A stretch of DNA of 64,000 nt from Glutinoglossum americanum (taxonomy: Eukaryota; Ascomycota; Geoglossomycetes; Geoglossales; Geoglossaceae), in assembly GCA_020080175.1 (NCBI GenBank), contig JAGHQL010000142.1, positions 1 through 64,000 on the forward strand, written 5' to 3'. The stretch's first letter is position 1; each line of letters begins with the position of its first letter. Both the position numbers and the translations under genes were made by a program. Shown piece by piece: positions 1 through 64,000 of the stretch. Below the pieces are notes generated by a model. The model saw only the letters and a program-made list of their open reading frames with translations, did not search any database and had not been told where the DNA came from.

Positions 1-42
1 CCGGGTGTCGTGGCCCGCCTTCCTGCGACAACGCCACATTAA

Positions 43-933
43 TGCCGTTCCAGCGACCGCGCAGCATATCCACAACAGAAAGCGCTCGGCTCCGACCACC
101 CATCGATACTGGGCACAGTCGACAACCTGGGCGTCCTCTACTCTAAGCAGGGCAAGCTTTCGGAAGCGGAGGCTACGTATGAGAGGGCACTGGCTGGGTA
201 TAAGAAGGCGCTCGGTCCTGACCACCCGTCAACACTGAGGACGGTCCGCAACCTGGGTAACCTCTACTTTGATCAAGGCAAGCTTAAGAAGGCAGAAGCC
301 ATGTATGACCGGGCACTAGTGGGGCACAAGAGGATGCTCGGCCCTGACCACACGGCAACGCTGGTCATAGTCAACGATCCAGCTAACCTCTACCCTGGTC
401 GGGGCATATTTACAGAGGCAGGGGTCATGTACGAGCAAGCGCTGGCTGGGTGCGAGAAGGCCCTCGGCCCCGACCACGCGTCGACGTTATGCATGGTCAA
501 CAACTTGGGCGTCCTCTGCTCCGACCGGGACAAGCTTGCGGAGGCAGAGGCCATGTACAAGCGGGCACTGGCCGGGTACAAGAAAAAGCTCGGCCTTGAT
601 CACCCATCGGCGCTGGCCACGGTCAACAACTTAGGCATCCTCTATTCCGATCAGGGCAAGCTAACGCAGGCAGAGGCCATGTACGAGCGGGAACTGGTGG
701 GGAAGGAGAGAGCGCTTGGCCCCGGTCATATGTCGACACTGGATATGGTCTTCAACCTGGGCCTCTTCTACTCTAACCGAGGTAAGTTTTCGGAGGCGGA
801 GACTATGTACAAACGGGCGCTGGCGGGATACGAGGAGGCGCTTGGCCCAGATCACCCGTCGACACTAGACGCAGCCAAAAATTTAGAAATGCTCTACCGG
901 GAGCAGAGGGACCAGGCTGGGGGATCACTGTGA
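43..933 (+). CDS. Tandem TPR (kinesin-light-chain type) protein, 3' fragment
   Basis: An open frame encodes about six and a half consecutive copies of a 42-residue TPR unit with the signature LGPDHPSTL..VNNLG.LY..QGK..EAE.MY.RAL. This is the TPR_10/TPR_12 type found at the C-terminus of fungal NLR-like (NB-ARC or NACHT) proteins and of kinesin light chains. The 126-bp period is visible in the DNA as well. An in-frame stop at 40-42 lies just upstream, but an acceptor-like cag at about 74-82 could make this the last exon of a gene beginning left of the window. The frame ends with a natural tail after the last repeat (stop 931-933). Any N-terminal effector and nucleotide-binding domain would lie outside the window. 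The TPR identity is certain; whether the gene is intact is unknown. Confidence 0.7.
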   Translation, partial: CRSSDRAAYPQQKALGSDHPSILGTVDNLGVLYSKQGKLSEAEATYERALAGYKKALGPDHPSTLRTVRNLGNLYFDQGKLKKAEAMYDRALVGHKRMLGPDHTATLVIVNDPANLYPGRGIFTEAGVMYEQALAGCEKALGPDHASTLCMVNNLGVLCSDRDKLAEAEAMYKRALAGYKKKLGLDHPSALATVNNLGILYSDQGKLTQAEAMYERELVGKERALGPGHMSTLDMVFNLGLFYSNRGKFSEAETMYKRALAGYEEALGPDHPSTLDAAKNLEMLYREQRDQAGGSL

Positions 934-2970
934 TTCCGCCAGCAGAGGCCTCGCCTACCGCCGCACTATCTGCCGCCTTATATATCTTCTTCAGTGCTAT
1001 TCCCGGTTCCTACGAGGCTTGCCTAAGGCAACAACATACTGTGCTTGCGCACAAATTTATATCCCCTGCCCTCTTATTCAGATGTGTGATTCATAGGACG
1101 GTCTTGCCCTCAGAGACGGTCCGGCTATCCCCACATGGCGCCCACAGCACGTGTTATAGGCGCCGGCGTCGAAGCTAAGCTTTTCCCGTGGTGGGAAGTG
1201 CTATCTATACGGAAGGCGTTTAGGTGTATTATCGAGGATCTAGGCGATGTAAGGGAAACAGTATAGACGCATTCCGAGAGCTGCGTTTGATGGGATGTTC
1301 ATTAATGAATCTCATTGTATTTGTGTTTCCTATAATGCAACGACCTCTATTTCTAACACTGTTGCGTGGTCAACCGATGCTCATGCAGATTTGCTCTCAC
1401 CGACAAGGGAGCTCCACCTAAATTTGATTAAGGTACTATCTACCCCGCGGTGATTGACTTATACTCCGATGTGCTCCCGTCGAAGCTGGATTTTCGCCTG
1501 CCCCCAATTAAAAAACGATTGCTTATGCGGGTGGTGCAACAAAAGAGAGATTATCTTCGGAACTCTATCAAATCGTAACCTCAACAATTTGCAGAGCCAA
1601 GTTTAACTGCCCATCGGTCCCTGGCTCCTAGCTATTAAGGACACACCGCCTAAAGTTGGCCATGAGACTTAACCTTGCTTCGGTGGAAAGTTTTCGTGAA
1701 TTTAATATTCGCCAAATTCAACCCTTTCCAATCAGCATAAAAAGGTTGTTTTCTTAAATAGGCTAGTGCGCTTTGTGAAAGGTGGGGTATCACTGAGTGG
1801 GCGACGCTAACCATAAAGAGACCGCAAAATTTCGTGCCACTTTTTCGTCAAACCTCTCAGACGTGGAGGCATGGCATCGATATGACCTCTGTGACAACCC
1901 TGCGGCATGAGTTGGTTAGTTTATATGGTTGCTTGCTGTTGCTAATTGCCCAAATTAGTTTAGCCATTCCCTTGGCCCTGGTGCTAAGAGATGGGACTTG
2001 GTCCTAAATTGGCCGGTAATAGGTATCGCTCTTTTTAGGGCTATTACCTCCTCCGCGGAGTCACCATCAAAGTGTTAGGGAGGGTAATTTGCTTTAAGTA
2101 GCTACCGTATTTGCCTTGACTGATAACTAACTTACGTTTTTGATTCCCTGCCAAAGTTTGACTATGATCCATTTTGACTAAGGGAACCCCCCAAATCCAA
2201 ATAACGGGTCAGGGCCATACCATTTGCTCTCGAGGATGCAGCCTCCTGGATTTCCCCATCTTTCCTAAAGCCCCAGATGGCCTGGAACAATCTGGACTAC
2301 TTTGCAGCCGACCTCTTGGGAATGCCGATAAAGGCGACAAGCTCGGCGCCAGGCATGGCAGGAAGTGAGTTCTGTTTAGATATACTTCGTTCCTGGGGGG
2401 TTAAGGCTCTTGCATCTGCGGGAAAAATGAATTATAGTGGATGCGGGGTATAAACTCCATGAGATCCTTACCTAATCTTCGCTTGGCACTCAGCGGTTTG
2501 ATCGCCCTTCCCGCCGGGATGCCAGTCGACCGGATTGCCTTGTATTCGATATTTTCGATATTGTAACTAGCTCAACGACCTACATATATTATTAAAGATT
2601 ACGTGTATAGTAGACGTTCTATAGGCATTGCTTCAATTGATTAAGTACAAAGTTGTTGCTAAGTGAGCGTAGAGAAGAATTCTTGTTGGGCGTCGGGTGC
2701 CAAGCCGACCAAATAGGGGCTAGCGGAAATTGGTGTACTCCTATTCCGTGTCACCGGTAACCGATTGGTTTGCGTCTCAATTTCAACTTCAACATATATC
2801 ACCGTAGAGCCTAAGACCTGATAACCCAGCGCGCATATCGTTCTACTCCTATGATATGCTCAAAGGGTGAAATCGCCCTCTCTTTTCTGGTGGCAGAACA
2901 CTCATTTCCACCATGACCTCAAGGTTAGATAGCGAATATGACTTTGGTAGGTAATCGCTGCGTATCTTAG
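934..2970. other. Intergenic stretch, no gene recognised
   Basis: About 2 kb with only short, unrelated open frames and no recognisable protein motif. Base composition is mixed, with AT-rich patches around 1500-2200 and 2550-2850. No repeat ends or RNA genes were seen. Confidence 0.5.
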
Positions 2971-2989
2971 GTTCTATGGTCGCTGTAAT

Positions 2990-5900
2990 ACAACAAGATG
3001 ATGGCTGATACAAGCTCCTTCCCAAAGATTTGTCTGAGAGACTACTTGAAGTGCCTGACGGTCGAGAGCATCCGTCGCAATGTTTTTCACGACCCTTTTA
3101 AGGGCTACGCCGTATGAAGACGAGGCTACTGTACTAGCTGTTGTTTGGGAGCTGCGAAATAGCCTCTGGGCGATCGAGCACCTTGCGTTATATCTTCGCA
3201 AAACAGGTCAGAGCCTCCATGACTTCGATAGAAGGCTCATCGACTCATATGGAATCCCCGGTGACCACTTTCAAGAGGCCCGCTAGTGAGGAAGTGTGAA
3301 AAGTGGTTACCCGGAACCATTTCTGGCACTTACCTCTGCGGTAAATCTCTCGGCACATGGTTTTCCCAAGGATCTCTTGGGTTCTGAAGTTGATGCTATC
3401 AACGCAGCGGCCATAGATCTGAGCGATCTAGGAATCCTCGGGACGGACGATGACGCTGGCATGAGTCGAGTGGGTGCTGTTGTCACCAAGCTATTTCCAA
3501 GCCTTATCGACGACGAATGCGCGGTCAAGGGCTCCTTAAGATCGATACGTGCCGTTACGGACAAGGATGATACTGCGAAAGCGGGCTGAATATTCAAATA
3601 GCGAGGCGCTGCTCCGCCTAACAGTAGAGGATGCGCAAAAGAATCTAGGTCGGGACCACCCCCTAATTCTGCAGGCTATGTACAACCTGAGTCGAGTGCT
3701 TAGTTCAGTGGGAGAGACCAGGAAGCCAGGGTAGTAATTTGCGGTGCCCTTAAGATCCGGGAAGGGATCCACCTAGTAGGACACCCGGAAACTATCGCTT
3801 CAAAATTAAACCTGTCGTACCACACGCTCGGCGAAAGCCGATTCGAAGAAGCGGCTCAAATGGCAGAAGGGGTCTTGGAAGAGAGCAAATCTCTGGGTCC
3901 GATGCACATCAGTACGATTTATGCCTTGTTTTTATGGGCTGAGTGTTTGCAACACCAAGGCCGATGCAGCGAGATGTACGAGATTGTATTGACGATTTGT
4001 GACAAATGCCAAAAAATTCTCGGCCCAAATCGCACTACTTGCGGTGGAGAAACTAGCCCAAGTGGTAAGGGTTTTGGGGAGATATGGCGAGGCCGTGGAT
4101 CTTCAGCAAATCGCGTATGAAAAGGAAATAGAGGTCAATGTCATCAATCATCCTGACACCTTCCGTGCCTTGCGAATGCTTGGGAGTGCCTTACCCAGTG
4201 CTGGTAGATCCGATCAGGCCTCGAAACTGCCCGCCATCATTCCGAAAAATTAAGAGCTATCGGCGAAGGAGGCGAAACTGATGTCATTGACTGCAAAACG
4301 GACCTAGCTCATGCGCAGAACCGGACGCATGAAGCGGAAGCTCTTCTTTAGGAAGCCTTGGATGGATGCAAGGAAATACTTGGCGATGGAAGCCATGGGG
4401 CTCCGAGCAGCTAGCTTTCTGGCAGACCACTTGCTCGACGGATGCCATCAGACTGGAGAGGCAAAGGCTCTCATTCGAACTACGATAAAACTCCGACAAC
4501 GGACGCTCGGCCCACAGCATCCAGATGACTACGTGGATATCTGGTTTCTGTCTAGGTGCGAACGCATGGTGGGGAGTTCCAGTCAGCGAGATCCGACTGC
4601 GAAGATGCGCTATCCTCTTTCCAAAAGATCTTTGAGCACGAGCACCCGGCTACGGAGAATTGTGCTGAGGATCTTCAGGAAATTATAGAAGCCAAATTAA
4701 AGGCAAGCAACGAAGACTCATTAGCCATGGCTTATCCACCGCTCAATACTGCGGATCGGGTTGCTATTTCGCAGCAGGTCGGTTCTTCCCTAGGGCACAC
4801 AAGCCTCCCGGGAACTGCGGGGGGTCTAGCGCCCCCAGTTGGCAGCGAAGCCGTACGCGTTACGGAGTACCAGTCTAAACCGCATTCCCCTCACGCATGC
4901 TCTCAATGCAGAAAGATTACCTTGGATGCTCTGCTGAAAGCAAGGGCCACAGTCCTAGACAATCCTGAAGGAATGAAAACAATTTCCGCGGGCCAATCTG
5001 ACCGGCCTTTAGCTTTATCGTTTCGGAATCCCTCGGAGAGCAGCCAAGCATGTCCTTCATGCAGACTCATTCTCGGACATCTAGCGGAGTCTAAATCTGA
5101 CCTCTCACTCGAGTTTCGTGTAGTAGTTCGCAAAAATGACAACGAAAGGTTCGAATATATTGACGTAGTATATGACCTCAACGACGAAACTCCTTTGGAC
5201 CGCATCCTCACTTATGCAATGCCTGGTAAGATCACCCGCCTATTCACAACTTACTCTTCGCAAACGCATCAGCTGATATTGCAATTATATTAGATTCTTT
5301 CGTAGCACCACACATTCTTAACTAACCTAAAATAAATGCCAACTCGGCCGAAATGCTTACCGCCATCGGGAGCTGGCTGCAACAATGTAGTGAATGCTAT
5401 TCAACTTGCAAACGATGTTTATCCGGTGAGGATGTCGGGGACGGGCCGGAATTACCGACCCGTGTTATCGATGTTACTGGCACTCCACGTTTGTTCGCAT
5501 CATATGGCTCTCGCGGACGGTGTGTCGCATTAAGCCATTGTTGGGGTGGCAAATGCTTTTTGGTGGCCCAGTGGTCAAATACCTATTGGCTTTAGAAGAG
5601 AATTGAAATCTCGGAGCTTTTCAAAACGGATCGAGAGGCCATTCAATTTACAAAACAACTAGGCATTCCATACCTGAGTTGACTCTCTATGCATCCTACA
5701 AGATGATAAGCAAGACTGGCTTCAAGAAGCCCCGCGCATGGGGTCGATCTATGAAAAGTCATACGTTATGCCGGCAGCAGCAGCAGCAGCTGATGGAAGT
5801 CTGGGCCTATTTGCACCCCTACAAAACGATGAAATCGTAGGAGTGCCCTGCAAACCCCACCACCCCTCCGCCAGATTCATGTACTTTGCACGCAGGATGT

Positions 5901-7125
5901 TCGATTCAAAGAAGTGAAAGACGGACCGCTGAATAGCCGAGGATGGGTTTTGCGAGAACGCCTCCTATCGAGGCGTACAACCCACTTCGCAGTAACACAA
6001 GTGTACTGGAAATGTGGGAAAAGCTACGAAGCTCAAGACCAGTCTACTCATAACCTTCTTCAGGATTCTTCCTCCCGTGGTCTACAGCTACTTGATGCGT
6101 TGCGCAAATTCACACTTCAGGGCTATACCGGCTCGATTGTACCTGCCAATAAACCAGAATCATATTCGGATGAGCCGTCTCTTCCATCCCGCTACGGACT
6201 AGCCTTTGGCCTCCAAGAATGCTGGAGGAGTATCGCGGTAGCATACTCCAAGTGCGGGTTGACCCCTTCAAGCGATAAACTCCCGGCGCTACTTGGTCTC
6301 GCCGCGAAGACCAAAGAAATAACCAGTCTTAGATACAGCCATGGGCATTGGTTTGACTGCTCTGTTAACACTACAGTCGGGCTCCTTTGGTCACCTCGCA
6401 AAAAACCCATGGACGGACCCTTAGATCACCATGCTCCCTCCTGGTCATGGGCCGCACTGGATGGCGAAATTGAGTTCCTACTCGGCGATTTGGATGTCAC
6501 TCGACTCAATGAGAAGCCATCTGATTTGAAGATTCAAGAGGAAATTCTCTCCACCGTATTTAGACCGGCAAACTCTACATCACTCCTATTAACTAGACTA
6601 GTGAAAGCTAGCACCAGGTGCTGAGTAGCTCATGACCGCCCAGTATCTAGGCTGTACTGTGGACCCGATCCGCGATCCCGATTTTACCGCACCGGCGGAG
6701 CCTTCAATGAGTATGACTGGTACCGAACCTCCGTGGACGTTCAAACAGCTACAGGAGACCAACCCGAGCGGACGTCGGAGTTTCACGCCAGAACATATCC
6801 CAATGCCGACCGACTATCCTTCGACTCCGACTCCGGATATGTGTACGTTAGCCTTCCAGCCAGCGAGCCAGAGCCGCCGCCCGGTATAAGGTGGGTTTGC
6901 TTTGACTGCGTGGACAACGAGCCGGAGCAGTTTGACCAAATGTATGCGTGCACGAGGCAATTCGAGGGGAGGAATAGAGCGAAGATGCCACGCTACCTCG
7001 CAATCACGGTCACCAAAAGACCCACGCCCCATGGAGAGCTCCAGTATCGCAGAGTTGGGGTAGCGCAAGTCCACAAGAAGGATTGGATCCAGGATGGCAG
7101 AACGCAATCAATCACGCTCGTGTAG
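2990..7125 (+). pseudogene. Broken NB-ARC-like/TPR/HET gene
   Basis: A decayed host gene readable as homologous blocks in changing frames. Block 1 (about 3080-3590) resembles the winged-helix part of fungal NB-ARC proteins (ALYLRKTGQSLHDFDRRL, then a LALTSAV...LLGSEV segment). Block 2 (about 3550-4690) holds diverged TPR units (LGRDHPLILQAMYNLS, LGPQHPDDYV). Block 3 (about 4880-7125) is a HET heterokaryon-incompatibility domain: a CSQC...CPSC pre-domain, LPTRVIDV, VALSHCWGG, SRGWVLRERLLSRRTTHF, SDKLPALLGLA, PSWSWAALDG and a closing VGVAQV...SITLV. TPR and HET lie in one uninterrupted frame at 4556-5293, so they belonged to one protein. Several breaks separate the blocks, so it is not expected to work. 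The order, with HET after TPR, is the reverse of the usual HET-first layout. A CAG run at 5773-5790 gives an alanine tract. Confidence 0.7.
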
Positions 7126-8592
7126 TCTGATCAGGTATGGGAACGATTCAAAAAGAACGGAAAAGGAAAGACCATAGTACCGATAAAGCAAGCCCCCCCC
7201 ACCACCCATTATTCCGAATCTTGTATTCTGTATCCCAAAAACCAACGCCACCTTCTCTCTCTCCCTCCACACACAGCGTGTGAGGAATTAAGCCCGGTGC
7301 TGCTTTTGATTGCGGGGCGGCGCACATTAACAATTTCATAAATCAGCGTCGCCAGATCCAAGAGGAGCCTCTAAAGCGGCAATTATTCCGTAGCACCAAG
7401 CCAAGCAGCAGATGACGTTGAGCCAAGCCTCACAGCCCTCAGCGACCCCGGCAGCCTGGTTAATACCGCAGCGCACCCCGCACTGCGCTCGAAGGCTTCC
7501 CGGTTGGCTTCCAACGCCCTCGCCATACTGAGGGCGATGGACTTTTCCGCTAGCCCAGTTTTTGGCTACAGGCCTCTCATGATCGGAACACATCCCACCT
7601 CTCGACCTACAGGAATTAGAATACACCAGGCTTCCTTCCATCACAGCTACCTTGGCTACACGAGACTTTCCGGTTAGTGACGTGGCACTGGGTTACATCG
7701 GCTGGCTGCCTTGCATGGCGGGAAGAAGGGACGCTCGTATAGTAATTTGTAAGAAGGCTGATATGGAATCTACTGGTGGATGGGGAGCTGTGTGCCTAGG
7801 TTTTTTTTCAGCTCAAAGAGAGTCACCCCTTATATGTCGGCTGGGCTAGATGGTGAAAAATCGCATCGACAGGGGATGTGAGGATTGGCGGTTCAGCGTA
7901 CAAACCTGGGTAGGTGATGGTGTATTCCAGCGCTCCTTTGGGTGTGCCTTCAAAGGAGACGACGGCATGATCGTGAAAGGTGGCTCAGCGACTGCAGACG
8001 GAGGCCTGCCAAGTAGCGGAATTTAGCTTATCTGGATTTTCCGATTTCGATAAGTGTGACGGAAGCGACAAGATGGCGCCGTTCATTCTTGTGGCACCGG
8101 CGAGTTAGGATGTAGGCCCAAGACGAGTCTCTAAGCAGCAGCGACCCCGTTGTGCAACGGGGGGCCACCAGTCGACGGTAACCACGTCGCTACTCTCCGC
8201 AAGGCACACTGGGACCATCCCCAACACGGAAGCAAACCCATAGCGGTTATGGCCAAAGAGCAGCTCTCGCTCTACCCTTATTTCGCCTCGCCCCACAATA
8301 TCAGTCTCCCAAACGTTGCCAGCCCGAGCGTGGTGCTGGCGGCTGTCGCCGTGGAGGCAGCCGGGCATGTCGCTTGGCTGCATAGATGGTGCAGCCTAGC
8401 GACATAGCCACCAACCCACAAACAACCAATTGTCATGCAGTGAACTATTGCAGAATATTTTTAGGGCGATACTAACTTATATTCCGGTTATTATCTTTAT
8501 AGCTGTGTCCAGCTCTGCCCCGCATCGCGCGGAGGCCTCATCACATGCAAAAAAACTAATAAGGCGGTCAATGTTTCCCTACCCGTGCTCTT
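7126..8592. other. Intergenic stretch with a short diverged repeat
   Basis: No convincing gene. Around 7345-7385 the sequence (cgccagatc...aagcctctaaagcggc type) resembles a stretch at about 14936-14978 (cgccagatct...aagcctctaaagcagc), suggesting a diverged dispersed repeat. Open frames on both strands here share no family motif. Confidence 0.35.
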
Positions 8593-8650
8593 TAATATAA
8601 GCACGACCTGACCTTACCCTCCCTTTTCTCATCACATCTCCGTTATGGTA
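8593..8650 (+). promoter_or_regulatory. Putative core promoter of the 496-residue membrane protein gene
   Basis: A TATA-like aatataag lies about 95 bp upstream of the ATG and is followed by a pyrimidine-rich stretch (ccttaccctcccttttctc). This is the usual arrangement at fungal transcription starts. No experimental support. Confidence 0.35.
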
Positions 8651-8690
8651 TAGAATCCTTTCTAGCCTTGATCAGCCGAAAAACTACAAA

Positions 8691-10181
8691 ATGGCTTCCC
8701 CGAACTTTCTGCGAGAATACGCAGGCCAGGCCTCTGTTTATCTTGGCGAGCCGCCGCCGCCGGAGCGCCAGGAGTCAGGACTACTGCAGGGTGGGGCTAT
8801 TGGAAAACGCCGGAGGCCTGACATCTGGTCACTCATAATCCTTCTAGGGACATGGATTGCCCTGGTCCTCAGCACCCTCACCATATGGGGTCACTCGGGG
8901 AAAGGCAACGCCCTTTCTTTTGGCGAGGTGGATTTGGCGTTCAGATCGTCGCTATTGCCGGGGTTGGTGGCTGCCATTCTGAACGAGGTGCTGCTTGACA
9001 GGTCATGGAGGCGAATCACACGGGAGGTTCTGCGCGGGCCGATGTCCGCGAACCGCCTCAGGGCTGCTAATTTTTCATGGCCGAGCTATCTGAAGAGGGC
9101 GTTCCTCTGCAGACTGTCCCTGGAGGAGCTGAAGTCTTTGGGAAGTTATATCTTGTTGCGATGGGGGACGGTGGTGAGCCAGGCGACGGTGCAGCTGGTC
9201 GTGGAATTCCACACCGACAAGAAGGGATATCGAGCTACAACGCGTGGCTTTTGGTTCGTCGGAGCGGTTCTCCTCCACGCGCTTTCATTAACCCTCTCCT
9301 TCGGTATCTGGCGGATGCCATTGTGGGCGCTCTTTAGCTCCACCTGCGGCGAGCATGGCCTTATTGAGGCCTACCAACCTTATCTGGACAGGGTCCCTTC
9401 AGGCTCCATTGCGACGTCCGACGAGGTCGCTGATTACTTGGACAAGGTCGGCCTCACCGCCCTCAATGACAGCCCTGAGGCGCAGGCTTCTGTTCTTTCG
9501 GGGCGACACAGCCCTGGTAAGCAAGGGATGGTCAAGGTTCGGGGAGTCTCTCTTGGCGTTGCTCTTGCCCTCATCATCCCCTCTCTTCTGCTCGTTTACG
9601 TAAAGAGAATGTCTGGAAATTCGATCAAAGCCCGAGCCGACGTGCGATTTGTTATCCTCTCCGGCTTCCTGGCCACGTACACGGCATATCTATTCGCTTT
9701 CGACTTCATCATCTGGACCATCTCACTGGAAGGCCTGTGTAAAACCCCAAAGACGAAACCACGCCGCGGTACGAACCATCTCAACTCGATATCCGGCGTC
9801 ATGTTAGTTATCAAGATGGCCAAATCGGTTTGGCGGCGGCGACCTGCGCGGGCGCCTATGATGTTTATCCTATTTTGGGTGCAGTGCGTCCTAATGCGCG
9901 GTATAGCGGTTATCATAAGTTTCGATTTCAAGGGAGGCGAACGCGGTGATTTCGTGGCCGACTGTATGATTTGGATGTTTGTGGGCTGGCCGATCTTGCT
10001 CCTTCCACTCCTGGTCTGGGTGTTCGTGCCATTCAGGGCACCTCTGTGCAGGTTGGATGGGTGGCGGTGGGCCAAGATTGCGAAGGACGCTTTATATATT
10101 GAAGGCAATTACGGAATTCGCGATAGTAAAGCAGTCTGGGGCGCCGATGTGAAGCCATTCGAGAACGGTGTCTTCGAATAG
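8691..10181 (+). CDS. Multi-pass membrane protein of unknown function (496 aa)
   Basis: A single uninterrupted 496-codon frame starts at an ATG in good context (caaaATGGC). I see about seven hydrophobic segments: near residues 45-62 (SLIILLGTWIALVLSTLTIW), 80-97, 185-205, 285-305, 320-345, 390-410 and 425-445. Between the third and fourth lies a hydrophilic loop with an EVADYLDKVGL segment. The N-terminus is polar and proline-rich (GEPPPPERQES) and carries no signal peptide. The tail after the last helix is short and polar. I do not recognise the family. Plasma- or endo-membrane location is inferred from the helices only. No conserved catalytic motif was found and there is no operon-like neighbour. 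Codon use looks normal for a transcribed fungal gene. Confidence 0.75.
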   Translation: MASPNFLREYAGQASVYLGEPPPPERQESGLLQGGAIGKRRRPDIWSLIILLGTWIALVLSTLTIWGHSGKGNALSFGEVDLAFRSSLLPGLVAAILNEVLLDRSWRRITREVLRGPMSANRLRAANFSWPSYLKRAFLCRLSLEELKSLGSYILLRWGTVVSQATVQLVVEFHTDKKGYRATTRGFWFVGAVLLHALSLTLSFGIWRMPLWALFSSTCGEHGLIEAYQPYLDRVPSGSIATSDEVADYLDKVGLTALNDSPEAQASVLSGRHSPGKQGMVKVRGVSLGVALALIIPSLLLVYVKRMSGNSIKARADVRFVILSGFLATYTAYLFAFDFIIWTISLEGLCKTPKTKPRRGTNHLNSISGVMLVIKMAKSVWRRRPARAPMMFILFWVQCVLMRGIAVIISFDFKGGERGDFVADCMIWMFVGWPILLLPLLVWVFVPFRAPLCRLDGWRWAKIAKDALYIEGNYGIRDSKAVWGADVKPFENGVFE

Positions 10182-11509
10182 TTGAGAGGTGGGAATGCCC
10201 ACACCGTTACAGCAAGAGGCGACATAGGTTGTCGGTACTGGCGCTAAAACATGCGTTAGTCACACGGCTGAGGACCTTTTGCGTGCTTTCACATGGTGGA
10301 AGACACTTAGTTGGAATTTCATGCTCGATTCCCTATATACTATTTTACCACCCTTTGCAAGCATAAGGTGGTGCCAAACCCGAAGCATGCAAAAAGAGAC
10401 GGTCGTTTTTGGCTAATATTTGGCGTGAGAATTGGATATTCTAAACCTTTGTCATACATCAGGCAAAGGATACGTATAAGGAGCAACACCGGAATAGGAA
10501 TGATCAACACGCTCATCAGTGCAGCAAGGGGGCTGGAATTTAAGTAGTAGCTTTCAAGGCTGCGCGGTGCTACTTAAAATTATGATGCTTCTCGAGACAG
10601 ACAAGCTTTCTGTCAATAAACCAGACGAGAAAACACCGCAAACAGAAATTAGGTTCGGGTCGTGTCTTAAGAAGTGATGACTCGATTATGGCTCACAAAG
10701 ATCCCCCACCTCTTGTTGCGATGCGCACTTTTCCCACATGCCGTTCAATATGCCCCATAAGGGGCTAGCTACTCCATAAGCTCAGCGCCAGTTACATTTG
10801 AAATCGGCCCCATGAAGTGTTTCTTTCAAAAAAAACTCTGTAACGGGCTCTGGTGGGTAAGGTGTTGGGGCGAATCAACTCTCTGCACGGTCTCATGTAG
10901 GAGGGATTGCACCGCAACGCACGGTGCTATCAGCACCCTTTGTGCTGGATGGTCGAGGAATTCCCGACTAACCATTTATCCTCCCTGGTGTGTTCCTTGG
11001 CTCCACATATTCGAATATTTTCACCCTCATTGTTCATTTAGGTTCTATGTGACATACCTTAGCAGACCAAACTCTACTAACACGAGTCTAGGAACGCCGT
11101 GTGAAATCTATCCAAAGAGAGGGGATTAATCCCCAAGCAGCCTAGCTTAATGTTCGCGACTTCTAGAAGCTTCTTCTCATTACTGTGTCACATTGCATAG
11201 CCTTGCCACCGTGAGTTTATATCAACTTCGCTCGATTACTCCACTTTGTAATTGATTGGGTATTCGGGCGATTAATCTACTGGTCGGTCCGTACTTGATC
11301 TCTAGCAGCTTGCTGATTCTCTGGAACCTACATAAATACAACAACCACTTTGGTACACACCTCGGCTTGGGGCTTGGCGCGCGGATCAACAATATCCCGG
11401 TCAGTTCCCTTGAGGGTTTACTCTTCTCTTGCACCCCGCACTGCTAATTCAACTTCTGTAGGCTCCATATTAAAGTGTCCGATCATTTGAACAGCAAAAT
11501 CTTAGCCTC
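10182..11509. other. Intergenic stretch, nothing recognised
   Basis: About 1.3 kb between two membrane-protein genes. Open frames of up to 105 codons lack family motifs and have non-coding-like codon use. A direct repeat or promoter for the downstream gene could not be assigned. Confidence 0.4.
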
Positions 11510-12031
11510 ATGGGGAAACCAAGCGGTGAACGTGCAGTGGAATGGTGGGAGGGATTTCTTCCTGCAGTCATCGGTGTCTCCACCTTCGGCGGATCTATCA
11601 CTTTCAGCGTCATCGTCTCCGAAATAGCCGACCCAGGCAGGCTCAATCCCAGCAACCAGAACGCGGTAACTTATACCCGGTTCCAGCGAGAGACGGTGCG
11701 CATGTTTCTGGCACTGAGTTGGCTGCTCTTCATAATGGCGTTGGGGGTCGCAAGCATGGTTGCTCAGCTTCTCTCGTTCCACCGGGAGAGGTTCCGGGAT
11801 AATTTCGAAAAACCAATGTCCGGAATGCCGATTCTTAACATGATCACAAACGGAGGCGGCCTTCATGGTCTGTCTCTCCTACTGAACGGCCTTATGCTCG
11901 GAGCCTTCTACTTCTTATCTCTTGCTGTTGTTGCCTACGTGGAGACTGTTGGATGGATTGCTGTGGCTTTTACTTCTACGTATGTGCTTATTGTTGGTGG
12001 TGTCTGGGTGGCTCATGCTGTTAGGCAGTAG
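11510..12031 (+). CDS. Small four-helix membrane protein (173 aa), unknown function
   Basis: An intact 173-codon frame. Four hydrophobic segments are visible at about residues 15-40 (FLPAVIGVSTFGGSITFSVI), 68-90 (MFLALSWLLFIMALGVASMV), 120-145 and 148-168. A polar linker (SFHRERFRDNFEKP) sits in the middle. Small proteins with this pattern, in which a 'FLPA..GVSTFG.SITFSVIVS.IADP' type first helix precedes an ETVR.FLA.SWLLF helix, are common uncharacterised proteins in filamentous ascomycetes. That comparison is from memory and is not a search result. There is no signal peptide and no catalytic motif. The gene looks complete: the start has moderate context (cctcATGGGG) and the stop is followed by AT-rich 3' sequence. 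Confidence 0.7.
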   Translation: MGKPSGERAVEWWEGFLPAVIGVSTFGGSITFSVIVSEIADPGRLNPSNQNAVTYTRFQRETVRMFLALSWLLFIMALGVASMVAQLLSFHRERFRDNFEKPMSGMPILNMITNGGGLHGLSLLLNGLMLGAFYFLSLAVVAYVETVGWIAVAFTSTYVLIVGGVWVAHAVRQ

Positions 12032-12482
12032 AGATTCACCGTAGGTTAGTGCACTAAACTAAACCTTTAATCTCTGAGTAGGTGTCAGAGCCGAGATGGT
12101 AGTAGTGACTGTAAAGTTTTTGTTTTCTTGGCTAGAGATACACAGGACAACACAACTCTTAAGAACATATCTTTCTGCCTGAACGACCCAATGGTAAAGT
12201 TACGGCATGGTGCTGTAAGCGAGCGCGGTATCAGCTATGTTAAATATTGGTTTTACGGTAGGAGGCACGTACTTGAGTGCGAGATGCGCCACTAGCCTCG
12301 TCACTCGTTGAATTGCCAGCCAGATAAGGGCTCGTGCCTCGCAAAACTAGAGCGCTATTTATGTCTCTATGGCGGCACCTGGCGCTAGATAATACAATCT
12401 AAGTTGCGTTCGAACTCTTCCCTACTGGCATGAGAACATAATCAGGAGAACGCGGAACTTCGTAATAGTAATAGCAACCCGA
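12032..12482. other. Intergenic 3'-3' spacer
   Basis: Spacer between convergent genes, mildly AT-rich. It probably holds both 3' ends; no gene seen. Confidence 0.4.
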
Positions 12483-14717
12483 TCATATGAGGGTAATGGT
12501 CTGCTCCCCCGCCCCACTGATTACCCCTGAGGCCTCTTCCTGACTCAGTTTCGCTACACCACACCTCCTGAAAACACCCCCACTAGTGCCAACTTCCCGT
12601 AAGAGAAGCCCGTACGAATGCGACTTAAGCCCCCTTGTATTGCCTAACCCCCTCGCACTCCCTAACCCCCTCGCATTCCCTGGCCTCTTCGTATTGTCTA
12701 TACCATTCGCATTGCCTATCCACAGGCAACAGCACTCACTAGCTACGGCCGAGTTGGTGTCCATCCATGCCTCATTACCCTCTGTACCGAAAGTGCCTTC
12801 CTCATCGAGTAGCTGCCCGGAAGTCTCCGTGGGATCTGGGGGGGCGTAAAACGCCTTGGTCAAAGGCCCTGAGATTAGGATTTCACCGCCGGACACTTGA
12901 CCCATATACCGAGGTCCAGAGTCCTGGACACTGGCAGAGAGTACTTCGGAGTGCCACTCCGTGCCACTCCCACCCAAGTCGTACACCTGGTTGTAGGTGA
13001 TCGCACCTTCGATGGAAGCCCAGCTCCATGAAGGCACTCTGTTAGCTGCTGGCCTTGTGGCGCTCTCGATAGGCCGCCACATCAGTGCACGGGGGAGTAA
13101 CTCGTCCCAGATTCCGGCTAGGTACGTCATTCTAGCTGAGTATCGCTCGGCTATGCTGGCGAGTGCTGGAAGGCGGTCGGACTCCTTGCTGATGCCCCGG
13201 CTGGCGAATTGCTGAATGATTTCATCCCAACCTTGCGACCCGGTTGACATAGTTGAATTGCCGACTCTCACGCCGGGAGTGATATGCTTCGTATTGGAAG
13301 GGGATAGCAGCACCTCCGTCATATTATTCACAGAAAACCCAATTCCTTTCCCTGGCCCAGATCCTTCTACCTCGCTATTATCTGGGCATTCCCACCCTAT
13401 TCGGTCTTTGCCGTAGTGCAACACCCGACGCGATAGCAGTCGTTCTTGCATCGTCCACGCACGTCTCTCAATCCTGGAGTCACCAAACTGAGCTAGCTGT
13501 TCAGGTCTCACATGAATGTCATACTCTGAAGCTGGATCTGCATTTATCTTGCAGCAAATGTCATTCTTCACGGACAGGCGTTCATGGAGAAAGCCGGACT
13601 GGCTGCCTTCGGCACCGGCAGCGGATATCGTCAACATTGCTCCCCCGAAAATATGGCCCATAATGGAAGATTGGCCTATCCAGTCCTCAATCGAGTCTTG
13701 AACGATGCACAGGGCATCAATCCACAAATACCGGGTGTTTAGGGCGCGAGTAACCCAGACAGCATCTTGGAGAGTCCTCGGAAGGCTTGCTAAAGGTATT
13801 CCTTGCATTCTTGCTGTTAAGGTCTCTAGCGTAGTAGTTAACATGGCGGTCGGATCACCCCAACAATAACTAAGGGCTATGTAATGTGCTGCCTGGCCGC
13901 TAGAAATGAATAAGACTGGTTCTTCCGTCCCATCTGGTGGCCCAACGTCGATGACCCTTTTAGGAAGAGGCGCTTCTTTTTCCACTCTACACGATTTGTG
14001 CTTGGAGAGACATTCTTGGAGCCATATCAACGCAAGATCCTTGCACCCAACAGACTTGGCATGCCAGGAGATGGTTCTTCCTGGCGGAATATATGGGGGA
14101 AGTGATTTCCTGAAATCACGACTGGCGGCTCGCGCCTTTAGATCATCCCGGTAATATATGTCGAAATTGAGCGCTCGGCCACCCGCGTATGCTGAGAAGG
14201 TGACGTTCCACGGACTGTTATGATTGAATACCTTCAACTGAATCGGGAGATTTTCATCGATACCTCGCTGGCCTTGTTGGAATTGTTGACAAAGCAGGTC
14301 GCACAATCGGCATTCTTTCGCCGAATCCATAAGCGCCTCGAACGAGTTATGATGTCGATATAGTGGTGCTTGGTCATCAAACCAGGGTGACGTTCCGCGG
14401 AAGGGGCATGCCTTACGACAAGCGGCTTTGAGTACAGGATCCTTTTGCTCCCATGATCCTCCTCTGGTGTCCAGATCTACATTCGGTGTAGTCCTCACAT
14501 CTCTAATGAATTTCAGGCATAAGTCACACAAAGGTGCCTTAGAATGCTGGGTCATCATCATAGGCGCTGCGTCCGGGTTTGCGAAACCGAGATGTTCACG
14601 GCCCGGATTCCTCGACGAAGGCGGTGAGTCGGTCAGACCCGGTTTATCAGCAGATGTAAGGTTCCCGGCCCCGTCGCCGCTTTCATGACGGCCAACGCGT
14701 CTCAGCCCAACGATCAA
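12483..14717 (-). CDS. HET-domain (heterokaryon incompatibility) protein, 744 aa
   Basis: An intact intronless frame. It starts with a polar segment and a cysteine-rich lead (CDLCLKFI, CPFRG, CRLCDLLC). The HET domain follows at about residues 255-420: LPKRVIDVG, HYIALSYCWGD, LPRTLQDAVWVTRALNTRYL, WIDALCIVQDS and IFGGAMLTISAAGAEGSQSG. Then come ERRAWTMQERLLSRRVLHYG, SDRLPALASIAERY, PSWSWASIEGAI and a final GVAKLSQEEA segment ending in EQTITLI. These are the standard landmarks of the family, whose members trigger cell death in allorecognition. All expected blocks are present in one frame. Near the C-terminus a six-residue repeat (GNARGL, GSARGL, GNTRGL) comes from an 18-bp DNA repeat at about 12630-12720 and interrupts the usual tail. 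The second possible start, at 14564 (MMMTQHS), is also plausible. Confidence 0.85.
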   Translation of the reverse strand: MIVGLRRVGRHESGDGAGNLTSADKPGLTDSPPSSRNPGREHLGFANPDAAPMMMTQHSKAPLCDLCLKFIRDVRTTPNVDLDTRGGSWEQKDPVLKAACRKACPFRGTSPWFDDQAPLYRHHNSFEALMDSAKECRLCDLLCQQFQQGQRGIDENLPIQLKVFNHNSPWNVTFSAYAGGRALNFDIYYRDDLKARAASRDFRKSLPPYIPPGRTISWHAKSVGCKDLALIWLQECLSKHKSCRVEKEAPLPKRVIDVGPPDGTEEPVLFISSGQAAHYIALSYCWGDPTAMLTTTLETLTARMQGIPLASLPRTLQDAVWVTRALNTRYLWIDALCIVQDSIEDWIGQSSIMGHIFGGAMLTISAAGAEGSQSGFLHERLSVKNDICCKINADPASEYDIHVRPEQLAQFGDSRIERRAWTMQERLLSRRVLHYGKDRIGWECPDNSEVEGSGPGKGIGFSVNNMTEVLLSPSNTKHITPGVRVGNSTMSTGSQGWDEIIQQFASRGISKESDRLPALASIAERYSARMTYLAGIWDELLPRALMWRPIESATRPAANRVPSWSWASIEGAITYNQVYDLGGSGTEWHSEVLSASVQDSGPRYMGQVSGGEILISGPLTKAFYAPPDPTETSGQLLDEEGTFGTEGNEAWMDTNSAVASECCCLWIGNANGIDNTKRPGNARGLGSARGLGNTRGLKSHSYGLLLREVGTSGGVFRRCGVAKLSQEEASGVISGAGEQTITLI
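12630..12720 (-). repeat. 18-bp imperfect tandem repeat inside the HET gene
   Basis: On the plus strand the unit reads approximately ccctaaccccctcgcatt, with two close copies and two or three decayed ones. It encodes the GNARGL-type hexapeptides on the minus strand. It sits in a variable part of the HET tail, so length polymorphism between strains is plausible. Confidence 0.6.
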
Positions 14718-15973
14718 GCTCTATACGGCGATTCCTGCTACAGGCCAATTTAGGCTTCGGAAGCCTCCGCTTGGACGAGAGACGCCTATTAAAATCTAAG
14801 TCTTGGCCAAGCTAACGGATAATTAACAACAGTTGGCTTTTTCCTAGTTTAGGTAGTTGATGAGCCGCAGAGAGCAGAAATGAGAGTTAATGTAGAAGAA
14901 CCAGCTGCCGCTTTTGCTTGGGGGCGTATTTTCGTAGCGCCAGATCTGATCAAAGCCTCTAAAGCAGCAGCTATCGTGTTACAATGCAATCGAATTCTAC
15001 TCAGCTAACTGCGCCCTATACATATTACTCCACTGCCATTTCACCGACCGAAGCATAACCTTCAAGAGCCACCATTCGTGTGAACACTTGGCGGCTCCGG
15101 ATCAAGGATGAGCTCGCGGTTCATGGAACGCATTTCGTTTATAACGATCCGACTCGAAGATGAGGCCTCCTTTCAGAAGCACGTGCGCGGACGGAAACTA
15201 TCTCGGCGCCTTTGCAGACAAACGGCTATCTACTATCGCTGAGGGGTACAAGAAAAGCGCAGGTACGGCTGTGTCACGCGACGAGAAGTCAAGTTTAAAT
15301 CGAACGTAAATGTGGTGATGCAGCTCCTTCCTAACGCGATGCGATGAGCCAAACGCCGAATGAGTCCTCCAATAAATGGGGCCAATGCAAAAATGGCTAC
15401 CCGTCCATTCCCCATCCTTTGCCGGCCGGTCACGTTCTGGCGCCTTCGTAACGGCTTCCTCCATTACCCTTTGCTGTTTCCCCAATCGTAGTTGTTTGAG
15501 ATTGAGCCACCGGTAGTGCCCGCCGGCCAGACCTCGGAGCACCCGGCGAGGACGCGTGAAGCACTATGCATACGGAAATACGGGGCTGGAGGACATGCAG
15601 GGCTGTCCCTCCCTTAAGCCCTATTCAAGCCCTCGATTTATTCGTTTGGTGGCCTTTGAGTGGATGTATTGGGTCCGACCGTCCGGAGCGAAAATGCGTG
15701 ACGAGGCTGGATTGGCGAGGCTGCAATATGCGTGAAACATGAGCCATGTTAATGTGGGGCCAAATTTCCCGTCAGCCTTGCGGAAGGTAACTGTACTTTA
15801 GACGCCGAGTTCGGTCGATCTTTCTAAGCGCTTCTGAGGCAGCTGGTGTTACATGCGTGTTCTGGTCTGTTTGTCGGGAGACTCGCTTGGATTCTCTTCT
15901 CATTCCCCATGAGGAAAAAAGTTGAGCTTGCCCGTTCACTTCTCCAAGTTGTAAAGTGAGTATATTTGGTGGC
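14718..15973. other. Intergenic stretch
   Basis: About 1.25 kb with no convincing gene. The stretch at about 14936-14978 resembles one near 7345-7385 (see that entry). A minus-strand frame at 15198-15542 has no recognisable motif and was not called. Confidence 0.4.
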
Positions 15974-18900
15974 ATGGACTTCAACGCTCTGAGAGAACGG
16001 GCCCTCTGTTCGGGAGCAGAGGGGGAGGCCGTCACAGTGAATACAAGGGCATTAATCGATAAGGTATTGGCAAGGTATTCGAGCGAGTGGTAAGTGAAGC
16101 GCTGTCTCTATCGCCTATCCTTGCAGGGCACATTGAAGCCCGCAACCCGCCTCATGTTCTCAGACTAATAGATAGTTCTCCCAAGGACCGTCCTGCGAGA
16201 GTTGGTCGCCAACGCTGCAGATGCCTGCGCAACAAAGGTTACCATCCGCTTCACTACATGGCAGCCCACCCTTGCGGAACCAATCGCGAGCAACCAGGTT
16301 CCTTCGCTCGAATATGCTATCCGCTACTCCACCTTACGCCGTCTTGAAGTAGCCAATAACGGAAATGCCTTTGCTGATAGTGACTGGAGGCGTCTCAAGA
16401 GCATCGCTGAGGGCAACCCGGACGAGCAGAAGATCGGAGCATTCGGAGTTGGCTTCTACAGTGTATTTGCCGATTGCGAGAATCCGCTCGTGCTGTCGGG
16501 GAGCCAAGGGCTGGACTTCTACTGGAATGGCAACGCGTTGTTCACGCGAAAGCTGCAGTTGAATGAGTACAGTTCTGAAACGTCCTTCGTGCTAGATTAT
16601 CGAGACAGCACGACTAAGGTCCCGGACCTAGTGGGATTATATCGGTTTCTAGCCACAAGCTTGACTTTTGTGAATTTAGATATTATCGAGCTGTGGCTAG
16701 ATAACTGGAATTTACTTGTTCTAACAAAGAATACGGAGGACCGTGTCGTAGCGGCAGTCCCGGCAGATATCAAGGCTACAACAAAAGGGGGCCTGATGCG
16801 GATTACCCAAGTACAGAGGGAGTTGGTGAGGATATCAGCGACAATGATATCCCCGATTCTCTCTGATTTCGAGAATACGTTAGCGGGGTTATCAACAGCG
16901 ACGAACCATCAGGAGCAGCTGGCCCAGAGAGTCTCTACAGCGAGTGTGTGCCTCCGTATGCTGAGTGCAAGCGTCTCTACTTCAGTGACAGGGCAGTTTG
17001 CAATGGAAATCGAGCGCGCCACGAGGAAACCGCCGCCGAAGAACACTAAGCTCGCTATCTTGCGATCGTCTAGTGCGCCGACATTTCTAAACGAAAAGGA
17101 CGCTTTAGGCATCTTTGACTCTATGATCCCGTCAAAGTCCGGGAGGATTTTCATTGGATTCCCGACACATCAAACTACCAGTTTGCTGGCTCACATCTCT
17201 TTGAATTCGGTTATTCCGACTGTCGAGAGAGAGTCAATTGATCTAAATGCGAGATGGGTGCGGGATTGGAATAAAGAGATACTACGCGTTGCGGGCACCG
17301 TTGCCCGAATAGCCTGGAATGACGAGATGAGAGACCTCAAAGAAAAGATGGAGCAGAGAATAGAGCCGGGAATAGGCCGATTCTCGGAGGTTCTAGCTGA
17401 AGCGACGCACGTCTTTAAACAGTTTGCATTTAAGGAATCAACCCCGTATCCCCTCGTCGGACAAATCATCCAGCAGACATTCTGGGACGCAGGAAAGGGA
17501 CCCATTAATATTTTTTCTAGCCACGGAGTGCTTCCTAGTGACCGAGTTCGGATCGCGGCGGACGGCGTGGCTGGGTTTGTGGATGGAATTCCGATCTTGC
17601 CGGAGCAGATCATTAATGTTGCAGAACCATTTGTGATGGGGCTGAGAGCCAATGGATATACCCCAGATATATCGATTGAGGATATCAGGAAGGAGCTTGG
17701 GGCCAAGGCTCTAGATAGCGGCCAGCTTCTAGAACTCTTGAAATGGGTTCAAAAGAAGGCTGCGATAAACTTAGAAGAGGCGAGGTCGGTACTTGCATCC
17801 GCACGCGCTTCGGTCAAGGAAACTGGAGATGGTGTCGAGATAACTCGATACATTACCCTGAGGTCGGTTAGGTACTATGTGAACGATGACCTTATCCCGC
17901 CCGAGCTGCCTGTGGATCTGGATACCATGCCTGTTGCGTATACAAAGATATTTTCTAGGGCAGAGCTTCATGGGCTTGGATGGCGCGAACTACCCCTGAA
18001 GGAATGGACTAGGTTTCTTATCAGTACTTCGCATTTTCCTGTGAAATACCGTGGCCTCTTTCCCCATTTCGACATCTTCCATTCCACAGAATTCGCTGGA
18101 AGTGTTCTGCGGATCATTTCAAGACGATGGAGTTACATTATGACTGAAGAGCAGCAAGCCATCGCGGACCTGCTTAAATTCAAGGTGATTATGCCAACGA
18201 AATTAGGGATGATGGCACCGACGAAGTCGTACCTAAGTTCCGTAACGCTCTTTCGGGACTTGGCAAACGTCATAGATTTTGAGGGCGTGAGCGAGACCGT
18301 ACTCGTAGCCCTCGGCGTACAGAAGATGGTAGAGCTGAGTATGGTGCTAAAGAGGTTAAAAAGCAGCAAGCCTGTGTCAGATGATTCTCCTCAGGGCACA
18401 GCCGGGGAGAAGTGGAGTTTTGTTGATCTGATCAACTACCTCGTGACCGTATCCGACCAGCTCACACCACAGCACATTGCGGTCCTACAGAATGCCAGTA
18501 TCTGCCATGCCGAGGGCAACAGGAGAAAATGGTACAAAGTCTGCGATCTCTACGAGCCTGCAGACACTCTGAGAGGCCTTGGCCTGAAAGTGCTGGATTG
18601 GCCAGCAACCTACAGACCAGGTGGTATAGAGGATGTATTCCTGCGAGACTTGGGACTTAGGCAGTTCCCCACCGTGCCAGACCTTGTCCAGATCATCGCT
18701 CAGGCAATAGCAGCGCACAACAAGGCGCTCGCCGACCGCGCTCTAGAGTATTTCGTGACCAGTTTCGCAGTTAACAGATACCATACGTTCAATCGATCAA
18801 GCATCAATACCACGTATCTTCCACTGGAACAGACGGAGGATAAGTACTCTGACCCAACACATTGTTTCACGAGCGAAGGAGCAGCCTTACTAGGATATCC

Positions 18901-20794
18901 GATCCTCAGAAGTGATCTGCACCCGCATGCATACAAGTTTGGGGTAGAGGCGGACCCACCGATATCTTGGTGCCTTACCCGTCTGGTAGAACACCCTCCA
19001 CGATCGATATGGGAGGCGGTAGCCGTCTTTTCCACTCTCGAGTGCCGGAAGCCTAGCGACCTTGAGAACTTGGACAAACAGGTGGGGCGTTCGAAATTTG
19101 TACCCATATTTTCAAGCCCTGTTACGGACGGAATCCTCGATGTGCAAACGGACTCGAACTCTCCCACAGTCCTTCGCTATGTCGCGCCTAAAGATTGCTA
19201 TGTTGGCGAGCCCGAGTCCTTCGCTAGGTTGTTTGACTTTGTGGGCTTCACTTCAGAAGGCAACCGCTTCCTGCAGAGGTGCGGAGCTCAGGTGAAGCCC
19301 TCCTGCTGGGACGTCGGGTATCGGTTTGTCCAACAGCCGCACAAATTGCTCGAAATGCTCACTGGTTTACCGGAAAATTACAAATATTGGCTGCAGTGGT
19401 TAGCGGAACAATCACAGCAATTGCAGAGGGATCCGGCGCTGTGGCAGCTGATGAGGGCGTCACAGTTTCTCCTAGGGGAAAAGCCTCAAGCAAACCAGGG
19501 GACTCGCAATGCCACGTCTCTCCGAGAAGCCTATATCCTAAAGAGCGCAAAGGAGGTTGTCATCGTTGACGATTATGCGGCATGGAAATGCTTTCGTAGC
19601 CAATTGTGCACCGCACCGCGGAATCGCATACTCGAGCAGTTCTATATTGATTTAGGTTCGGAGAGTTTAAGCAGGTTGGTGGAAGTGATCTACAATCTGG
19701 GCGGGGAGATCCAAGAACCCCTAGCCGTAATGAAGATGCAAAATCGGGTCATTGAGAGGGCAAGTTTCTTCCTCAGTGAAGTTGATCAATCAAACATCAA
19801 GGTCAATGCTGCACAATTAAAAGATGGCCTTACGGTGAAGGCTACACCGCACATCTCTCTACGGCGCACCCTCAGGGGCTATGGCGTCTCGCACGTCGAT
19901 TCGGTCACAGCCGCTGCGCCGCAGGGAGTTTCATCAATGGAATGGACGCTCTGGTTTACGCCAAAGGGCTGTCGCATCCCTGATGTTAGCATCGCTATCG
20001 CCAAGGTCCTCCTCCACCGCCCCACACTCAACATCCAGTTAAGCTTCGACAGCCTCCTGTCCATGGAAGTCAGAGCGCTTGAGGCTTACGGCTACGACGT
20101 CTCTCGGATCTTGGTCGCGCAGCAAGAGGAGCTCCTGATCGCCGAAGATCAGCGCCGCAAGGAGGAGGAGTCGAGGGCGAGACTGCAAGCGGAAGGTCTC
20201 CTGCCCGTGTCCACCGGCACAGATCGCTCTCCCTTTGGCTCGGGCAACTCGTTTGCCAGCGAATCGTCCATCACTCGCAGCCTCGACACGGCCATCGCGG
20301 CTTCGCGCGCATTCAAAGCATCCTATATCCACTCGGCCGGCTCGTCCCAGCAGGTCAAGGAGGCAGCAGCTAACACGTACTGTGACGTCCGGCCGGGGAG
20401 GGATCTCACTCTGGCGTCGATGCCCTCGGCAAGCAACGACAGTTCTCTCCCTCTCTTCCTACCCCGATCCCTCGTCCACAACGCCTCCTTTTTCGCCATC
20501 GAGCACGCCGATTCCATTCGCCAACTCACAGCAATACTACGCGTATGCGCAGATGCGCTTGGGATGTGGAGGGAGTGTCTACATCTCTTTTTCGAGGAGA
20601 CGGGCGTGACCGTGGCTTTTAACACTGACGGGAGTTTGTTTTTTAATTTGAGAGCGTGGGAGGAGTTGGGGCATGGGTGGAAGGAGGGAGGGGGGAGTAA
20701 GGAAGCGGAGAGGTTTTGGTTTGTGGTGTTTTGTCATGAGGTGGCGCATAATTTGATTCTGGGCCATGGGCCGGAGCATGGGTTTTGGACGTGA
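15974..20794 (+). CDS. Large GHKL/Hsp90-like ATPase-fold protein with C-terminal HExxH (DUF3684-like), 1574 aa
   Basis: Two exons, 15974-16089 and 16186-20794. The 96-bp intron has donor gtaagt, branch-like ctaat and acceptor cccaag, and it splits the Trp codon of SSEW|TVLRELVANAADA. Joining the exons gives 1574 codons. The N-terminus has an Hsp90/MutL-type nucleotide-binding fold: N-box ELVANAADA (near residue 43) and G-box GAFGVGFYSVF (near residue 120), as in the sacsin/DUF3684 group of fungal proteins. A long helical body follows without recognised domains. A charged coiled-coil-like stretch (QQEELLIAEDQRRKEEES) lies near residue 1370. Close to the end is a zincin-like motif FCHEVAHN (HExxH). 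In family members I remember, this motif is followed by a further conserved tail. Here the frame stops about 13 residues later at a sequence (ggacGTGAGTgacc) that also looks like a splice donor, and I found no matching tail exon. The C-terminus may therefore be truncated or incompletely modelled. Confidence 0.8.
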
Positions 20795-22426
20795 GTGACC
20801 AGTTCCTTTCCTCTTCCCTCCTCCCCGCTGCTCCTCCCTTAGGGCGGCAGCCCATCAATCCCGGGCAACCGCGGCAATCTTGCTTACGCGCCCTTTGCGC
20901 CAGGGAAACTCTCATCGTCAAGAACATTGGAAAATTAGATTCGAGCCCTCTTCTCCCCCACCCCACCTCGCTATTGCCTGCTAGTGGGGTTTACACTGGG
21001 TTTCCCGCGGTCCTGCCCCCCAGAACCATTGGAATTAAGAGGGACGGAGCCACCATGGGACTCGACAATGGCAGAGAGATATACGATGAGCACACTATGA
21101 ACGGCGGGAGCGCGTCAAACGGAATGGGGGGACCGAAGAGGGTGAGGAAATATCCCTGAAAGACGCACACCCGGGTTTGCCTCGGGGCGGTAGATCTGGG
21201 AGCGGTCTCCCACCAGTGAAGTTCGGAGACCTGTTGTTCCGTTGTTAAATATAGTGTGAACGCTTGGACCCGAGCATTAGGAGTTAGGAAGTGCGGATGC
21301 GCTGCTCTGGAGCATGCGTATCCACTGGGTATGCCACACACCCCTGTTCGCATGGATGTAAGCCTCACTGGCCGCGTGTCTCTGGACGCTCAGTTCTAGA
21401 GTCGCCTCAAGAGAGTCGAACACGACAGCCCTGCAGATTTGCCCCACCTAGGCTGTATCCTTGGCGAGCGGTGGGCACCCGTCAGCCTAGATTCTATTAA
21501 ATAAGACACCAGCATTCTCACATACGGTTAATAATAGCGCGTAGTCCGTACCTGACTCTACTTAACTGAAGACTGTGAGGCGTCTAGCTAACGGGAAGTA
21601 AAAGCGAGAAGTTTCCCATGGTAATTATGTGAGACGCTTTCAAGCAGCTCACCATCGCCAATTTTCGGGTTTCTATTATTCCGGACCCGGCGGTTGGCCG
21701 CTGGTGGTGAATTAGAGCAACCATGAAGTGAGTCACGAAGCGAATTGGACAGTCCAACCACGAAGCGACCTCACGACCTCGCGGGTAGTTGACCAACATC
21801 ATCAACCTCACATCAGCTATAGTACATGTACTAGGCGGAGAGTATTGGTTTTTCCGCTTAGCTTCTGGTGCTTCTTTGGCAAATTTTTGCTACGTCCTTT
21901 CCGCATGGTACTGTATATACCGCGGGAGAATTGCCGGGAATTTGGCTCACCACGTAGAATAGTACGGAGCGCGCTTGTTTGGCAATCGTAAGATACTAGC
22001 ATATTGAGTTTGTGGCGATATATTGGAGCGCCCGATTGACTTGAATTAGGCGTGGGATAAACCGCCACACACCGCCTAACTTACGAAGGGCAGAAACGCA
22101 CAGACCAAATCAGTCGACGAAGCTGATCATGCCCTAGGCAACCACTGCCTCGCCTTGCTAAAACGTGCCTCTAACGGAGCTCGTAGAGGCAGCGTCGGGG
22201 CCACCAAGTTTCCCTGTTGCAGGCATATGCCGCACGCACTGCAAGTATGCTCTCTAGTCGTAACACCCAATAAACGCCCGGTAGCTTCCTAGCATCAAAA
22301 CGCCAATGGGGCGCTGCTAGAACAGCTAAATGCGGAGAGAGTACCGAAAACGCAGCAACCCCATGCACTACTGGCTGGGGCTGTTGAACCGGGAATAATC
22401 TTTTGACTGGGCTGGTCTAGAACACC
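20795..22426. other. Intergenic stretch
   Basis: About 1.6 kb. An ATG in strong context at 21055 (ccaccATGG) opens a 34-codon frame that ends near a gtgagg donor-like site, but no following exon could be recognised. The rest shows no coding signal. Confidence 0.35.
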
Positions 22427-22758
22427 ATGGCTTTACTCGCCAAGCTACTTCGCCTCGCCGAAGATGGAGGTATTTGCTTTTCCTTAATTTCATTTCAAAC
22501 TCAAATTCGCCCCTTGTCTTCTTTTTTTGGTGATATATAGGGGGGATAGATCCCTTCTCATGTATTCATTAATGCTGTGACGTGAGTGCATCGCGTTGAT
22601 TCTCAAGCACCCGCAGTTCAACGGCATTCCACCCACCTGACATTCGGGCTCGTCTCGCGACTCAGCTCCACCGCTCCATAGCGGAGCTGCTTCGCTCGGG
22701 TAATTCTTGAGGTTATTTCCCTGACCCGGAGCCTCTCTTGGAAACGGGGCCCCCCGCC

Positions 22759-24014
22759 ATGGAAGATATCTGCGGAAACTTGACCGTACGGGTCAATGAG
22801 ACACTCTCCGTTCCGTGGGCAGACCTTGCCCTTGGGGGTATCCACCAATTTCCCCACACACCTAGGTCCTATCTCCGCTCGGATGAGCAGGCCCTCCTGC
22901 CGTGGATATACACGGTTATCGTCCTTATCGTGCATATCCCGACAGTGGTCATCCGGGTGGTGAAATGGGAGACTGTCCAGTTGTGGTGTTTGGCGTGTAC
23001 CTTTCTGACAGTGGTCGTCTATGCGCAGGCATACATCTCAACAAACTTCGCACCTGCACAAATACTCGTCTGGACACCGCTGATACTGCTTATCGATGCC
23101 GGCAGCATGGCGCAGATCTTTTTTCTCATCAGTCATGAGAATTATTTGTTGCTCCGTATCAGATGCTTGTGGATACGTATCAAGCACAAGCTTCGTGGTA
23201 CAAGTCCTAAAGAAGGTACGGATAGTGGTCTGGTAGTCCGGGCTCATTAGCAAACGGTTTCAAAGTATTTATAAGCTAATCACCGATTTCAGAAATTGAG
23301 ATGGCTAGCACGAGAGAAGAAGAGCGGAGGCAAGCGGAGCAAGCAACCAGATCCCAGTCTCACCAGGAAGAAACAAGAACGGCATCTAATGCGCTTGGCG
23401 TACCGCTTTTCCGAGACCTGTCGTTCTATATCGCCGTGTTGGCCCTCTTCCTCTTCCTTATCGTCTTCGTCCTGCAGGTATTAGGGTTGAAAAAAGCCAT
23501 GGATGGCAATAAAGCAGATATGCCACAAGTGCGGTGGTGTAGCCCAATCTTCCAGCCATTTGGTCTGGTCGTACGGGACGGAAATTGCAACATGTATCCT
23601 ATCGGCCAGAGCTCCAGTAAAGGGATCGGGTGCATTAATATCCCCGGGTATGAGCAGAAGCAATGGCTTCAAGGAACAGTTGCCGGCGCTTCCATCTCAA
23701 TCGTACTTGAGTTCGTCGACTTGCTAATCCTCATCTTCGTGGGTTCTAGCACTCGGCTACGAGGAGTAAAGATGAGGAGGCCGTGGTGCACGATGTTTTC
23801 GGGTTTGACGGTGCTGGGGGTAACGCTAATCCTCGGCGTGACCTATGCCTCCGAACTGCCCAAAGGAATAAGTCAGAAAATCTGGGTCGTGGTGAATATG
23901 GATCGACCGACTATATACGCGGGCTCGTTAATCTCTCCGGGCCTACGTGGTTCATTAATCGGGTGGAATGATGGCCTTTTCGCAAGTTGGGGTAATACGT
24001 ACTATGGCTATTGA
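22759..24014 (+). CDS. Six-helix membrane protein of unknown function (392 aa, two exons)
   Basis: Exons 22759-23215 and 23293-24014. The 77-bp intron has donor gtacgg, branch gctaat and acceptor tttcag, and it splits a Glu/Gly codon in phase 1; the reading frames match on both sides. The start at 22759 has near-ideal context (cccgccATGG). There are three hydrophobic segments in exon 1 (LLPWIYTVIVLIVHIPTVVI, LWCLACTFLTVVVYAQ, ILVWTPLILLIDAG) and three in exon 2 (FYIAVLALFLFLIVFVLQVL, ASISIVLEFVDLLILIFVG, MFSGLTVLGVTLILGV). A charged Q/E/R-rich linker lies between them. An alternative longer form is possible: a strong ATG at 22427 could begin a 43-nt first exon (22427-22469) spliced to 22712, which keeps the frame and adds about 30 residues. 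The family is not recognised, and no enzymatic motif is seen. Confidence 0.7.
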
Positions 24015-24460
24015 TTGTTGTCGGGAATCCTTTCGTTGCGGGTGGTTGGATTGCATTCCTGGGCGCTGTCATGTATTTGTGAGCATGTTTATAAAATAGC
24101 TTCCACTTCAATCGAGTCTCCATCGCGCGATCTTTTACTCTTCCTTCCTCTTTTACCCCAATCTCAACCTACGGGCCCCCGGACAGGCATCTCACGTATT
24201 GGCGTTGGTCGCAACCGCCTAAAGACTAGCCAACGCTATCTACACGTATTATATCATAAAGCTATATTCCCAGACTATTTTTTTCGCGACTCAAACAAGG
24301 CAAGAGAGAAGCTGGTGGAGGACAATGCGGAGGTTGGAATACTAGAACTAGACGGGAATTACATTCTGCGGGGGTGGCGGAGGTAATTATCTGGGGAAAT
24401 GAGAATGTAGACATAGGAAAGAGGGTTGGAAAACTAGATACCAAAACACTGACTTAGGAA
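24015..24460. other. Spacer between convergent genes
   Basis: Holds the 3' ends of the membrane-protein gene and the DUF4202 gene; no further gene recognised. Confidence 0.4.
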
Positions 24461-25060
24461 TCATGTAGCAAGCGATTTCTCAACCAACGCTTTAGTCCTC
24501 TCCGACATCGATATCTCCAAGGCCAGCTTATGCCCTCCCTCTGACATCTTCCCCCACGTCTTCTTCAAAATCCCCACAACCTTCTCCTCGTCCCCCAGAT
24601 CCCTCTCAAACTCCTCAAACTGATCATCCAAAAATACCAAACAAGCCACATCCTCCAAAACCTGCGTCTCCTCGTCATTCTTCAAATCCTCCTTGCGAAT
24701 CAGCGACGCCACACGCTCCGCCTCTACCTCGGCGTATCCACTTGCTAAGCAGATCTCGCGTGCTTGGGCCGCTTGCCGCTTCTTCAGCGACGCCCGCCAT
24801 TGCAAGTACCCTGCCTTTGTCATCGGGTAGGACGACCGAGGGACTTCCCAACGCCGAAGGTGCTGCGCGCGAATGGCGAGGCGGAGGGGCTCAGACGCAG
24901 TGGCGTGGCGCTTTTGGAGGTAGGCGGTCATCTTTTGAGCGTAGTGCAGCTCGTAAGGGATTGGGCCGCGAGAGCCGGCAGGAGTTATTTTCTTGGGATC
25001 TTGGGAGTGCACTTCGTCGATCTGGGCGAGAGCCTTTTCGAAGGCAGTAGGAAGGGACAT
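24461..25060 (-). CDS. DUF4202-family protein (199 aa)
   Basis: A complete intronless frame. The N-terminal FEKALAQIDEVHSQDP, then YELHYAQKMTAYLQKRHATA, LRLAIRAQHLRRWEVPRSSYP, GYLQWRASLKK, and later EDVACLVFLDDQFEEFERD and ILKKTWGKMSEGGH, are the conserved blocks of DUF4202. This is a small soluble, mostly helical family shared by fungi and proteobacteria. Its His/Asp/Glu pattern (RAQHLRRW, LEDVACLVF) resembles HD-domain proteins, but its activity is unknown to me. The start at 25060 matches the family's start, and the length is typical. No signal peptide, so probably cytosolic. Its upstream region is shared with the divergently transcribed GH16 gene. Confidence 0.85.
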   Translation of the reverse strand: MSLPTAFEKALAQIDEVHSQDPKKITPAGSRGPIPYELHYAQKMTAYLQKRHATASEPLRLAIRAQHLRRWEVPRSSYPMTKAGYLQWRASLKKRQAAQAREICLASGYAEVEAERVASLIRKEDLKNDEETQVLEDVACLVFLDDQFEEFERDLGDEEKVVGILKKTWGKMSEGGHKLALEISMSERTKALVEKSLAT

Positions 25061-25732
25061 CTCTAGATAGGCCTCGCTATATCTAGACCCTCATAATATT
25101 AGCCCTTCTGTTTAATGTCCTTGCCGGAGAGATCTCAATTGAGATTCATGGCTGGCGGATGGGAAGTTCTTTGGAAACTTTCCCAAGGGAAAATTTTGCC
25201 TGTGCCAAGAAGCTAAGCCAAAAGCGGCTAACCTGCATCCGCAAACCCCGTCGATTACGCGATTATCGAGGGAGATGGAGTGTGGACACGCTCACATCGC
25301 CGTGAATGTTCTTGCCGAAATGATTTTGGTACTCTATTAATATAAGTCCATCCTTATACCCTCCCTAAGTTCCAATGCCCCAGACACTCGGGTGACCCAA
25401 AAGTGACCCCCAGGATTTCCACTTCACCTTCAAATTGTCAGGTCCAAGTGGGCACGCCAAATGTAAGTGGCTTGACACGATTGGCTCGCGAAGACGTGAT
25501 CATGCATATGCAGTTTCCAGGCTCTCAGCCTTGAGCGGGGTCAGGAATCAAGGAGCGAGCAACCAGCTGATATGCTCTCGCGGGCTAGACTCTACAAGCT
25601 CATTCCTTTTTTCCCTTGGCCCCCCGCCATGCCATGATAACTACGGCGGCCCCCTCATCGATAAGCTACTCCCTTCCCCCACCACTGCGGACTGAGCATC
25701 AAGTCACTACGTAAGTTTTCTGCACAACTACT
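25061..25732. promoter_or_regulatory. Divergent intergenic region (DUF4202 and GH16)
   Basis: A 670-bp region between two genes reading away from each other. A TATA-like attaatataag at 25336-25346 points toward the GH16 gene, though 390 bp from its ATG. CT-rich tracts (cctttttttcccttggccccc type, about 25600-25630 and 25670-25680) lie closer to the GH16 start. Confidence 0.35.
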
Positions 25733-27166
25733 ATGCTACTTCCACCCTCGCGACTACTAGCTGTCACGGTCCTCGTTCATTTAGGGGTTGTGCGTGCTAA
25801 ATATCAACTACAAGAAAATTACGAAGGCCTCAGCTTTTTCGACAAGTTCGATTTTGTAACTGTAGGAATTCTCTGATATAAATGGTTGACCGCGCACTTA
25901 CCAAAACATGCACATAGATCGACGATCCTACCAACGGCTTCGTCGAGTATGCGCTGTGGCGAACCTCTTCCAAAGATTTGGGCTGACGTGTATATCTTTA
26001 GCTACGTTAACGAAGCCGAAGCTCGTAAATTGGGCTTGATCTGGGAAACAGATAAGCTAGTCTACATTGGCGTCGACCACAGCAATATCATCGGGGCGTG
26101 GTGCCGCCGGGGGCGCCCCAGTGTGCGTCTGGAAAGCAAAAGCTTGTACACGCATGGGCTCATCATTGGTTCATTCTGGCACATACCTGGAGGGGAGTGC
26201 GGGACATGGCCAGCCTTGTGAGTTTTCTAATAAGGAAGCTTTCGCATCCCTAGTGATGGCGGATAAAGAAAGAGAGTTGACATTCTGGGATTGTGGCCGT
26301 ACAGCTGGACATTCGGTCCTCATTGGCCCGATAGCGGCGAAATTGACATCATTGAAGGCGTCCACAAGCAGCTCAAAAACCGAATGGCGCTCCACACATC
26401 CGATGGCTGCATTGTAGACGGACGCCAATCTGGTACATGGAACCACTACGATTGCTCGCCGGCAACTCCCGGCAATGCCGGCTGCGGCGTTCAGAGCGAT
26501 ACAGACAACTCCTTTGGGACGAATTTCAACAAAAAGAAGGGCGGCGTCTATGCGACACTATGGAATTCCCATGGAATCCAGATTTGGTTCTTTCCACGGG
26601 ACACGATTCCTGAAGACATTGCAAAGGGGAATCCCGATCCGGGGAGCTGGGGGGTGCCAGAGGCGAATTTTTCTGGGTCAGGTTGTAATTTTGATAAGCA
26701 TTTTATGAATCATTGGATAGTAAGTAATATCGCTAACTTTAATTATGTGTTGGGGCATAAACTGGGGTTTGGTGCTCAAGGTTTTACGGTAGCCTAACAC
26801 TCCGCCATTCAAAATCTAGACCTTGGACGTGACGTTCTGTGGATCCTGGGCAGGCGGTCAATGGGAGTCGTCGGGATGGTAATCACCTCTCTATTTCCGC
26901 TTCCTCTACCTCTTAGTCTGTCTCCTTAAGACTACTGTGAAGCCCCACTTTCCCATCAAGCATATTGGCTGATCCATGGCATCCCTCAAAGCTCCTCTCC
27001 GCAATGGCCATCCTGCAACTGCTACGTCGCAATGAATCCTAGCGCATTCATTAACACTTACTGGTTAATTGAATCGATCAAAGTGTATCAGGAAGCGACT
27101 AGCCGTCATACCATCAACGAGCTAACAGAAGAAGGAATTTTCCACTTGTTCGCTCAGCCGGAATAA
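25733..27166 (+). CDS. Secreted GH16 endo-1,3(4)-beta-glucanase, six exons, about 340 aa
   Basis: Looks broken at first sight but splices cleanly. Exons: 25733-25861 (or 25855), 25918-25946, 26002-26217, 26305-26719, 26820-26878 and 26992-27166. Each junction restores family sequence: FDFVT|IDDPTNGFV, V|DYVNEAEARK, CGTWPA|FWTFGPHWPDSGE, HWI|TLDVTFCGSWAGGQW and SSG|C...NCYVAMNPSAF, ending AYW-type TYWLIESIKVYQ. The N-terminus is a signal peptide (MLLPPSRLLAVTVLVHLGVV). The catalytic motif GEIDIIEG is intact, with its two acidic residues. Such enzymes cut mixed-linkage or laminarin-type beta-glucan outside the cell or remodel the wall. Oddities are a 29-nt exon 2, a weak last intron (donor gtaatc, acceptor caaag) and a long tail (about 25 residues) after the fold. 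Exon limits are my inference. Confidence 0.8.
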
Positions 27167-29025
27167 GGCAACTATCAGCTGAGACGTAGGTGGAAATAGG
27201 GAGAACCGTAACCACCCCGGAAATGAGATGGCACCCCAGGGTAATTTGGTAGTGATGGGTTGGTTTTGTGCAGGAACAGTAATGCCTTCTAGTATTCGAG
27301 TAGTCAAAGATAACAAGAGAATTTAAAGCACATGAGCATATATCTTAACTCCATACCGGATATGGACAGGTGGAAGCGAATGCTGCCTTTGATGGAGATT
27401 CGAGCCCGGGAAATCCCATTCCCATGTCGAACATGGAAGATGGAACGGCATCAAGCCAGCGAACTCAGGTTCGCCGTTGCAGACAGCTTAAAATTCGTAA
27501 TTCTAGAGCACAAGAGGAAGCTCTCATTGAAGCCCAAGGACCCGCTTAGACGCACTTTTCGGTCTGTTGCGTCAGCGAATAGACAACGATGGTAAAAGCG
27601 GCCTCCACCGAACGCGAATCGGGAGGCCGCTTTAGAGGTAGCTACTCCGTGGAGAGGTAGCCAGCTCCGCTGGAGCGTAGATATGTTAGAATCGGCTCCT
27701 CCAGGAATGGTGCCTCCGGAGATGGCTTCCCCCAAAGCCTATCTGCAAGGCATCTCGCAATCGGTAAGATAACAAGAACCATATGAATGAAAAATACAAA
27801 TGGCATTTTTCCCAAGGAGGGAACAAGAAACAAGATACACCTATCGACAATGCATATGTGAGTTATTTTTAGTCGATAGAGACCCAGCTAGAGCAGAGGA
27901 GTGTCTACTATTGCTTACCAGAATTCAAAAACACATCAATAGACTCAAGGTGGGAAACGAAACGAAGAATTCCCAAAAAAACGTCTTAAGGGACATGTCA
28001 ACATGTGGTTGCCCGATTGCCCCTTTGAGGTATCAGCCATGAACCATTACACGGGTTTGACACATGAGATAGCGATCACGATAAGAGGGGTCATTCCGAA
28101 GGACACGTCGATCGGACGCCTATGTGGCACTTAAGTCACGGTGACGAAAGGCCAGGAAGTAGATTCGGGCCTCCGCCGGCGTTATTAGAATACGAGAGCA
28201 TGTATTATAGGCTCAATAGAATCAATTGAGTTACTTAGATACAACGAAGTAAACGAACCCATAGGATCTTATGTTTGTGGTGGGCCTAAGGAATGGGTGG
28301 TAGTCCGTCTAGTATTGGATCTGCGGATCAGCCTCAACAGTGTGCCCCATTTAGCAACTAAGACAATAATCCTTCCTGGAAGCCATTCTGGGCCAGCCTC
28401 GGCCTCTCAATCAAAGGGAACTATAACAAATCATCCAGAGCACCAAGTAGCACCGGAGCGAGAGCATTCATGGCAACTGGTGCACTATATGGCGAATAGC
28501 GCTCACTCATGAACGATTTACGGCTGCCCTTCCGGGCCCCTCCCGGATCTACACCCACTATAGGGGGCTAGTGATGAGAGCAGGATGTTCCAAAATTCGA
28601 GAAGCGGAACTACGGAGGGAGAGAGGAACCGGCTGAGTTGAGGAATGTGACAGTGGACTGCGAGAGGCATTTCACCAGAGAGATAACAGCGCTTTGCGCC
28701 ATACCATCAGCCACTAGTTCCTTGGGCCAACAGATTGTAGGAAGTAGCGTTTCCTATGGACAACCCATGAGAGAAAGGCATCCAAGAGCATTATTCCGGA
28801 GTACCCCTCGAAGACATACCCTACAACCATTCTCGCGCCCCAAGACCGTAGAGGGAAGAAGGGAGGAAGTCCGTCTCTTATTCAACCGTGACCACAGGCC
28901 GTCTAGGGCATGTTAACAAACAGAAGAGTAAAAAGCGCATGCACACCACGCCAAACGAACCCCCACAGAAGCCCCCAAGCAGCAAATAACTATAAGCTCG
29001 AAACAACGCACCCACCCCGCCCCCT
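27167..29025. other. Gene-poor stretch with small hairpins
   Basis: About 1.85 kb with no recognisable gene. It contains a perfect 12-bp inverted repeat (27595-27633) and several smaller hairpins at about 27640-27720. The other open frames are short and without motif. Confidence 0.4.
27595..27633. repeat. Perfect 12-bp inverted repeat (hairpin)
   Basis: Arms aaagcggcctcc (27595-27606) and ggaggccgcttt (27622-27633) are exact reverse complements around a 15-nt loop. The word cctctaaagcggc next to the right arm (minus strand) also occurs near 7370, which hints at a dispersed element. Confidence 0.75.
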
Positions 29026-30869
29026 TCATTTCACGATAACCCTCACACCCTTAGAATCCAACCTCGCCGACGGATTAAAAAAATCATGCGCAACATCCAC
29101 ATCCTCCCTCGTCGTCTCCCACAACTCCATCCCGAACCCCCTAAACACCGCCGCCAGCGTGATGTAGATCTCGGCGTAAGCCAGGTTCATCCCCGCGCAG
29201 GCCCTCGTGCCCTTGCTGAACGGGACGAGGTACCTCTCCAGACGCCGCTCGGACGCGCCGCCGGCCTGCAGCCACCGCTCGGGGCGGAACGCGCGGGGCT
29301 CCGGGAAGAGCGTCGGGTTGTCGTGGAGGAGGACCGAGGTCATGCTGACGGGGGTGCCGGGGGGGATGACCCAGTCTCTGAAGACGAGGGCGGCGTCGGG
29401 GGATACGCGGGGGAGTCTGGAGCTGACGCCGTAGGACATTCGGAGGCCCTCGTTGACGACGCCGGTTAGGTAGGGGAGTTGCTCTAGCTGCCGGAGGGGG
29501 ATCGGGGTTCCTGCGCTTGGTGTGGCCGATGCGAGTTCGGCCTTTAGCTTCTGGAGGATCTCCGGGTTCGCGAGGAGGTGGAATGAGGTTAGTTTGAGCG
29601 TGTGGGCGGTAGTGTTTGTGCCGGCGCCGACGACTGTCTCGCCCTCTTCCGCGAGGCGGGGGAGCGATTTCTCCTCCGGGCTGAGGAGCTTGCTGCTGAG
29701 GAGCTCGTGGAAGATTGTTGGATGGGAAGCTGTCTTGTGCTCTTCGCTTTTACCGTCCATTATTGTCTGTATCTGCTTTTCTATGTCCTGCGTAAGGTTG
29801 TCAGCTGGGTTTTTATTACTTTTTCTAGGAATGCGCGGGGTGTGAATGGGGAATGTGTGGATGAACACCAATGACGATTCGATGGCCCGAAGATAGCATT
29901 AGTTAAAGGTGAGAGCGAACACGGTCACCCCATACGTGGAAAAAGAAAGGGAAATAGTATATCGCATACCCTTTGGAAATTGATCAAATGCATCAGCGGC
30001 GGATTAGACCACTGCACGAACCAATTCGGCAGGGCGCTCATCACCGGATACAACCACCCAAACTGCTTCAACAAGTGGCTCATCTCCGAACCCTGCATCA
30101 GTGCCCTCGCCCACTCCGCCCCGAAATCAGGCCTCCCCAAAAACCCATACGACTTCGCAAAGCAATACTCGGTGATGATGTCGGTCGTCAGGGCCGAATA
30201 CGCGAACCCCAGATTCAGGGGCTCCCCGGACTGTCGGAAGCCCCTGAGCCTCTCGCAGAGGCCGTCGACGAGCGACTGGATGGTCGGCTCGAGGCGGGCC
30301 ACCGACTGCTTCGAGAAATAAGGGTTTATCGCCGCGCGCCGCAGACGGTGGTGGTCGTGCGGCACGGTCCCGACCATGGATTTGGGGTTCCCGAACATCT
30401 TCGCGGACCATTCCCACTTGTCGCGCTTCTTCGACGGGCCGCTGTAGAGCTCGTCGTAGTAATCCGGGTCGTCGATGTGGAGCTCGTACGGGTTTATCCG
30501 CACGATCGGACCTGTTCGCAACCCGGGTTCGTTAGTTATCATTGTTATTCGCCGCGAGGGTCAAAGGAGAAAATTAAATAGAATTAAAAAAAAAACAAAA
30601 AGGGAAAAGCAGGCTGTGTAGTTGGCTAGCTACCCACCGTACTCCCGATGCAACTCCTGGATCTTCCACGTATACCTCCCCCTCTTGACCACATCATAGT
30701 AAAACTCATACCAGAACGTCAGCGCCGCCAGCCTCGGGCCCGGGAACTTCGCAACGGGGCTGAGGTAGAGCCTGTAGACCGCCAGCGCGAACAGATACAC
30801 GGCCGACGCCGCGACCCCGACAGCGAGGAGCCGCGTCTTCGAGGGGATAGCGTCGTCGGGGAGCAGCAT
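29026..30869 (-). CDS. Cytochrome P450 (trichodiene-oxygenase/CYP58-like), 511 aa
   Basis: Minus-strand exons 30638-30869, 29970-30511 and 29026-29787 join in frame to 512 codons including the stop. Intron 1 (donor gtgggt, acceptor acag) splits the Gly of [15 protein letters not shown]. Intron 2 (donor gtatgc, branch gctgac, acceptor cgcag) gives NFQR|DIEKQI. The N-terminus has a membrane anchor ([19 protein letters not shown]) and the hinge [16 protein letters not shown]450 landmarks are an I-helix GAGTNTT, ExxR as EGLR, PERF-type FRPERW and the heme loop [10 protein letters not shown] with Cys near residue 455. The [17 protein letters not shown] start and [13 protein letters not shown] segment are typical of TRI4/CYP58-like enzymes of terpenoid pathways. 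No terpene synthase is nearby, so the substrate is unknown. It is an ER-membrane monooxygenase and looks fully intact. Confidence 0.88.
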
Positions 30870-32322
30870 GGCTGGAGTGGAAAGTTAAACCAGCTAGCTA
30901 GGCCACGAAAACCGCGGAGGATCAGGATTAGAGTCGGGAGGGGGGGGGTTCAAGGCTGTTTTTAAATGGAACCGGGCTGGCTAGGCTGGCACCACCACCG
31001 GGCCAAATTACCCCGCCTCGCCTTGTGCATAACGGGCGGGGTACAGAGCGACTCCGTGCCAGATTCCGAGGGCTGTCGGGGCCAATAGATGGCCCCAGAT
31101 GCTCAGCGCTTCGTTTTTCCTTTTCCTCTACGCAGGCTTTTTCCAAAGGAGTTGGGCCTGCACGCTCCGCGTTGTCCAATGAGGCATACCCCGAGGCCTT
31201 GGACGCGAGGCTATCGCTTCCGACGGTGTGGCTAGCGTCTTGGGCTTCCCCAGGCCTGGACTCGGGGCGAGCAGGCCAGAGTCCTTTCTCCGTGGCGAGA
31301 GCGGGTGGTGCCTAGCATGTGTCACTGCCCAGTCCCAGATATGCAGGTAGGGTGCGTTGTCCGACAGCGAATCAAACCCTCGCCGTGACATCCTACTCTC
31401 TCTACCCTCGCCGGCGCAATACCCCGGATTCTCGTAAATACACCCAATTTAAATGCTCCGTTCAGCCAGGGTTCGCAAGCCCCACCGAAACTCGGAAAAA
31501 GTCTATTGAGAAGCGCCACACAAAACCGTTGCTGGATCAATCTGCCTTTTCTAAAACCCCGGGTGGGCGAAAGGCCTAGACCAACAGAGCCGCGATAACG
31601 CAGGCCTGGGCCCGTGCCTTGGCGTCTACCCTGTACTTGGGGGGCGAGGGTAAGTCTCTGCCCAGCAACGCGCAAGCGAATGTATGGTTGCTAGGCAGAG
31701 ACTTTCGTCTACCCCCCAAGTACAGCATGCAGCCATCAGCGCAGAACATTCAGGCCTTGGGGGCATCGTCGCTTTGGAAGTGGATGGAGACTCCCAGACC
31801 CTGTAATTAAAATGGGAAAAAAAAAAAACTATATCCCGAAGATCCCCATCTTCCCACATTCCGAACATCCTCAAACCCCATCCTCATTTCTCCTCAAGCT
31901 TCTCTGTCCGTGAATTACATGGCTACACGCGACCACGGATTGAAACGGTCAGTAAAAGCTCTGACAGTTATTGGAAAGAGATATGCGAATATAGGGCGCG
32001 TCAGGTTTGTTGTTTCCGAGGCAGTCCCGGAACCTTCCATTAGGGTTCGCTCCGGTCCTTCCATAGCCCTAAGGGGTAGACTAGCACCTCGTATCCATCA
32101 ATAACGGATACGAGCCGCTAGAATAGCCTCCATTCTTGCTCTTCGGCCTTCGGGCATGCGGCTGGACCATGACCGGCTCATAGGGCCGTTCCATTCCTTC
32201 TATATAGCTAGCTAGTTGTTCCACTTCTCTCAGTCTCACCAAGCAGTCAATTCAATTCATTCTACTATACAGCATATGTGCCTCTGCCGTCCCGCCTCCT
32301 TCCAATAAGGTTAAATGAAAAC
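30870..32322. other. Intergenic stretch with an inverted-repeat element
   Basis: Promoter side of the P450 gene, GC-rich up to about 31700. No gene recognised. A foldback repeat lies at 31632-31724. Confidence 0.4.
31632..31724. repeat. Foldback element: two 38-bp inverted arms
   Basis: Left arm 31632-31669 and right arm 31687-31724 are reverse complements at about 31 of 38 positions, around a 17-nt loop. Outer ends match exactly (tgtacttgggggg) and inner ends nearly so (agtctctgcc.agcaac). Most of the mismatches cluster in the middle and include several C/T and G/A changes. It could be a small foldback transposon remnant or a structured RNA. No clear target-site duplication was seen. Confidence 0.7.
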
Positions 32323-32790
32323 CTACAAGCTCATATACGCATGGATCTTCGGGTTCTTCATATCCTTCCTCACAAAGCCGAGCGGGACCTGCACCCCTTC
32401 AATCGCCCAGCCGAGAAAACCTTAGTGAAGAGTCGCGAGATGAACGCCTCCAGCCCCTCGCCGGTCTGCATGTGGTCCCAGGCTCCGAGTCTACCCTAAG
32501 TGGATGCGCGCGAGCGTTTGGTTAGTGAAAATGTATGGGAATAACTGTAATAATAGTCGTGATAATAGTCGTGGTAGAATGACAGTTTCCCACAGGGGGT
32601 GACACACGCGCGCGCTCACTAAAGTAGGATCCTTCAGCCAAATCCCAATGAGCAACGCAAACTCCTTAGTCACCACATTCCTAAACCCCGCGTCACGCAT
32701 CCAGCCCACCAAAAACGGATAGGGGGAGGGTTCGCGCCCGATATTCCCAGCCAACTTGATAATGCCATCGATCCGCCTCGAGCTGCAATC
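32323..32790 (-). pseudogene. LaeA-like SAM-methyltransferase relic (C-terminal part)
   Basis: Minus-strand sequence matches the C-terminal third of fungal LaeA-type methyltransferases. One block is FLVGWMRDAGFRNVVTKE...GIWLKDPTL (about 32640-32790). A plausible intron (donor gtgagc, acceptor cttag) then joins it to GRLGAWDHMQTGEGLEAF and SRLFTKVF. A one-base frame change then leads to WAIEGVQVPLGFVRKDM, KNPKIHAYMSL and a stop at 32323-32325. In the family these correspond to W...AGF.DV....K.PIG.WPKDP..KELG and E..SLALFTRVLGW..EEV...L..VRKD....IHAY. The SAM-binding N-terminal half is absent upstream. Probably a truncated dead copy of a secondary-metabolism-type methyltransferase, next to the P450. 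Confidence 0.65.
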
Positions 32791-32809
32791 TCCCGGGACG
32801 AGCAACTGG

Positions 32810-34796
32810 TCTTTCGATCTCCAACTATGGTGTAAACCTTACCCCGTGACCCTATCGGGTAAAGAGGCTAGTTCTCCACCAAATTCGAGGCGAGCCGCTA
32901 ATCACAACGTAATCCGTCAATTATCCTATCGCTCAGGGTTGTGTGTGTAGCAAAACGAGACCGCTAATCCACACCGGGTTAGGTGTTGTACCGGCGCGGT
33001 GTTGTCTATTTGATGAGATTAGTTTCTAGATTTCCTCGTTCTGTATACAGGACGCTTTAGTTATAAAGCCGTTCCATTCACGGAGTGCTTGTATCCAATA
33101 CGAAGTAGTTCGCCTCGGGACCGGTGTGGAGTAGCCTTGTTAATGGAGAAGTCACCAGAGTATATACAAATCTGGAGTCAGGCCTTCTCATCATCCAAAA
33201 GTTGGCGTTAGCACCAAGCAGAGCAATAGCCAGGCAGGCATCTCACATGAGCATTCCATTATCCAAGGCTGTAATCGATATTATAGTCGTAAGACTCGAC
33301 GCCAACAAAATCGGCACATGTGTTCTTCTGGCATCTCTGTGGTTCGACCTCGGCTTCTAGTCGCGATAATCCCGAACCCATCCCAGCCTTCCATCTCAGA
33401 ATGCCGCGTTGCGGGCTTCCGTATCGCGTTCATCCCGGTGGTGCGAACGTATGTGCCTACGGTAATGGCCCGGTAGCGCCATAATATGGAGGCTGGGCTG
33501 AAGCGGGAGTGGGTACAGGGCACGGCTCGTTGTCTAAGAAAGGAAGTGAGCGGTCGCGCGTTGTGGTTAAGAGTAGTGGGAGTGCGGGGGAAGAAGTGTA
33601 CCTACAGCTGCCAAGGTATATGACATTAACTTGGGGACTGAGACAATCGCTGGCTCAGATGCGGTTCTTTAAACGCAGTTTGCATGGCGCACACAGATCT
33701 CAGTCGGATGGCTCATAAAACTAACCCAGGGCCGGGGTACACGTACAACAGGGTGAGCTTCCCCGCAAATGTTGGAGTGGAGTGCACCGACAAAGGAAAA
33801 TGAATGGCTCGCTTCGCCCACCAACCATGTCACCGGCAAATCGGATTATTCATTCGATGCTCCTTTGGGGGCTTGGCACCTCATCACTATGGTGCGTGAA
33901 TACTACGCGAACTCACCTATTCCCAGCAACCTGGAACTACGAACCTGTTTTGCTTTCTACCGTCTATCATCATAGACCCTGCTACAGCGGCCGAGCATTG
34001 CCTAGCTTATCAATTTCACTACGAAGGTCACTCAATACATTAGTGATGTGGAGGATACTCCTGAAGATCGGCCGAGGCTTGCAGGGGGGACCCCTCTTCT
34101 TCCGGATTTGACCGGCGTTCGTTCGCTCGGAGTGGAAGGCGGCCTGGTAGAACAATCCAAAGAAGTAACGGATGACCTCTCGCGAGGCGGTGATGCGGAT
34201 GCCGTTGGAGAAGGCAGCTGATGCTGACGCGGAGGACGTAGGTGTAGCGACGGCGCTCCACCTATGGTATGTCGTCTACCCCATCACTTTGAAGCTTGAA
34301 AGGTTGAAATCGCCTCCTTAGCGCGCCTATGCGGCCGAGACTATAATACATTACCCAACGCCGCACTATGGCATCCACTTCCGTCACATCTACCGCTCAT
34401 TTCCCCACACTCCTTCCGTTCCACCCAAAGTTATCCTACTCGCATATTCATGTCGGCTACATCCCTACAAGAACGGGCCACTAATTCCACCTATATGCGC
34501 CGTTATTGTGGGACTATGCCCCTACACTGCTTTCCCGCAACTCAAAAGAAGGGTGGTTGAGGGACTCTGATCCGAGTGCGGATACCTGGTTTTGGTACCG
34601 GAGGAGCTGGTGACCTGTCTGTCCGCGGCTGTCCTGGACTAGCTGTGAGAATCCTTGGGTATGAGGAACTCCTTCGTCGACGCCGCGATCAGAGTCATGC
34701 TGCGCATCCATCGGTTCAAAGAACCCCGTTGATCTGGGCGGAGCGTGTGCTATTCAGATATCCTCGCTTTGGAGATCGCGCGGAGGAGCTGAGCCC
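32810..34796. other. No gene recognised
   Basis: About 2 kb of short open frames on both strands without family motif. The missing N-terminal half of the methyltransferase relic was looked for here on the minus strand and not found. Confidence 0.4.
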
Positions 34797-36248
34797 TTGG
34801 CGGAGACTGAGAAGGCAAGACGTATGCATAAGAGGGGAACGTCCGTGATGCTAGGGTCGGGTGTCAAACAACTGCGGCCATTCGGGTCATCTGAGAGTAT
34901 ACCAGTGTGCATCTGCACGCTCGACAGCAACTCGCAATTGGCTCTAGACACCGTTCCAGCTGCGCTACATGGAGAGGCTATCTCTATTCATCAATTTGTA
35001 CCCGATATCGACGGTATCGCCCCTGCATGGAAAGATTGGGTTGTGCTACTATTATCTCTTGTCGAACTGACAGAGGTGGTGGCTCTATGGAAGTTGGGGA
35101 GACGTAGGGTGTGGTGCTGGACGACAGTAGGGTGGTCTCAAACACACTTGGCAGCAGTCATTCTCCAACTCTGCGGGCTAGGAAGGGGCCACACTTTGAG
35201 ATCTGCGAGCGACATAGTCGTAGTCGTATTGCCAACTCCACTGCACTTGGGTGGATCTGGAAAAATTGTACTGGGAATGCCCGCAAATGTTCGAAGGCAT
35301 CCGCTTTGGAGAGCCCTGCTCGCCTTGGGAACCGTATCCAATGGAGCTGGACTCTTTAGGATGTCTGTTTTCCTGGGCTGAGAATCACCCATTGTCATCT
35401 ATGTGTGGGCCAGTTTTCAGATATTATGGCTGGTCCGTCAAACAGTTGTGTTCTATCTGGTGGAAAGAACTGCAGCCGCCCGCCAGGGCGGTCAGGACAT
35501 GGGAAGAAGCATCTAATGAAGACCGCAGTCGCATTATGACGCTCTTTAATGAGTTGTCAATCCACCAAGCATCGATCCACCCACGTGGAGTGGGCATACC
35601 GGGACGACTGTTTGTCCCTCCGAACTTTTATCGAACTTTGGCCTAGCAAACTGGTCGCTCGCTATGTGCTTACCGCGAAAGGGCTTCGAGGGAGCCAAGA
35701 ACATTGATATCAAAGCTGTCGCTAGAGATCCGTTAATCTGCAGTGCTGTTTGGTTCACAGGGATTACGCTACGCAACTCAGAGCTCTACGACGCAACCAT
35801 AGCGTTCATTCGTGCGAGCGAAGATACCTTCGCAGTCCCCTGTATCCGCGTCTATGCATACGATTACCTCCGAGACGATGACCGACAGCGCGGTAATGCC
35901 CATGCTGGTTGTGGGAGATTGGAATGGATATACTTCATACCGACTGACGCCAGCGGTGGGGAGCAGTGGATATATGCGCATGGGTTTTGTGGGGTTGGTC
36001 TGCTGGTGTCCGATCTGCTTCGCAGCAGCGAGCTAAACAAGCGGTTTGCTATGGGCAGATGGAAGATTAGTCTCCAAAGCCTCACCGAGCTTCGGGTTGC
36101 ACTGAAGGTATCTCGGAGTGGAGATGCAACAGCGATGAATCTGGTGAAGTACACTTTGGACAGTGTGTCAGCAGGAAGAGCTGTAGTGGAGATAACGGAG
36201 CTGTCTTTATCTAAGAGTATGGAGGGTTCTTCTAGCCTCAACTCTTAG
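34797..36248 (+). pseudogene. Unidentified coding remnant, three overlapping frames
   Basis: Three long plus-strand frames follow each other (34797-35381, 35251-35646, 35664-36248). The middle one contains DLEKLYWECPQMF, which resembles the block after the HET core (LYWEC), and then many Trp/Tyr residues. The last has WFTGITLR, CIRVYAYDYL and WIYAHGFCGVGL and ends at a natural-looking stop. Codon use in the last two frames looks coding. I cannot name the family. It may be a decayed or intron-containing gene related to HET or F-box-type fungal proteins; this is a weak inference. Confidence 0.35.
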
Positions 36249-39200
36249 ACACTAGATTCTCTACTTCAATCTCGGTAGAACTAAGCGGTGCGGAAGACCG
36301 CGTAAGACCTGAACCGCAGATCTTATCATGCACCCTCACTTCTGAAGCCAACCGGTATTTCCAGATATCACCGCTCTTCTCATCGCTCCCTCCCTATCCC
36401 ACCAAAATTCCCGCCCTGGACCACGCTATTAGCGTCGCAAAAGCGATAGTCCCCGTCGAAGACTCTTCATCTTAAAAGTGCGTTCTGTTGAAGTCTCCAT
36501 CCTTGCTGTGTTTTTTGGAACGCAGGACCGTTTTGATCTACATAAAATGTCTCATTTTCGCCTGGATTTTATACCCCGTTTATGCCCTACATCATCTGCG
36601 CAGCTCTGAGGTTGCTGGTTCCGGCCTCCTTTTCATTCGTTTGGCACCTTAAGCATTATATATAGGACCATTAAAGTTCGTTAGGGACTCTATAGCCAAT
36701 ACTAAATGTTTGTTCCTCTGACCTGCGTTTAACATATCCCCCACTTTTTCACTCAATATTTTTACTCAAGACCGCTTCTTGAAGCTGCTAGTGTGAGTAG
36801 ATGATTATAAGTGTAGTAGGCCACCGGCATTACTACTAACAAAGGATTCAGTTTCACTCTACGCCCACCAGCGTGTTAGCATTATCAGTTAAAAAACGGA
36901 TCATCTTGGCCGAGCGAGTCTATTCCAATAGCCTTGGGGTCATTCTTATTTCCAAGAAGCCAGTCCAAAATCACCCTACAAATTATCCCAGTCGATCTAT
37001 GTATGGTACCTTCTTAACTTAGGAGGCCTCATCGGTGACCGGTGAGAAATGAGAGGATCTATAGAGGATCCGCGGCGGGCCATTCGCAGGAGTGAGGAAA
37101 CGTTATCTCTAACTCTTATTGACCATTGGAACCGTAGAGCGCGTCCACAATTCAGATTTGCCACTCAGCTCCAGACAAACCGCAGAGAAATTGACGGACT
37201 TGCAAGAGACTATCTAAACGGTGGAGGAGGTATCCCCAACAACTTATCGGCCATTCTAATCGGCGAGTTATATTGGTGAACTTAGCCACGTATATTTCTT
37301 GTCAAGAGGTATGAAAACGGACATTTCTAAGTACGATTCCGACTGGCCTTTGCATTGTTACTTGAAAACCCGGAATTCCTATAACTTGCCCCTTCCGTTC
37401 GTATCGATACACCTCGACCAGCCACCAAGATCCTTATCGGTAATTCCAAATGGAAGAAAGCAAGTTCTCTACCAGACAACACTATCAAGCTATTTCCACC
37501 AGTGAGTTCCCGTGCTCTAAAGCGTTAAGAAAAGCAATATGTATCTACTGCCGCAATCCTCCGTACCTGCGATAGATGCTTGCTAGCTCTCCAGGTTGGT
37601 GAATTCTCGTATCGGGGCCAAACAGCGGGGCCAACTTCAAAATGAGATTAGACAGTTCACTTCTCTCGAAGGAAATAACTATTTAACCCATATGCTTCAC
37701 TATCGCTCAAACTAACAAAATTCGTCATGGTTCTCAAGGTGCTTGAAGCCACTCCTAGCGACAGCGACTCCCATATGCTCAAGGATGAAGGTATCCTACT
37801 TCCCCTAACCTCCTTCTCCTTCAACGCTATACTCGCCACTGCTAACTCCTGAATCTGGAACCGGAAGGTCGCTACTTACGGCCACCACCGCAACGCCTCC
37901 CACCACATTACCCTCCCCAGTAACCTGCTCCGCCAACATGAATGCTGCCGATATCTCCTCAGTCTCCTTGCCGGTGTCGGGTAACCAGATGCCCAGATAA
38001 ACATTCCTCGCACAGCCTGGTTCGAGTCCTTCAATAGGCATCTTCCGAGATAGTTCCTCGAGCTCATCCTCCTTAACGGGATTATCAGGACCGAGCCCCG
38101 ACTCAAACAAACCCGCTCGACTTTCACCCGTCACACCACGAATCGCCCTTGCGCTTGGGCTGATGGTGTCATTAACAGCGTCGAGTTCGGCTGTATTGGG
38201 CAAACGGACGATGAGTGAGGAGGAAGCCGACCATCCGTGAGGCCGCACAGATCGTTAGAGCCGACGTTCGTGACCCTACTGCCAGGAATGGGTTTCATAT
38301 GAGCATTTATGCGGTGCGACAATTCCATCCGACCTATCCACATCAACGCCGACGAGGGTGGTGCCGTCCGGGTTTAAATATTTATTAGCAGTGCTTCCCT
38401 CTTGTATCACGCAGATAAGGCAGAAATGGCCGTGGCCGTGAACCGGTATGCCGCTAGTTGGAATAGGTAGAAGTTTAAAAGTTGGAAATTCGTCGTCCCG
38501 GCTATCCCGGCAGAGCTTGAGTAGCCGACTTGTTTATCATCAGGAGGTAAGAGATGGAGCTGCGTCGCTGGTTTGCTGAGGAAGAAGGCTACGAGCACGG
38601 CACCTGAGTGGCCACTCGGACTATTGTCCTGAACGACGGCGTTCATGTAGCTCGTGTTCGGCTCGAGGGAGGCGGCCCCATTTTCGGTAATATTCACAGT
38701 TGTGGTATCAACGACTGGAAAAGTGGTTGAGAACCGGCTGTTGGGGTTCAGGTGGTCTATTGTGATAGGAAATTTGTTGGACACGAGGTCGGTGTCGCCC
38801 ATTCTGGTGAGATTCCCAAAGGAGCAAGAAACGAGAAGGTACACAGTTAGAGTTATTAGTTGTAAGAGACGTCACAGCTCCGCCGCAGATTTCAGATACT
38901 ATTCCTCGGGAGGAGGTGAAGCCTATAAGGAGGACTTCGAACCGAAATACTTCGTATTTTGCCCCCCTCGCGACATTCTCGATTTCAACTAAAGTTCATT
39001 TCTGCCGCTCTAAACTCAGTTCGTGGCTATCACACATACCCATAGACAGGTCTAGCCAGGGCCGACCCTAGGAGCTGAAATGAAACATGAAGGTAAGACA
39101 GCACCCACGAGGGTGAGGTGGAATCGGCGTGGGGATGTTCAGCATCACCTAGGCTTGTCAGCAGATAGGCAAAATACTTCAGAATTTGCCCCCGCGCCAG

Positions 39201-42200
39201 CATAAGCAGACGGTACAACCACCTCTAGATACACCGACTGCTTGCCTTAACTAAGGAATGAACTTACAGTCTAGAGAAATGGGACACCATACGTGGGCGC
39301 CATTACGAGGTAAGGTGTCCAATGGACGAGCTCGGAATAAACTCAATGAGTTTTATAGCGCTGAGGGATGCCGAAAAATCTCGGAGCCAAAGTGATAACG
39401 CAAAAAAAAGCTCAACGGGCGTCATATTTATCTTCTTATGCTGTAAAACCCGCACGCTGTATGAAGAAGCGTGAGTCGGAGCTGTTGGGGATGTGGGCCG
39501 AAGCGATACGTCGCTGAAGAGGTAGCTGAAATATCCGGAAGGGCCATGTTATGCATACGCCTGGGTTCATGGTATGCAGTCCACCTCATCCCTCTTTACG
39601 ATTAATTAACACCTATTCAATCCTTAGATATCTCCCTACCAATTTAACTTTACATTAATATTACTTGTAATACAGATAATCAGTTTTATATCGGGTATTC
39701 GGTCACCTACCATGGTTTTCGATCTATTTTACCCAATACCGCGAATTTGCATTTTACTATTCGCATACTACGATTTTTTTTCGCTCAGGGTTTCGTTAGT
39801 CTGCCAGAGTAAGGCTGCTCAGTGCCGTAGATTTGATGTAAAATTCTAGCTCTTTTTGGTGTGGTAAAAATAATCATGGTACATGTATGCAGGAAAAAAA
39901 TGCAAATTTGTGGTATTCTGGTAAAAACCATCAAAAATCGTGGTAGACGAGTAGACATCCAATGTTATATCTAATCTATCTAGAAGCCAGCACTCCTTAA
40001 AGGGCACTCGTACTCTACGAAGGGAGTGGTATGTGACTACGTCTTGCGAAGAGAACACGAATCCTACTAAACAAACGTTATACCGCCTTCACGCAAAAGC
40101 ACTGACATAAGTTAACTGTTACTCTCGCTGCGTACATAGCTAGGGCTGATAGGACAACGATTTCTTCAGGCTGGCCGAACACTAGCTGTAAACTCAAATA
40201 GCTCTGCCGCAATTAAGGGAATCATGCAATTCATATCCCTAGACGAGCAAGTTACTCGTATTGCAAGCAAGCCTGCTCGTAGCCTTGATTTTATTTTTGG
40301 AAATACTAAGCCTAAAAAGTGAAAACGGAAGGAAATCTAACGATACCGTGAGCTTTGGAAAAAATTACATGAATATTAAACGTTTGGATTAAATTTAATC
40401 AATATTACCGCTCAGTACTTCGTATATATGGTAGCTTATACTTAGGAGCAGCAGAGCTATCGAGCTAGCTGACCGCGCGCAGAGTATTCCAGGTAGATAA
40501 ACACTGTTGGGATAGACGCATTGGAATGCTGCCACGAAAGTAATGCTTGGTATGCCGCATCCGCTTAGCTGAAAGCATGCAGATCTTATACTTGCGCAGA
40601 AGCATATTGTTTTCATACTTCTATTACTACATTTGTTTTGCTTACCTTGTTGTTTTCTTCCAATTCAAGCATAAAAAGCTCCGAAATCTCCCTCTAATGT
40701 AATGTTTCATTAAGTCAATTAATACTATGCTTTCTACCATACAAGAATTCGAACCGCTTTGACTCTGAAAAACACTATCACCGTACTACCGTACTACGGC
40801 GTTGCCTCGTTAAACGCAACAACAGCGGGACCTCACAAGCATTCAAAGTATGCGGAACTTTCGAAATACAATTTTGAAATCACACTCGAGCAGGGCTCAA
40901 TTCCGCAATTCCCTTATAAGCAATGCCCCCCTAGTGGTCGGGTTCTAGCATGGTTAAACACTAATTCTACAGTAATAAAAGGTCAACTAAAAATAAGGCC
41001 ACCCGCCATGGATCGTGGATATCCGTAATTATTCACTAAATACACGGAATCCGCATGATTATTTCAAAAACTGGCGCCCTGGTAACTTCCCCGAAAGGGG
41101 GGTGCTCTGGTGCAGCTGAGTTTTATGTTTTGAAGCTCAAATAGGAAGTGGGGGCGGTTGCTTGGATTGGGCGAGGGCAATTCTTGAGCCAAACGCGATA
41201 ACGACTAAGGGGTAGCATAAAGAAACTAACAGTTGCTCGTCGCAAATATGTTGTGATCCTTCGGGCCGGCGGGAGCAACGTACGAACCGCCGGGTCGAAA
41301 TCCCAACAAGTTCCATTTCGGTCCCAAAGCCCAGCTACTTCGTAGGGGACGTGGGTATTTCGCTGAGACACCTCTGTGGCTGGAACGCACTGTATAAAAA
41401 AAACGTTGTAGTATCGACTTCGCTGCCTAGGATTGGTGGCGCGGTTGATGGAGCTCTCCGGCGCGGCGATGCTCCACTGTCTTGATTTGGAAGCCTCCAG
41501 CAGGACTTGGCTAAAGCTGGGCAGTATTCCTGTTGTCCACACCATCGGTCGATGTATTCGTTTTGCCTGCTCGCGCCATCATTACGACAAGAAACGAGGA
41601 AACTTAAACGTCAATTTTGACGCTGAACAGCTAATTGCTAGCTTGGCGACGGCGATGCCCCATATGTTGGCTGTCGCAACATGATAGCCCTGGATGTATA
41701 TGTAGGCCTATGTATACACGCTTTCATGTAACCTCTCCTTGTTAGAAGTTAGCGCGTTCATTAGTGGGCGACAACGTCACCTCCCTGCCCCTTTTCCCGG
41801 AACCGTGTGACCACCAACGACATAAAAACTGCGCCACCTTTACACAGAAGGTGTGTTGACATAAATTAGCTGGCCTTTCTTTTTTCGCTTTTTTTTTTGG
41901 TCGCCGTATATAGCTAGGGGTGATATGGCCGTGATTTGTGTTCAAGCCGCTGGTCGCCGATTATTGGCAGTTAGTCATTACCTGGGTTCTTTGTTTACCG
42001 CCTTTGTTTACCTTGGCCTCCAGGGCAGTCATACACTCGGTCTATCGGTAGAATGCTCCGACACCCTCATTGGTGGAGCAATCGCCGATCCAGCTAGTTC
42101 TCAATTGATGCTTGATATCATATCCCAGCTACAGCTATTTTTTTGGCGGGCCGGGACACCCTAGTGCGCAGTGGCCTACTTCGGGGCTGACAAGGAACAA

Positions 42201-42431
42201 ATGATGTGCAAAATTAAAATCTATTAAGTTTATATACACTGTGATAAAATAGGCTGGTTTTTGGATAGTCCTACTCGCCGTGCCTGTACACTCACGAGAA
42301 AGGGGAATTGAAGGGGGAGGAATAAAATGTCCGATCGCTCCTGACATGAAGGCGTGAAGGAATGACCGGCTTGGATACTAGTGGGGCGATTGAAGCAGCA
42401 CCCTGTCAGATAATGTAGCCGCTTCTAGCGC
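36249..42431. other. Gene-poor, partly AT-rich block left of the GAG cluster
   Basis: About 6 kb with no confident gene. Minus-strand frames at 37805-38248 and 38407-38844 (the latter with NITENGAASLEPNTSYMNAV and GAVLVAFFLSKPA) may be remnants of a secreted or surface protein, but I do not recognise a family. From about 39600 to 40750 the DNA is strongly AT-rich. The block separates accessory genes on the left from the polysaccharide cluster on the right. Confidence 0.45.
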
Positions 42432-44998
42432 TCACCACGGTATGGCTGTGCCAAAGGTGAACGAAACTGGTGATCCTGTCATGTTCACCCAGATGGTCGT
42501 GGGGTCGTTGCCTAACTGTTCTGTCATGAACCCGTGTGTGTCAGTCACATTGGTACCCACAGTTATGGGAATCTGGGCACCGCATGTGTTGCCAGTCGTG
42601 GAAACCACAAGACCGGTGATTGTCTTCGCCGTGGTGTCGATTTGATATTGCACATTAGGCAAACAGCCATCACGTGCCATACGTTGCGCGAATGCGGCCG
42701 CAATCTGAGCGATCCATTAGTCAATCGGATTCTTTATCGAGCGAGGAGTAATGGAGATGCAAGGGGAAAACGAACATCGTCTTGCTTGAGGGACTTAATT
42801 GGCCACTTCACTAATCGTACCATCTCTTGCACAACTGTCTCAACCCACATCTGCAGCAGGGAATATTTGGCTGACACCCCGTTGATGGTCGTGTTTGGAA
42901 CATCCGTCTGCCGCATATTTGCTTGGTGGAACATGTACGGGTCTTGGAGGCACAATCGAAGGTATGGTTAGAATGTTTCTGCGTTCATTAAGGTAGAGTT
43001 TCAACAACCCAGGAAAGACTAACCGTGGTAAAGGTTAAATAAATTACGCGTGGTAGTCGCTTTCTCGAGCGTAAGGAGATCGTTGATAGTGCCTGATCCC
43101 GCAGCTGTGGCGATCCATTCTGCGACCGTGCATGCTGGCAAATCGCTATACAGCAAGACGGTGTTAATAAATTTAACTAGTTGGTTCTAAAACGGGCCGA
43201 TTGCGAAACGGGGGTGATATGGAAATGCAACGTACCAATTATAGTAGATGTTCGTCGGCCATCTTGGAGTGATTTGGGTTCCCGCGAATCCGTTGCCCTC
43301 GACCGTCGTGATGAGGGGCCAGTGGTCATTTTGCTGTCATACCAGTAGATACCACTTAGTTTGATGTGTTTGCGGTTATGCGAATGGATGCCTTGGCATA
43401 ATAAAGCATCGAAGAGTACAAGGCAAACAAACATACCTGGTTTCGCAGCAGAGGACGCGAGTTATCACCAATGACGTTGTGGATACCCCTGTCGCTCCAT
43501 GCCTGCAGGCAATCGCCATTATGCAGGCCCGTGATTGCTGGAGGGATGAGGCCCGCACCACTAAACCTTGTCGCCGATGAAAGGCCGACCTGTGCTAGCC
43601 ATGCCTGGTTGAATGCTATCTCCTTGAGGCAGTCGCTGTACGTCGCATTGTTAACTTCCAGATGAGTGAATGTGTGTGATACATGCGCGAAAGCGTTCCG
43701 ATTCGCGGCGGTGGCCCACCACCTCTCCAGCGGGTCCAAATTCACGCAGGCTGGGGCCCAGCCGTATGCCGTCGGAGTCGCAGGCCACACATCAGTTCCT
43801 GATCCTAGCGGTTTCTGGAACTCCAAGGGGGTGTCTATCTGCGCGCTGTACTCGATTGGGTCAGCGCACCTGTTGCGTGGATCACTTTCAGATGCCGCCT
43901 CGATGTTCCCATTCCCGTTGTGGCCGACTTCAATAAAGTAACTGCTTCCGGGATTCATCTTGGCGTTAAGGGTGGGCATCCAGTTCTTATGGGCTGTGAG
44001 GTCATTGGCGCGAATACGGAAGGTGGTGTTGGTGGGGCTATAGATGTCGGATTCTAAGAACATGTCGTCGACTGAGAGACACGTACAATATACGTCAGCA
44101 TGGCTGAAGCTAAGCAAGTAATACCAGGAAGCGAAAACCATACCTTGGGTGTTCAGATAGACCCTACGGTAACCCGTATACATGCCTCTCAGACCCCAAT
44201 GAACCCAAATGTGATTCAGGTATGTGCTCGTCTGACTCCACGTGGCGAAGCCGAGGAAGAACGCCATCTGCTGGTGTCCATCCTTGTTGCTGATGACACC
44301 AGCAACGGATGTCGCGGTGAAGGCCGAGTTTGGACTGAACTGGAGGAACTGCGTAGCGATGCTAGCATTTGTGATAGTAGCAGGATAGTGCCAGATGCCT
44401 TGAGTGCTCAAAGTTGCACCTCTGCATACCCATGTGTTTAGCGGATTGTCCTTCGATATCTAGAAAATTGCGCGGAGGCTAGATGAGGCTAGGCTTACAC
44501 TTTTAGACCTGCGGTCGTGAACCCAGTATCATCCGATACCGCAACCAACTGCTCCTCCGAAGCGCAGCATCCACCCAGTGCTGCTGCCCCAAAATCCGCC
44601 GTAGGAAACACATCCAACTGGACCATGCGCACCCCCCACGCTACCTGGTAAGCATAAAGGTCGCTCCACTGGCTAGCGTTCAATGCACTTAGCCAGCCGC
44701 TAGCACCGTAGTCATACGACACTTGTCCCAGGACGACAATAAGTCCAAAGTTACCCTGAGTGGTGGAGTTGAGGGCGGGGAGGGGGGCTCCAGCTTGGGG
44801 GACTGTCAAAACAGTGTAAGGGATCCCGTATCCGTTTAAAGTGATCGTCGCTATGCTGGCGGCGGGTGTGTCCCTGGCGATAACCAGGACAGTTGACAGG
44901 ACAGATTGGCAGTTCGTCAGAGTCGTGAAACATAGAACAAGAGTACATAATATCAAACTAAGCAGCGAGTTCGGTGGCCCCGGCTGCGATGTTGCCAT
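42432..44998 (-). CDS. agd3: Agd3-like galactosaminogalactan deacetylase (CE18), 690 aa
   Basis: Seven minus-strand exons: 44499-44998, 44144-44421, 43437-44071, 43236-43333, 43024-43145, 42776-42942 and 42432-42704. All junctions keep frame and give 691 codons. Key joins are AGLKV|GATLSTQGIWHYPA, VYLNTQ|VDDMFLESDIY, YYNC|DLPACTVAEW, NLYH|DPYMFHQANMR and KQDD|IAAAFAQRMARDGC. It begins with a signal peptide (LLSLILCTLVLCFTTLTNC). Catalytic landmarks of the family are the metal-binding Asp region VDDMFL and the histidine motif SHTFTHLEV; all are present. In Aspergillus fumigatus, Agd3 removes N-acetyl groups from GalNAc residues of secreted GAG, making it cationic and adhesive. The part before the deacetylase core likely corresponds to its carbohydrate-binding domain (CBM87). 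It is divergent from the sph3-like gene on the right. The gene looks intact. Confidence 0.9.
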
Positions 44999-45084
44999 GG
45001 CCGTTGCTTGCTTTCAAACTTGAGGATTAAAAGGCCAAGTCTGCCCAAATGAATTAACAAGGTAGGACAGTAAACGCAAGCACC

Positions 45085-45093
45085 GTATATAAC
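45085..45093 (-). promoter_or_regulatory. TATA-like element of the agd3-like gene
   Basis: Read on the minus strand it is gttatatac, about 90 bp upstream of the ATG. The sph3-like gene has a TATA-like box at the same distance. Confidence 0.45.
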
Positions 45094-45137
45094 GAGTGAA
45101 CGTGCAAGCAGTGTACTAACGAGTGTAACGTGCAAAC
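45091..45137. repeat. Direct repeat upstream of agd3
   Basis: Two copies of taacgagtg(t)aacgtgcaa, starting near 45091 and 45118, sit just upstream of the TATA-like element. They could be paired regulator-binding sites; this is an inference from position only. Confidence 0.5.
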
Positions 45138-46794
45138 GCACAAGTGATTAAAGAGTGACGAGAGAAACGACAAAGGATGAAAGTCTCTTGCTTCAAGTTG
45201 GAAGCTACTCTGGCCGGGAAACCGATCATATAAGAAGAAGCGATTGCCTCTTTCGGCCGAAGATCTCGGGGAAACAATTCCTGCTATTCGTGGCGGGCTC
45301 GCCGCGCTCAGCAGGCGCCCAGAGGACGCCCAAAGGAGAGCCCAAAGGAGAGCCCAGCGTCTCGAGCCTGCCACCAAGAAAAATGCACTATTGTACCTGC
45401 ACATACAGAGAGAGCATCGTCCGATGTTCATGCCGCGCACAGAAAGGGCACTTTCTGCCGAGCGGCAACGAAACTGAACCCCTGGCCCCTGCACCAACAT
45501 TGGAGAAGCAAATCTAGCTCGATCGCCTATAATAGACGTTTTTGGATGATGGGGTAGGTTTTTTCCCCGGAGCCAAGGGACGGGCTGTAACGATCGACGG
45601 CGAGCTCCGTATTTCTCCTTAGTGAAAGTCAATAAGGGAGATAGCCTTTGCCTTGGCGTCTCATTGAACTGACGTGGCGATTTTGCTACTTGGTGGCGCC
45701 GTCCCACGCGGGACCGATTCCAGTTACATATTAAAATTATCTGCCAATTCGACGCTTGGCGGAACGTCGCTGGTTTGAGGCGCCCTTCCCGTCCTGCGCC
45801 TCGCCTCCTGTCAAGGGCATCCTGACCGATCCGCTAGAATAGGTTTCGGGCATTGAAGCCGGTCCTAGCGCGAATCCACAAAGTAAGAGATTCACGCGAC
45901 AAACATTGTAAATTGGTGGCGCTTCTAGCGGCCGGTTGCACATCCGTCCTTGTGCGCGAGGAACATTCCTTCATTGATGCCGTGTATAGTCGGGCTCGAC
46001 GAGCGCATAACCGAGTATTACCTGCCGTTATGGCTTGCGATATCAACTGGTTCACATTGTCTGGCAGAACAGGGTGCAGTATGTGGGTTGGGATGCGATA
46101 AGTTTGAGAGGGTTCCCCAAACACCACCTCGGGATCGGACAACACCGAGAAAAATAATATCGAAAACAAGAGGGAGCAGGATCTTTTTATTGAGGAGAAT
46201 GAGCTTAGAAATGCAATATCTTCTCGGCGCATTTCTAATATCTAATAATACTCACCTCCTATCTCCTTTATAACCCGGACCAATTCTCAGTCTCTTAGCC
46301 GACGATATCCAACACAGGCTGCGATCTCGGTGAAGTATTGGCTTGGTGTCTCACCGAGGAGAACTTCGCACACGGCACGTAGCCTGCGTGTATGCCTTGA
46401 CGGGCGCACCTAATTTCAATCATACATATGGCTGGCATCAAAATATGGTCCGCATCGCCGACCTTGAATTGACTAACTTGTGACCGCAATTTCAAATCAC
46501 ACATGGTTACAGTGCACACTCAGCGGCCGGCCTTCGTTGATGTGTTGCTGTTAAACAGGTACTAGAAACTGTTGAATTTTTATGAAAAGTCTTGAACTAA
46601 TTCCCCCTCTACGCCCAATTGACGACCTACCCGATACAGAGGTTTGAATTTGTGGATACCCCGTGTAAGTGTGCCGGATGGCAAGATAGAAAAGACGACT
46701 TTTGGTCCGTAAAGTGTCCGCTGGGAATGTTGGCTCGCATTCTGTAGTTCCACCTTTGAACCCACATCACATGGTTAGGTGTGTGCGCCAGCCT

Positions 46795-46803
46795 ACATAT
46801 AAG
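46795..46803 (+). promoter_or_regulatory. TATA-like element of the first sph3-like gene
   Basis: acatataag about 90 bp upstream of the ATG at 46890, in the orientation of the gene. Confidence 0.5.
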
Positions 46804-46889
46804 TACCATCCATAGCCTGATGTTGCCAAGCCTTTCGCACCCCTTCCCTTGGATCGCGGAAACGATCGCTTCCTCCAACAACTCAAATA

Positions 46890-47979
46890 ATGGAGGCTAT
46901 CAAATCTGTACGGCATAGAACTAGAAGGTTCAAACTCTTTTCAATTGCCGCAGTTCTTGCCTTCACCATTCTCGCCGCCGCCATTCCACTGGCTGTTGTC
47001 TTTACCAAACGGAACCATCAGACAACTCCGAAACCAACCGTCCTTGTGCCATTATACGTTTACCCGGCCCCCGGCGCATGGGATCCATTACATCAGGTGT
47101 AAGACCCGTTCCCCACGAGAATTTCCTTCACTACGGATGAGCTCACTATCTCAGGGTCACCGCCAACCCCGGTTTGGGTTTTACCGTAGTACTAAATCCA
47201 GCTAATGGCCCGGGACCATCTCAATATCCGGGCAGCGATTACGCCGCGGAGGTCCAAAAGTTGAATGCACACTCGAATGTGCGTATGATGGGGTACGTCC
47301 CCACAGGTTACGCGACTAGAAATATCACATCTGTCCTCCTAGATGTGTCGACATATTCTGGCTGGGCTACGGATCCTACTACTACTGGTCTCGCCGTGCA
47401 CGGGATATTCTTCGATGAGACACCTAACCAGTATTCAACAGAGGCCGCTGAGTATTTGGAAACTATCAACCGAGCTGTCAAAAATTCATCGGGCCTGCTC
47501 TCAGACAGAATGGTGAGAGGACAGAACGCCATCGCCCGGATGACTTTCTGATTATCCCTGATGCACCTTCACTTTTCTTTCCTAATCGATCCTAGACGAG
47601 CGCGTTCTTCTTATCCGTTTTCTAACCTGCTGGCATCATTGCCTAGACAATTCACAACCCAGGTTCGATCCCAGACGCGCGCTTGGCCGACCCTGGTCCC
47701 GACGTGACTGTCGTGTTTGAGGAAACCTATCAGACATACCAACTGGCGCCGTCGTCCAAGACGCTCCAAGACAAATTGGCATCGCTTCCATATGGCCGAT
47801 CGCGGTACTGCTATCTGATGCACTCGGTACCTAAGAGTATGGGTGGAGCCGACCTGAGGCGACTGGTTGACGGATTGAGCAAATATGCAGGGTACCTGTT
47901 TCTCACAGATCTGAGCGATAATTACTATGCCAGCTTCGGGTCAAAGTGGTTAGATTTCATTGACGCCATGTTGGTATAG
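46890..47979 (+). CDS. sph3: Sph3-like GH135 glycoside hydrolase (spherulin-4 type), 299 aa
   Basis: Exons 46890-47098, 47155-47512 and 47647-47979 join to 300 codons including the stop. Intron 1 (56 bp, phase 2) gives PLHQV|VTANPGLGF and intron 2 (134 bp, phase 0) gives SDRM|TIHNPGSIPD. The N-terminus is a short basic tail (RHRTRRFK) plus one hydrophobic anchor (LFSIAAVLAFTILAAAIPLAVVF), so it is a type II membrane protein with the enzyme outside. The fold starts at VLVPLYVYPAPGAWDPL. Conserved acidic residues of the family are present in GIFFDETPN and VVFEETYQTY. In A. fumigatus, Sph3 cuts the N-acetylgalactosamine-rich parts of galactosaminogalactan and is needed for its production. It sits divergent to the deacetylase gene. 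Complete and apparently functional. Confidence 0.9.
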
Positions 47980-49426
47980 CGCTTTGGCAGTATCTGTGGA
48001 GATGGAGCGTCCGTTACATGTAAGGTAGAATGTAAGATACTACATAGCCACACGCTGAATGTTTCCAGCCGCGCCGCTACAAGATCCTACAAGTTTTTGT
48101 GCGCTTACTATTAACCACCCACAAAGCGGCAGCGCATCTATGGTCAGTACGTATTACCCATATACATACATCCCGTAGCTAGATTTACTCGAAAGATTCC
48201 CCACCTGAACCAGCACCGGAAAGACTTGGAGCTTGTTTTCTGGCTCGGTAGAGGCCGCTTTTAGTCGAAAAAAAATCCAAGCGAGCGGGATGTTCCTCAT
48301 GCAAATACGAGCCACGCTCAATGGGGTTGAACCGAGGCTCCAAGCTGATTTCCCGCAATAACGACTTTGTTGACCCCGAATCCGACTTCAGGTAGGTGGG
48401 CCGCAATTCCAAATTGTCCTGCCACCTAATTATCCAGTACTCCACATCAATGAGATCAATAGTCTAAAAATGTAATATCAATAAACAGAAAATGTCTCAC
48501 CTAGGGTATCGGTGTGCTCCGTTCATAGGGATTCGAGTCTTACCGCTAATCGGGGATGCTTAACCTGCCTCCTAGCAACGAACAAAGGGATTGATTAATT
48601 TTAAATACGGAGGTCGCCGTTAAAACCCTGGAACCCCTCAACTAGGCTTCACTTGGTCGTCAGGTCAATAAATTCTAGTTAGCGCTTTTGCGGCCTATGG
48701 CCTACGCAATATTCGTTCCCGCTTTCCGAATAAGTTTAATCTCCGGGATGCGTTAAGCTTGAGCTTATGTCTGCCTAAGGTCCTTCCAAGCTGCAGCCAT
48801 GGACCACTATACTTTGGCATTTCCGGGGGCTTTTAGGTGCATCATTTTTGGTTGTGATCTACCCGTTGGGAGCTTTAATTCCCCGTGGCGACTACCAAGG
48901 CCAGAGGAAATTGCCGGGTATACCGAATCTAGAATTCGATAGACCGTAAATGCCTAGCCGTACAAAGTAAATGTCGTGCATGCAAAGATGCTCTATCCTC
49001 CCGAGCGAGGTGTGCACGAGTAGTTTTCCATCTTTAGAAAAATTCAGTACAGGCTTTCTCGAGCCGTTCCAGATGGAGGGTTTTAAAATTTAAATTATAA
49101 ATACGATTAGATAGTTAAGGATGTTTGGTCAGCTAAGTAGTGTCCTCCCCCTTTGTTCAGTCTCTATATTTAGTGGAATGGTTGATTTGTAAATGAGGGG
49201 AAGAAAGGACAAGATGGTGATGATAAGACTAAAATGGTAGCCTTCAAAAGTGGATACCCGAACCTAAATGGTATGATTAAACAATAGGGTTATTTTAATG
49301 GGTGAACATGAACCTCCCGATTATGCGCTCAGTCCCGCGAAAATAAATGTTCCTTTAGAACTTCTAACTTCTGTACAATTTGTCATCAATTTTCCAGTCC
49401 CAAGACACCGAGGTACTCCCCACGAA
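47980..49426. other. Spacer between convergent cluster genes
   Basis: About 1.45 kb between the first sph3-like gene and the 3' end of the epimerase gene. Several AT-rich patches; no gene seen. It could once have held another gene, but nothing recognisable remains. Confidence 0.4.
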
Positions 49427-50755
49427 TCAGACACTAGGCTCGGCAACCAAACCGTTCACGACCAGGAAATTGCAGATGTCCTTTGAGCAAGTTTTCAACG
49501 GCCTTTCGATTGTCCAGGACAACTCCTCTTCTGCTCTTTGTGTCTTCGCCACGCAGGAGGATAAGTCCCCGGGTCTGCGGCCTATTGTCCGGTATGAGAT
49601 TTTTTTCCTTGATGCGCATTCCATTGCTTTGACGACGTCAAGGACAGAGTGGCCGTGCCCGCTCCCAAGATTGAAGGCCCGAAACGGCCCACGTATTCTC
49701 TCCTCCGCCGCTGCAACGAGAGCGGCAATATGGCCCCTCGCTAGGTCCGTAACGTGGATAAAATCCCGCACCGCAGTGCCGTCTTTGGTGTCGTAGTCCG
49801 CACCGTACACACTTAGGATGGGGAGGTCACCTGTGATGACACGAGCGACGGTAGGCATTAGATTGCTCGGGGTTCCGCGGGCTTTCTCGCCAAGCATGCC
49901 TGAAGAATCGCAGCCAATAGGATTAAAATACCTTAAGGCAATGACAGTCCAGGAGGGATCGGCTACACATAGGTCCGAGAGAATGGCCTCGCACATCCAC
50001 TTTGTGCGGCTGTAGGGGCTGGTGAGTCCTCTGCATCCGGACTGTGCGGTCTGTATTTCGCCGTCGTCGTCCGTGTAGACTTCGGGCTGGTGGACGCACA
50101 GCTCTTCGCGTAGAGGCGTCGAAGAGTTCGCGGCGGCGCCGTACACGGCCGCTGAGGAACTAAATACGAAAGACTTGATCCCATATTCACCCAAGATCGA
50201 GCAAAAGTCCACTAGACCGCCCACATTGTTGGCATAGTAATGTAGCGGCTGGTGGATGCTCTCCTCTACTGCCTTGGAGGCAGCAAAGTGTATGACACCA
50301 ATAATCTGTGACGTAGAGCTGCTCCCACACGAAGGTGATTTGGGCCGTAGGATGTAGGCATCAAGGATCGATTTCAAGGCGAAGCGATCTCGGTAATCAG
50401 CATTGTAGAATCTTAGCAATGGCATGCTCTTGCCGACCATCTCGTAGTACTTTGTCGCCAACACTTTGATGCGGTGAAAGACTATCGGGTAAGAGTTGCT
50501 GAGATTGTCGATAACAATGACATTGTATCCGCTCCTCAGCAACTCAAGGGTGGTGTGGGAACCGATATACCCCAGGCCACCGGTGACGAGGACGTAGCGG
50601 CTGTCGTCTTTGGGTAGAGCCTCAGAGAAATAATCGTAACCATCATCGAAGAGGGTAGAGAGCTCCGTGCCTGGTGTGCTCGGGGAGGGATAGGGAGAGT
50701 TAGAGCTAGAGAAGTCAAGGCTCCCGTCCTCCTCCATGTCGTACCTACAATCCAT
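49427..50755 (-). CDS. uge3: Uge3-like UDP-glucose/UDP-GlcNAc 4-epimerase, 442 aa
   Basis: An intronless frame. It is open up to 50965, but the first ATG is at 50755 (MDCRYDMEEDG), which I chose; the upstream part has no ATG. After an acidic serine-rich extension of about 50 residues comes the Rossmann motif VTGGLGYIGSHT, then FAASKAVEES, FSSSAAVYG, the catalytic Tyr/Lys pair in SPYSRTKWM, RYFNPIG, and VRDFIHVTDLARGH. These are the hallmarks of GalE-type short-chain epimerases. In A. fumigatus, Uge3 makes both UDP-galactose and UDP-GalNAc for galactosaminogalactan. The gene's place in the middle of the cluster supports that subtype over a housekeeping GalE. Cytosolic. It shares a short divergent promoter with the second sph3-like gene. 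Confidence 0.9.
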   Translation of the reverse strand: MDCRYDMEEDGSLDFSSSNSPYPSPSTPGTELSTLFDDGYDYFSEALPKDDSRYVLVTGGLGYIGSHTTLELLRSGYNVIVIDNLSNSYPIVFHRIKVLATKYYEMVGKSMPLLRFYNADYRDRFALKSILDAYILRPKSPSCGSSSTSQIIGVIHFAASKAVEESIHQPLHYYANNVGGLVDFCSILGEYGIKSFVFSSSAAVYGAAANSSTPLREELCVHQPEVYTDDDGEIQTAQSGCRGLTSPYSRTKWMCEAILSDLCVADPSWTVIALRYFNPIGCDSSGMLGEKARGTPSNLMPTVARVITGDLPILSVYGADYDTKDGTAVRDFIHVTDLARGHIAALVAAAEERIRGPFRAFNLGSGHGHSVLDVVKAMECASRKKISYRTIGRRPGDLSSCVAKTQRAEEELSWTIERPLKTCSKDICNFLVVNGLVAEPSV

Positions 50756-51174
50756 TCCAATTAAAGAGGGAGTTTGGTTGTAATGGATGTCGGCAAAACC
50801 GGGGGTCGGTAGTAGCACCAGTTTATATGATATTATGGGGACAGGGTAAGTTGACAGGAAGCCCCAAGGAGACGAGCCGGATGTGAATACCAGAGTATTG
50901 GTGGATTCGTGGAGGCTACGCTGGACGGTATATTCCCCGGTGTAGGTACATATATATATAACCACACGTGCCCTAATAACCGCTGGCTAAACATAACTGC
51001 TTGCCTCCCCGGTAGCATGAGCAAATACATCCGAGCGCCCACACACAATTTGTGAAGGCCGAGGAAAAAGATTCAGCGTCTTTCCAATTACCGCTGTACT
51101 CGCCTCCGTTACGCTTGCCATCACTATTTATCACTATTACGATAACTGTTGCACTTGCTAAACAAGGGAATAAA
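50756..51174. promoter_or_regulatory. Short divergent promoter of uge3 and second sph3 copy
   Basis: A (ta)n box, catatatatataacc, at 50949-50963 can act in both directions. It lies about 195 bp from the uge3 ATG and about 55-65 bp from the ATG at 51017, which probably was the original start of the second sph3 gene. Confidence 0.45.
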
Positions 51175-52160
51175 ATGGTCCCTAAATCAGCTGTCCTTAT
51201 TCCACTATACATCTACCCATCTCCTGGCGCCTGGGAACCACTGCATAAGGAGTAGGTCTTCCCCTTGCACCTCCCGTCTCTCAGCTATTTTGCTAAAGGA
51301 GAAAGGAAAACTGGGTGGCTTCGAATTTTTTTCTTATTTTCTCTTCTTTAACATAGCTGACCGATCGGTGAAGGATCACTACCCACCCTAGCCTGGACTT
51401 CACCATAGTGCTGAATCCACACAACGGGCCAGGATCCTCTGGACTTCCAGACGCTAACTACGCTTTCGAGATCTCTAGGCTGAACGCTTATGCTAACGTG
51501 CGCACGGTTGGCTATGTTCATATTGGCTACGGCAAGAGAGACGCTTCGGAGGTTCGCCGGGACGTGGCGACATATGCTGGGTGGTCAATGAACGTCGACA
51601 TGCAGGGAGTTGCCGTTCACGGAATCTTCCTCGACGAGACGCCGAACCGGTATTCGGCCAAGACCGCCGAGTATTTGGATGCCGTCCGCCAAGAGGTTAA
51701 AAATTCATCGGGCATTCTGGGAGATAGGATGGTGAGCCACCGTTGTATATTCGGAAGCACAACTTTAACGGGCGGTTGTCACCTTCCTTCCCAAAACGAA
51801 AGAAGAGTTGGTTTCTTTTCGTTTTTGCTTTGTCTGACTTCTGGGTAGGTAATCTATAATCCTGGTTCCATCCCCGACACGCGTTTCGCCAATCTGGGTC
51901 CCGACCTGACAGCTGTGTTCGAGGAAACCTACCAAACCTACCGGTCCAAGGCACTCCAGGACAGACTGTCGTCGGTACCATATGCACGGTCCAGATGTTG
52001 CTACATTGTACACTCTGTACCGTCTAATGAGGTGAGGCAATTAGTCACCCAACTGCGCCATCGTGCGGGGTACCTCTTTCTCACCGGCCTGAGCGAGAAC
52101 TACTACGCCAGTTTCGGGCCGACGTGGTCCGATTTTGTCGCTGCGATGAGCACGGAATAG
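51175..52160 (+). CDS. Second Sph3-like GH135 hydrolase; anchor exon frame-broken
   Basis: A paralogue of the gene at 46890 with the same intron positions and phases. Segments are up to 51251, 51374-51731 and 51849-52160. Joins are PLHKE|ITTHPSLDF (phase 2) and GDRM|VIYNPGSIPD (phase 0). The catalytic parts are whole: GIFLDETPN and AVFEETYQTY. The beginning is not. An ATG at 51017 (MSKYIRAP) and a hydrophobic anchor (VFPITAVLASVTLAITI) are still visible, but in two frames different from that of the enzyme. As it stands, translation could start at 51175 (MVPKSAVLIPLYIYP), giving a 248-residue enzyme without membrane anchor or signal. It is either a recent pseudogene, a sequencing problem in the first exon, or a soluble variant. 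From the start used here, the exon lengths sum to a whole frame. Confidence 0.75.
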
Positions 52161-52764
52161 ATGGAGGCCTCTATTTTCCTCTCCTTTCTCATGTAGCGGG
52201 TTCCGAATGCACCAGCCGAAAATCTTGTGTTAGGTTGCGTGATGGAGGGATGGATGTGGTGCGGGCGGTGCATAGGGAGAGTCACGGGGCACGGGTGGCC
52301 GATGCAAAGCGTGTGTGTGGTTCTTAATAGCAGCGATTGCGCCAAGGGAAGAGGGTTCGCCAAGCCAGTGTCTTGCAGTCGCAGGAAAATTCGAAATACA
52401 AAGGTTCTGATCCAATGATTTGACAAGCGTGAAGCCACAAGGTAAATCCCTTGTGTGGGGGAAAGCATCGCAATTTAGCGGCGGCTTAAGGTTCAGAGCC
52501 GGGCCGTGTGGAGTGACATCGCCAAGGAGATTTTAAAGCGCCAGTTTCAACGTTCCACTCGGCGCATCTAGAGCAGCGATTGTCTCACTTCCCCTCTACT
52601 CCGCAGACGACAGCATATGGTGGAAATATCTTTTTTTTTCGAATTTGCACCGGCGAAATTAACAAAAGAAACAAAGTACGAAAACAAACATGAAATTATT
52701 AGGTAACATCAGAGAAGAGCCGTCTAAGGTGGCGTGCGGTGGCGTCAATGTTGAGCCACTCCAA
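52161..52764. other. Spacer between convergent cluster genes
   Basis: 600 bp holding the 3' ends of the second sph3-like gene and the ega3-like gene; no gene recognised. Confidence 0.4.
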
Positions 52765-53841
52765 CTACGCGGGACAAGTCCTGTACCAATCATCCAGCAC
52801 GAGAGCTTTCATCAGCGTCGAGAAATCCACTGTATTAGCTGCGCCGCAAATGGAGTTTGCCGTCGCCAAGTCAATGTCTGGCGCCGAATCCGGATACTCA
52901 ATATGGAATACTGGCTTGTTGGCGTCGACAAATGGCCTGTACAGGTCGCACTCATCGTATTGGACGCACTGCTCATTGACCTCCCATTCTAGCAGGTCGA
53001 CCACGCGAGGGACAATGGCGCCGGCGTTCTTGAGCCCAATGGAGAGGCTGCGATTGTGCGCGTGGTTTGCAAGGAAGGTCAGATAATTGACTGCGTCGTC
53101 CTGGTTTAGGCTGAAGCCCGTGTCGTTGTCGTAGCCATCGACGTTGTCGGGGTCCACGCCGTCACAGCCCTTGTGCGCAGCCAGGTCCAGCCGTTCAACC
53201 ATAATGCGCCGCACATTCGCGGAATTGGTGTCTAGCCACCGCTCGTTGTTCCATCCTTCAACGACATTCCTATAGTCGCTGCGGGAGAAGTCTGTGGAAT
53301 CCGGGCGGAAGCTCTCATATGTGCCCGCTGAGAAGTAGCAGATGACCTTGCGGTTTTTGCCATGGAGATCAGAAATCGTAGAGGCATTGTTGGTGAAGAG
53401 GTCGATATCGTAGACTTGGACGTCTGGGGTTGTGTCGTTAAGGGGGTGTAGCAGCACGATTTGCCATGTGGTGCCTCTCTCAGGCTTCCAGATGCTCGTG
53501 TTTTTGCCAGGGCCTTCCCAGCCGCTGGAGATACCGGTGTCATTTGATGAGGAAAACCCGCTATGGTCACGTCTTCCAACAGTGAGACCCACGCCTAAAC
53601 CCACCGCTATGCCAACGAGGACAACGGTAACCGCCACGCAAACGATTTTCTGTGTTACCGACCACCGGCGCCACCAGGACATACCAATATTAGCCCTCCC
53701 GTATCCTTGTTTGTTGTATTCTTTCATCGGCGATCCACGGGGGTTGGGTATCTCGGGGAAGGAAGGCGTTAGCGAAGATAGAATCGATTTTGGCATGGGG
53801 AGATTGTGATTGCTTGGTTGTGCAGAGGAAGGGGTGGCCAT
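52765..53841 (-). CDS. ega3: Ega3-like GH114 endo-alpha-1,4-galactosaminidase, 358 aa
   Basis: An intronless frame. It is open to 53919, but the first in-frame ATG is at 53841 (MATPSSAQPS). The layout is a cytosolic proline/serine-rich tail, then one hydrophobic anchor near residues 65-88 (IVCVAVTVVLVGIAVGLGVG), then a linker and the GH114 domain, so it is type II membrane-bound. Family motifs are TWQIVLLHPL, VQVYDIDLF, KVICYFSAGTYE, WLDTNSANVRRIMVERLDLA, GCDGVDPDNVDGY, GLKNAGAIV and WEVNEQCVQYDEC. They include the Asp of GVDPDN and the Glu of the VNEQC region, expected to be catalytic. In A. fumigatus, Ega3 cuts galactosamine stretches of deacetylated GAG. The gene is divergent to the giant glycosyltransferase gene. 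Looks intact. Confidence 0.88.
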   Translation of the reverse strand: MATPSSAQPSNHNLPMPKSILSSLTPSFPEIPNPRGSPMKEYNKQGYGRANIGMSWWRRWSVTQKIVCVAVTVVLVGIAVGLGVGLTVGRRDHSGFSSSNDTGISSGWEGPGKNTSIWKPERGTTWQIVLLHPLNDTTPDVQVYDIDLFTNNASTISDLHGKNRKVICYFSAGTYESFRPDSTDFSRSDYRNVVEGWNNERWLDTNSANVRRIMVERLDLAAHKGCDGVDPDNVDGYDNDTGFSLNQDDAVNYLTFLANHAHNRSLSIGLKNAGAIVPRVVDLLEWEVNEQCVQYDECDLYRPFVDANKPVFHIEYPDSAPDIDLATANSICGAANTVDFSTLMKALVLDDWYRTCPA

Positions 53842-54740
53842 GCGAAGAACGACTGGAGGGCGCTCGACAATAGATTTATTCGGGGGCCTTTTGTTGACGA
53901 CAGCCGGTCCCTCATTCACTCGCTTCGGTGGCGCGGAGTTCGGAAATTTATGTGTACTAGCGTAAAAGCGTTGTTAGATTGGAATAGCGTATTCGCTGGT
54001 TTAGGATGTCCTTGGCAGGTCTTTGGATGCATGATGTATGCAAATTCAAGGCGGGAAAGCTGCCAAGGATATCTTAAACCAGAGAACACGCTACATCAAG
54101 CAAACACTATTTTCAACGCTGATGTAGTAGCAGTTCCGCGGAGCAGTTCCGCCGAGGCACGGAAAAGGAATACTGTATTGTGGCGCCCTTGGGCCAACTC
54201 CTGGGCGAGAATATCGCTCATAGTGTCTTAGATATTGACTAAATATTACTCACTACTACGGGCATGCCTAGGAAAGCGGGAAAGAATAAGGAGAAGTCTG
54301 ACAAAATCAGGAATGATTGGCTGAATCCTCTTGGATTCAGTGCCATGAGAATGTGGGAAATTTTGTGCAGGCTGGTGGCTATTGTGAACAGGAATTTCCG
54401 GGCACCGTGATTTCCAGCCAACAAATTTATGCCTGATGTAATGAATGCTGGAGAGCTTGCACTCTCATCCATCTTGTTTTCAAAGAAACAGGAGCATGCG
54501 AGGTCGTCGTCTGGCTTGCCTTGTTCGCCCCGTCCGCTCGTTTTCCCCTACTCTCTTAACCCGTTGGTGGGATTTTGGAGAGCCGGCCAAAAGGCCAATT
54601 AATAGACCAACTAGTTAGTTGGTTGCAAGTCCACTCGTTTTTGGACTAGTAGCTGGTCAACCTCGGTCGGCGATCCCTCGTTTTTGCTTCGAGCTCTATG
54701 CAATTTAGTCACTCTTTTGTCATAATTCCCTTGAGAAATA
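53842..54740. promoter_or_regulatory. Divergent intergenic region (ega3 and giant glycosyltransferase)
   Basis: 900 bp between two genes reading outward. Short frames here lack motifs. A short paired repeat around a gap (aaaaggccaattaatagaccaactagttagttgg, about 54588-54622) includes a small palindrome, ccaactagttagttgg. Confidence 0.4.
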
Positions 54741-57700
54741 ATGGCAGAGTATATAGGTTTGAAGGCGGTGGGGTTGCATGGGATGGTGAAGCATTGGTGG
54801 CAATGGGTACGTTTGCTCAGCTATGAACCGTCTGCAGAATAGAAGCCAAGCTGACTCTCGACGGTAAGGTACTTGCGGGCTTGCTGCTGGCCTCCGCCGC
54901 CTTGGGTTTGACATTCCTGTTGTATGTGTTGTATAGGGAAGCTAAGAAGCGTTGGGATGTATGTCTATATGCCTGTAGGCCGGGTGACTCTGGGAAACAC
55001 GCAAAGCTAACGGTGGGATTGATTCATCGCTGTAGGGGAGAGGACAAGCTTTAGTAGTGTCCGCTGCCGTCGCACGTTACTTCCATAGTCTCGAGAGCAC
55101 GGCCATACGGTTTATTCCCCAAAAATGCGACGCAAAAAAGCCCAAGTCATTCGGTGTATTCCTCGGCGAGTTCGCTAACCCACCGACAACACACCAGATA
55201 TGTCTTTTATCGCAGTGGGACGTCGTCGTTCTAGATCCTCTCCAAGTAGGAGTACTCGATGCCATTTCTTCCCCTCAATGTACCTCCGCATATATCCTAG
55301 GCCGACTCGACGTAGAGGCAGTCGTGCAGCCTGACCACCACTCTGGCGACGCTGCGATTATACGATCCCTAGGTGTTGTTGCCCATATTCTCATGACGTC
55401 TTTCAAGCGCCCACAGGATGAGCAGTCCCGTTTCACCGGCGTGCTTCTCGCGGGCTGGCAGACCCACTTCCCACCAGTAGTCTGTGGCGAACTTGTCAAA
55501 TCCATGAGCAGCCTCGGCCTCGACGTCTATCTCGAGATCTCTCCGCCCACCTTTCTCACGGGTAGCTACTACCGCGGCATTAACATGGACCACCTCAGAG
55601 GAATGGTCTGTCGTAATGGCACCATCCTGCCCGGCGGCGAGAAGCGCGACTTCTTCCAGATGGCGGATATGCAGACTGCTATGAGGGCCGCAGTGGCACA
55701 GTCTTGTCTAAGGAGCTTTGTGGTCATGATGTGGGAGACGGTTGACGATGATGTGGAGCTGTCGCATGCAGTGGCTAAGCGGAGTTTTGCGTGGTGCCAT
55801 TTCTATAGCGCGATTAGTTGGATTGGGTCGAGGGCGGCGCTGACTGATGCGAAGGTTGCAACAACGGAGATTATGGCGGAGGAACCCTTGGGAGCGTTTG
55901 CTTGGTTGAAGAACGATGAGGTTATGAAGGCGCATGAGATATGGCGGTCGAACGAAAAGGTAAGCGAGGCCGACAGCTAAAGTCTTGAACTACCCGCTAA
56001 ACTAATAACCACGATAGATTTGCCAAGGGCCATGTGGCGACCGCTCAATATTCGATTCTCTGGAGTTATTCATACCAAATCTGACATCCAAGTTGTCTGT
56101 GGTGCCGCTCAGTAATGAAGAGAGGACCGAGAGCCCGGTCGCGAGGTTCGAAGACTTTGACTGGACGTCGCTAGTCCCCCACGTGAACACGAATCCACTC
56201 TCATTTTCTCGCCGCGGCGCCGACTACACCGGACTCGGATGCTTCCCATTAGGCTTCGATTGTTCGCCGAACGACTTTACCGACCTGGTTCAATCTCAGC
56301 GCCGTCTCAGGGAACTCGGTCTGCTGGACCCTGTCGCACCGGATGAGCTTCGTCGGATCGGCGAGCAACTGCATGCCCTGCACAACAATACTCGCAGCTC
56401 TTTGGCGGATTCCCCAGACGACCTCCAGGTCATCGAAGAGTTAGCAGAATTGCTTTGTCAGGTCACCGGCAACGACGAAGACAACAACCGCCTAAGAGTT
56501 TATGTGGGATTAGACTCAGGATTTCGCAATGCTTCTGACGTCCAATTCTGGGGTCTTTACGACTTCGACAGTCAACTGGGCACTGTGGATATATACATTT
56601 CAAAAAAGGTGCGAGACCTTCCTGGCACAATCCTACACTCTTTCATGTCAAGCAGGAACTGTACTCGGTCCCAATGCTTTATGGCTGAGATTGCTCTGGC
56701 CAAGCAGACGGGATGTTTGACAGAGACATTCGAGTTGGCTCCGCGGCTCCTGCAGGATATCGAGATGCTGTCTCCAGAAGAGATTCTTGTGTTTCTACAG
56801 CACCTGTCGCTCTCGAAATGCGAGGAGAGCTCTAATATTCTCGCTATGCTGCGATCCTGCTGCGAGTACCAGCTCATGGAGGTTCCATCACTCGCACAGC
56901 TCAAGGCCTTGAGCACGACTGCGTACATCCGGGGTGAGATTTCGGCAGAAGATCTGGTGGCATCTCGCCTTGAATGGTATCGTGAGCGAGGTTGCCAGCA
57001 TCCTGACCCTGATGCTGCCATCTCGCTCTTCCTGGAAATAGAAGTTAGCATCATGGACGCTCTCAAACGTCGGCAAAGCCAGCAGCTTGAACAGCTTACA
57101 ACTGTTCTCCGGAGCGTTCTGAGGAAAAACAAGATTGACTCTAGTTTGGACCTCTTTGCCTTGTCGGTATTCTGTGCCATCCGCAAACTAGCATTCGAAG
57201 AAGTCTACATGGAAGTAACGGACCGCAACCCTCTTTTCGGCGATCAATGTGACCAGGCAGCCGCATTTGCAGAATTGTTTGCCCTGGGCTCACGCTGCGA
57301 GTCATATTTTGGCGTAACTCCCAGCGTGTTTGGGAAGATGCTCTCTGACAAATATCGTTTGTATTATAATGCGCATCAACCTCCGCCGTCGGCCGATGAT
57401 TCCACCGTGCTTGCTACAGCCTATGCAGCCGCTCAGATCGACGTAGATCCGGATGCTGATCCAGCAGAGTTACCATGGTACTCTCGGTTCACTTTCCTGA
57501 GCGTCTTTGCTATCCCGGCGCTTGTCGATATCCTGCTGCTTACGACTACTGGACGAGGTCTCTACCTGAGTGCTTATATGAGCCAGATTGAGCAACAAAT
57601 GGCTACACTTGCCCTAATGATATCCTTGATTCTATCCGGCGCCATTGGCTCATGGATAAGCTATGGAGGCAGCTACTACCTTGTCTCCATGGCATTTTCT

Positions 57701-60700
57701 GCGATGAATATGTTTGCTCTTACTCGTTTTATTGCCGGAATGGCGTTCTGTCTTGCAAGTGGCCTACTGGCTTTCGTGCTCATTGGGATTACCAAGGGAT
57801 TTCTTGCTGGCCTTATATTCTTCCTCTATCTCCTTGGTCTTACATCGTACCTTTCTGTGCTGGTGGTCCTCGCCACTTACCAATTCCCAGGATTCTCGTT
57901 TCAATCGGTAAGCACGATCTTCCAGTTTCCCAACTTAAAAGGAGCCCTGATATCCAATAAAGAGATCCGGTCGCTGACAAAGTACCTTTACAGGGGAGAA
58001 CAGTTATCGTAGTTTGCATACCGGTTCTTTTTGTCTCGCCCATTGTCACGCTGTGGATTCGCCACGACGTTGCAGTCTACCTCAGCGTACTGTACGGTTT
58101 TGTGACTTCGCTCCTCCTTGGCTCTAGAAGGATCATCTCTCAATGGAGTACCTGGCATCTCAAGGTACCTACTGTCACGGATAATGACATCCTCAATTGG
58201 TACATTACGACAAAAGCATCGGGTGACTCTGGTGCCTTGGCTGGCATGACGGATCCCGCGGCAATGCGGCTAGCACAGAAGACTCTCTTAGCCGACGTCC
58301 TCAAGGAGCGAAGCCGTCTACCCTGGACTAAATCTATGGCTGACGGACTTGTTTTGCAGCTGGCAAAGGGATACACAGCCACGATGTTTCTGTTTGATTG
58401 GTACTGCAAATATTCTAACACTAAAATGCCGTTGCCATATAGCTCGACATGGAATATCCAGTCTAGAGTGGCTCTTGATACCCTAAGACGTGCGCAAAAG
58501 GGTATTAAGCTCCATAACGGGTTTGTCCACTGGCGTCGCGCTAGCGGTGAGGTAGGCTGTGGTGTCCTCTACTTTGTCGTTGCTCTTCTTGATAAGTGGG
58601 TCGAACTGATCTCTGGCGGTAAACTTGTCGGTCTCTCAGCCGCGACGAATGAGACATTCCGTATGGCGGTGGGTTTTGGATTGGCCTATTATCTCGTTGG
58701 TGCAGTCATTCTTGATGTTAGAGCGCAAACCCTACATGAGCAGGCAAATCAGATCACACACCAGCCTATTACTTCTGTGAAATTTCTTCAGCAGGCTGCC
58801 ATCAACGATGCCAGGGCGAAACGGAAGCTCTATTGGAGCTGTCTAATTAAATTCTTTTTTATACATGTATGGGGCCTTTCGGTGACGGCGGCATTTATCT
58901 GGTCATTTGACAGCTCCAGAGATGCCATGGTAATGTTCCTTTCCTACGTCGGCGCTTACACTGGTCTTCTCTGGTATCAGTACAGCAGGATATTTACCGG
59001 GCCGCGTGCATTGAAAGATCTCGTCATAGCCGTGATCATTGGATTGCCAGTGGGCCTTGTCATGCATCATTTTCAACCGCTATCTGCGTTCAATAGCGTT
59101 ATTGCCCTGGCAATTGCGACATGGACGGCCGCCATACTCTCACTATGGACTGCTGACATCGGGATACCGAGGTTCAGTGACGATGCTAACGCTAAAACAC
59201 CACCGGTATTCCACTCCAATGGCGCTCTTGGACTTTATCCCGAGTTGTCGCAGAGGGCTCTGTCGGAACTTTTCGGTGCTTTCTACGCTCTCCCCGCTGA
59301 GTTACGCTATAGGCTTGACCCCCGGAAATACCCAGGCGTCGAGGTAATGACAATCTTAATGTGTCAAAGTAATGCATGTTACTCTGGGTTGGTGCTAGAT
59401 GCTTTTCCAGAGGCCGAGCAGTTGGTGGATAGAACAGCTGAGCTCTGGAAAAATGGCAAGATTGTAATCGACCTTGTACCCGCGCGACATCCCAGCCAGC
59501 CTGAACAGGCTATCAGAGCCGTCAGCCGGACTATGGATGATCAACTGCATGTCCTCGTTGGGGTCGACCTGGATTTTGTTGGGGGCCGATGGGCCATCGA
59601 TATTCATCGGAACTGCAAAGTGTGAGCAACTTATTTTCTAAACCTGGAAATCTCCAATGCTGTTCGACTGCTAAACATGCCTCTTCAGTATCGCAGAAGC
59701 TCTTATCTATGCCGCTGCTGAGTCCAAGCTTGGTCTCTCGCGTAGCCATTCCATACTGGCAGAGTTACTAGTCACGAGCTACGATAATGAGGAGGAACTC
59801 TCTATCCCGGATGGTATCAAGCGTCAGCTCGAACGTTCCTCGTTCGAACGTACGACAGCTATCAAATGCCACGACAAGGAACTGCTTCGGCATCTCTGCT
59901 TCGGCAGAGAGTGTGACAGAGATTGGGATAATCTCCCTAGGACCGTTAGGTCCCTTCTCCTCAAGCGTTGTTACGGAGAGCCCTGTTACATCTCTGACAG
60001 CCAGTTACGCTGTATTAGCTCAACTTTCTGCAGGGGCAAATCCCTTGACCTTGAGACATATGTGGCGCGTTGCAATCTGAGCGCAGTCCTGACCATTCTC
60101 GTGGGTTCTTTTGCTACGGCGCTGGACACAGACCGCCCTCGCCGAGGCCACCAACCACAGCCTCCCGACTCAAGCTACCAAAAATGCATGAGCATTTCTG
60201 GTGCAGCTGGTATTCGAAAAAATCAGCTCATTGATTACGTCAAGCTCCCAATCCATTGGGTTTACCATGTACTCGGAACTTGCATAAAGTTTTTCGCCAT
60301 CTCCCTCATCGCCGACCCGGAATTCCAAAGGGAATTGGATCACGTTATGTCGGGGAAAATTTCGATAATCCGCTGGCCAGCGACTCTATTTCTTAACGCA
60401 GTTTGGATATACTGCAGCACACTGCAGCGCATCATGCTCCCCTTCTTTTTGGTACATCTTGCCATTCATACAGTTTACCCCATAGCGAATAGACGCTAAC
60501 TCGTTCTGCTTACAGTTTCACGGGCGTGAGAGTGTCTCGAGACTTTTTAGTGATATGAAAGGCGTGAAGACGGTCATAGGGAAGCATAAGGTTGTGGTTG
60601 AGAGCCTTGACGGGCCTTCCACCGCCTTTGTTAGAACCCAGTCTGATGGTGGCTCCAAACTTTATCAATACTCCGGACGACACGATCGAGAACCCGAAGG

Positions 60701-63700
60701 ACACCAAAATCTCGTGGCCATCAACACCTACACGGACAAGCTAGTCCTCTGTAGAAGGGAGGAGTATGCCTACCAGTCACTAGTCAATGAATTTTCATAT
60801 GAGTACCACAGCGGGAGCTCGGCTCGCGATAGTCGTATATTAAAGACCTCAAATCCAAAATTGGCAATAGGACGTCGGTGTGTTCAGGGAAAGCTCGAAG
60901 GGCAACTCGTCCAATATGACAATAGGGGTTTCATTACTTCCGGATCGGCTATCAAAGATGGCAATCTTCTCCACTTCAAATTCTGGTACCGGAAAAATGC
61001 AAGATTCGATGACGAACTCCTCAGGGCTGAGTATGTATTCCCGCACATCAGCGTGAAAGTGTCGTGGTGCGCTCCTCCTCCACGCCATCCTGAGAAATCG
61101 GATAGATGGATACCACACTCCAAGGTCATGGAGGCTACATTCATACAAGGTGCAGATAAGTACGAGAGCAAATGGGAGTATGACCACAAATTCCACCCCG
61201 CTATTTTGACGACGCTTAATGGCCGGAAGGTGGCAACACCTCCAATGATACAATTCGACTGGCTCGATGTTTTGAAGAAGCCGAAAAATTGTAGCTTTGT
61301 GGATGATAACCCGCTGTTCTCGTTCAGCTCAGTGAATATGAGCTTTATATCCCGCCTGCTTGGCTTCAACACTCACCGTTTTCGGATATCAACATCGCGT
61401 GCCAGATCTCACCTCTGGAAATCGTGGAGGGACGGGATTGAATTTGACGGCGTTATTGTCCGGTGGCTGGACGAAACTGCTTTGAGGTCGGATCGGGTTT
61501 TGAAAAAGTACTGGAGTGCCCGGGATATGGGTCGCCTTCAGGCCGGAGAAGATTATCTCAACTCACACGCTGACACTATCATGGCAAGTGTCGATATTGA
61601 CCGCGAGATTAGTTCGTGGACACCGCTAGCGTTCAAGATGAGCGACTTCTACAGTTTCGGACAGGGCGGCGATGCTGTGATTAACACGAGAACGCGGTCT
61701 AGCCAACTGCGCGATAGCGACAATGAGCTCCATGTTCTCGCGACGGATACAGGGACCTGGCCCAATGAAGGGGGAGGTGTTTCTGCCTGCCGCCGCGACA
61801 TGATTGATAGCCTTCAAACCATCAAGTGGCACATGGTTGTGGAAGCGGCAAACGACTTTGGATTACCCAAGTATCAGATTGAGCAGAATATACAATCGCT
61901 AAAAGTGGTACCCCTATGGGGCCTGGACTTCCTCACGCCCACCCATGGGATTTTCCAAAATTGCCTTGACTCGATGGTTCAAGAAAAGTCTCAGAATACA
62001 AGAGACGCGGACATCGCAAATGAATTTATACCTATCCTTACCTCGTTGGTCCGAGGCGCACGAGCGGTTGATCTTGATCGCTCAAGAGTGGAAGAAGTTA
62101 CCAAGACCCTTGTGGATATGAATACTTATTTTGAATCATCCCGGCATTGGAGTGCCGTATGGGATAGCGACATTGTCAAGGATGCATGGCGAGAACTTTG
62201 GCTGACCGAAGACATGTCTAATGTGAAGCCCTTGTCGGAGTGGTTCGATGCGGAGCGCCCGACACTATCACATCTTGACCAAGCATTGGAGCTGTGGTAT
62301 CGCTGTAAGTACAAGTATAATTCTTCAATGCCAAACTGGTGGTGTGCGGGTGAGCTGACAGCGCATCCGATTCCTTTAGATTTATTCATCTTTTCCATTC
62401 CCGTTCCGGAGGAGATACCAGATGTCTTCCAGGCGTCTCATCATTCTGTCAGCGCCTCATATGGCATTGTCTGCAAAGTCAAGCGTCAATGCACTCTCCA
62501 GATCTGGGATCACGCAATCAGCTGGAGAGAAACGAATTTATACTTGTCTTCCGCCCTGTGTTTCCTACCGCCGTTCGTCCGCAACTCGCTTCTCGGGCTT
62601 ATGCGTCTGACCTCCGTCCTCGTCTTGAATCATGCGGACATTGTCCTCCCATGCGCGGACTTCTTTAATCCGGGGTGGGAAACAGAGATAGGGACGTGTC
62701 AAGGCACTCTACAGCACCGGCGTGTCTTCCATCGGAAGATTGACCCGGTTGTCAACGGAATCTGTGACATGGAGAGGTTCAAACCCATTGAGGAAGTTAA
62801 AACAAAGGTGCCTACTGTGACGATGCTTTCTCATGTATGGTACGTGTGTTCGAGCAACCCCCTTTCTGTTACCGCATAACGAAACCGCATCGAAACTAGT
62901 AAAACCAGTTAACTAACTACTTGGTAGGTATGCGAAAGATATTAAGACCGCTATTTTGGCCGCGGATATTATCGTGAACGAGTGGGGATTCAACGACTAC
63001 CATCTTGATATATACGGTGACTTAGAAAGAGCTCCTACTTACTCAACCGAGTGTCAAGAGATCATAGCTTCGAAATCACTTCGGGGAAATGTGGCTCTTA
63101 AGGGTACTGCGAACCCGGTCACAGTTCTTGAAGATACTGTAGGTCTCCCATTGCCATATTATTGTCGTGCAAGATGTTAATTGTTCTTTCTAGTGGCTTT
63201 TCATGAACTCTTCAGTATCTGAGGGTCTCCCGTTAGCCATCGGAGAAGCCGCCCTGACAGGGGTGCCAGTGATTTGTACAGATGTTGGAGCATCGCTCCG
63301 TGTTTTAACCGACCCCGAAAATTCCAAATGCTTCAGCGCCATCGTCGCCCCCAACGATGTCCGCTCCCTTGCTAGATCACAGGTCAATCTCCTTGCTTTG
63401 CTCGACGAATGGAGCGAGTTTGCCGGAGATGGGGAACCATGCCCGAAGCTGTCATCCCGCCCAACGAGAGAAGAGGTAGACCGGATTACGAAGAGAATGT
63501 ACGAGAAGAGTGAACAACGCCGCCGCCTCGGGATGATGTCCCGTTCGATCGTACAAAAGAGCTTCGCCGGTGATCGGTATCTCCGAGAACATGAACAAAT
63601 GCTCTGGATCGGCAAATACCGAAGTGAGAGATACCGCAATGAACGCGACTGTGCCGAAACCGGTACACCGACGTCGAATGATTCCCCCTATTCCACAGAG

Positions 63701-63970
63701 GCCGAAAAGGAAGCCAAGAAGGTTCCACATCAGGCTATTCGCACCAAGTTCATGCACCAGAGGAAGTCAGAGGGAGTGGATAGCCGCATGGGCACACACT
63801 TACTCACGGCAGATGGGTTCGGATATTCGAGGACGAGTGTACTAGGAATGGGGGCATCGCCTTATTCATCCCGAACGCTGACAGTGGCGACCGGCTCGCT
63901 GACGGACATTGAACTTGGACTAGAATCTGCCTTGGATGCCCAATTCCGGTCCGCTGCTTACAGTCCTTAG
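54741..63970 (+). CDS. gtb3: Giant GAG synthase: multi-pass membrane protein with GT4 glycosyltransferase domain (about 2896 aa)
   Basis: Nine exons: 54741-54806, 54851-54958, 55036-55959, 56018-57907, 57994-59621, 59689-60451, 60516-62839, 62928-63138 and 63194-63970. All are in phase and total 8691 nt. Exon 2 gives an N-terminal anchor (LAGLLLASAALGLTFLLYVLY). Residues about 59-366 look like a soluble alpha/beta domain (GLDVYLEISPPTFL, VVMMWETVDDD). About a dozen hydrophobic segments follow in residues 850-1440. The C-terminus is a GT4 domain of PelF type: IWDHAISWRETNLYLS near 2457, VVNGICDMERFKP, and the E-x7-E motif SEGLPLAIGEAALTGVPV at about 2648-2656. The cluster glycosyltransferase of A. 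fumigatus (Gtb3/Gt4c) is the expected orthologue, joining UDP-galactose and UDP-GalNAc at the membrane. The first intron (44 bp) is the least certain. The gene ends 30 bp before the window edge. Confidence 0.88.
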
Positions 63971-64000
63971 CCCTTCAATCCTTACATTTCCTTTGTCTGC

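Follow-up and report, generated by a model that had tools for sequence, protein, structure and literature searches.

The window analysed here (bases 1–64,000 of a 72.7-kb contig, from an assembly of 25.8 Mb in 317 contigs) raised the question of whether its right-hand part encodes a complete pathway for galactosaminogalactan (GAG) and, if so, what its large synthase and its second GH135 gene reveal about the history of the pathway.

Gene content of the cluster

Manually built gene models, guided by homology and by intron signals, placed all five GAG genes and a second GH135 gene contiguously at 42,432–63,970 (Table 1), and the ends originally predicted for the cluster were equal to the outermost ends of the spliced models. 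From left to right the order was agd3 (-), sph3a (+), uge3 (-), sph3b (+), ega3 (-) and gtb3 (+). None of the models contained an internal stop. The four spliced models had 18 introns between them, all of the GT..AG type and 55–134 bases long, and uge3 and ega3 were intronless. The five genes besides sph3b together span 15,293 bases, with clean frames throughout. When the whole 25.8-Mb genome was searched in six frames, all matches to Agd3, GH135 and GH114 fell within this cluster.

Table 1. Positions of the cluster genes and of two features within them (window coordinates).
Feature	Position	Strand	Description
agd3	42432..44998	-	secreted GAG deacetylase, 690 aa, 7 exons; hydrophobic N-terminus, CBM87, CE18, C-terminal domain
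sph3a	46890..47979	+	membrane-anchored GH135 endo-alpha-1,4-N-acetylgalactosaminidase, 299 aa, 3 exons
uge3	49427..50755	-	UDP-sugar 4-epimerase (GalE family), 442 aa, single exon
anchor-like stretch upstream of sph3b	51060..51128	+	resembles the Sph3a membrane anchor; other reading frame than the catalytic domain
sph3b core	51175..52160	+	second GH135 gene; catalytic domain 248 aa, 3 exons; Spherulin4 3.9e-84
ega3	52765..53841	-	membrane-anchored GH114 endo-alpha-1,4-galactosaminidase, 358 aa, single exon
gtb3	54741..63970	+	predicted membrane GAG synthase, 2,890 aa, 9 exons
PelF-type GT4 domain of gtb3	61749..63586	+	~aa 2199-2763, across the last three exons; coordinates from the exon table

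The matches of the cluster products to Pfam, NCBIfam and PDB were far above chance level. Agd3 matched the Pfam families Agd3_CE (2e-179), CBM87 (9.7e-89) and Agd3_C (7e-25), and its residues 32–688 aligned to the solved enzyme PDB 6nwz (E = 6.5e-266) with 394 of 655 aligned residues identical. All seven residues reported by Bamford 2020 as needed for the activity of Agd3 (D377, D378, H510, H514, R613, M666 and H668) were the same in this protein at a single fixed numbering offset; it therefore has CE18 and CBM87 domains with intact catalytic motifs. Uge3 matched TIGR01179 galE above its cut-off (4.3e-94), Pfam Epimerase (1.8e-35) and PDB GalE structures (to 2e-80). It is by this generic GalE match that it was recognised as a UDP-glucose 4-epimerase, putatively of the Uge3 type, and its use of both UDP-Glc and UDP-GlcNAc is predicted.

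The two hydrolases expected at the membrane were both identified in anchored form. Ega3 matched Pfam GH114 (5.2e-87) and PDB 6ojb (9.8e-88; 134 identical residues over query residues 109–356), had a hydrophobic anchor at residues 66–84, and conserved both the nucleophile D189 and the acid/base E247 named by Roth 2025. Sph3a had a hydrophobic anchor at residues 19–37, as judged by hydropathy, and matched Spherulin4 (6.1e-82) and the A. clavatus Sph3 structure 5d6t (4.3e-76). The anchors on Sph3a and Ega3 and the hydrophobic N-terminus on Agd3 are as in the known GAG system. Together, the domain-family and PDB matches bore out the original prediction of a full five-function set, and none of the family searches that had been suggested for the six products refuted it. 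We conclude, with a probability of about 0.93, that the locus is a gene cluster for GAG biosynthesis in a filamentous fungus.

Three other open frames in the window were also noted. One on the minus strand (12486–14720) is long and has a heterokaryon incompatibility (HET) domain (E = 2.1e-31), one on the plus strand (16172–20791) has 1,540 residues, a DUF3684 match (4.8e-294) and a sacsin domain at its start, and one close to the left end of the window (43–930, plus strand) encodes tandem tetratricopeptide repeats. Intron-bearing genes and a gene with a HET domain are in keeping with a filamentous ascomycete.

The second GH135 gene

One gene of the cluster had been predicted to be duplicated, and there are indeed two GH135 genes, with sph3b located between uge3 and ega3. 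Its GH135 catalytic domain was complete, and both copies kept a DE pair and a later glutamate, as seen in their alignments with A. clavatus Sph3. Sph3b and Sph3a were identical at 147 of 243 residues (60.5%), more than either copy shared with A. clavatus Sph3 (120/244 and 115/244 residues identical). In addition, two intron positions were identical in sph3b and sph3a. These shared positions and the mutual closeness of the copies make it probable that the gene was duplicated within this lineage and at the DNA level. The dN/dS ratio between the copies was 0.26/1.81 = 0.145 by NG86 and 0.27/1.53, or approximately 0.18, by YN00, with dS near saturation. Values of about 0.15–0.18 indicated constraint on the catalytic part of sph3b during most of its history.

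The original account of a second sph3 copy needs a correction, as only the catalytic domain of this copy is complete. The anchor-like stretch upstream of sph3b aligned to the Sph3a N-terminus with a score of 50 (maximum 41 and mean 25.6 in 300 shuffles), and its peak hydropathy was 2.07, compared with 2.66 for the Sph3a anchor. It lies in another frame than the catalytic domain, and a search upstream found no in-frame N-terminal membrane anchor for sph3b. From these sequence features we read sph3b as a gene that lost its anchored form; the disruption of its frame may stem from an assembly error.

It is possible, if somewhat doubtful, that sph3b instead still functions and encodes a GH135 protein lacking an anchor, which would start at an internal ATG, a non-AUG codon or an unrecognised upstream exon and provide a second site of polymer cutting. 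The constrained catalytic domain, the shared intron places and the DE and E motifs in the alignment are all consistent with such a gene, but the 53 open residues that precede the internal ATG in frame contain no Met and, with a peak hydropathy of 1.43, are too weakly hydrophobic for an anchor. These residues are also unlike the Sph3a N-terminus (score 23, against the shuffle average of 25.6), and the homologous anchor is in the other frame.

GAG formation in A. fumigatus depends on Sph3, for reasons that the available literature leaves unclear, so an anchored and unanchored Sph3 pair could be a natural test case. A narrow literature search for paralogues of spherulin connected with GAG returned no duplicated sph3, from which we claim no absence; the Monilinia GH135 literature, in its available parts, concerns species differences in GH135 content.

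Gtb3 and its bacterial relatives

The gene model, hydropathy and family matches, for this single fungal Gtb3 sequence, described a large membrane GT4 synthase. The protein comprises an N-terminal hydrophobic segment, a domain at residues 53–360, a further region, a membrane region at approximately residues 851–1377 and the C-terminal GT4 domain. The last of these matched Pfam Glyco_trans_1_4 (6.3e-14) and, as the best of 16 NCBIfam families listed, PelF (NF038011; 5e-23, 81.9 bits; next family 38.7 bits). The curated cut-off of NF038011, 100 bits, was not reached, and we therefore call the domain PelF-type and do not file it as PelF. An HMM built from 87 bacterial stretches, which came from 86 loci, matched the Gtb3 GT4 domain at 2.2e-40, and hhalign of the bacterial PelF profile gave a probability of 99.5% over 444 columns. 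When the GT4 part was compared with bacterial plasmid sequences by tblastn, 37 records matched at E up to 0.01. Among the 25 matches listed, 19 were annotated as PelF and six carried other names or none, the other names including DUF3492 protein and group 1 glycosyltransferase. Judged by these similarities, the GT4 domain of Gtb3 is related to PelF of the bacterial Pel polysaccharide, and its nearest relatives among the plasmid sequences compared are PelF proteins.

The available text of the 2020 review calls Gtb3 uncharacterised, and the relationship to PelF provides a concrete model for it. We did not find this kinship stated in the available parts of PMC9030451, PMC10485009, PMC13254593, PMC9135694 or PMC12345266, the first of which does compare the synthesis of GAG with that of Pel; it may stand elsewhere, e.g., in Sheppard and Howell 2016.

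The remainder of Gtb3 was less informative. Residues 53–850 and the membrane region had nothing significant in Pfam, NCBIfam, PDB or the profile comparisons, and Pfam and NCBIfam matches were absent from the pieces scanned ahead of the GT4 part. AlphaFold2 modelling of the single exon coding for residues 53–360 gave a mean pLDDT of 31.9, too low for a fold search. A PDB sequence search with the same exon gave weak matches, the best of which (a viral capsid protein, E = 0.064) was taken as chance. To the eye the domain resembles a barrel hydrolase, an impression that nothing confirmed and on which we base no claim. The membrane region was compared in two passes, the first with untrimmed alignments lacking PelG and the second with cleaned alignments and two PelG proteins. 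Neither PelG nor the membrane partner of the actinobacterial loci gave a significant match (best probability 1.5%), in a comparison that used a single fungal sequence and hence had low power.

The bacterial relatives of the GT4 domain lie among genes that resemble the fungal set. Genome loci were the best 80 of at least 579 that were confirmed by the similarity of their PelF to a Kocuria-led alignment, and were mostly Actinomycetota by title. Partner families were assigned with phmmer (threshold 1e-5), the queries being the proteins of the window and those of Kocuria, Streptomyces and Deinococcus. Among these best 80 of at least 579 loci, an Agd3-related protein was present in 75, GH135 in 64, GH114 in 50 and a membrane partner in 74; all four occurred somewhere in the locus in 45, and in 36 of the 49 that had full flanks. 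The six plasmid loci contained the same partners in 3, 2, 3 and 3 cases, respectively, with all four in two. Fungal proteins used as single queries at 1e-3 against the 86 loci (best 80 genome and six plasmid) identified Agd3 in 6, Sph3a in 65, Ega3 in 53, Uge3 in 18 and Gtb3 in 86. The Streptomyces-type deacetylase matched fungal Agd3 at 1.3e-21 by hmmsearch and with 99.1% probability over 547 columns by hhalign. By Pfam, the Streptomyces deacetylase had no match, that of Kocuria fell below the cut-offs and that of Deinococcus was above them. Bacterial exopolysaccharide operons containing Agd3 were described by Bamford 2020 and, in the parts of that paper available to us, taken as support for transfer from bacteria, so our tally is a confirmation with more loci.

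Two features of the bacterial operons were observed in passing. On a mobilizable plasmid of Kocuria rosea (locus L013, 4989–14057), genes for PelF, an Agd3-related protein, GH135 and GH114 lie between two transposase genes with one protein accession and opposite strands, and the whole looks like a composite mobile unit that carries a GAG-like operon. The protein adjacent to PelF in the GAG-type operons (L013–L015, L103 and L104) is annotated only as hypothetical, and none of the three scanned had a Pfam match. Its family has a median of 8 hydrophobic segments and no detectable similarity to the two PelG proteins; it may be an unrecognised exporter family.

Trees were calculated from hand-chosen rows. 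In the tree of 26 PelF/GT4 rows the fungal row was between groups on a very long branch (6.48). One split, supported at 100/99, had the 18 GAG-type rows and the fungal row on one side and, on the other, the six Pel-type rows together with a row from Paenarthrobacter. Support was only 56/85 for the branch that isolated the 18 GAG-type rows from everything else. The 100/99 split disfavoured nesting of the fungal GT4 domain inside the Pel-type group, and the branch lengths were too great to name a source. In the tree of 20 GH114 rows, for which 11 of 13 requested genome loci were matched (L047 and L055 gave none) and a second, cut GH114 gene of L014 was excluded, fungal Ega3 joined a Pseudoalteromonas protein (100/99) and not the actinobacterial ones. 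We speculate, as a rather unlikely reading, that Gtb3 is a single-chain version of the bacterial Pel/GAG synthase, in which a PelF-type polymerase was fused to its own exporter and an N-terminal domain, that it descends, together with its partner genes, from an operon of bacteria, and that the second GH135 here left the membrane to work elsewhere.

Predicted pathway and comparison with known systems

Published work on Aspergillus, Metarhizium and Neurospora is the basis from which we infer, by analogy, how the steps follow one another and that the product is adhesive. Uge3 would supply UDP-galactose and UDP-GalNAc in the cytosol, and the PelF-type GT4 domain of Gtb3 would polymerise them. The alpha-1,4-linked chain would then pass through Gtb3's own membrane region, whose role in export is predicted. 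Outside, membrane-anchored Sph3 would trim the acetylated chain, secreted Agd3 would remove part of the acetyl groups, rendering the polymer cationic and sticky, and Ega3 would cut the deacetylated stretches. The second sph3 copy would enter this scheme as a duplicate with a constrained catalytic domain and no in-frame membrane anchor.

A Pel-like homopolymer of GalNAc/GalN, in place of a galactose-containing GAG, is an improbable product of the cluster. The GT4 domain is PelF-type and Pel is an alpha-1,4 GalN/GalNAc polymer, but homology to PelF speaks to the polymerase family and not to donor choice, and other fungi with the same gene set make GAG, according to the literature in its available parts. 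It is very improbable that the GAG cluster is inactive or decaying in a fungus that lost its use of GAG, with the disturbed sph3b, its anchor-like stretch out of frame with the catalytic domain, as an early sign, since the other five genes have clean frames, the active-site residues of Agd3 and Ega3 are conserved and the dN/dS of sph3b is low.

A working GAG cluster would have several counterparts, and three papers, as far as their available text goes, contradict the original view that few descriptions of the pathway exist beyond Aspergillus. Lee 2016 (PMC4817252) reported the GAG cluster in 28 species, all but one Pezizomycotina; Mei 2021 (PMC8224951) deleted the cluster in Metarhizium and noted changes in gene order and orientation; and Chatrath 2024 (PMC11356417) characterised and genetically tested that of Neurospora. 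We therefore reject novelty outside Aspergillus.

The A. fumigatus cluster shares all five enzyme families and the anchors on Sph3 and Ega3, but lacks the order and orientation seen here (agd3-sph3a-uge3-sph3b-ega3-gtb3, - + - + - +) and the second GH135. The predicted difference in order is borne out by the locus numbers that PMC4817252 gives for four of these genes and by the order gtb3, agd3, ega3, sph3, uge3 listed in the 2020 review, each in its available part. Change of gene order between genera is already known and is not new. The clusters of Metarhizium robertsii and Neurospora crassa share the five-function set in Pezizomycotina, with a changed order in Metarhizium, and the available parts of Mei 2021 and Chatrath 2024 do not mention a second GH135 gene. 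These sources do describe an extra small gene in N. crassa (PMC11356417) and a second Agd3-like gene, 64% identical, in Metarhizium (PMC8224951), so a duplicated GAG gene has precedent.

The bacterial Agd3-containing operons of Kocuria, Streptomyces and Deinococcus share a PelF-type GT, an Agd3-related protein, GH114 and a membrane protein with the fungal cluster, and many of them GH135, but their GT and membrane protein are separate genes, whereas fungal Gtb3 is one chain whose membrane region matched neither their membrane protein nor the two PelG proteins. The Pel operon (PelDEFG) of Proteobacteria shares a PelF-related GT4 and a partly deacetylated alpha-1,4 GalNAc product (PMC9135694, in its available part), that of the fungal cluster being predicted. 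It may differ in PelG, two examples of which gave no significant match to Gtb3, and differs in its deacetylase, which is CE21 in P. aeruginosa PelA, according to the available text of PMC13254593, versus CE18 here. To these systems the present cluster contributes one more fungal example of the complete GAG gene set, and one with a duplicated Sph3.
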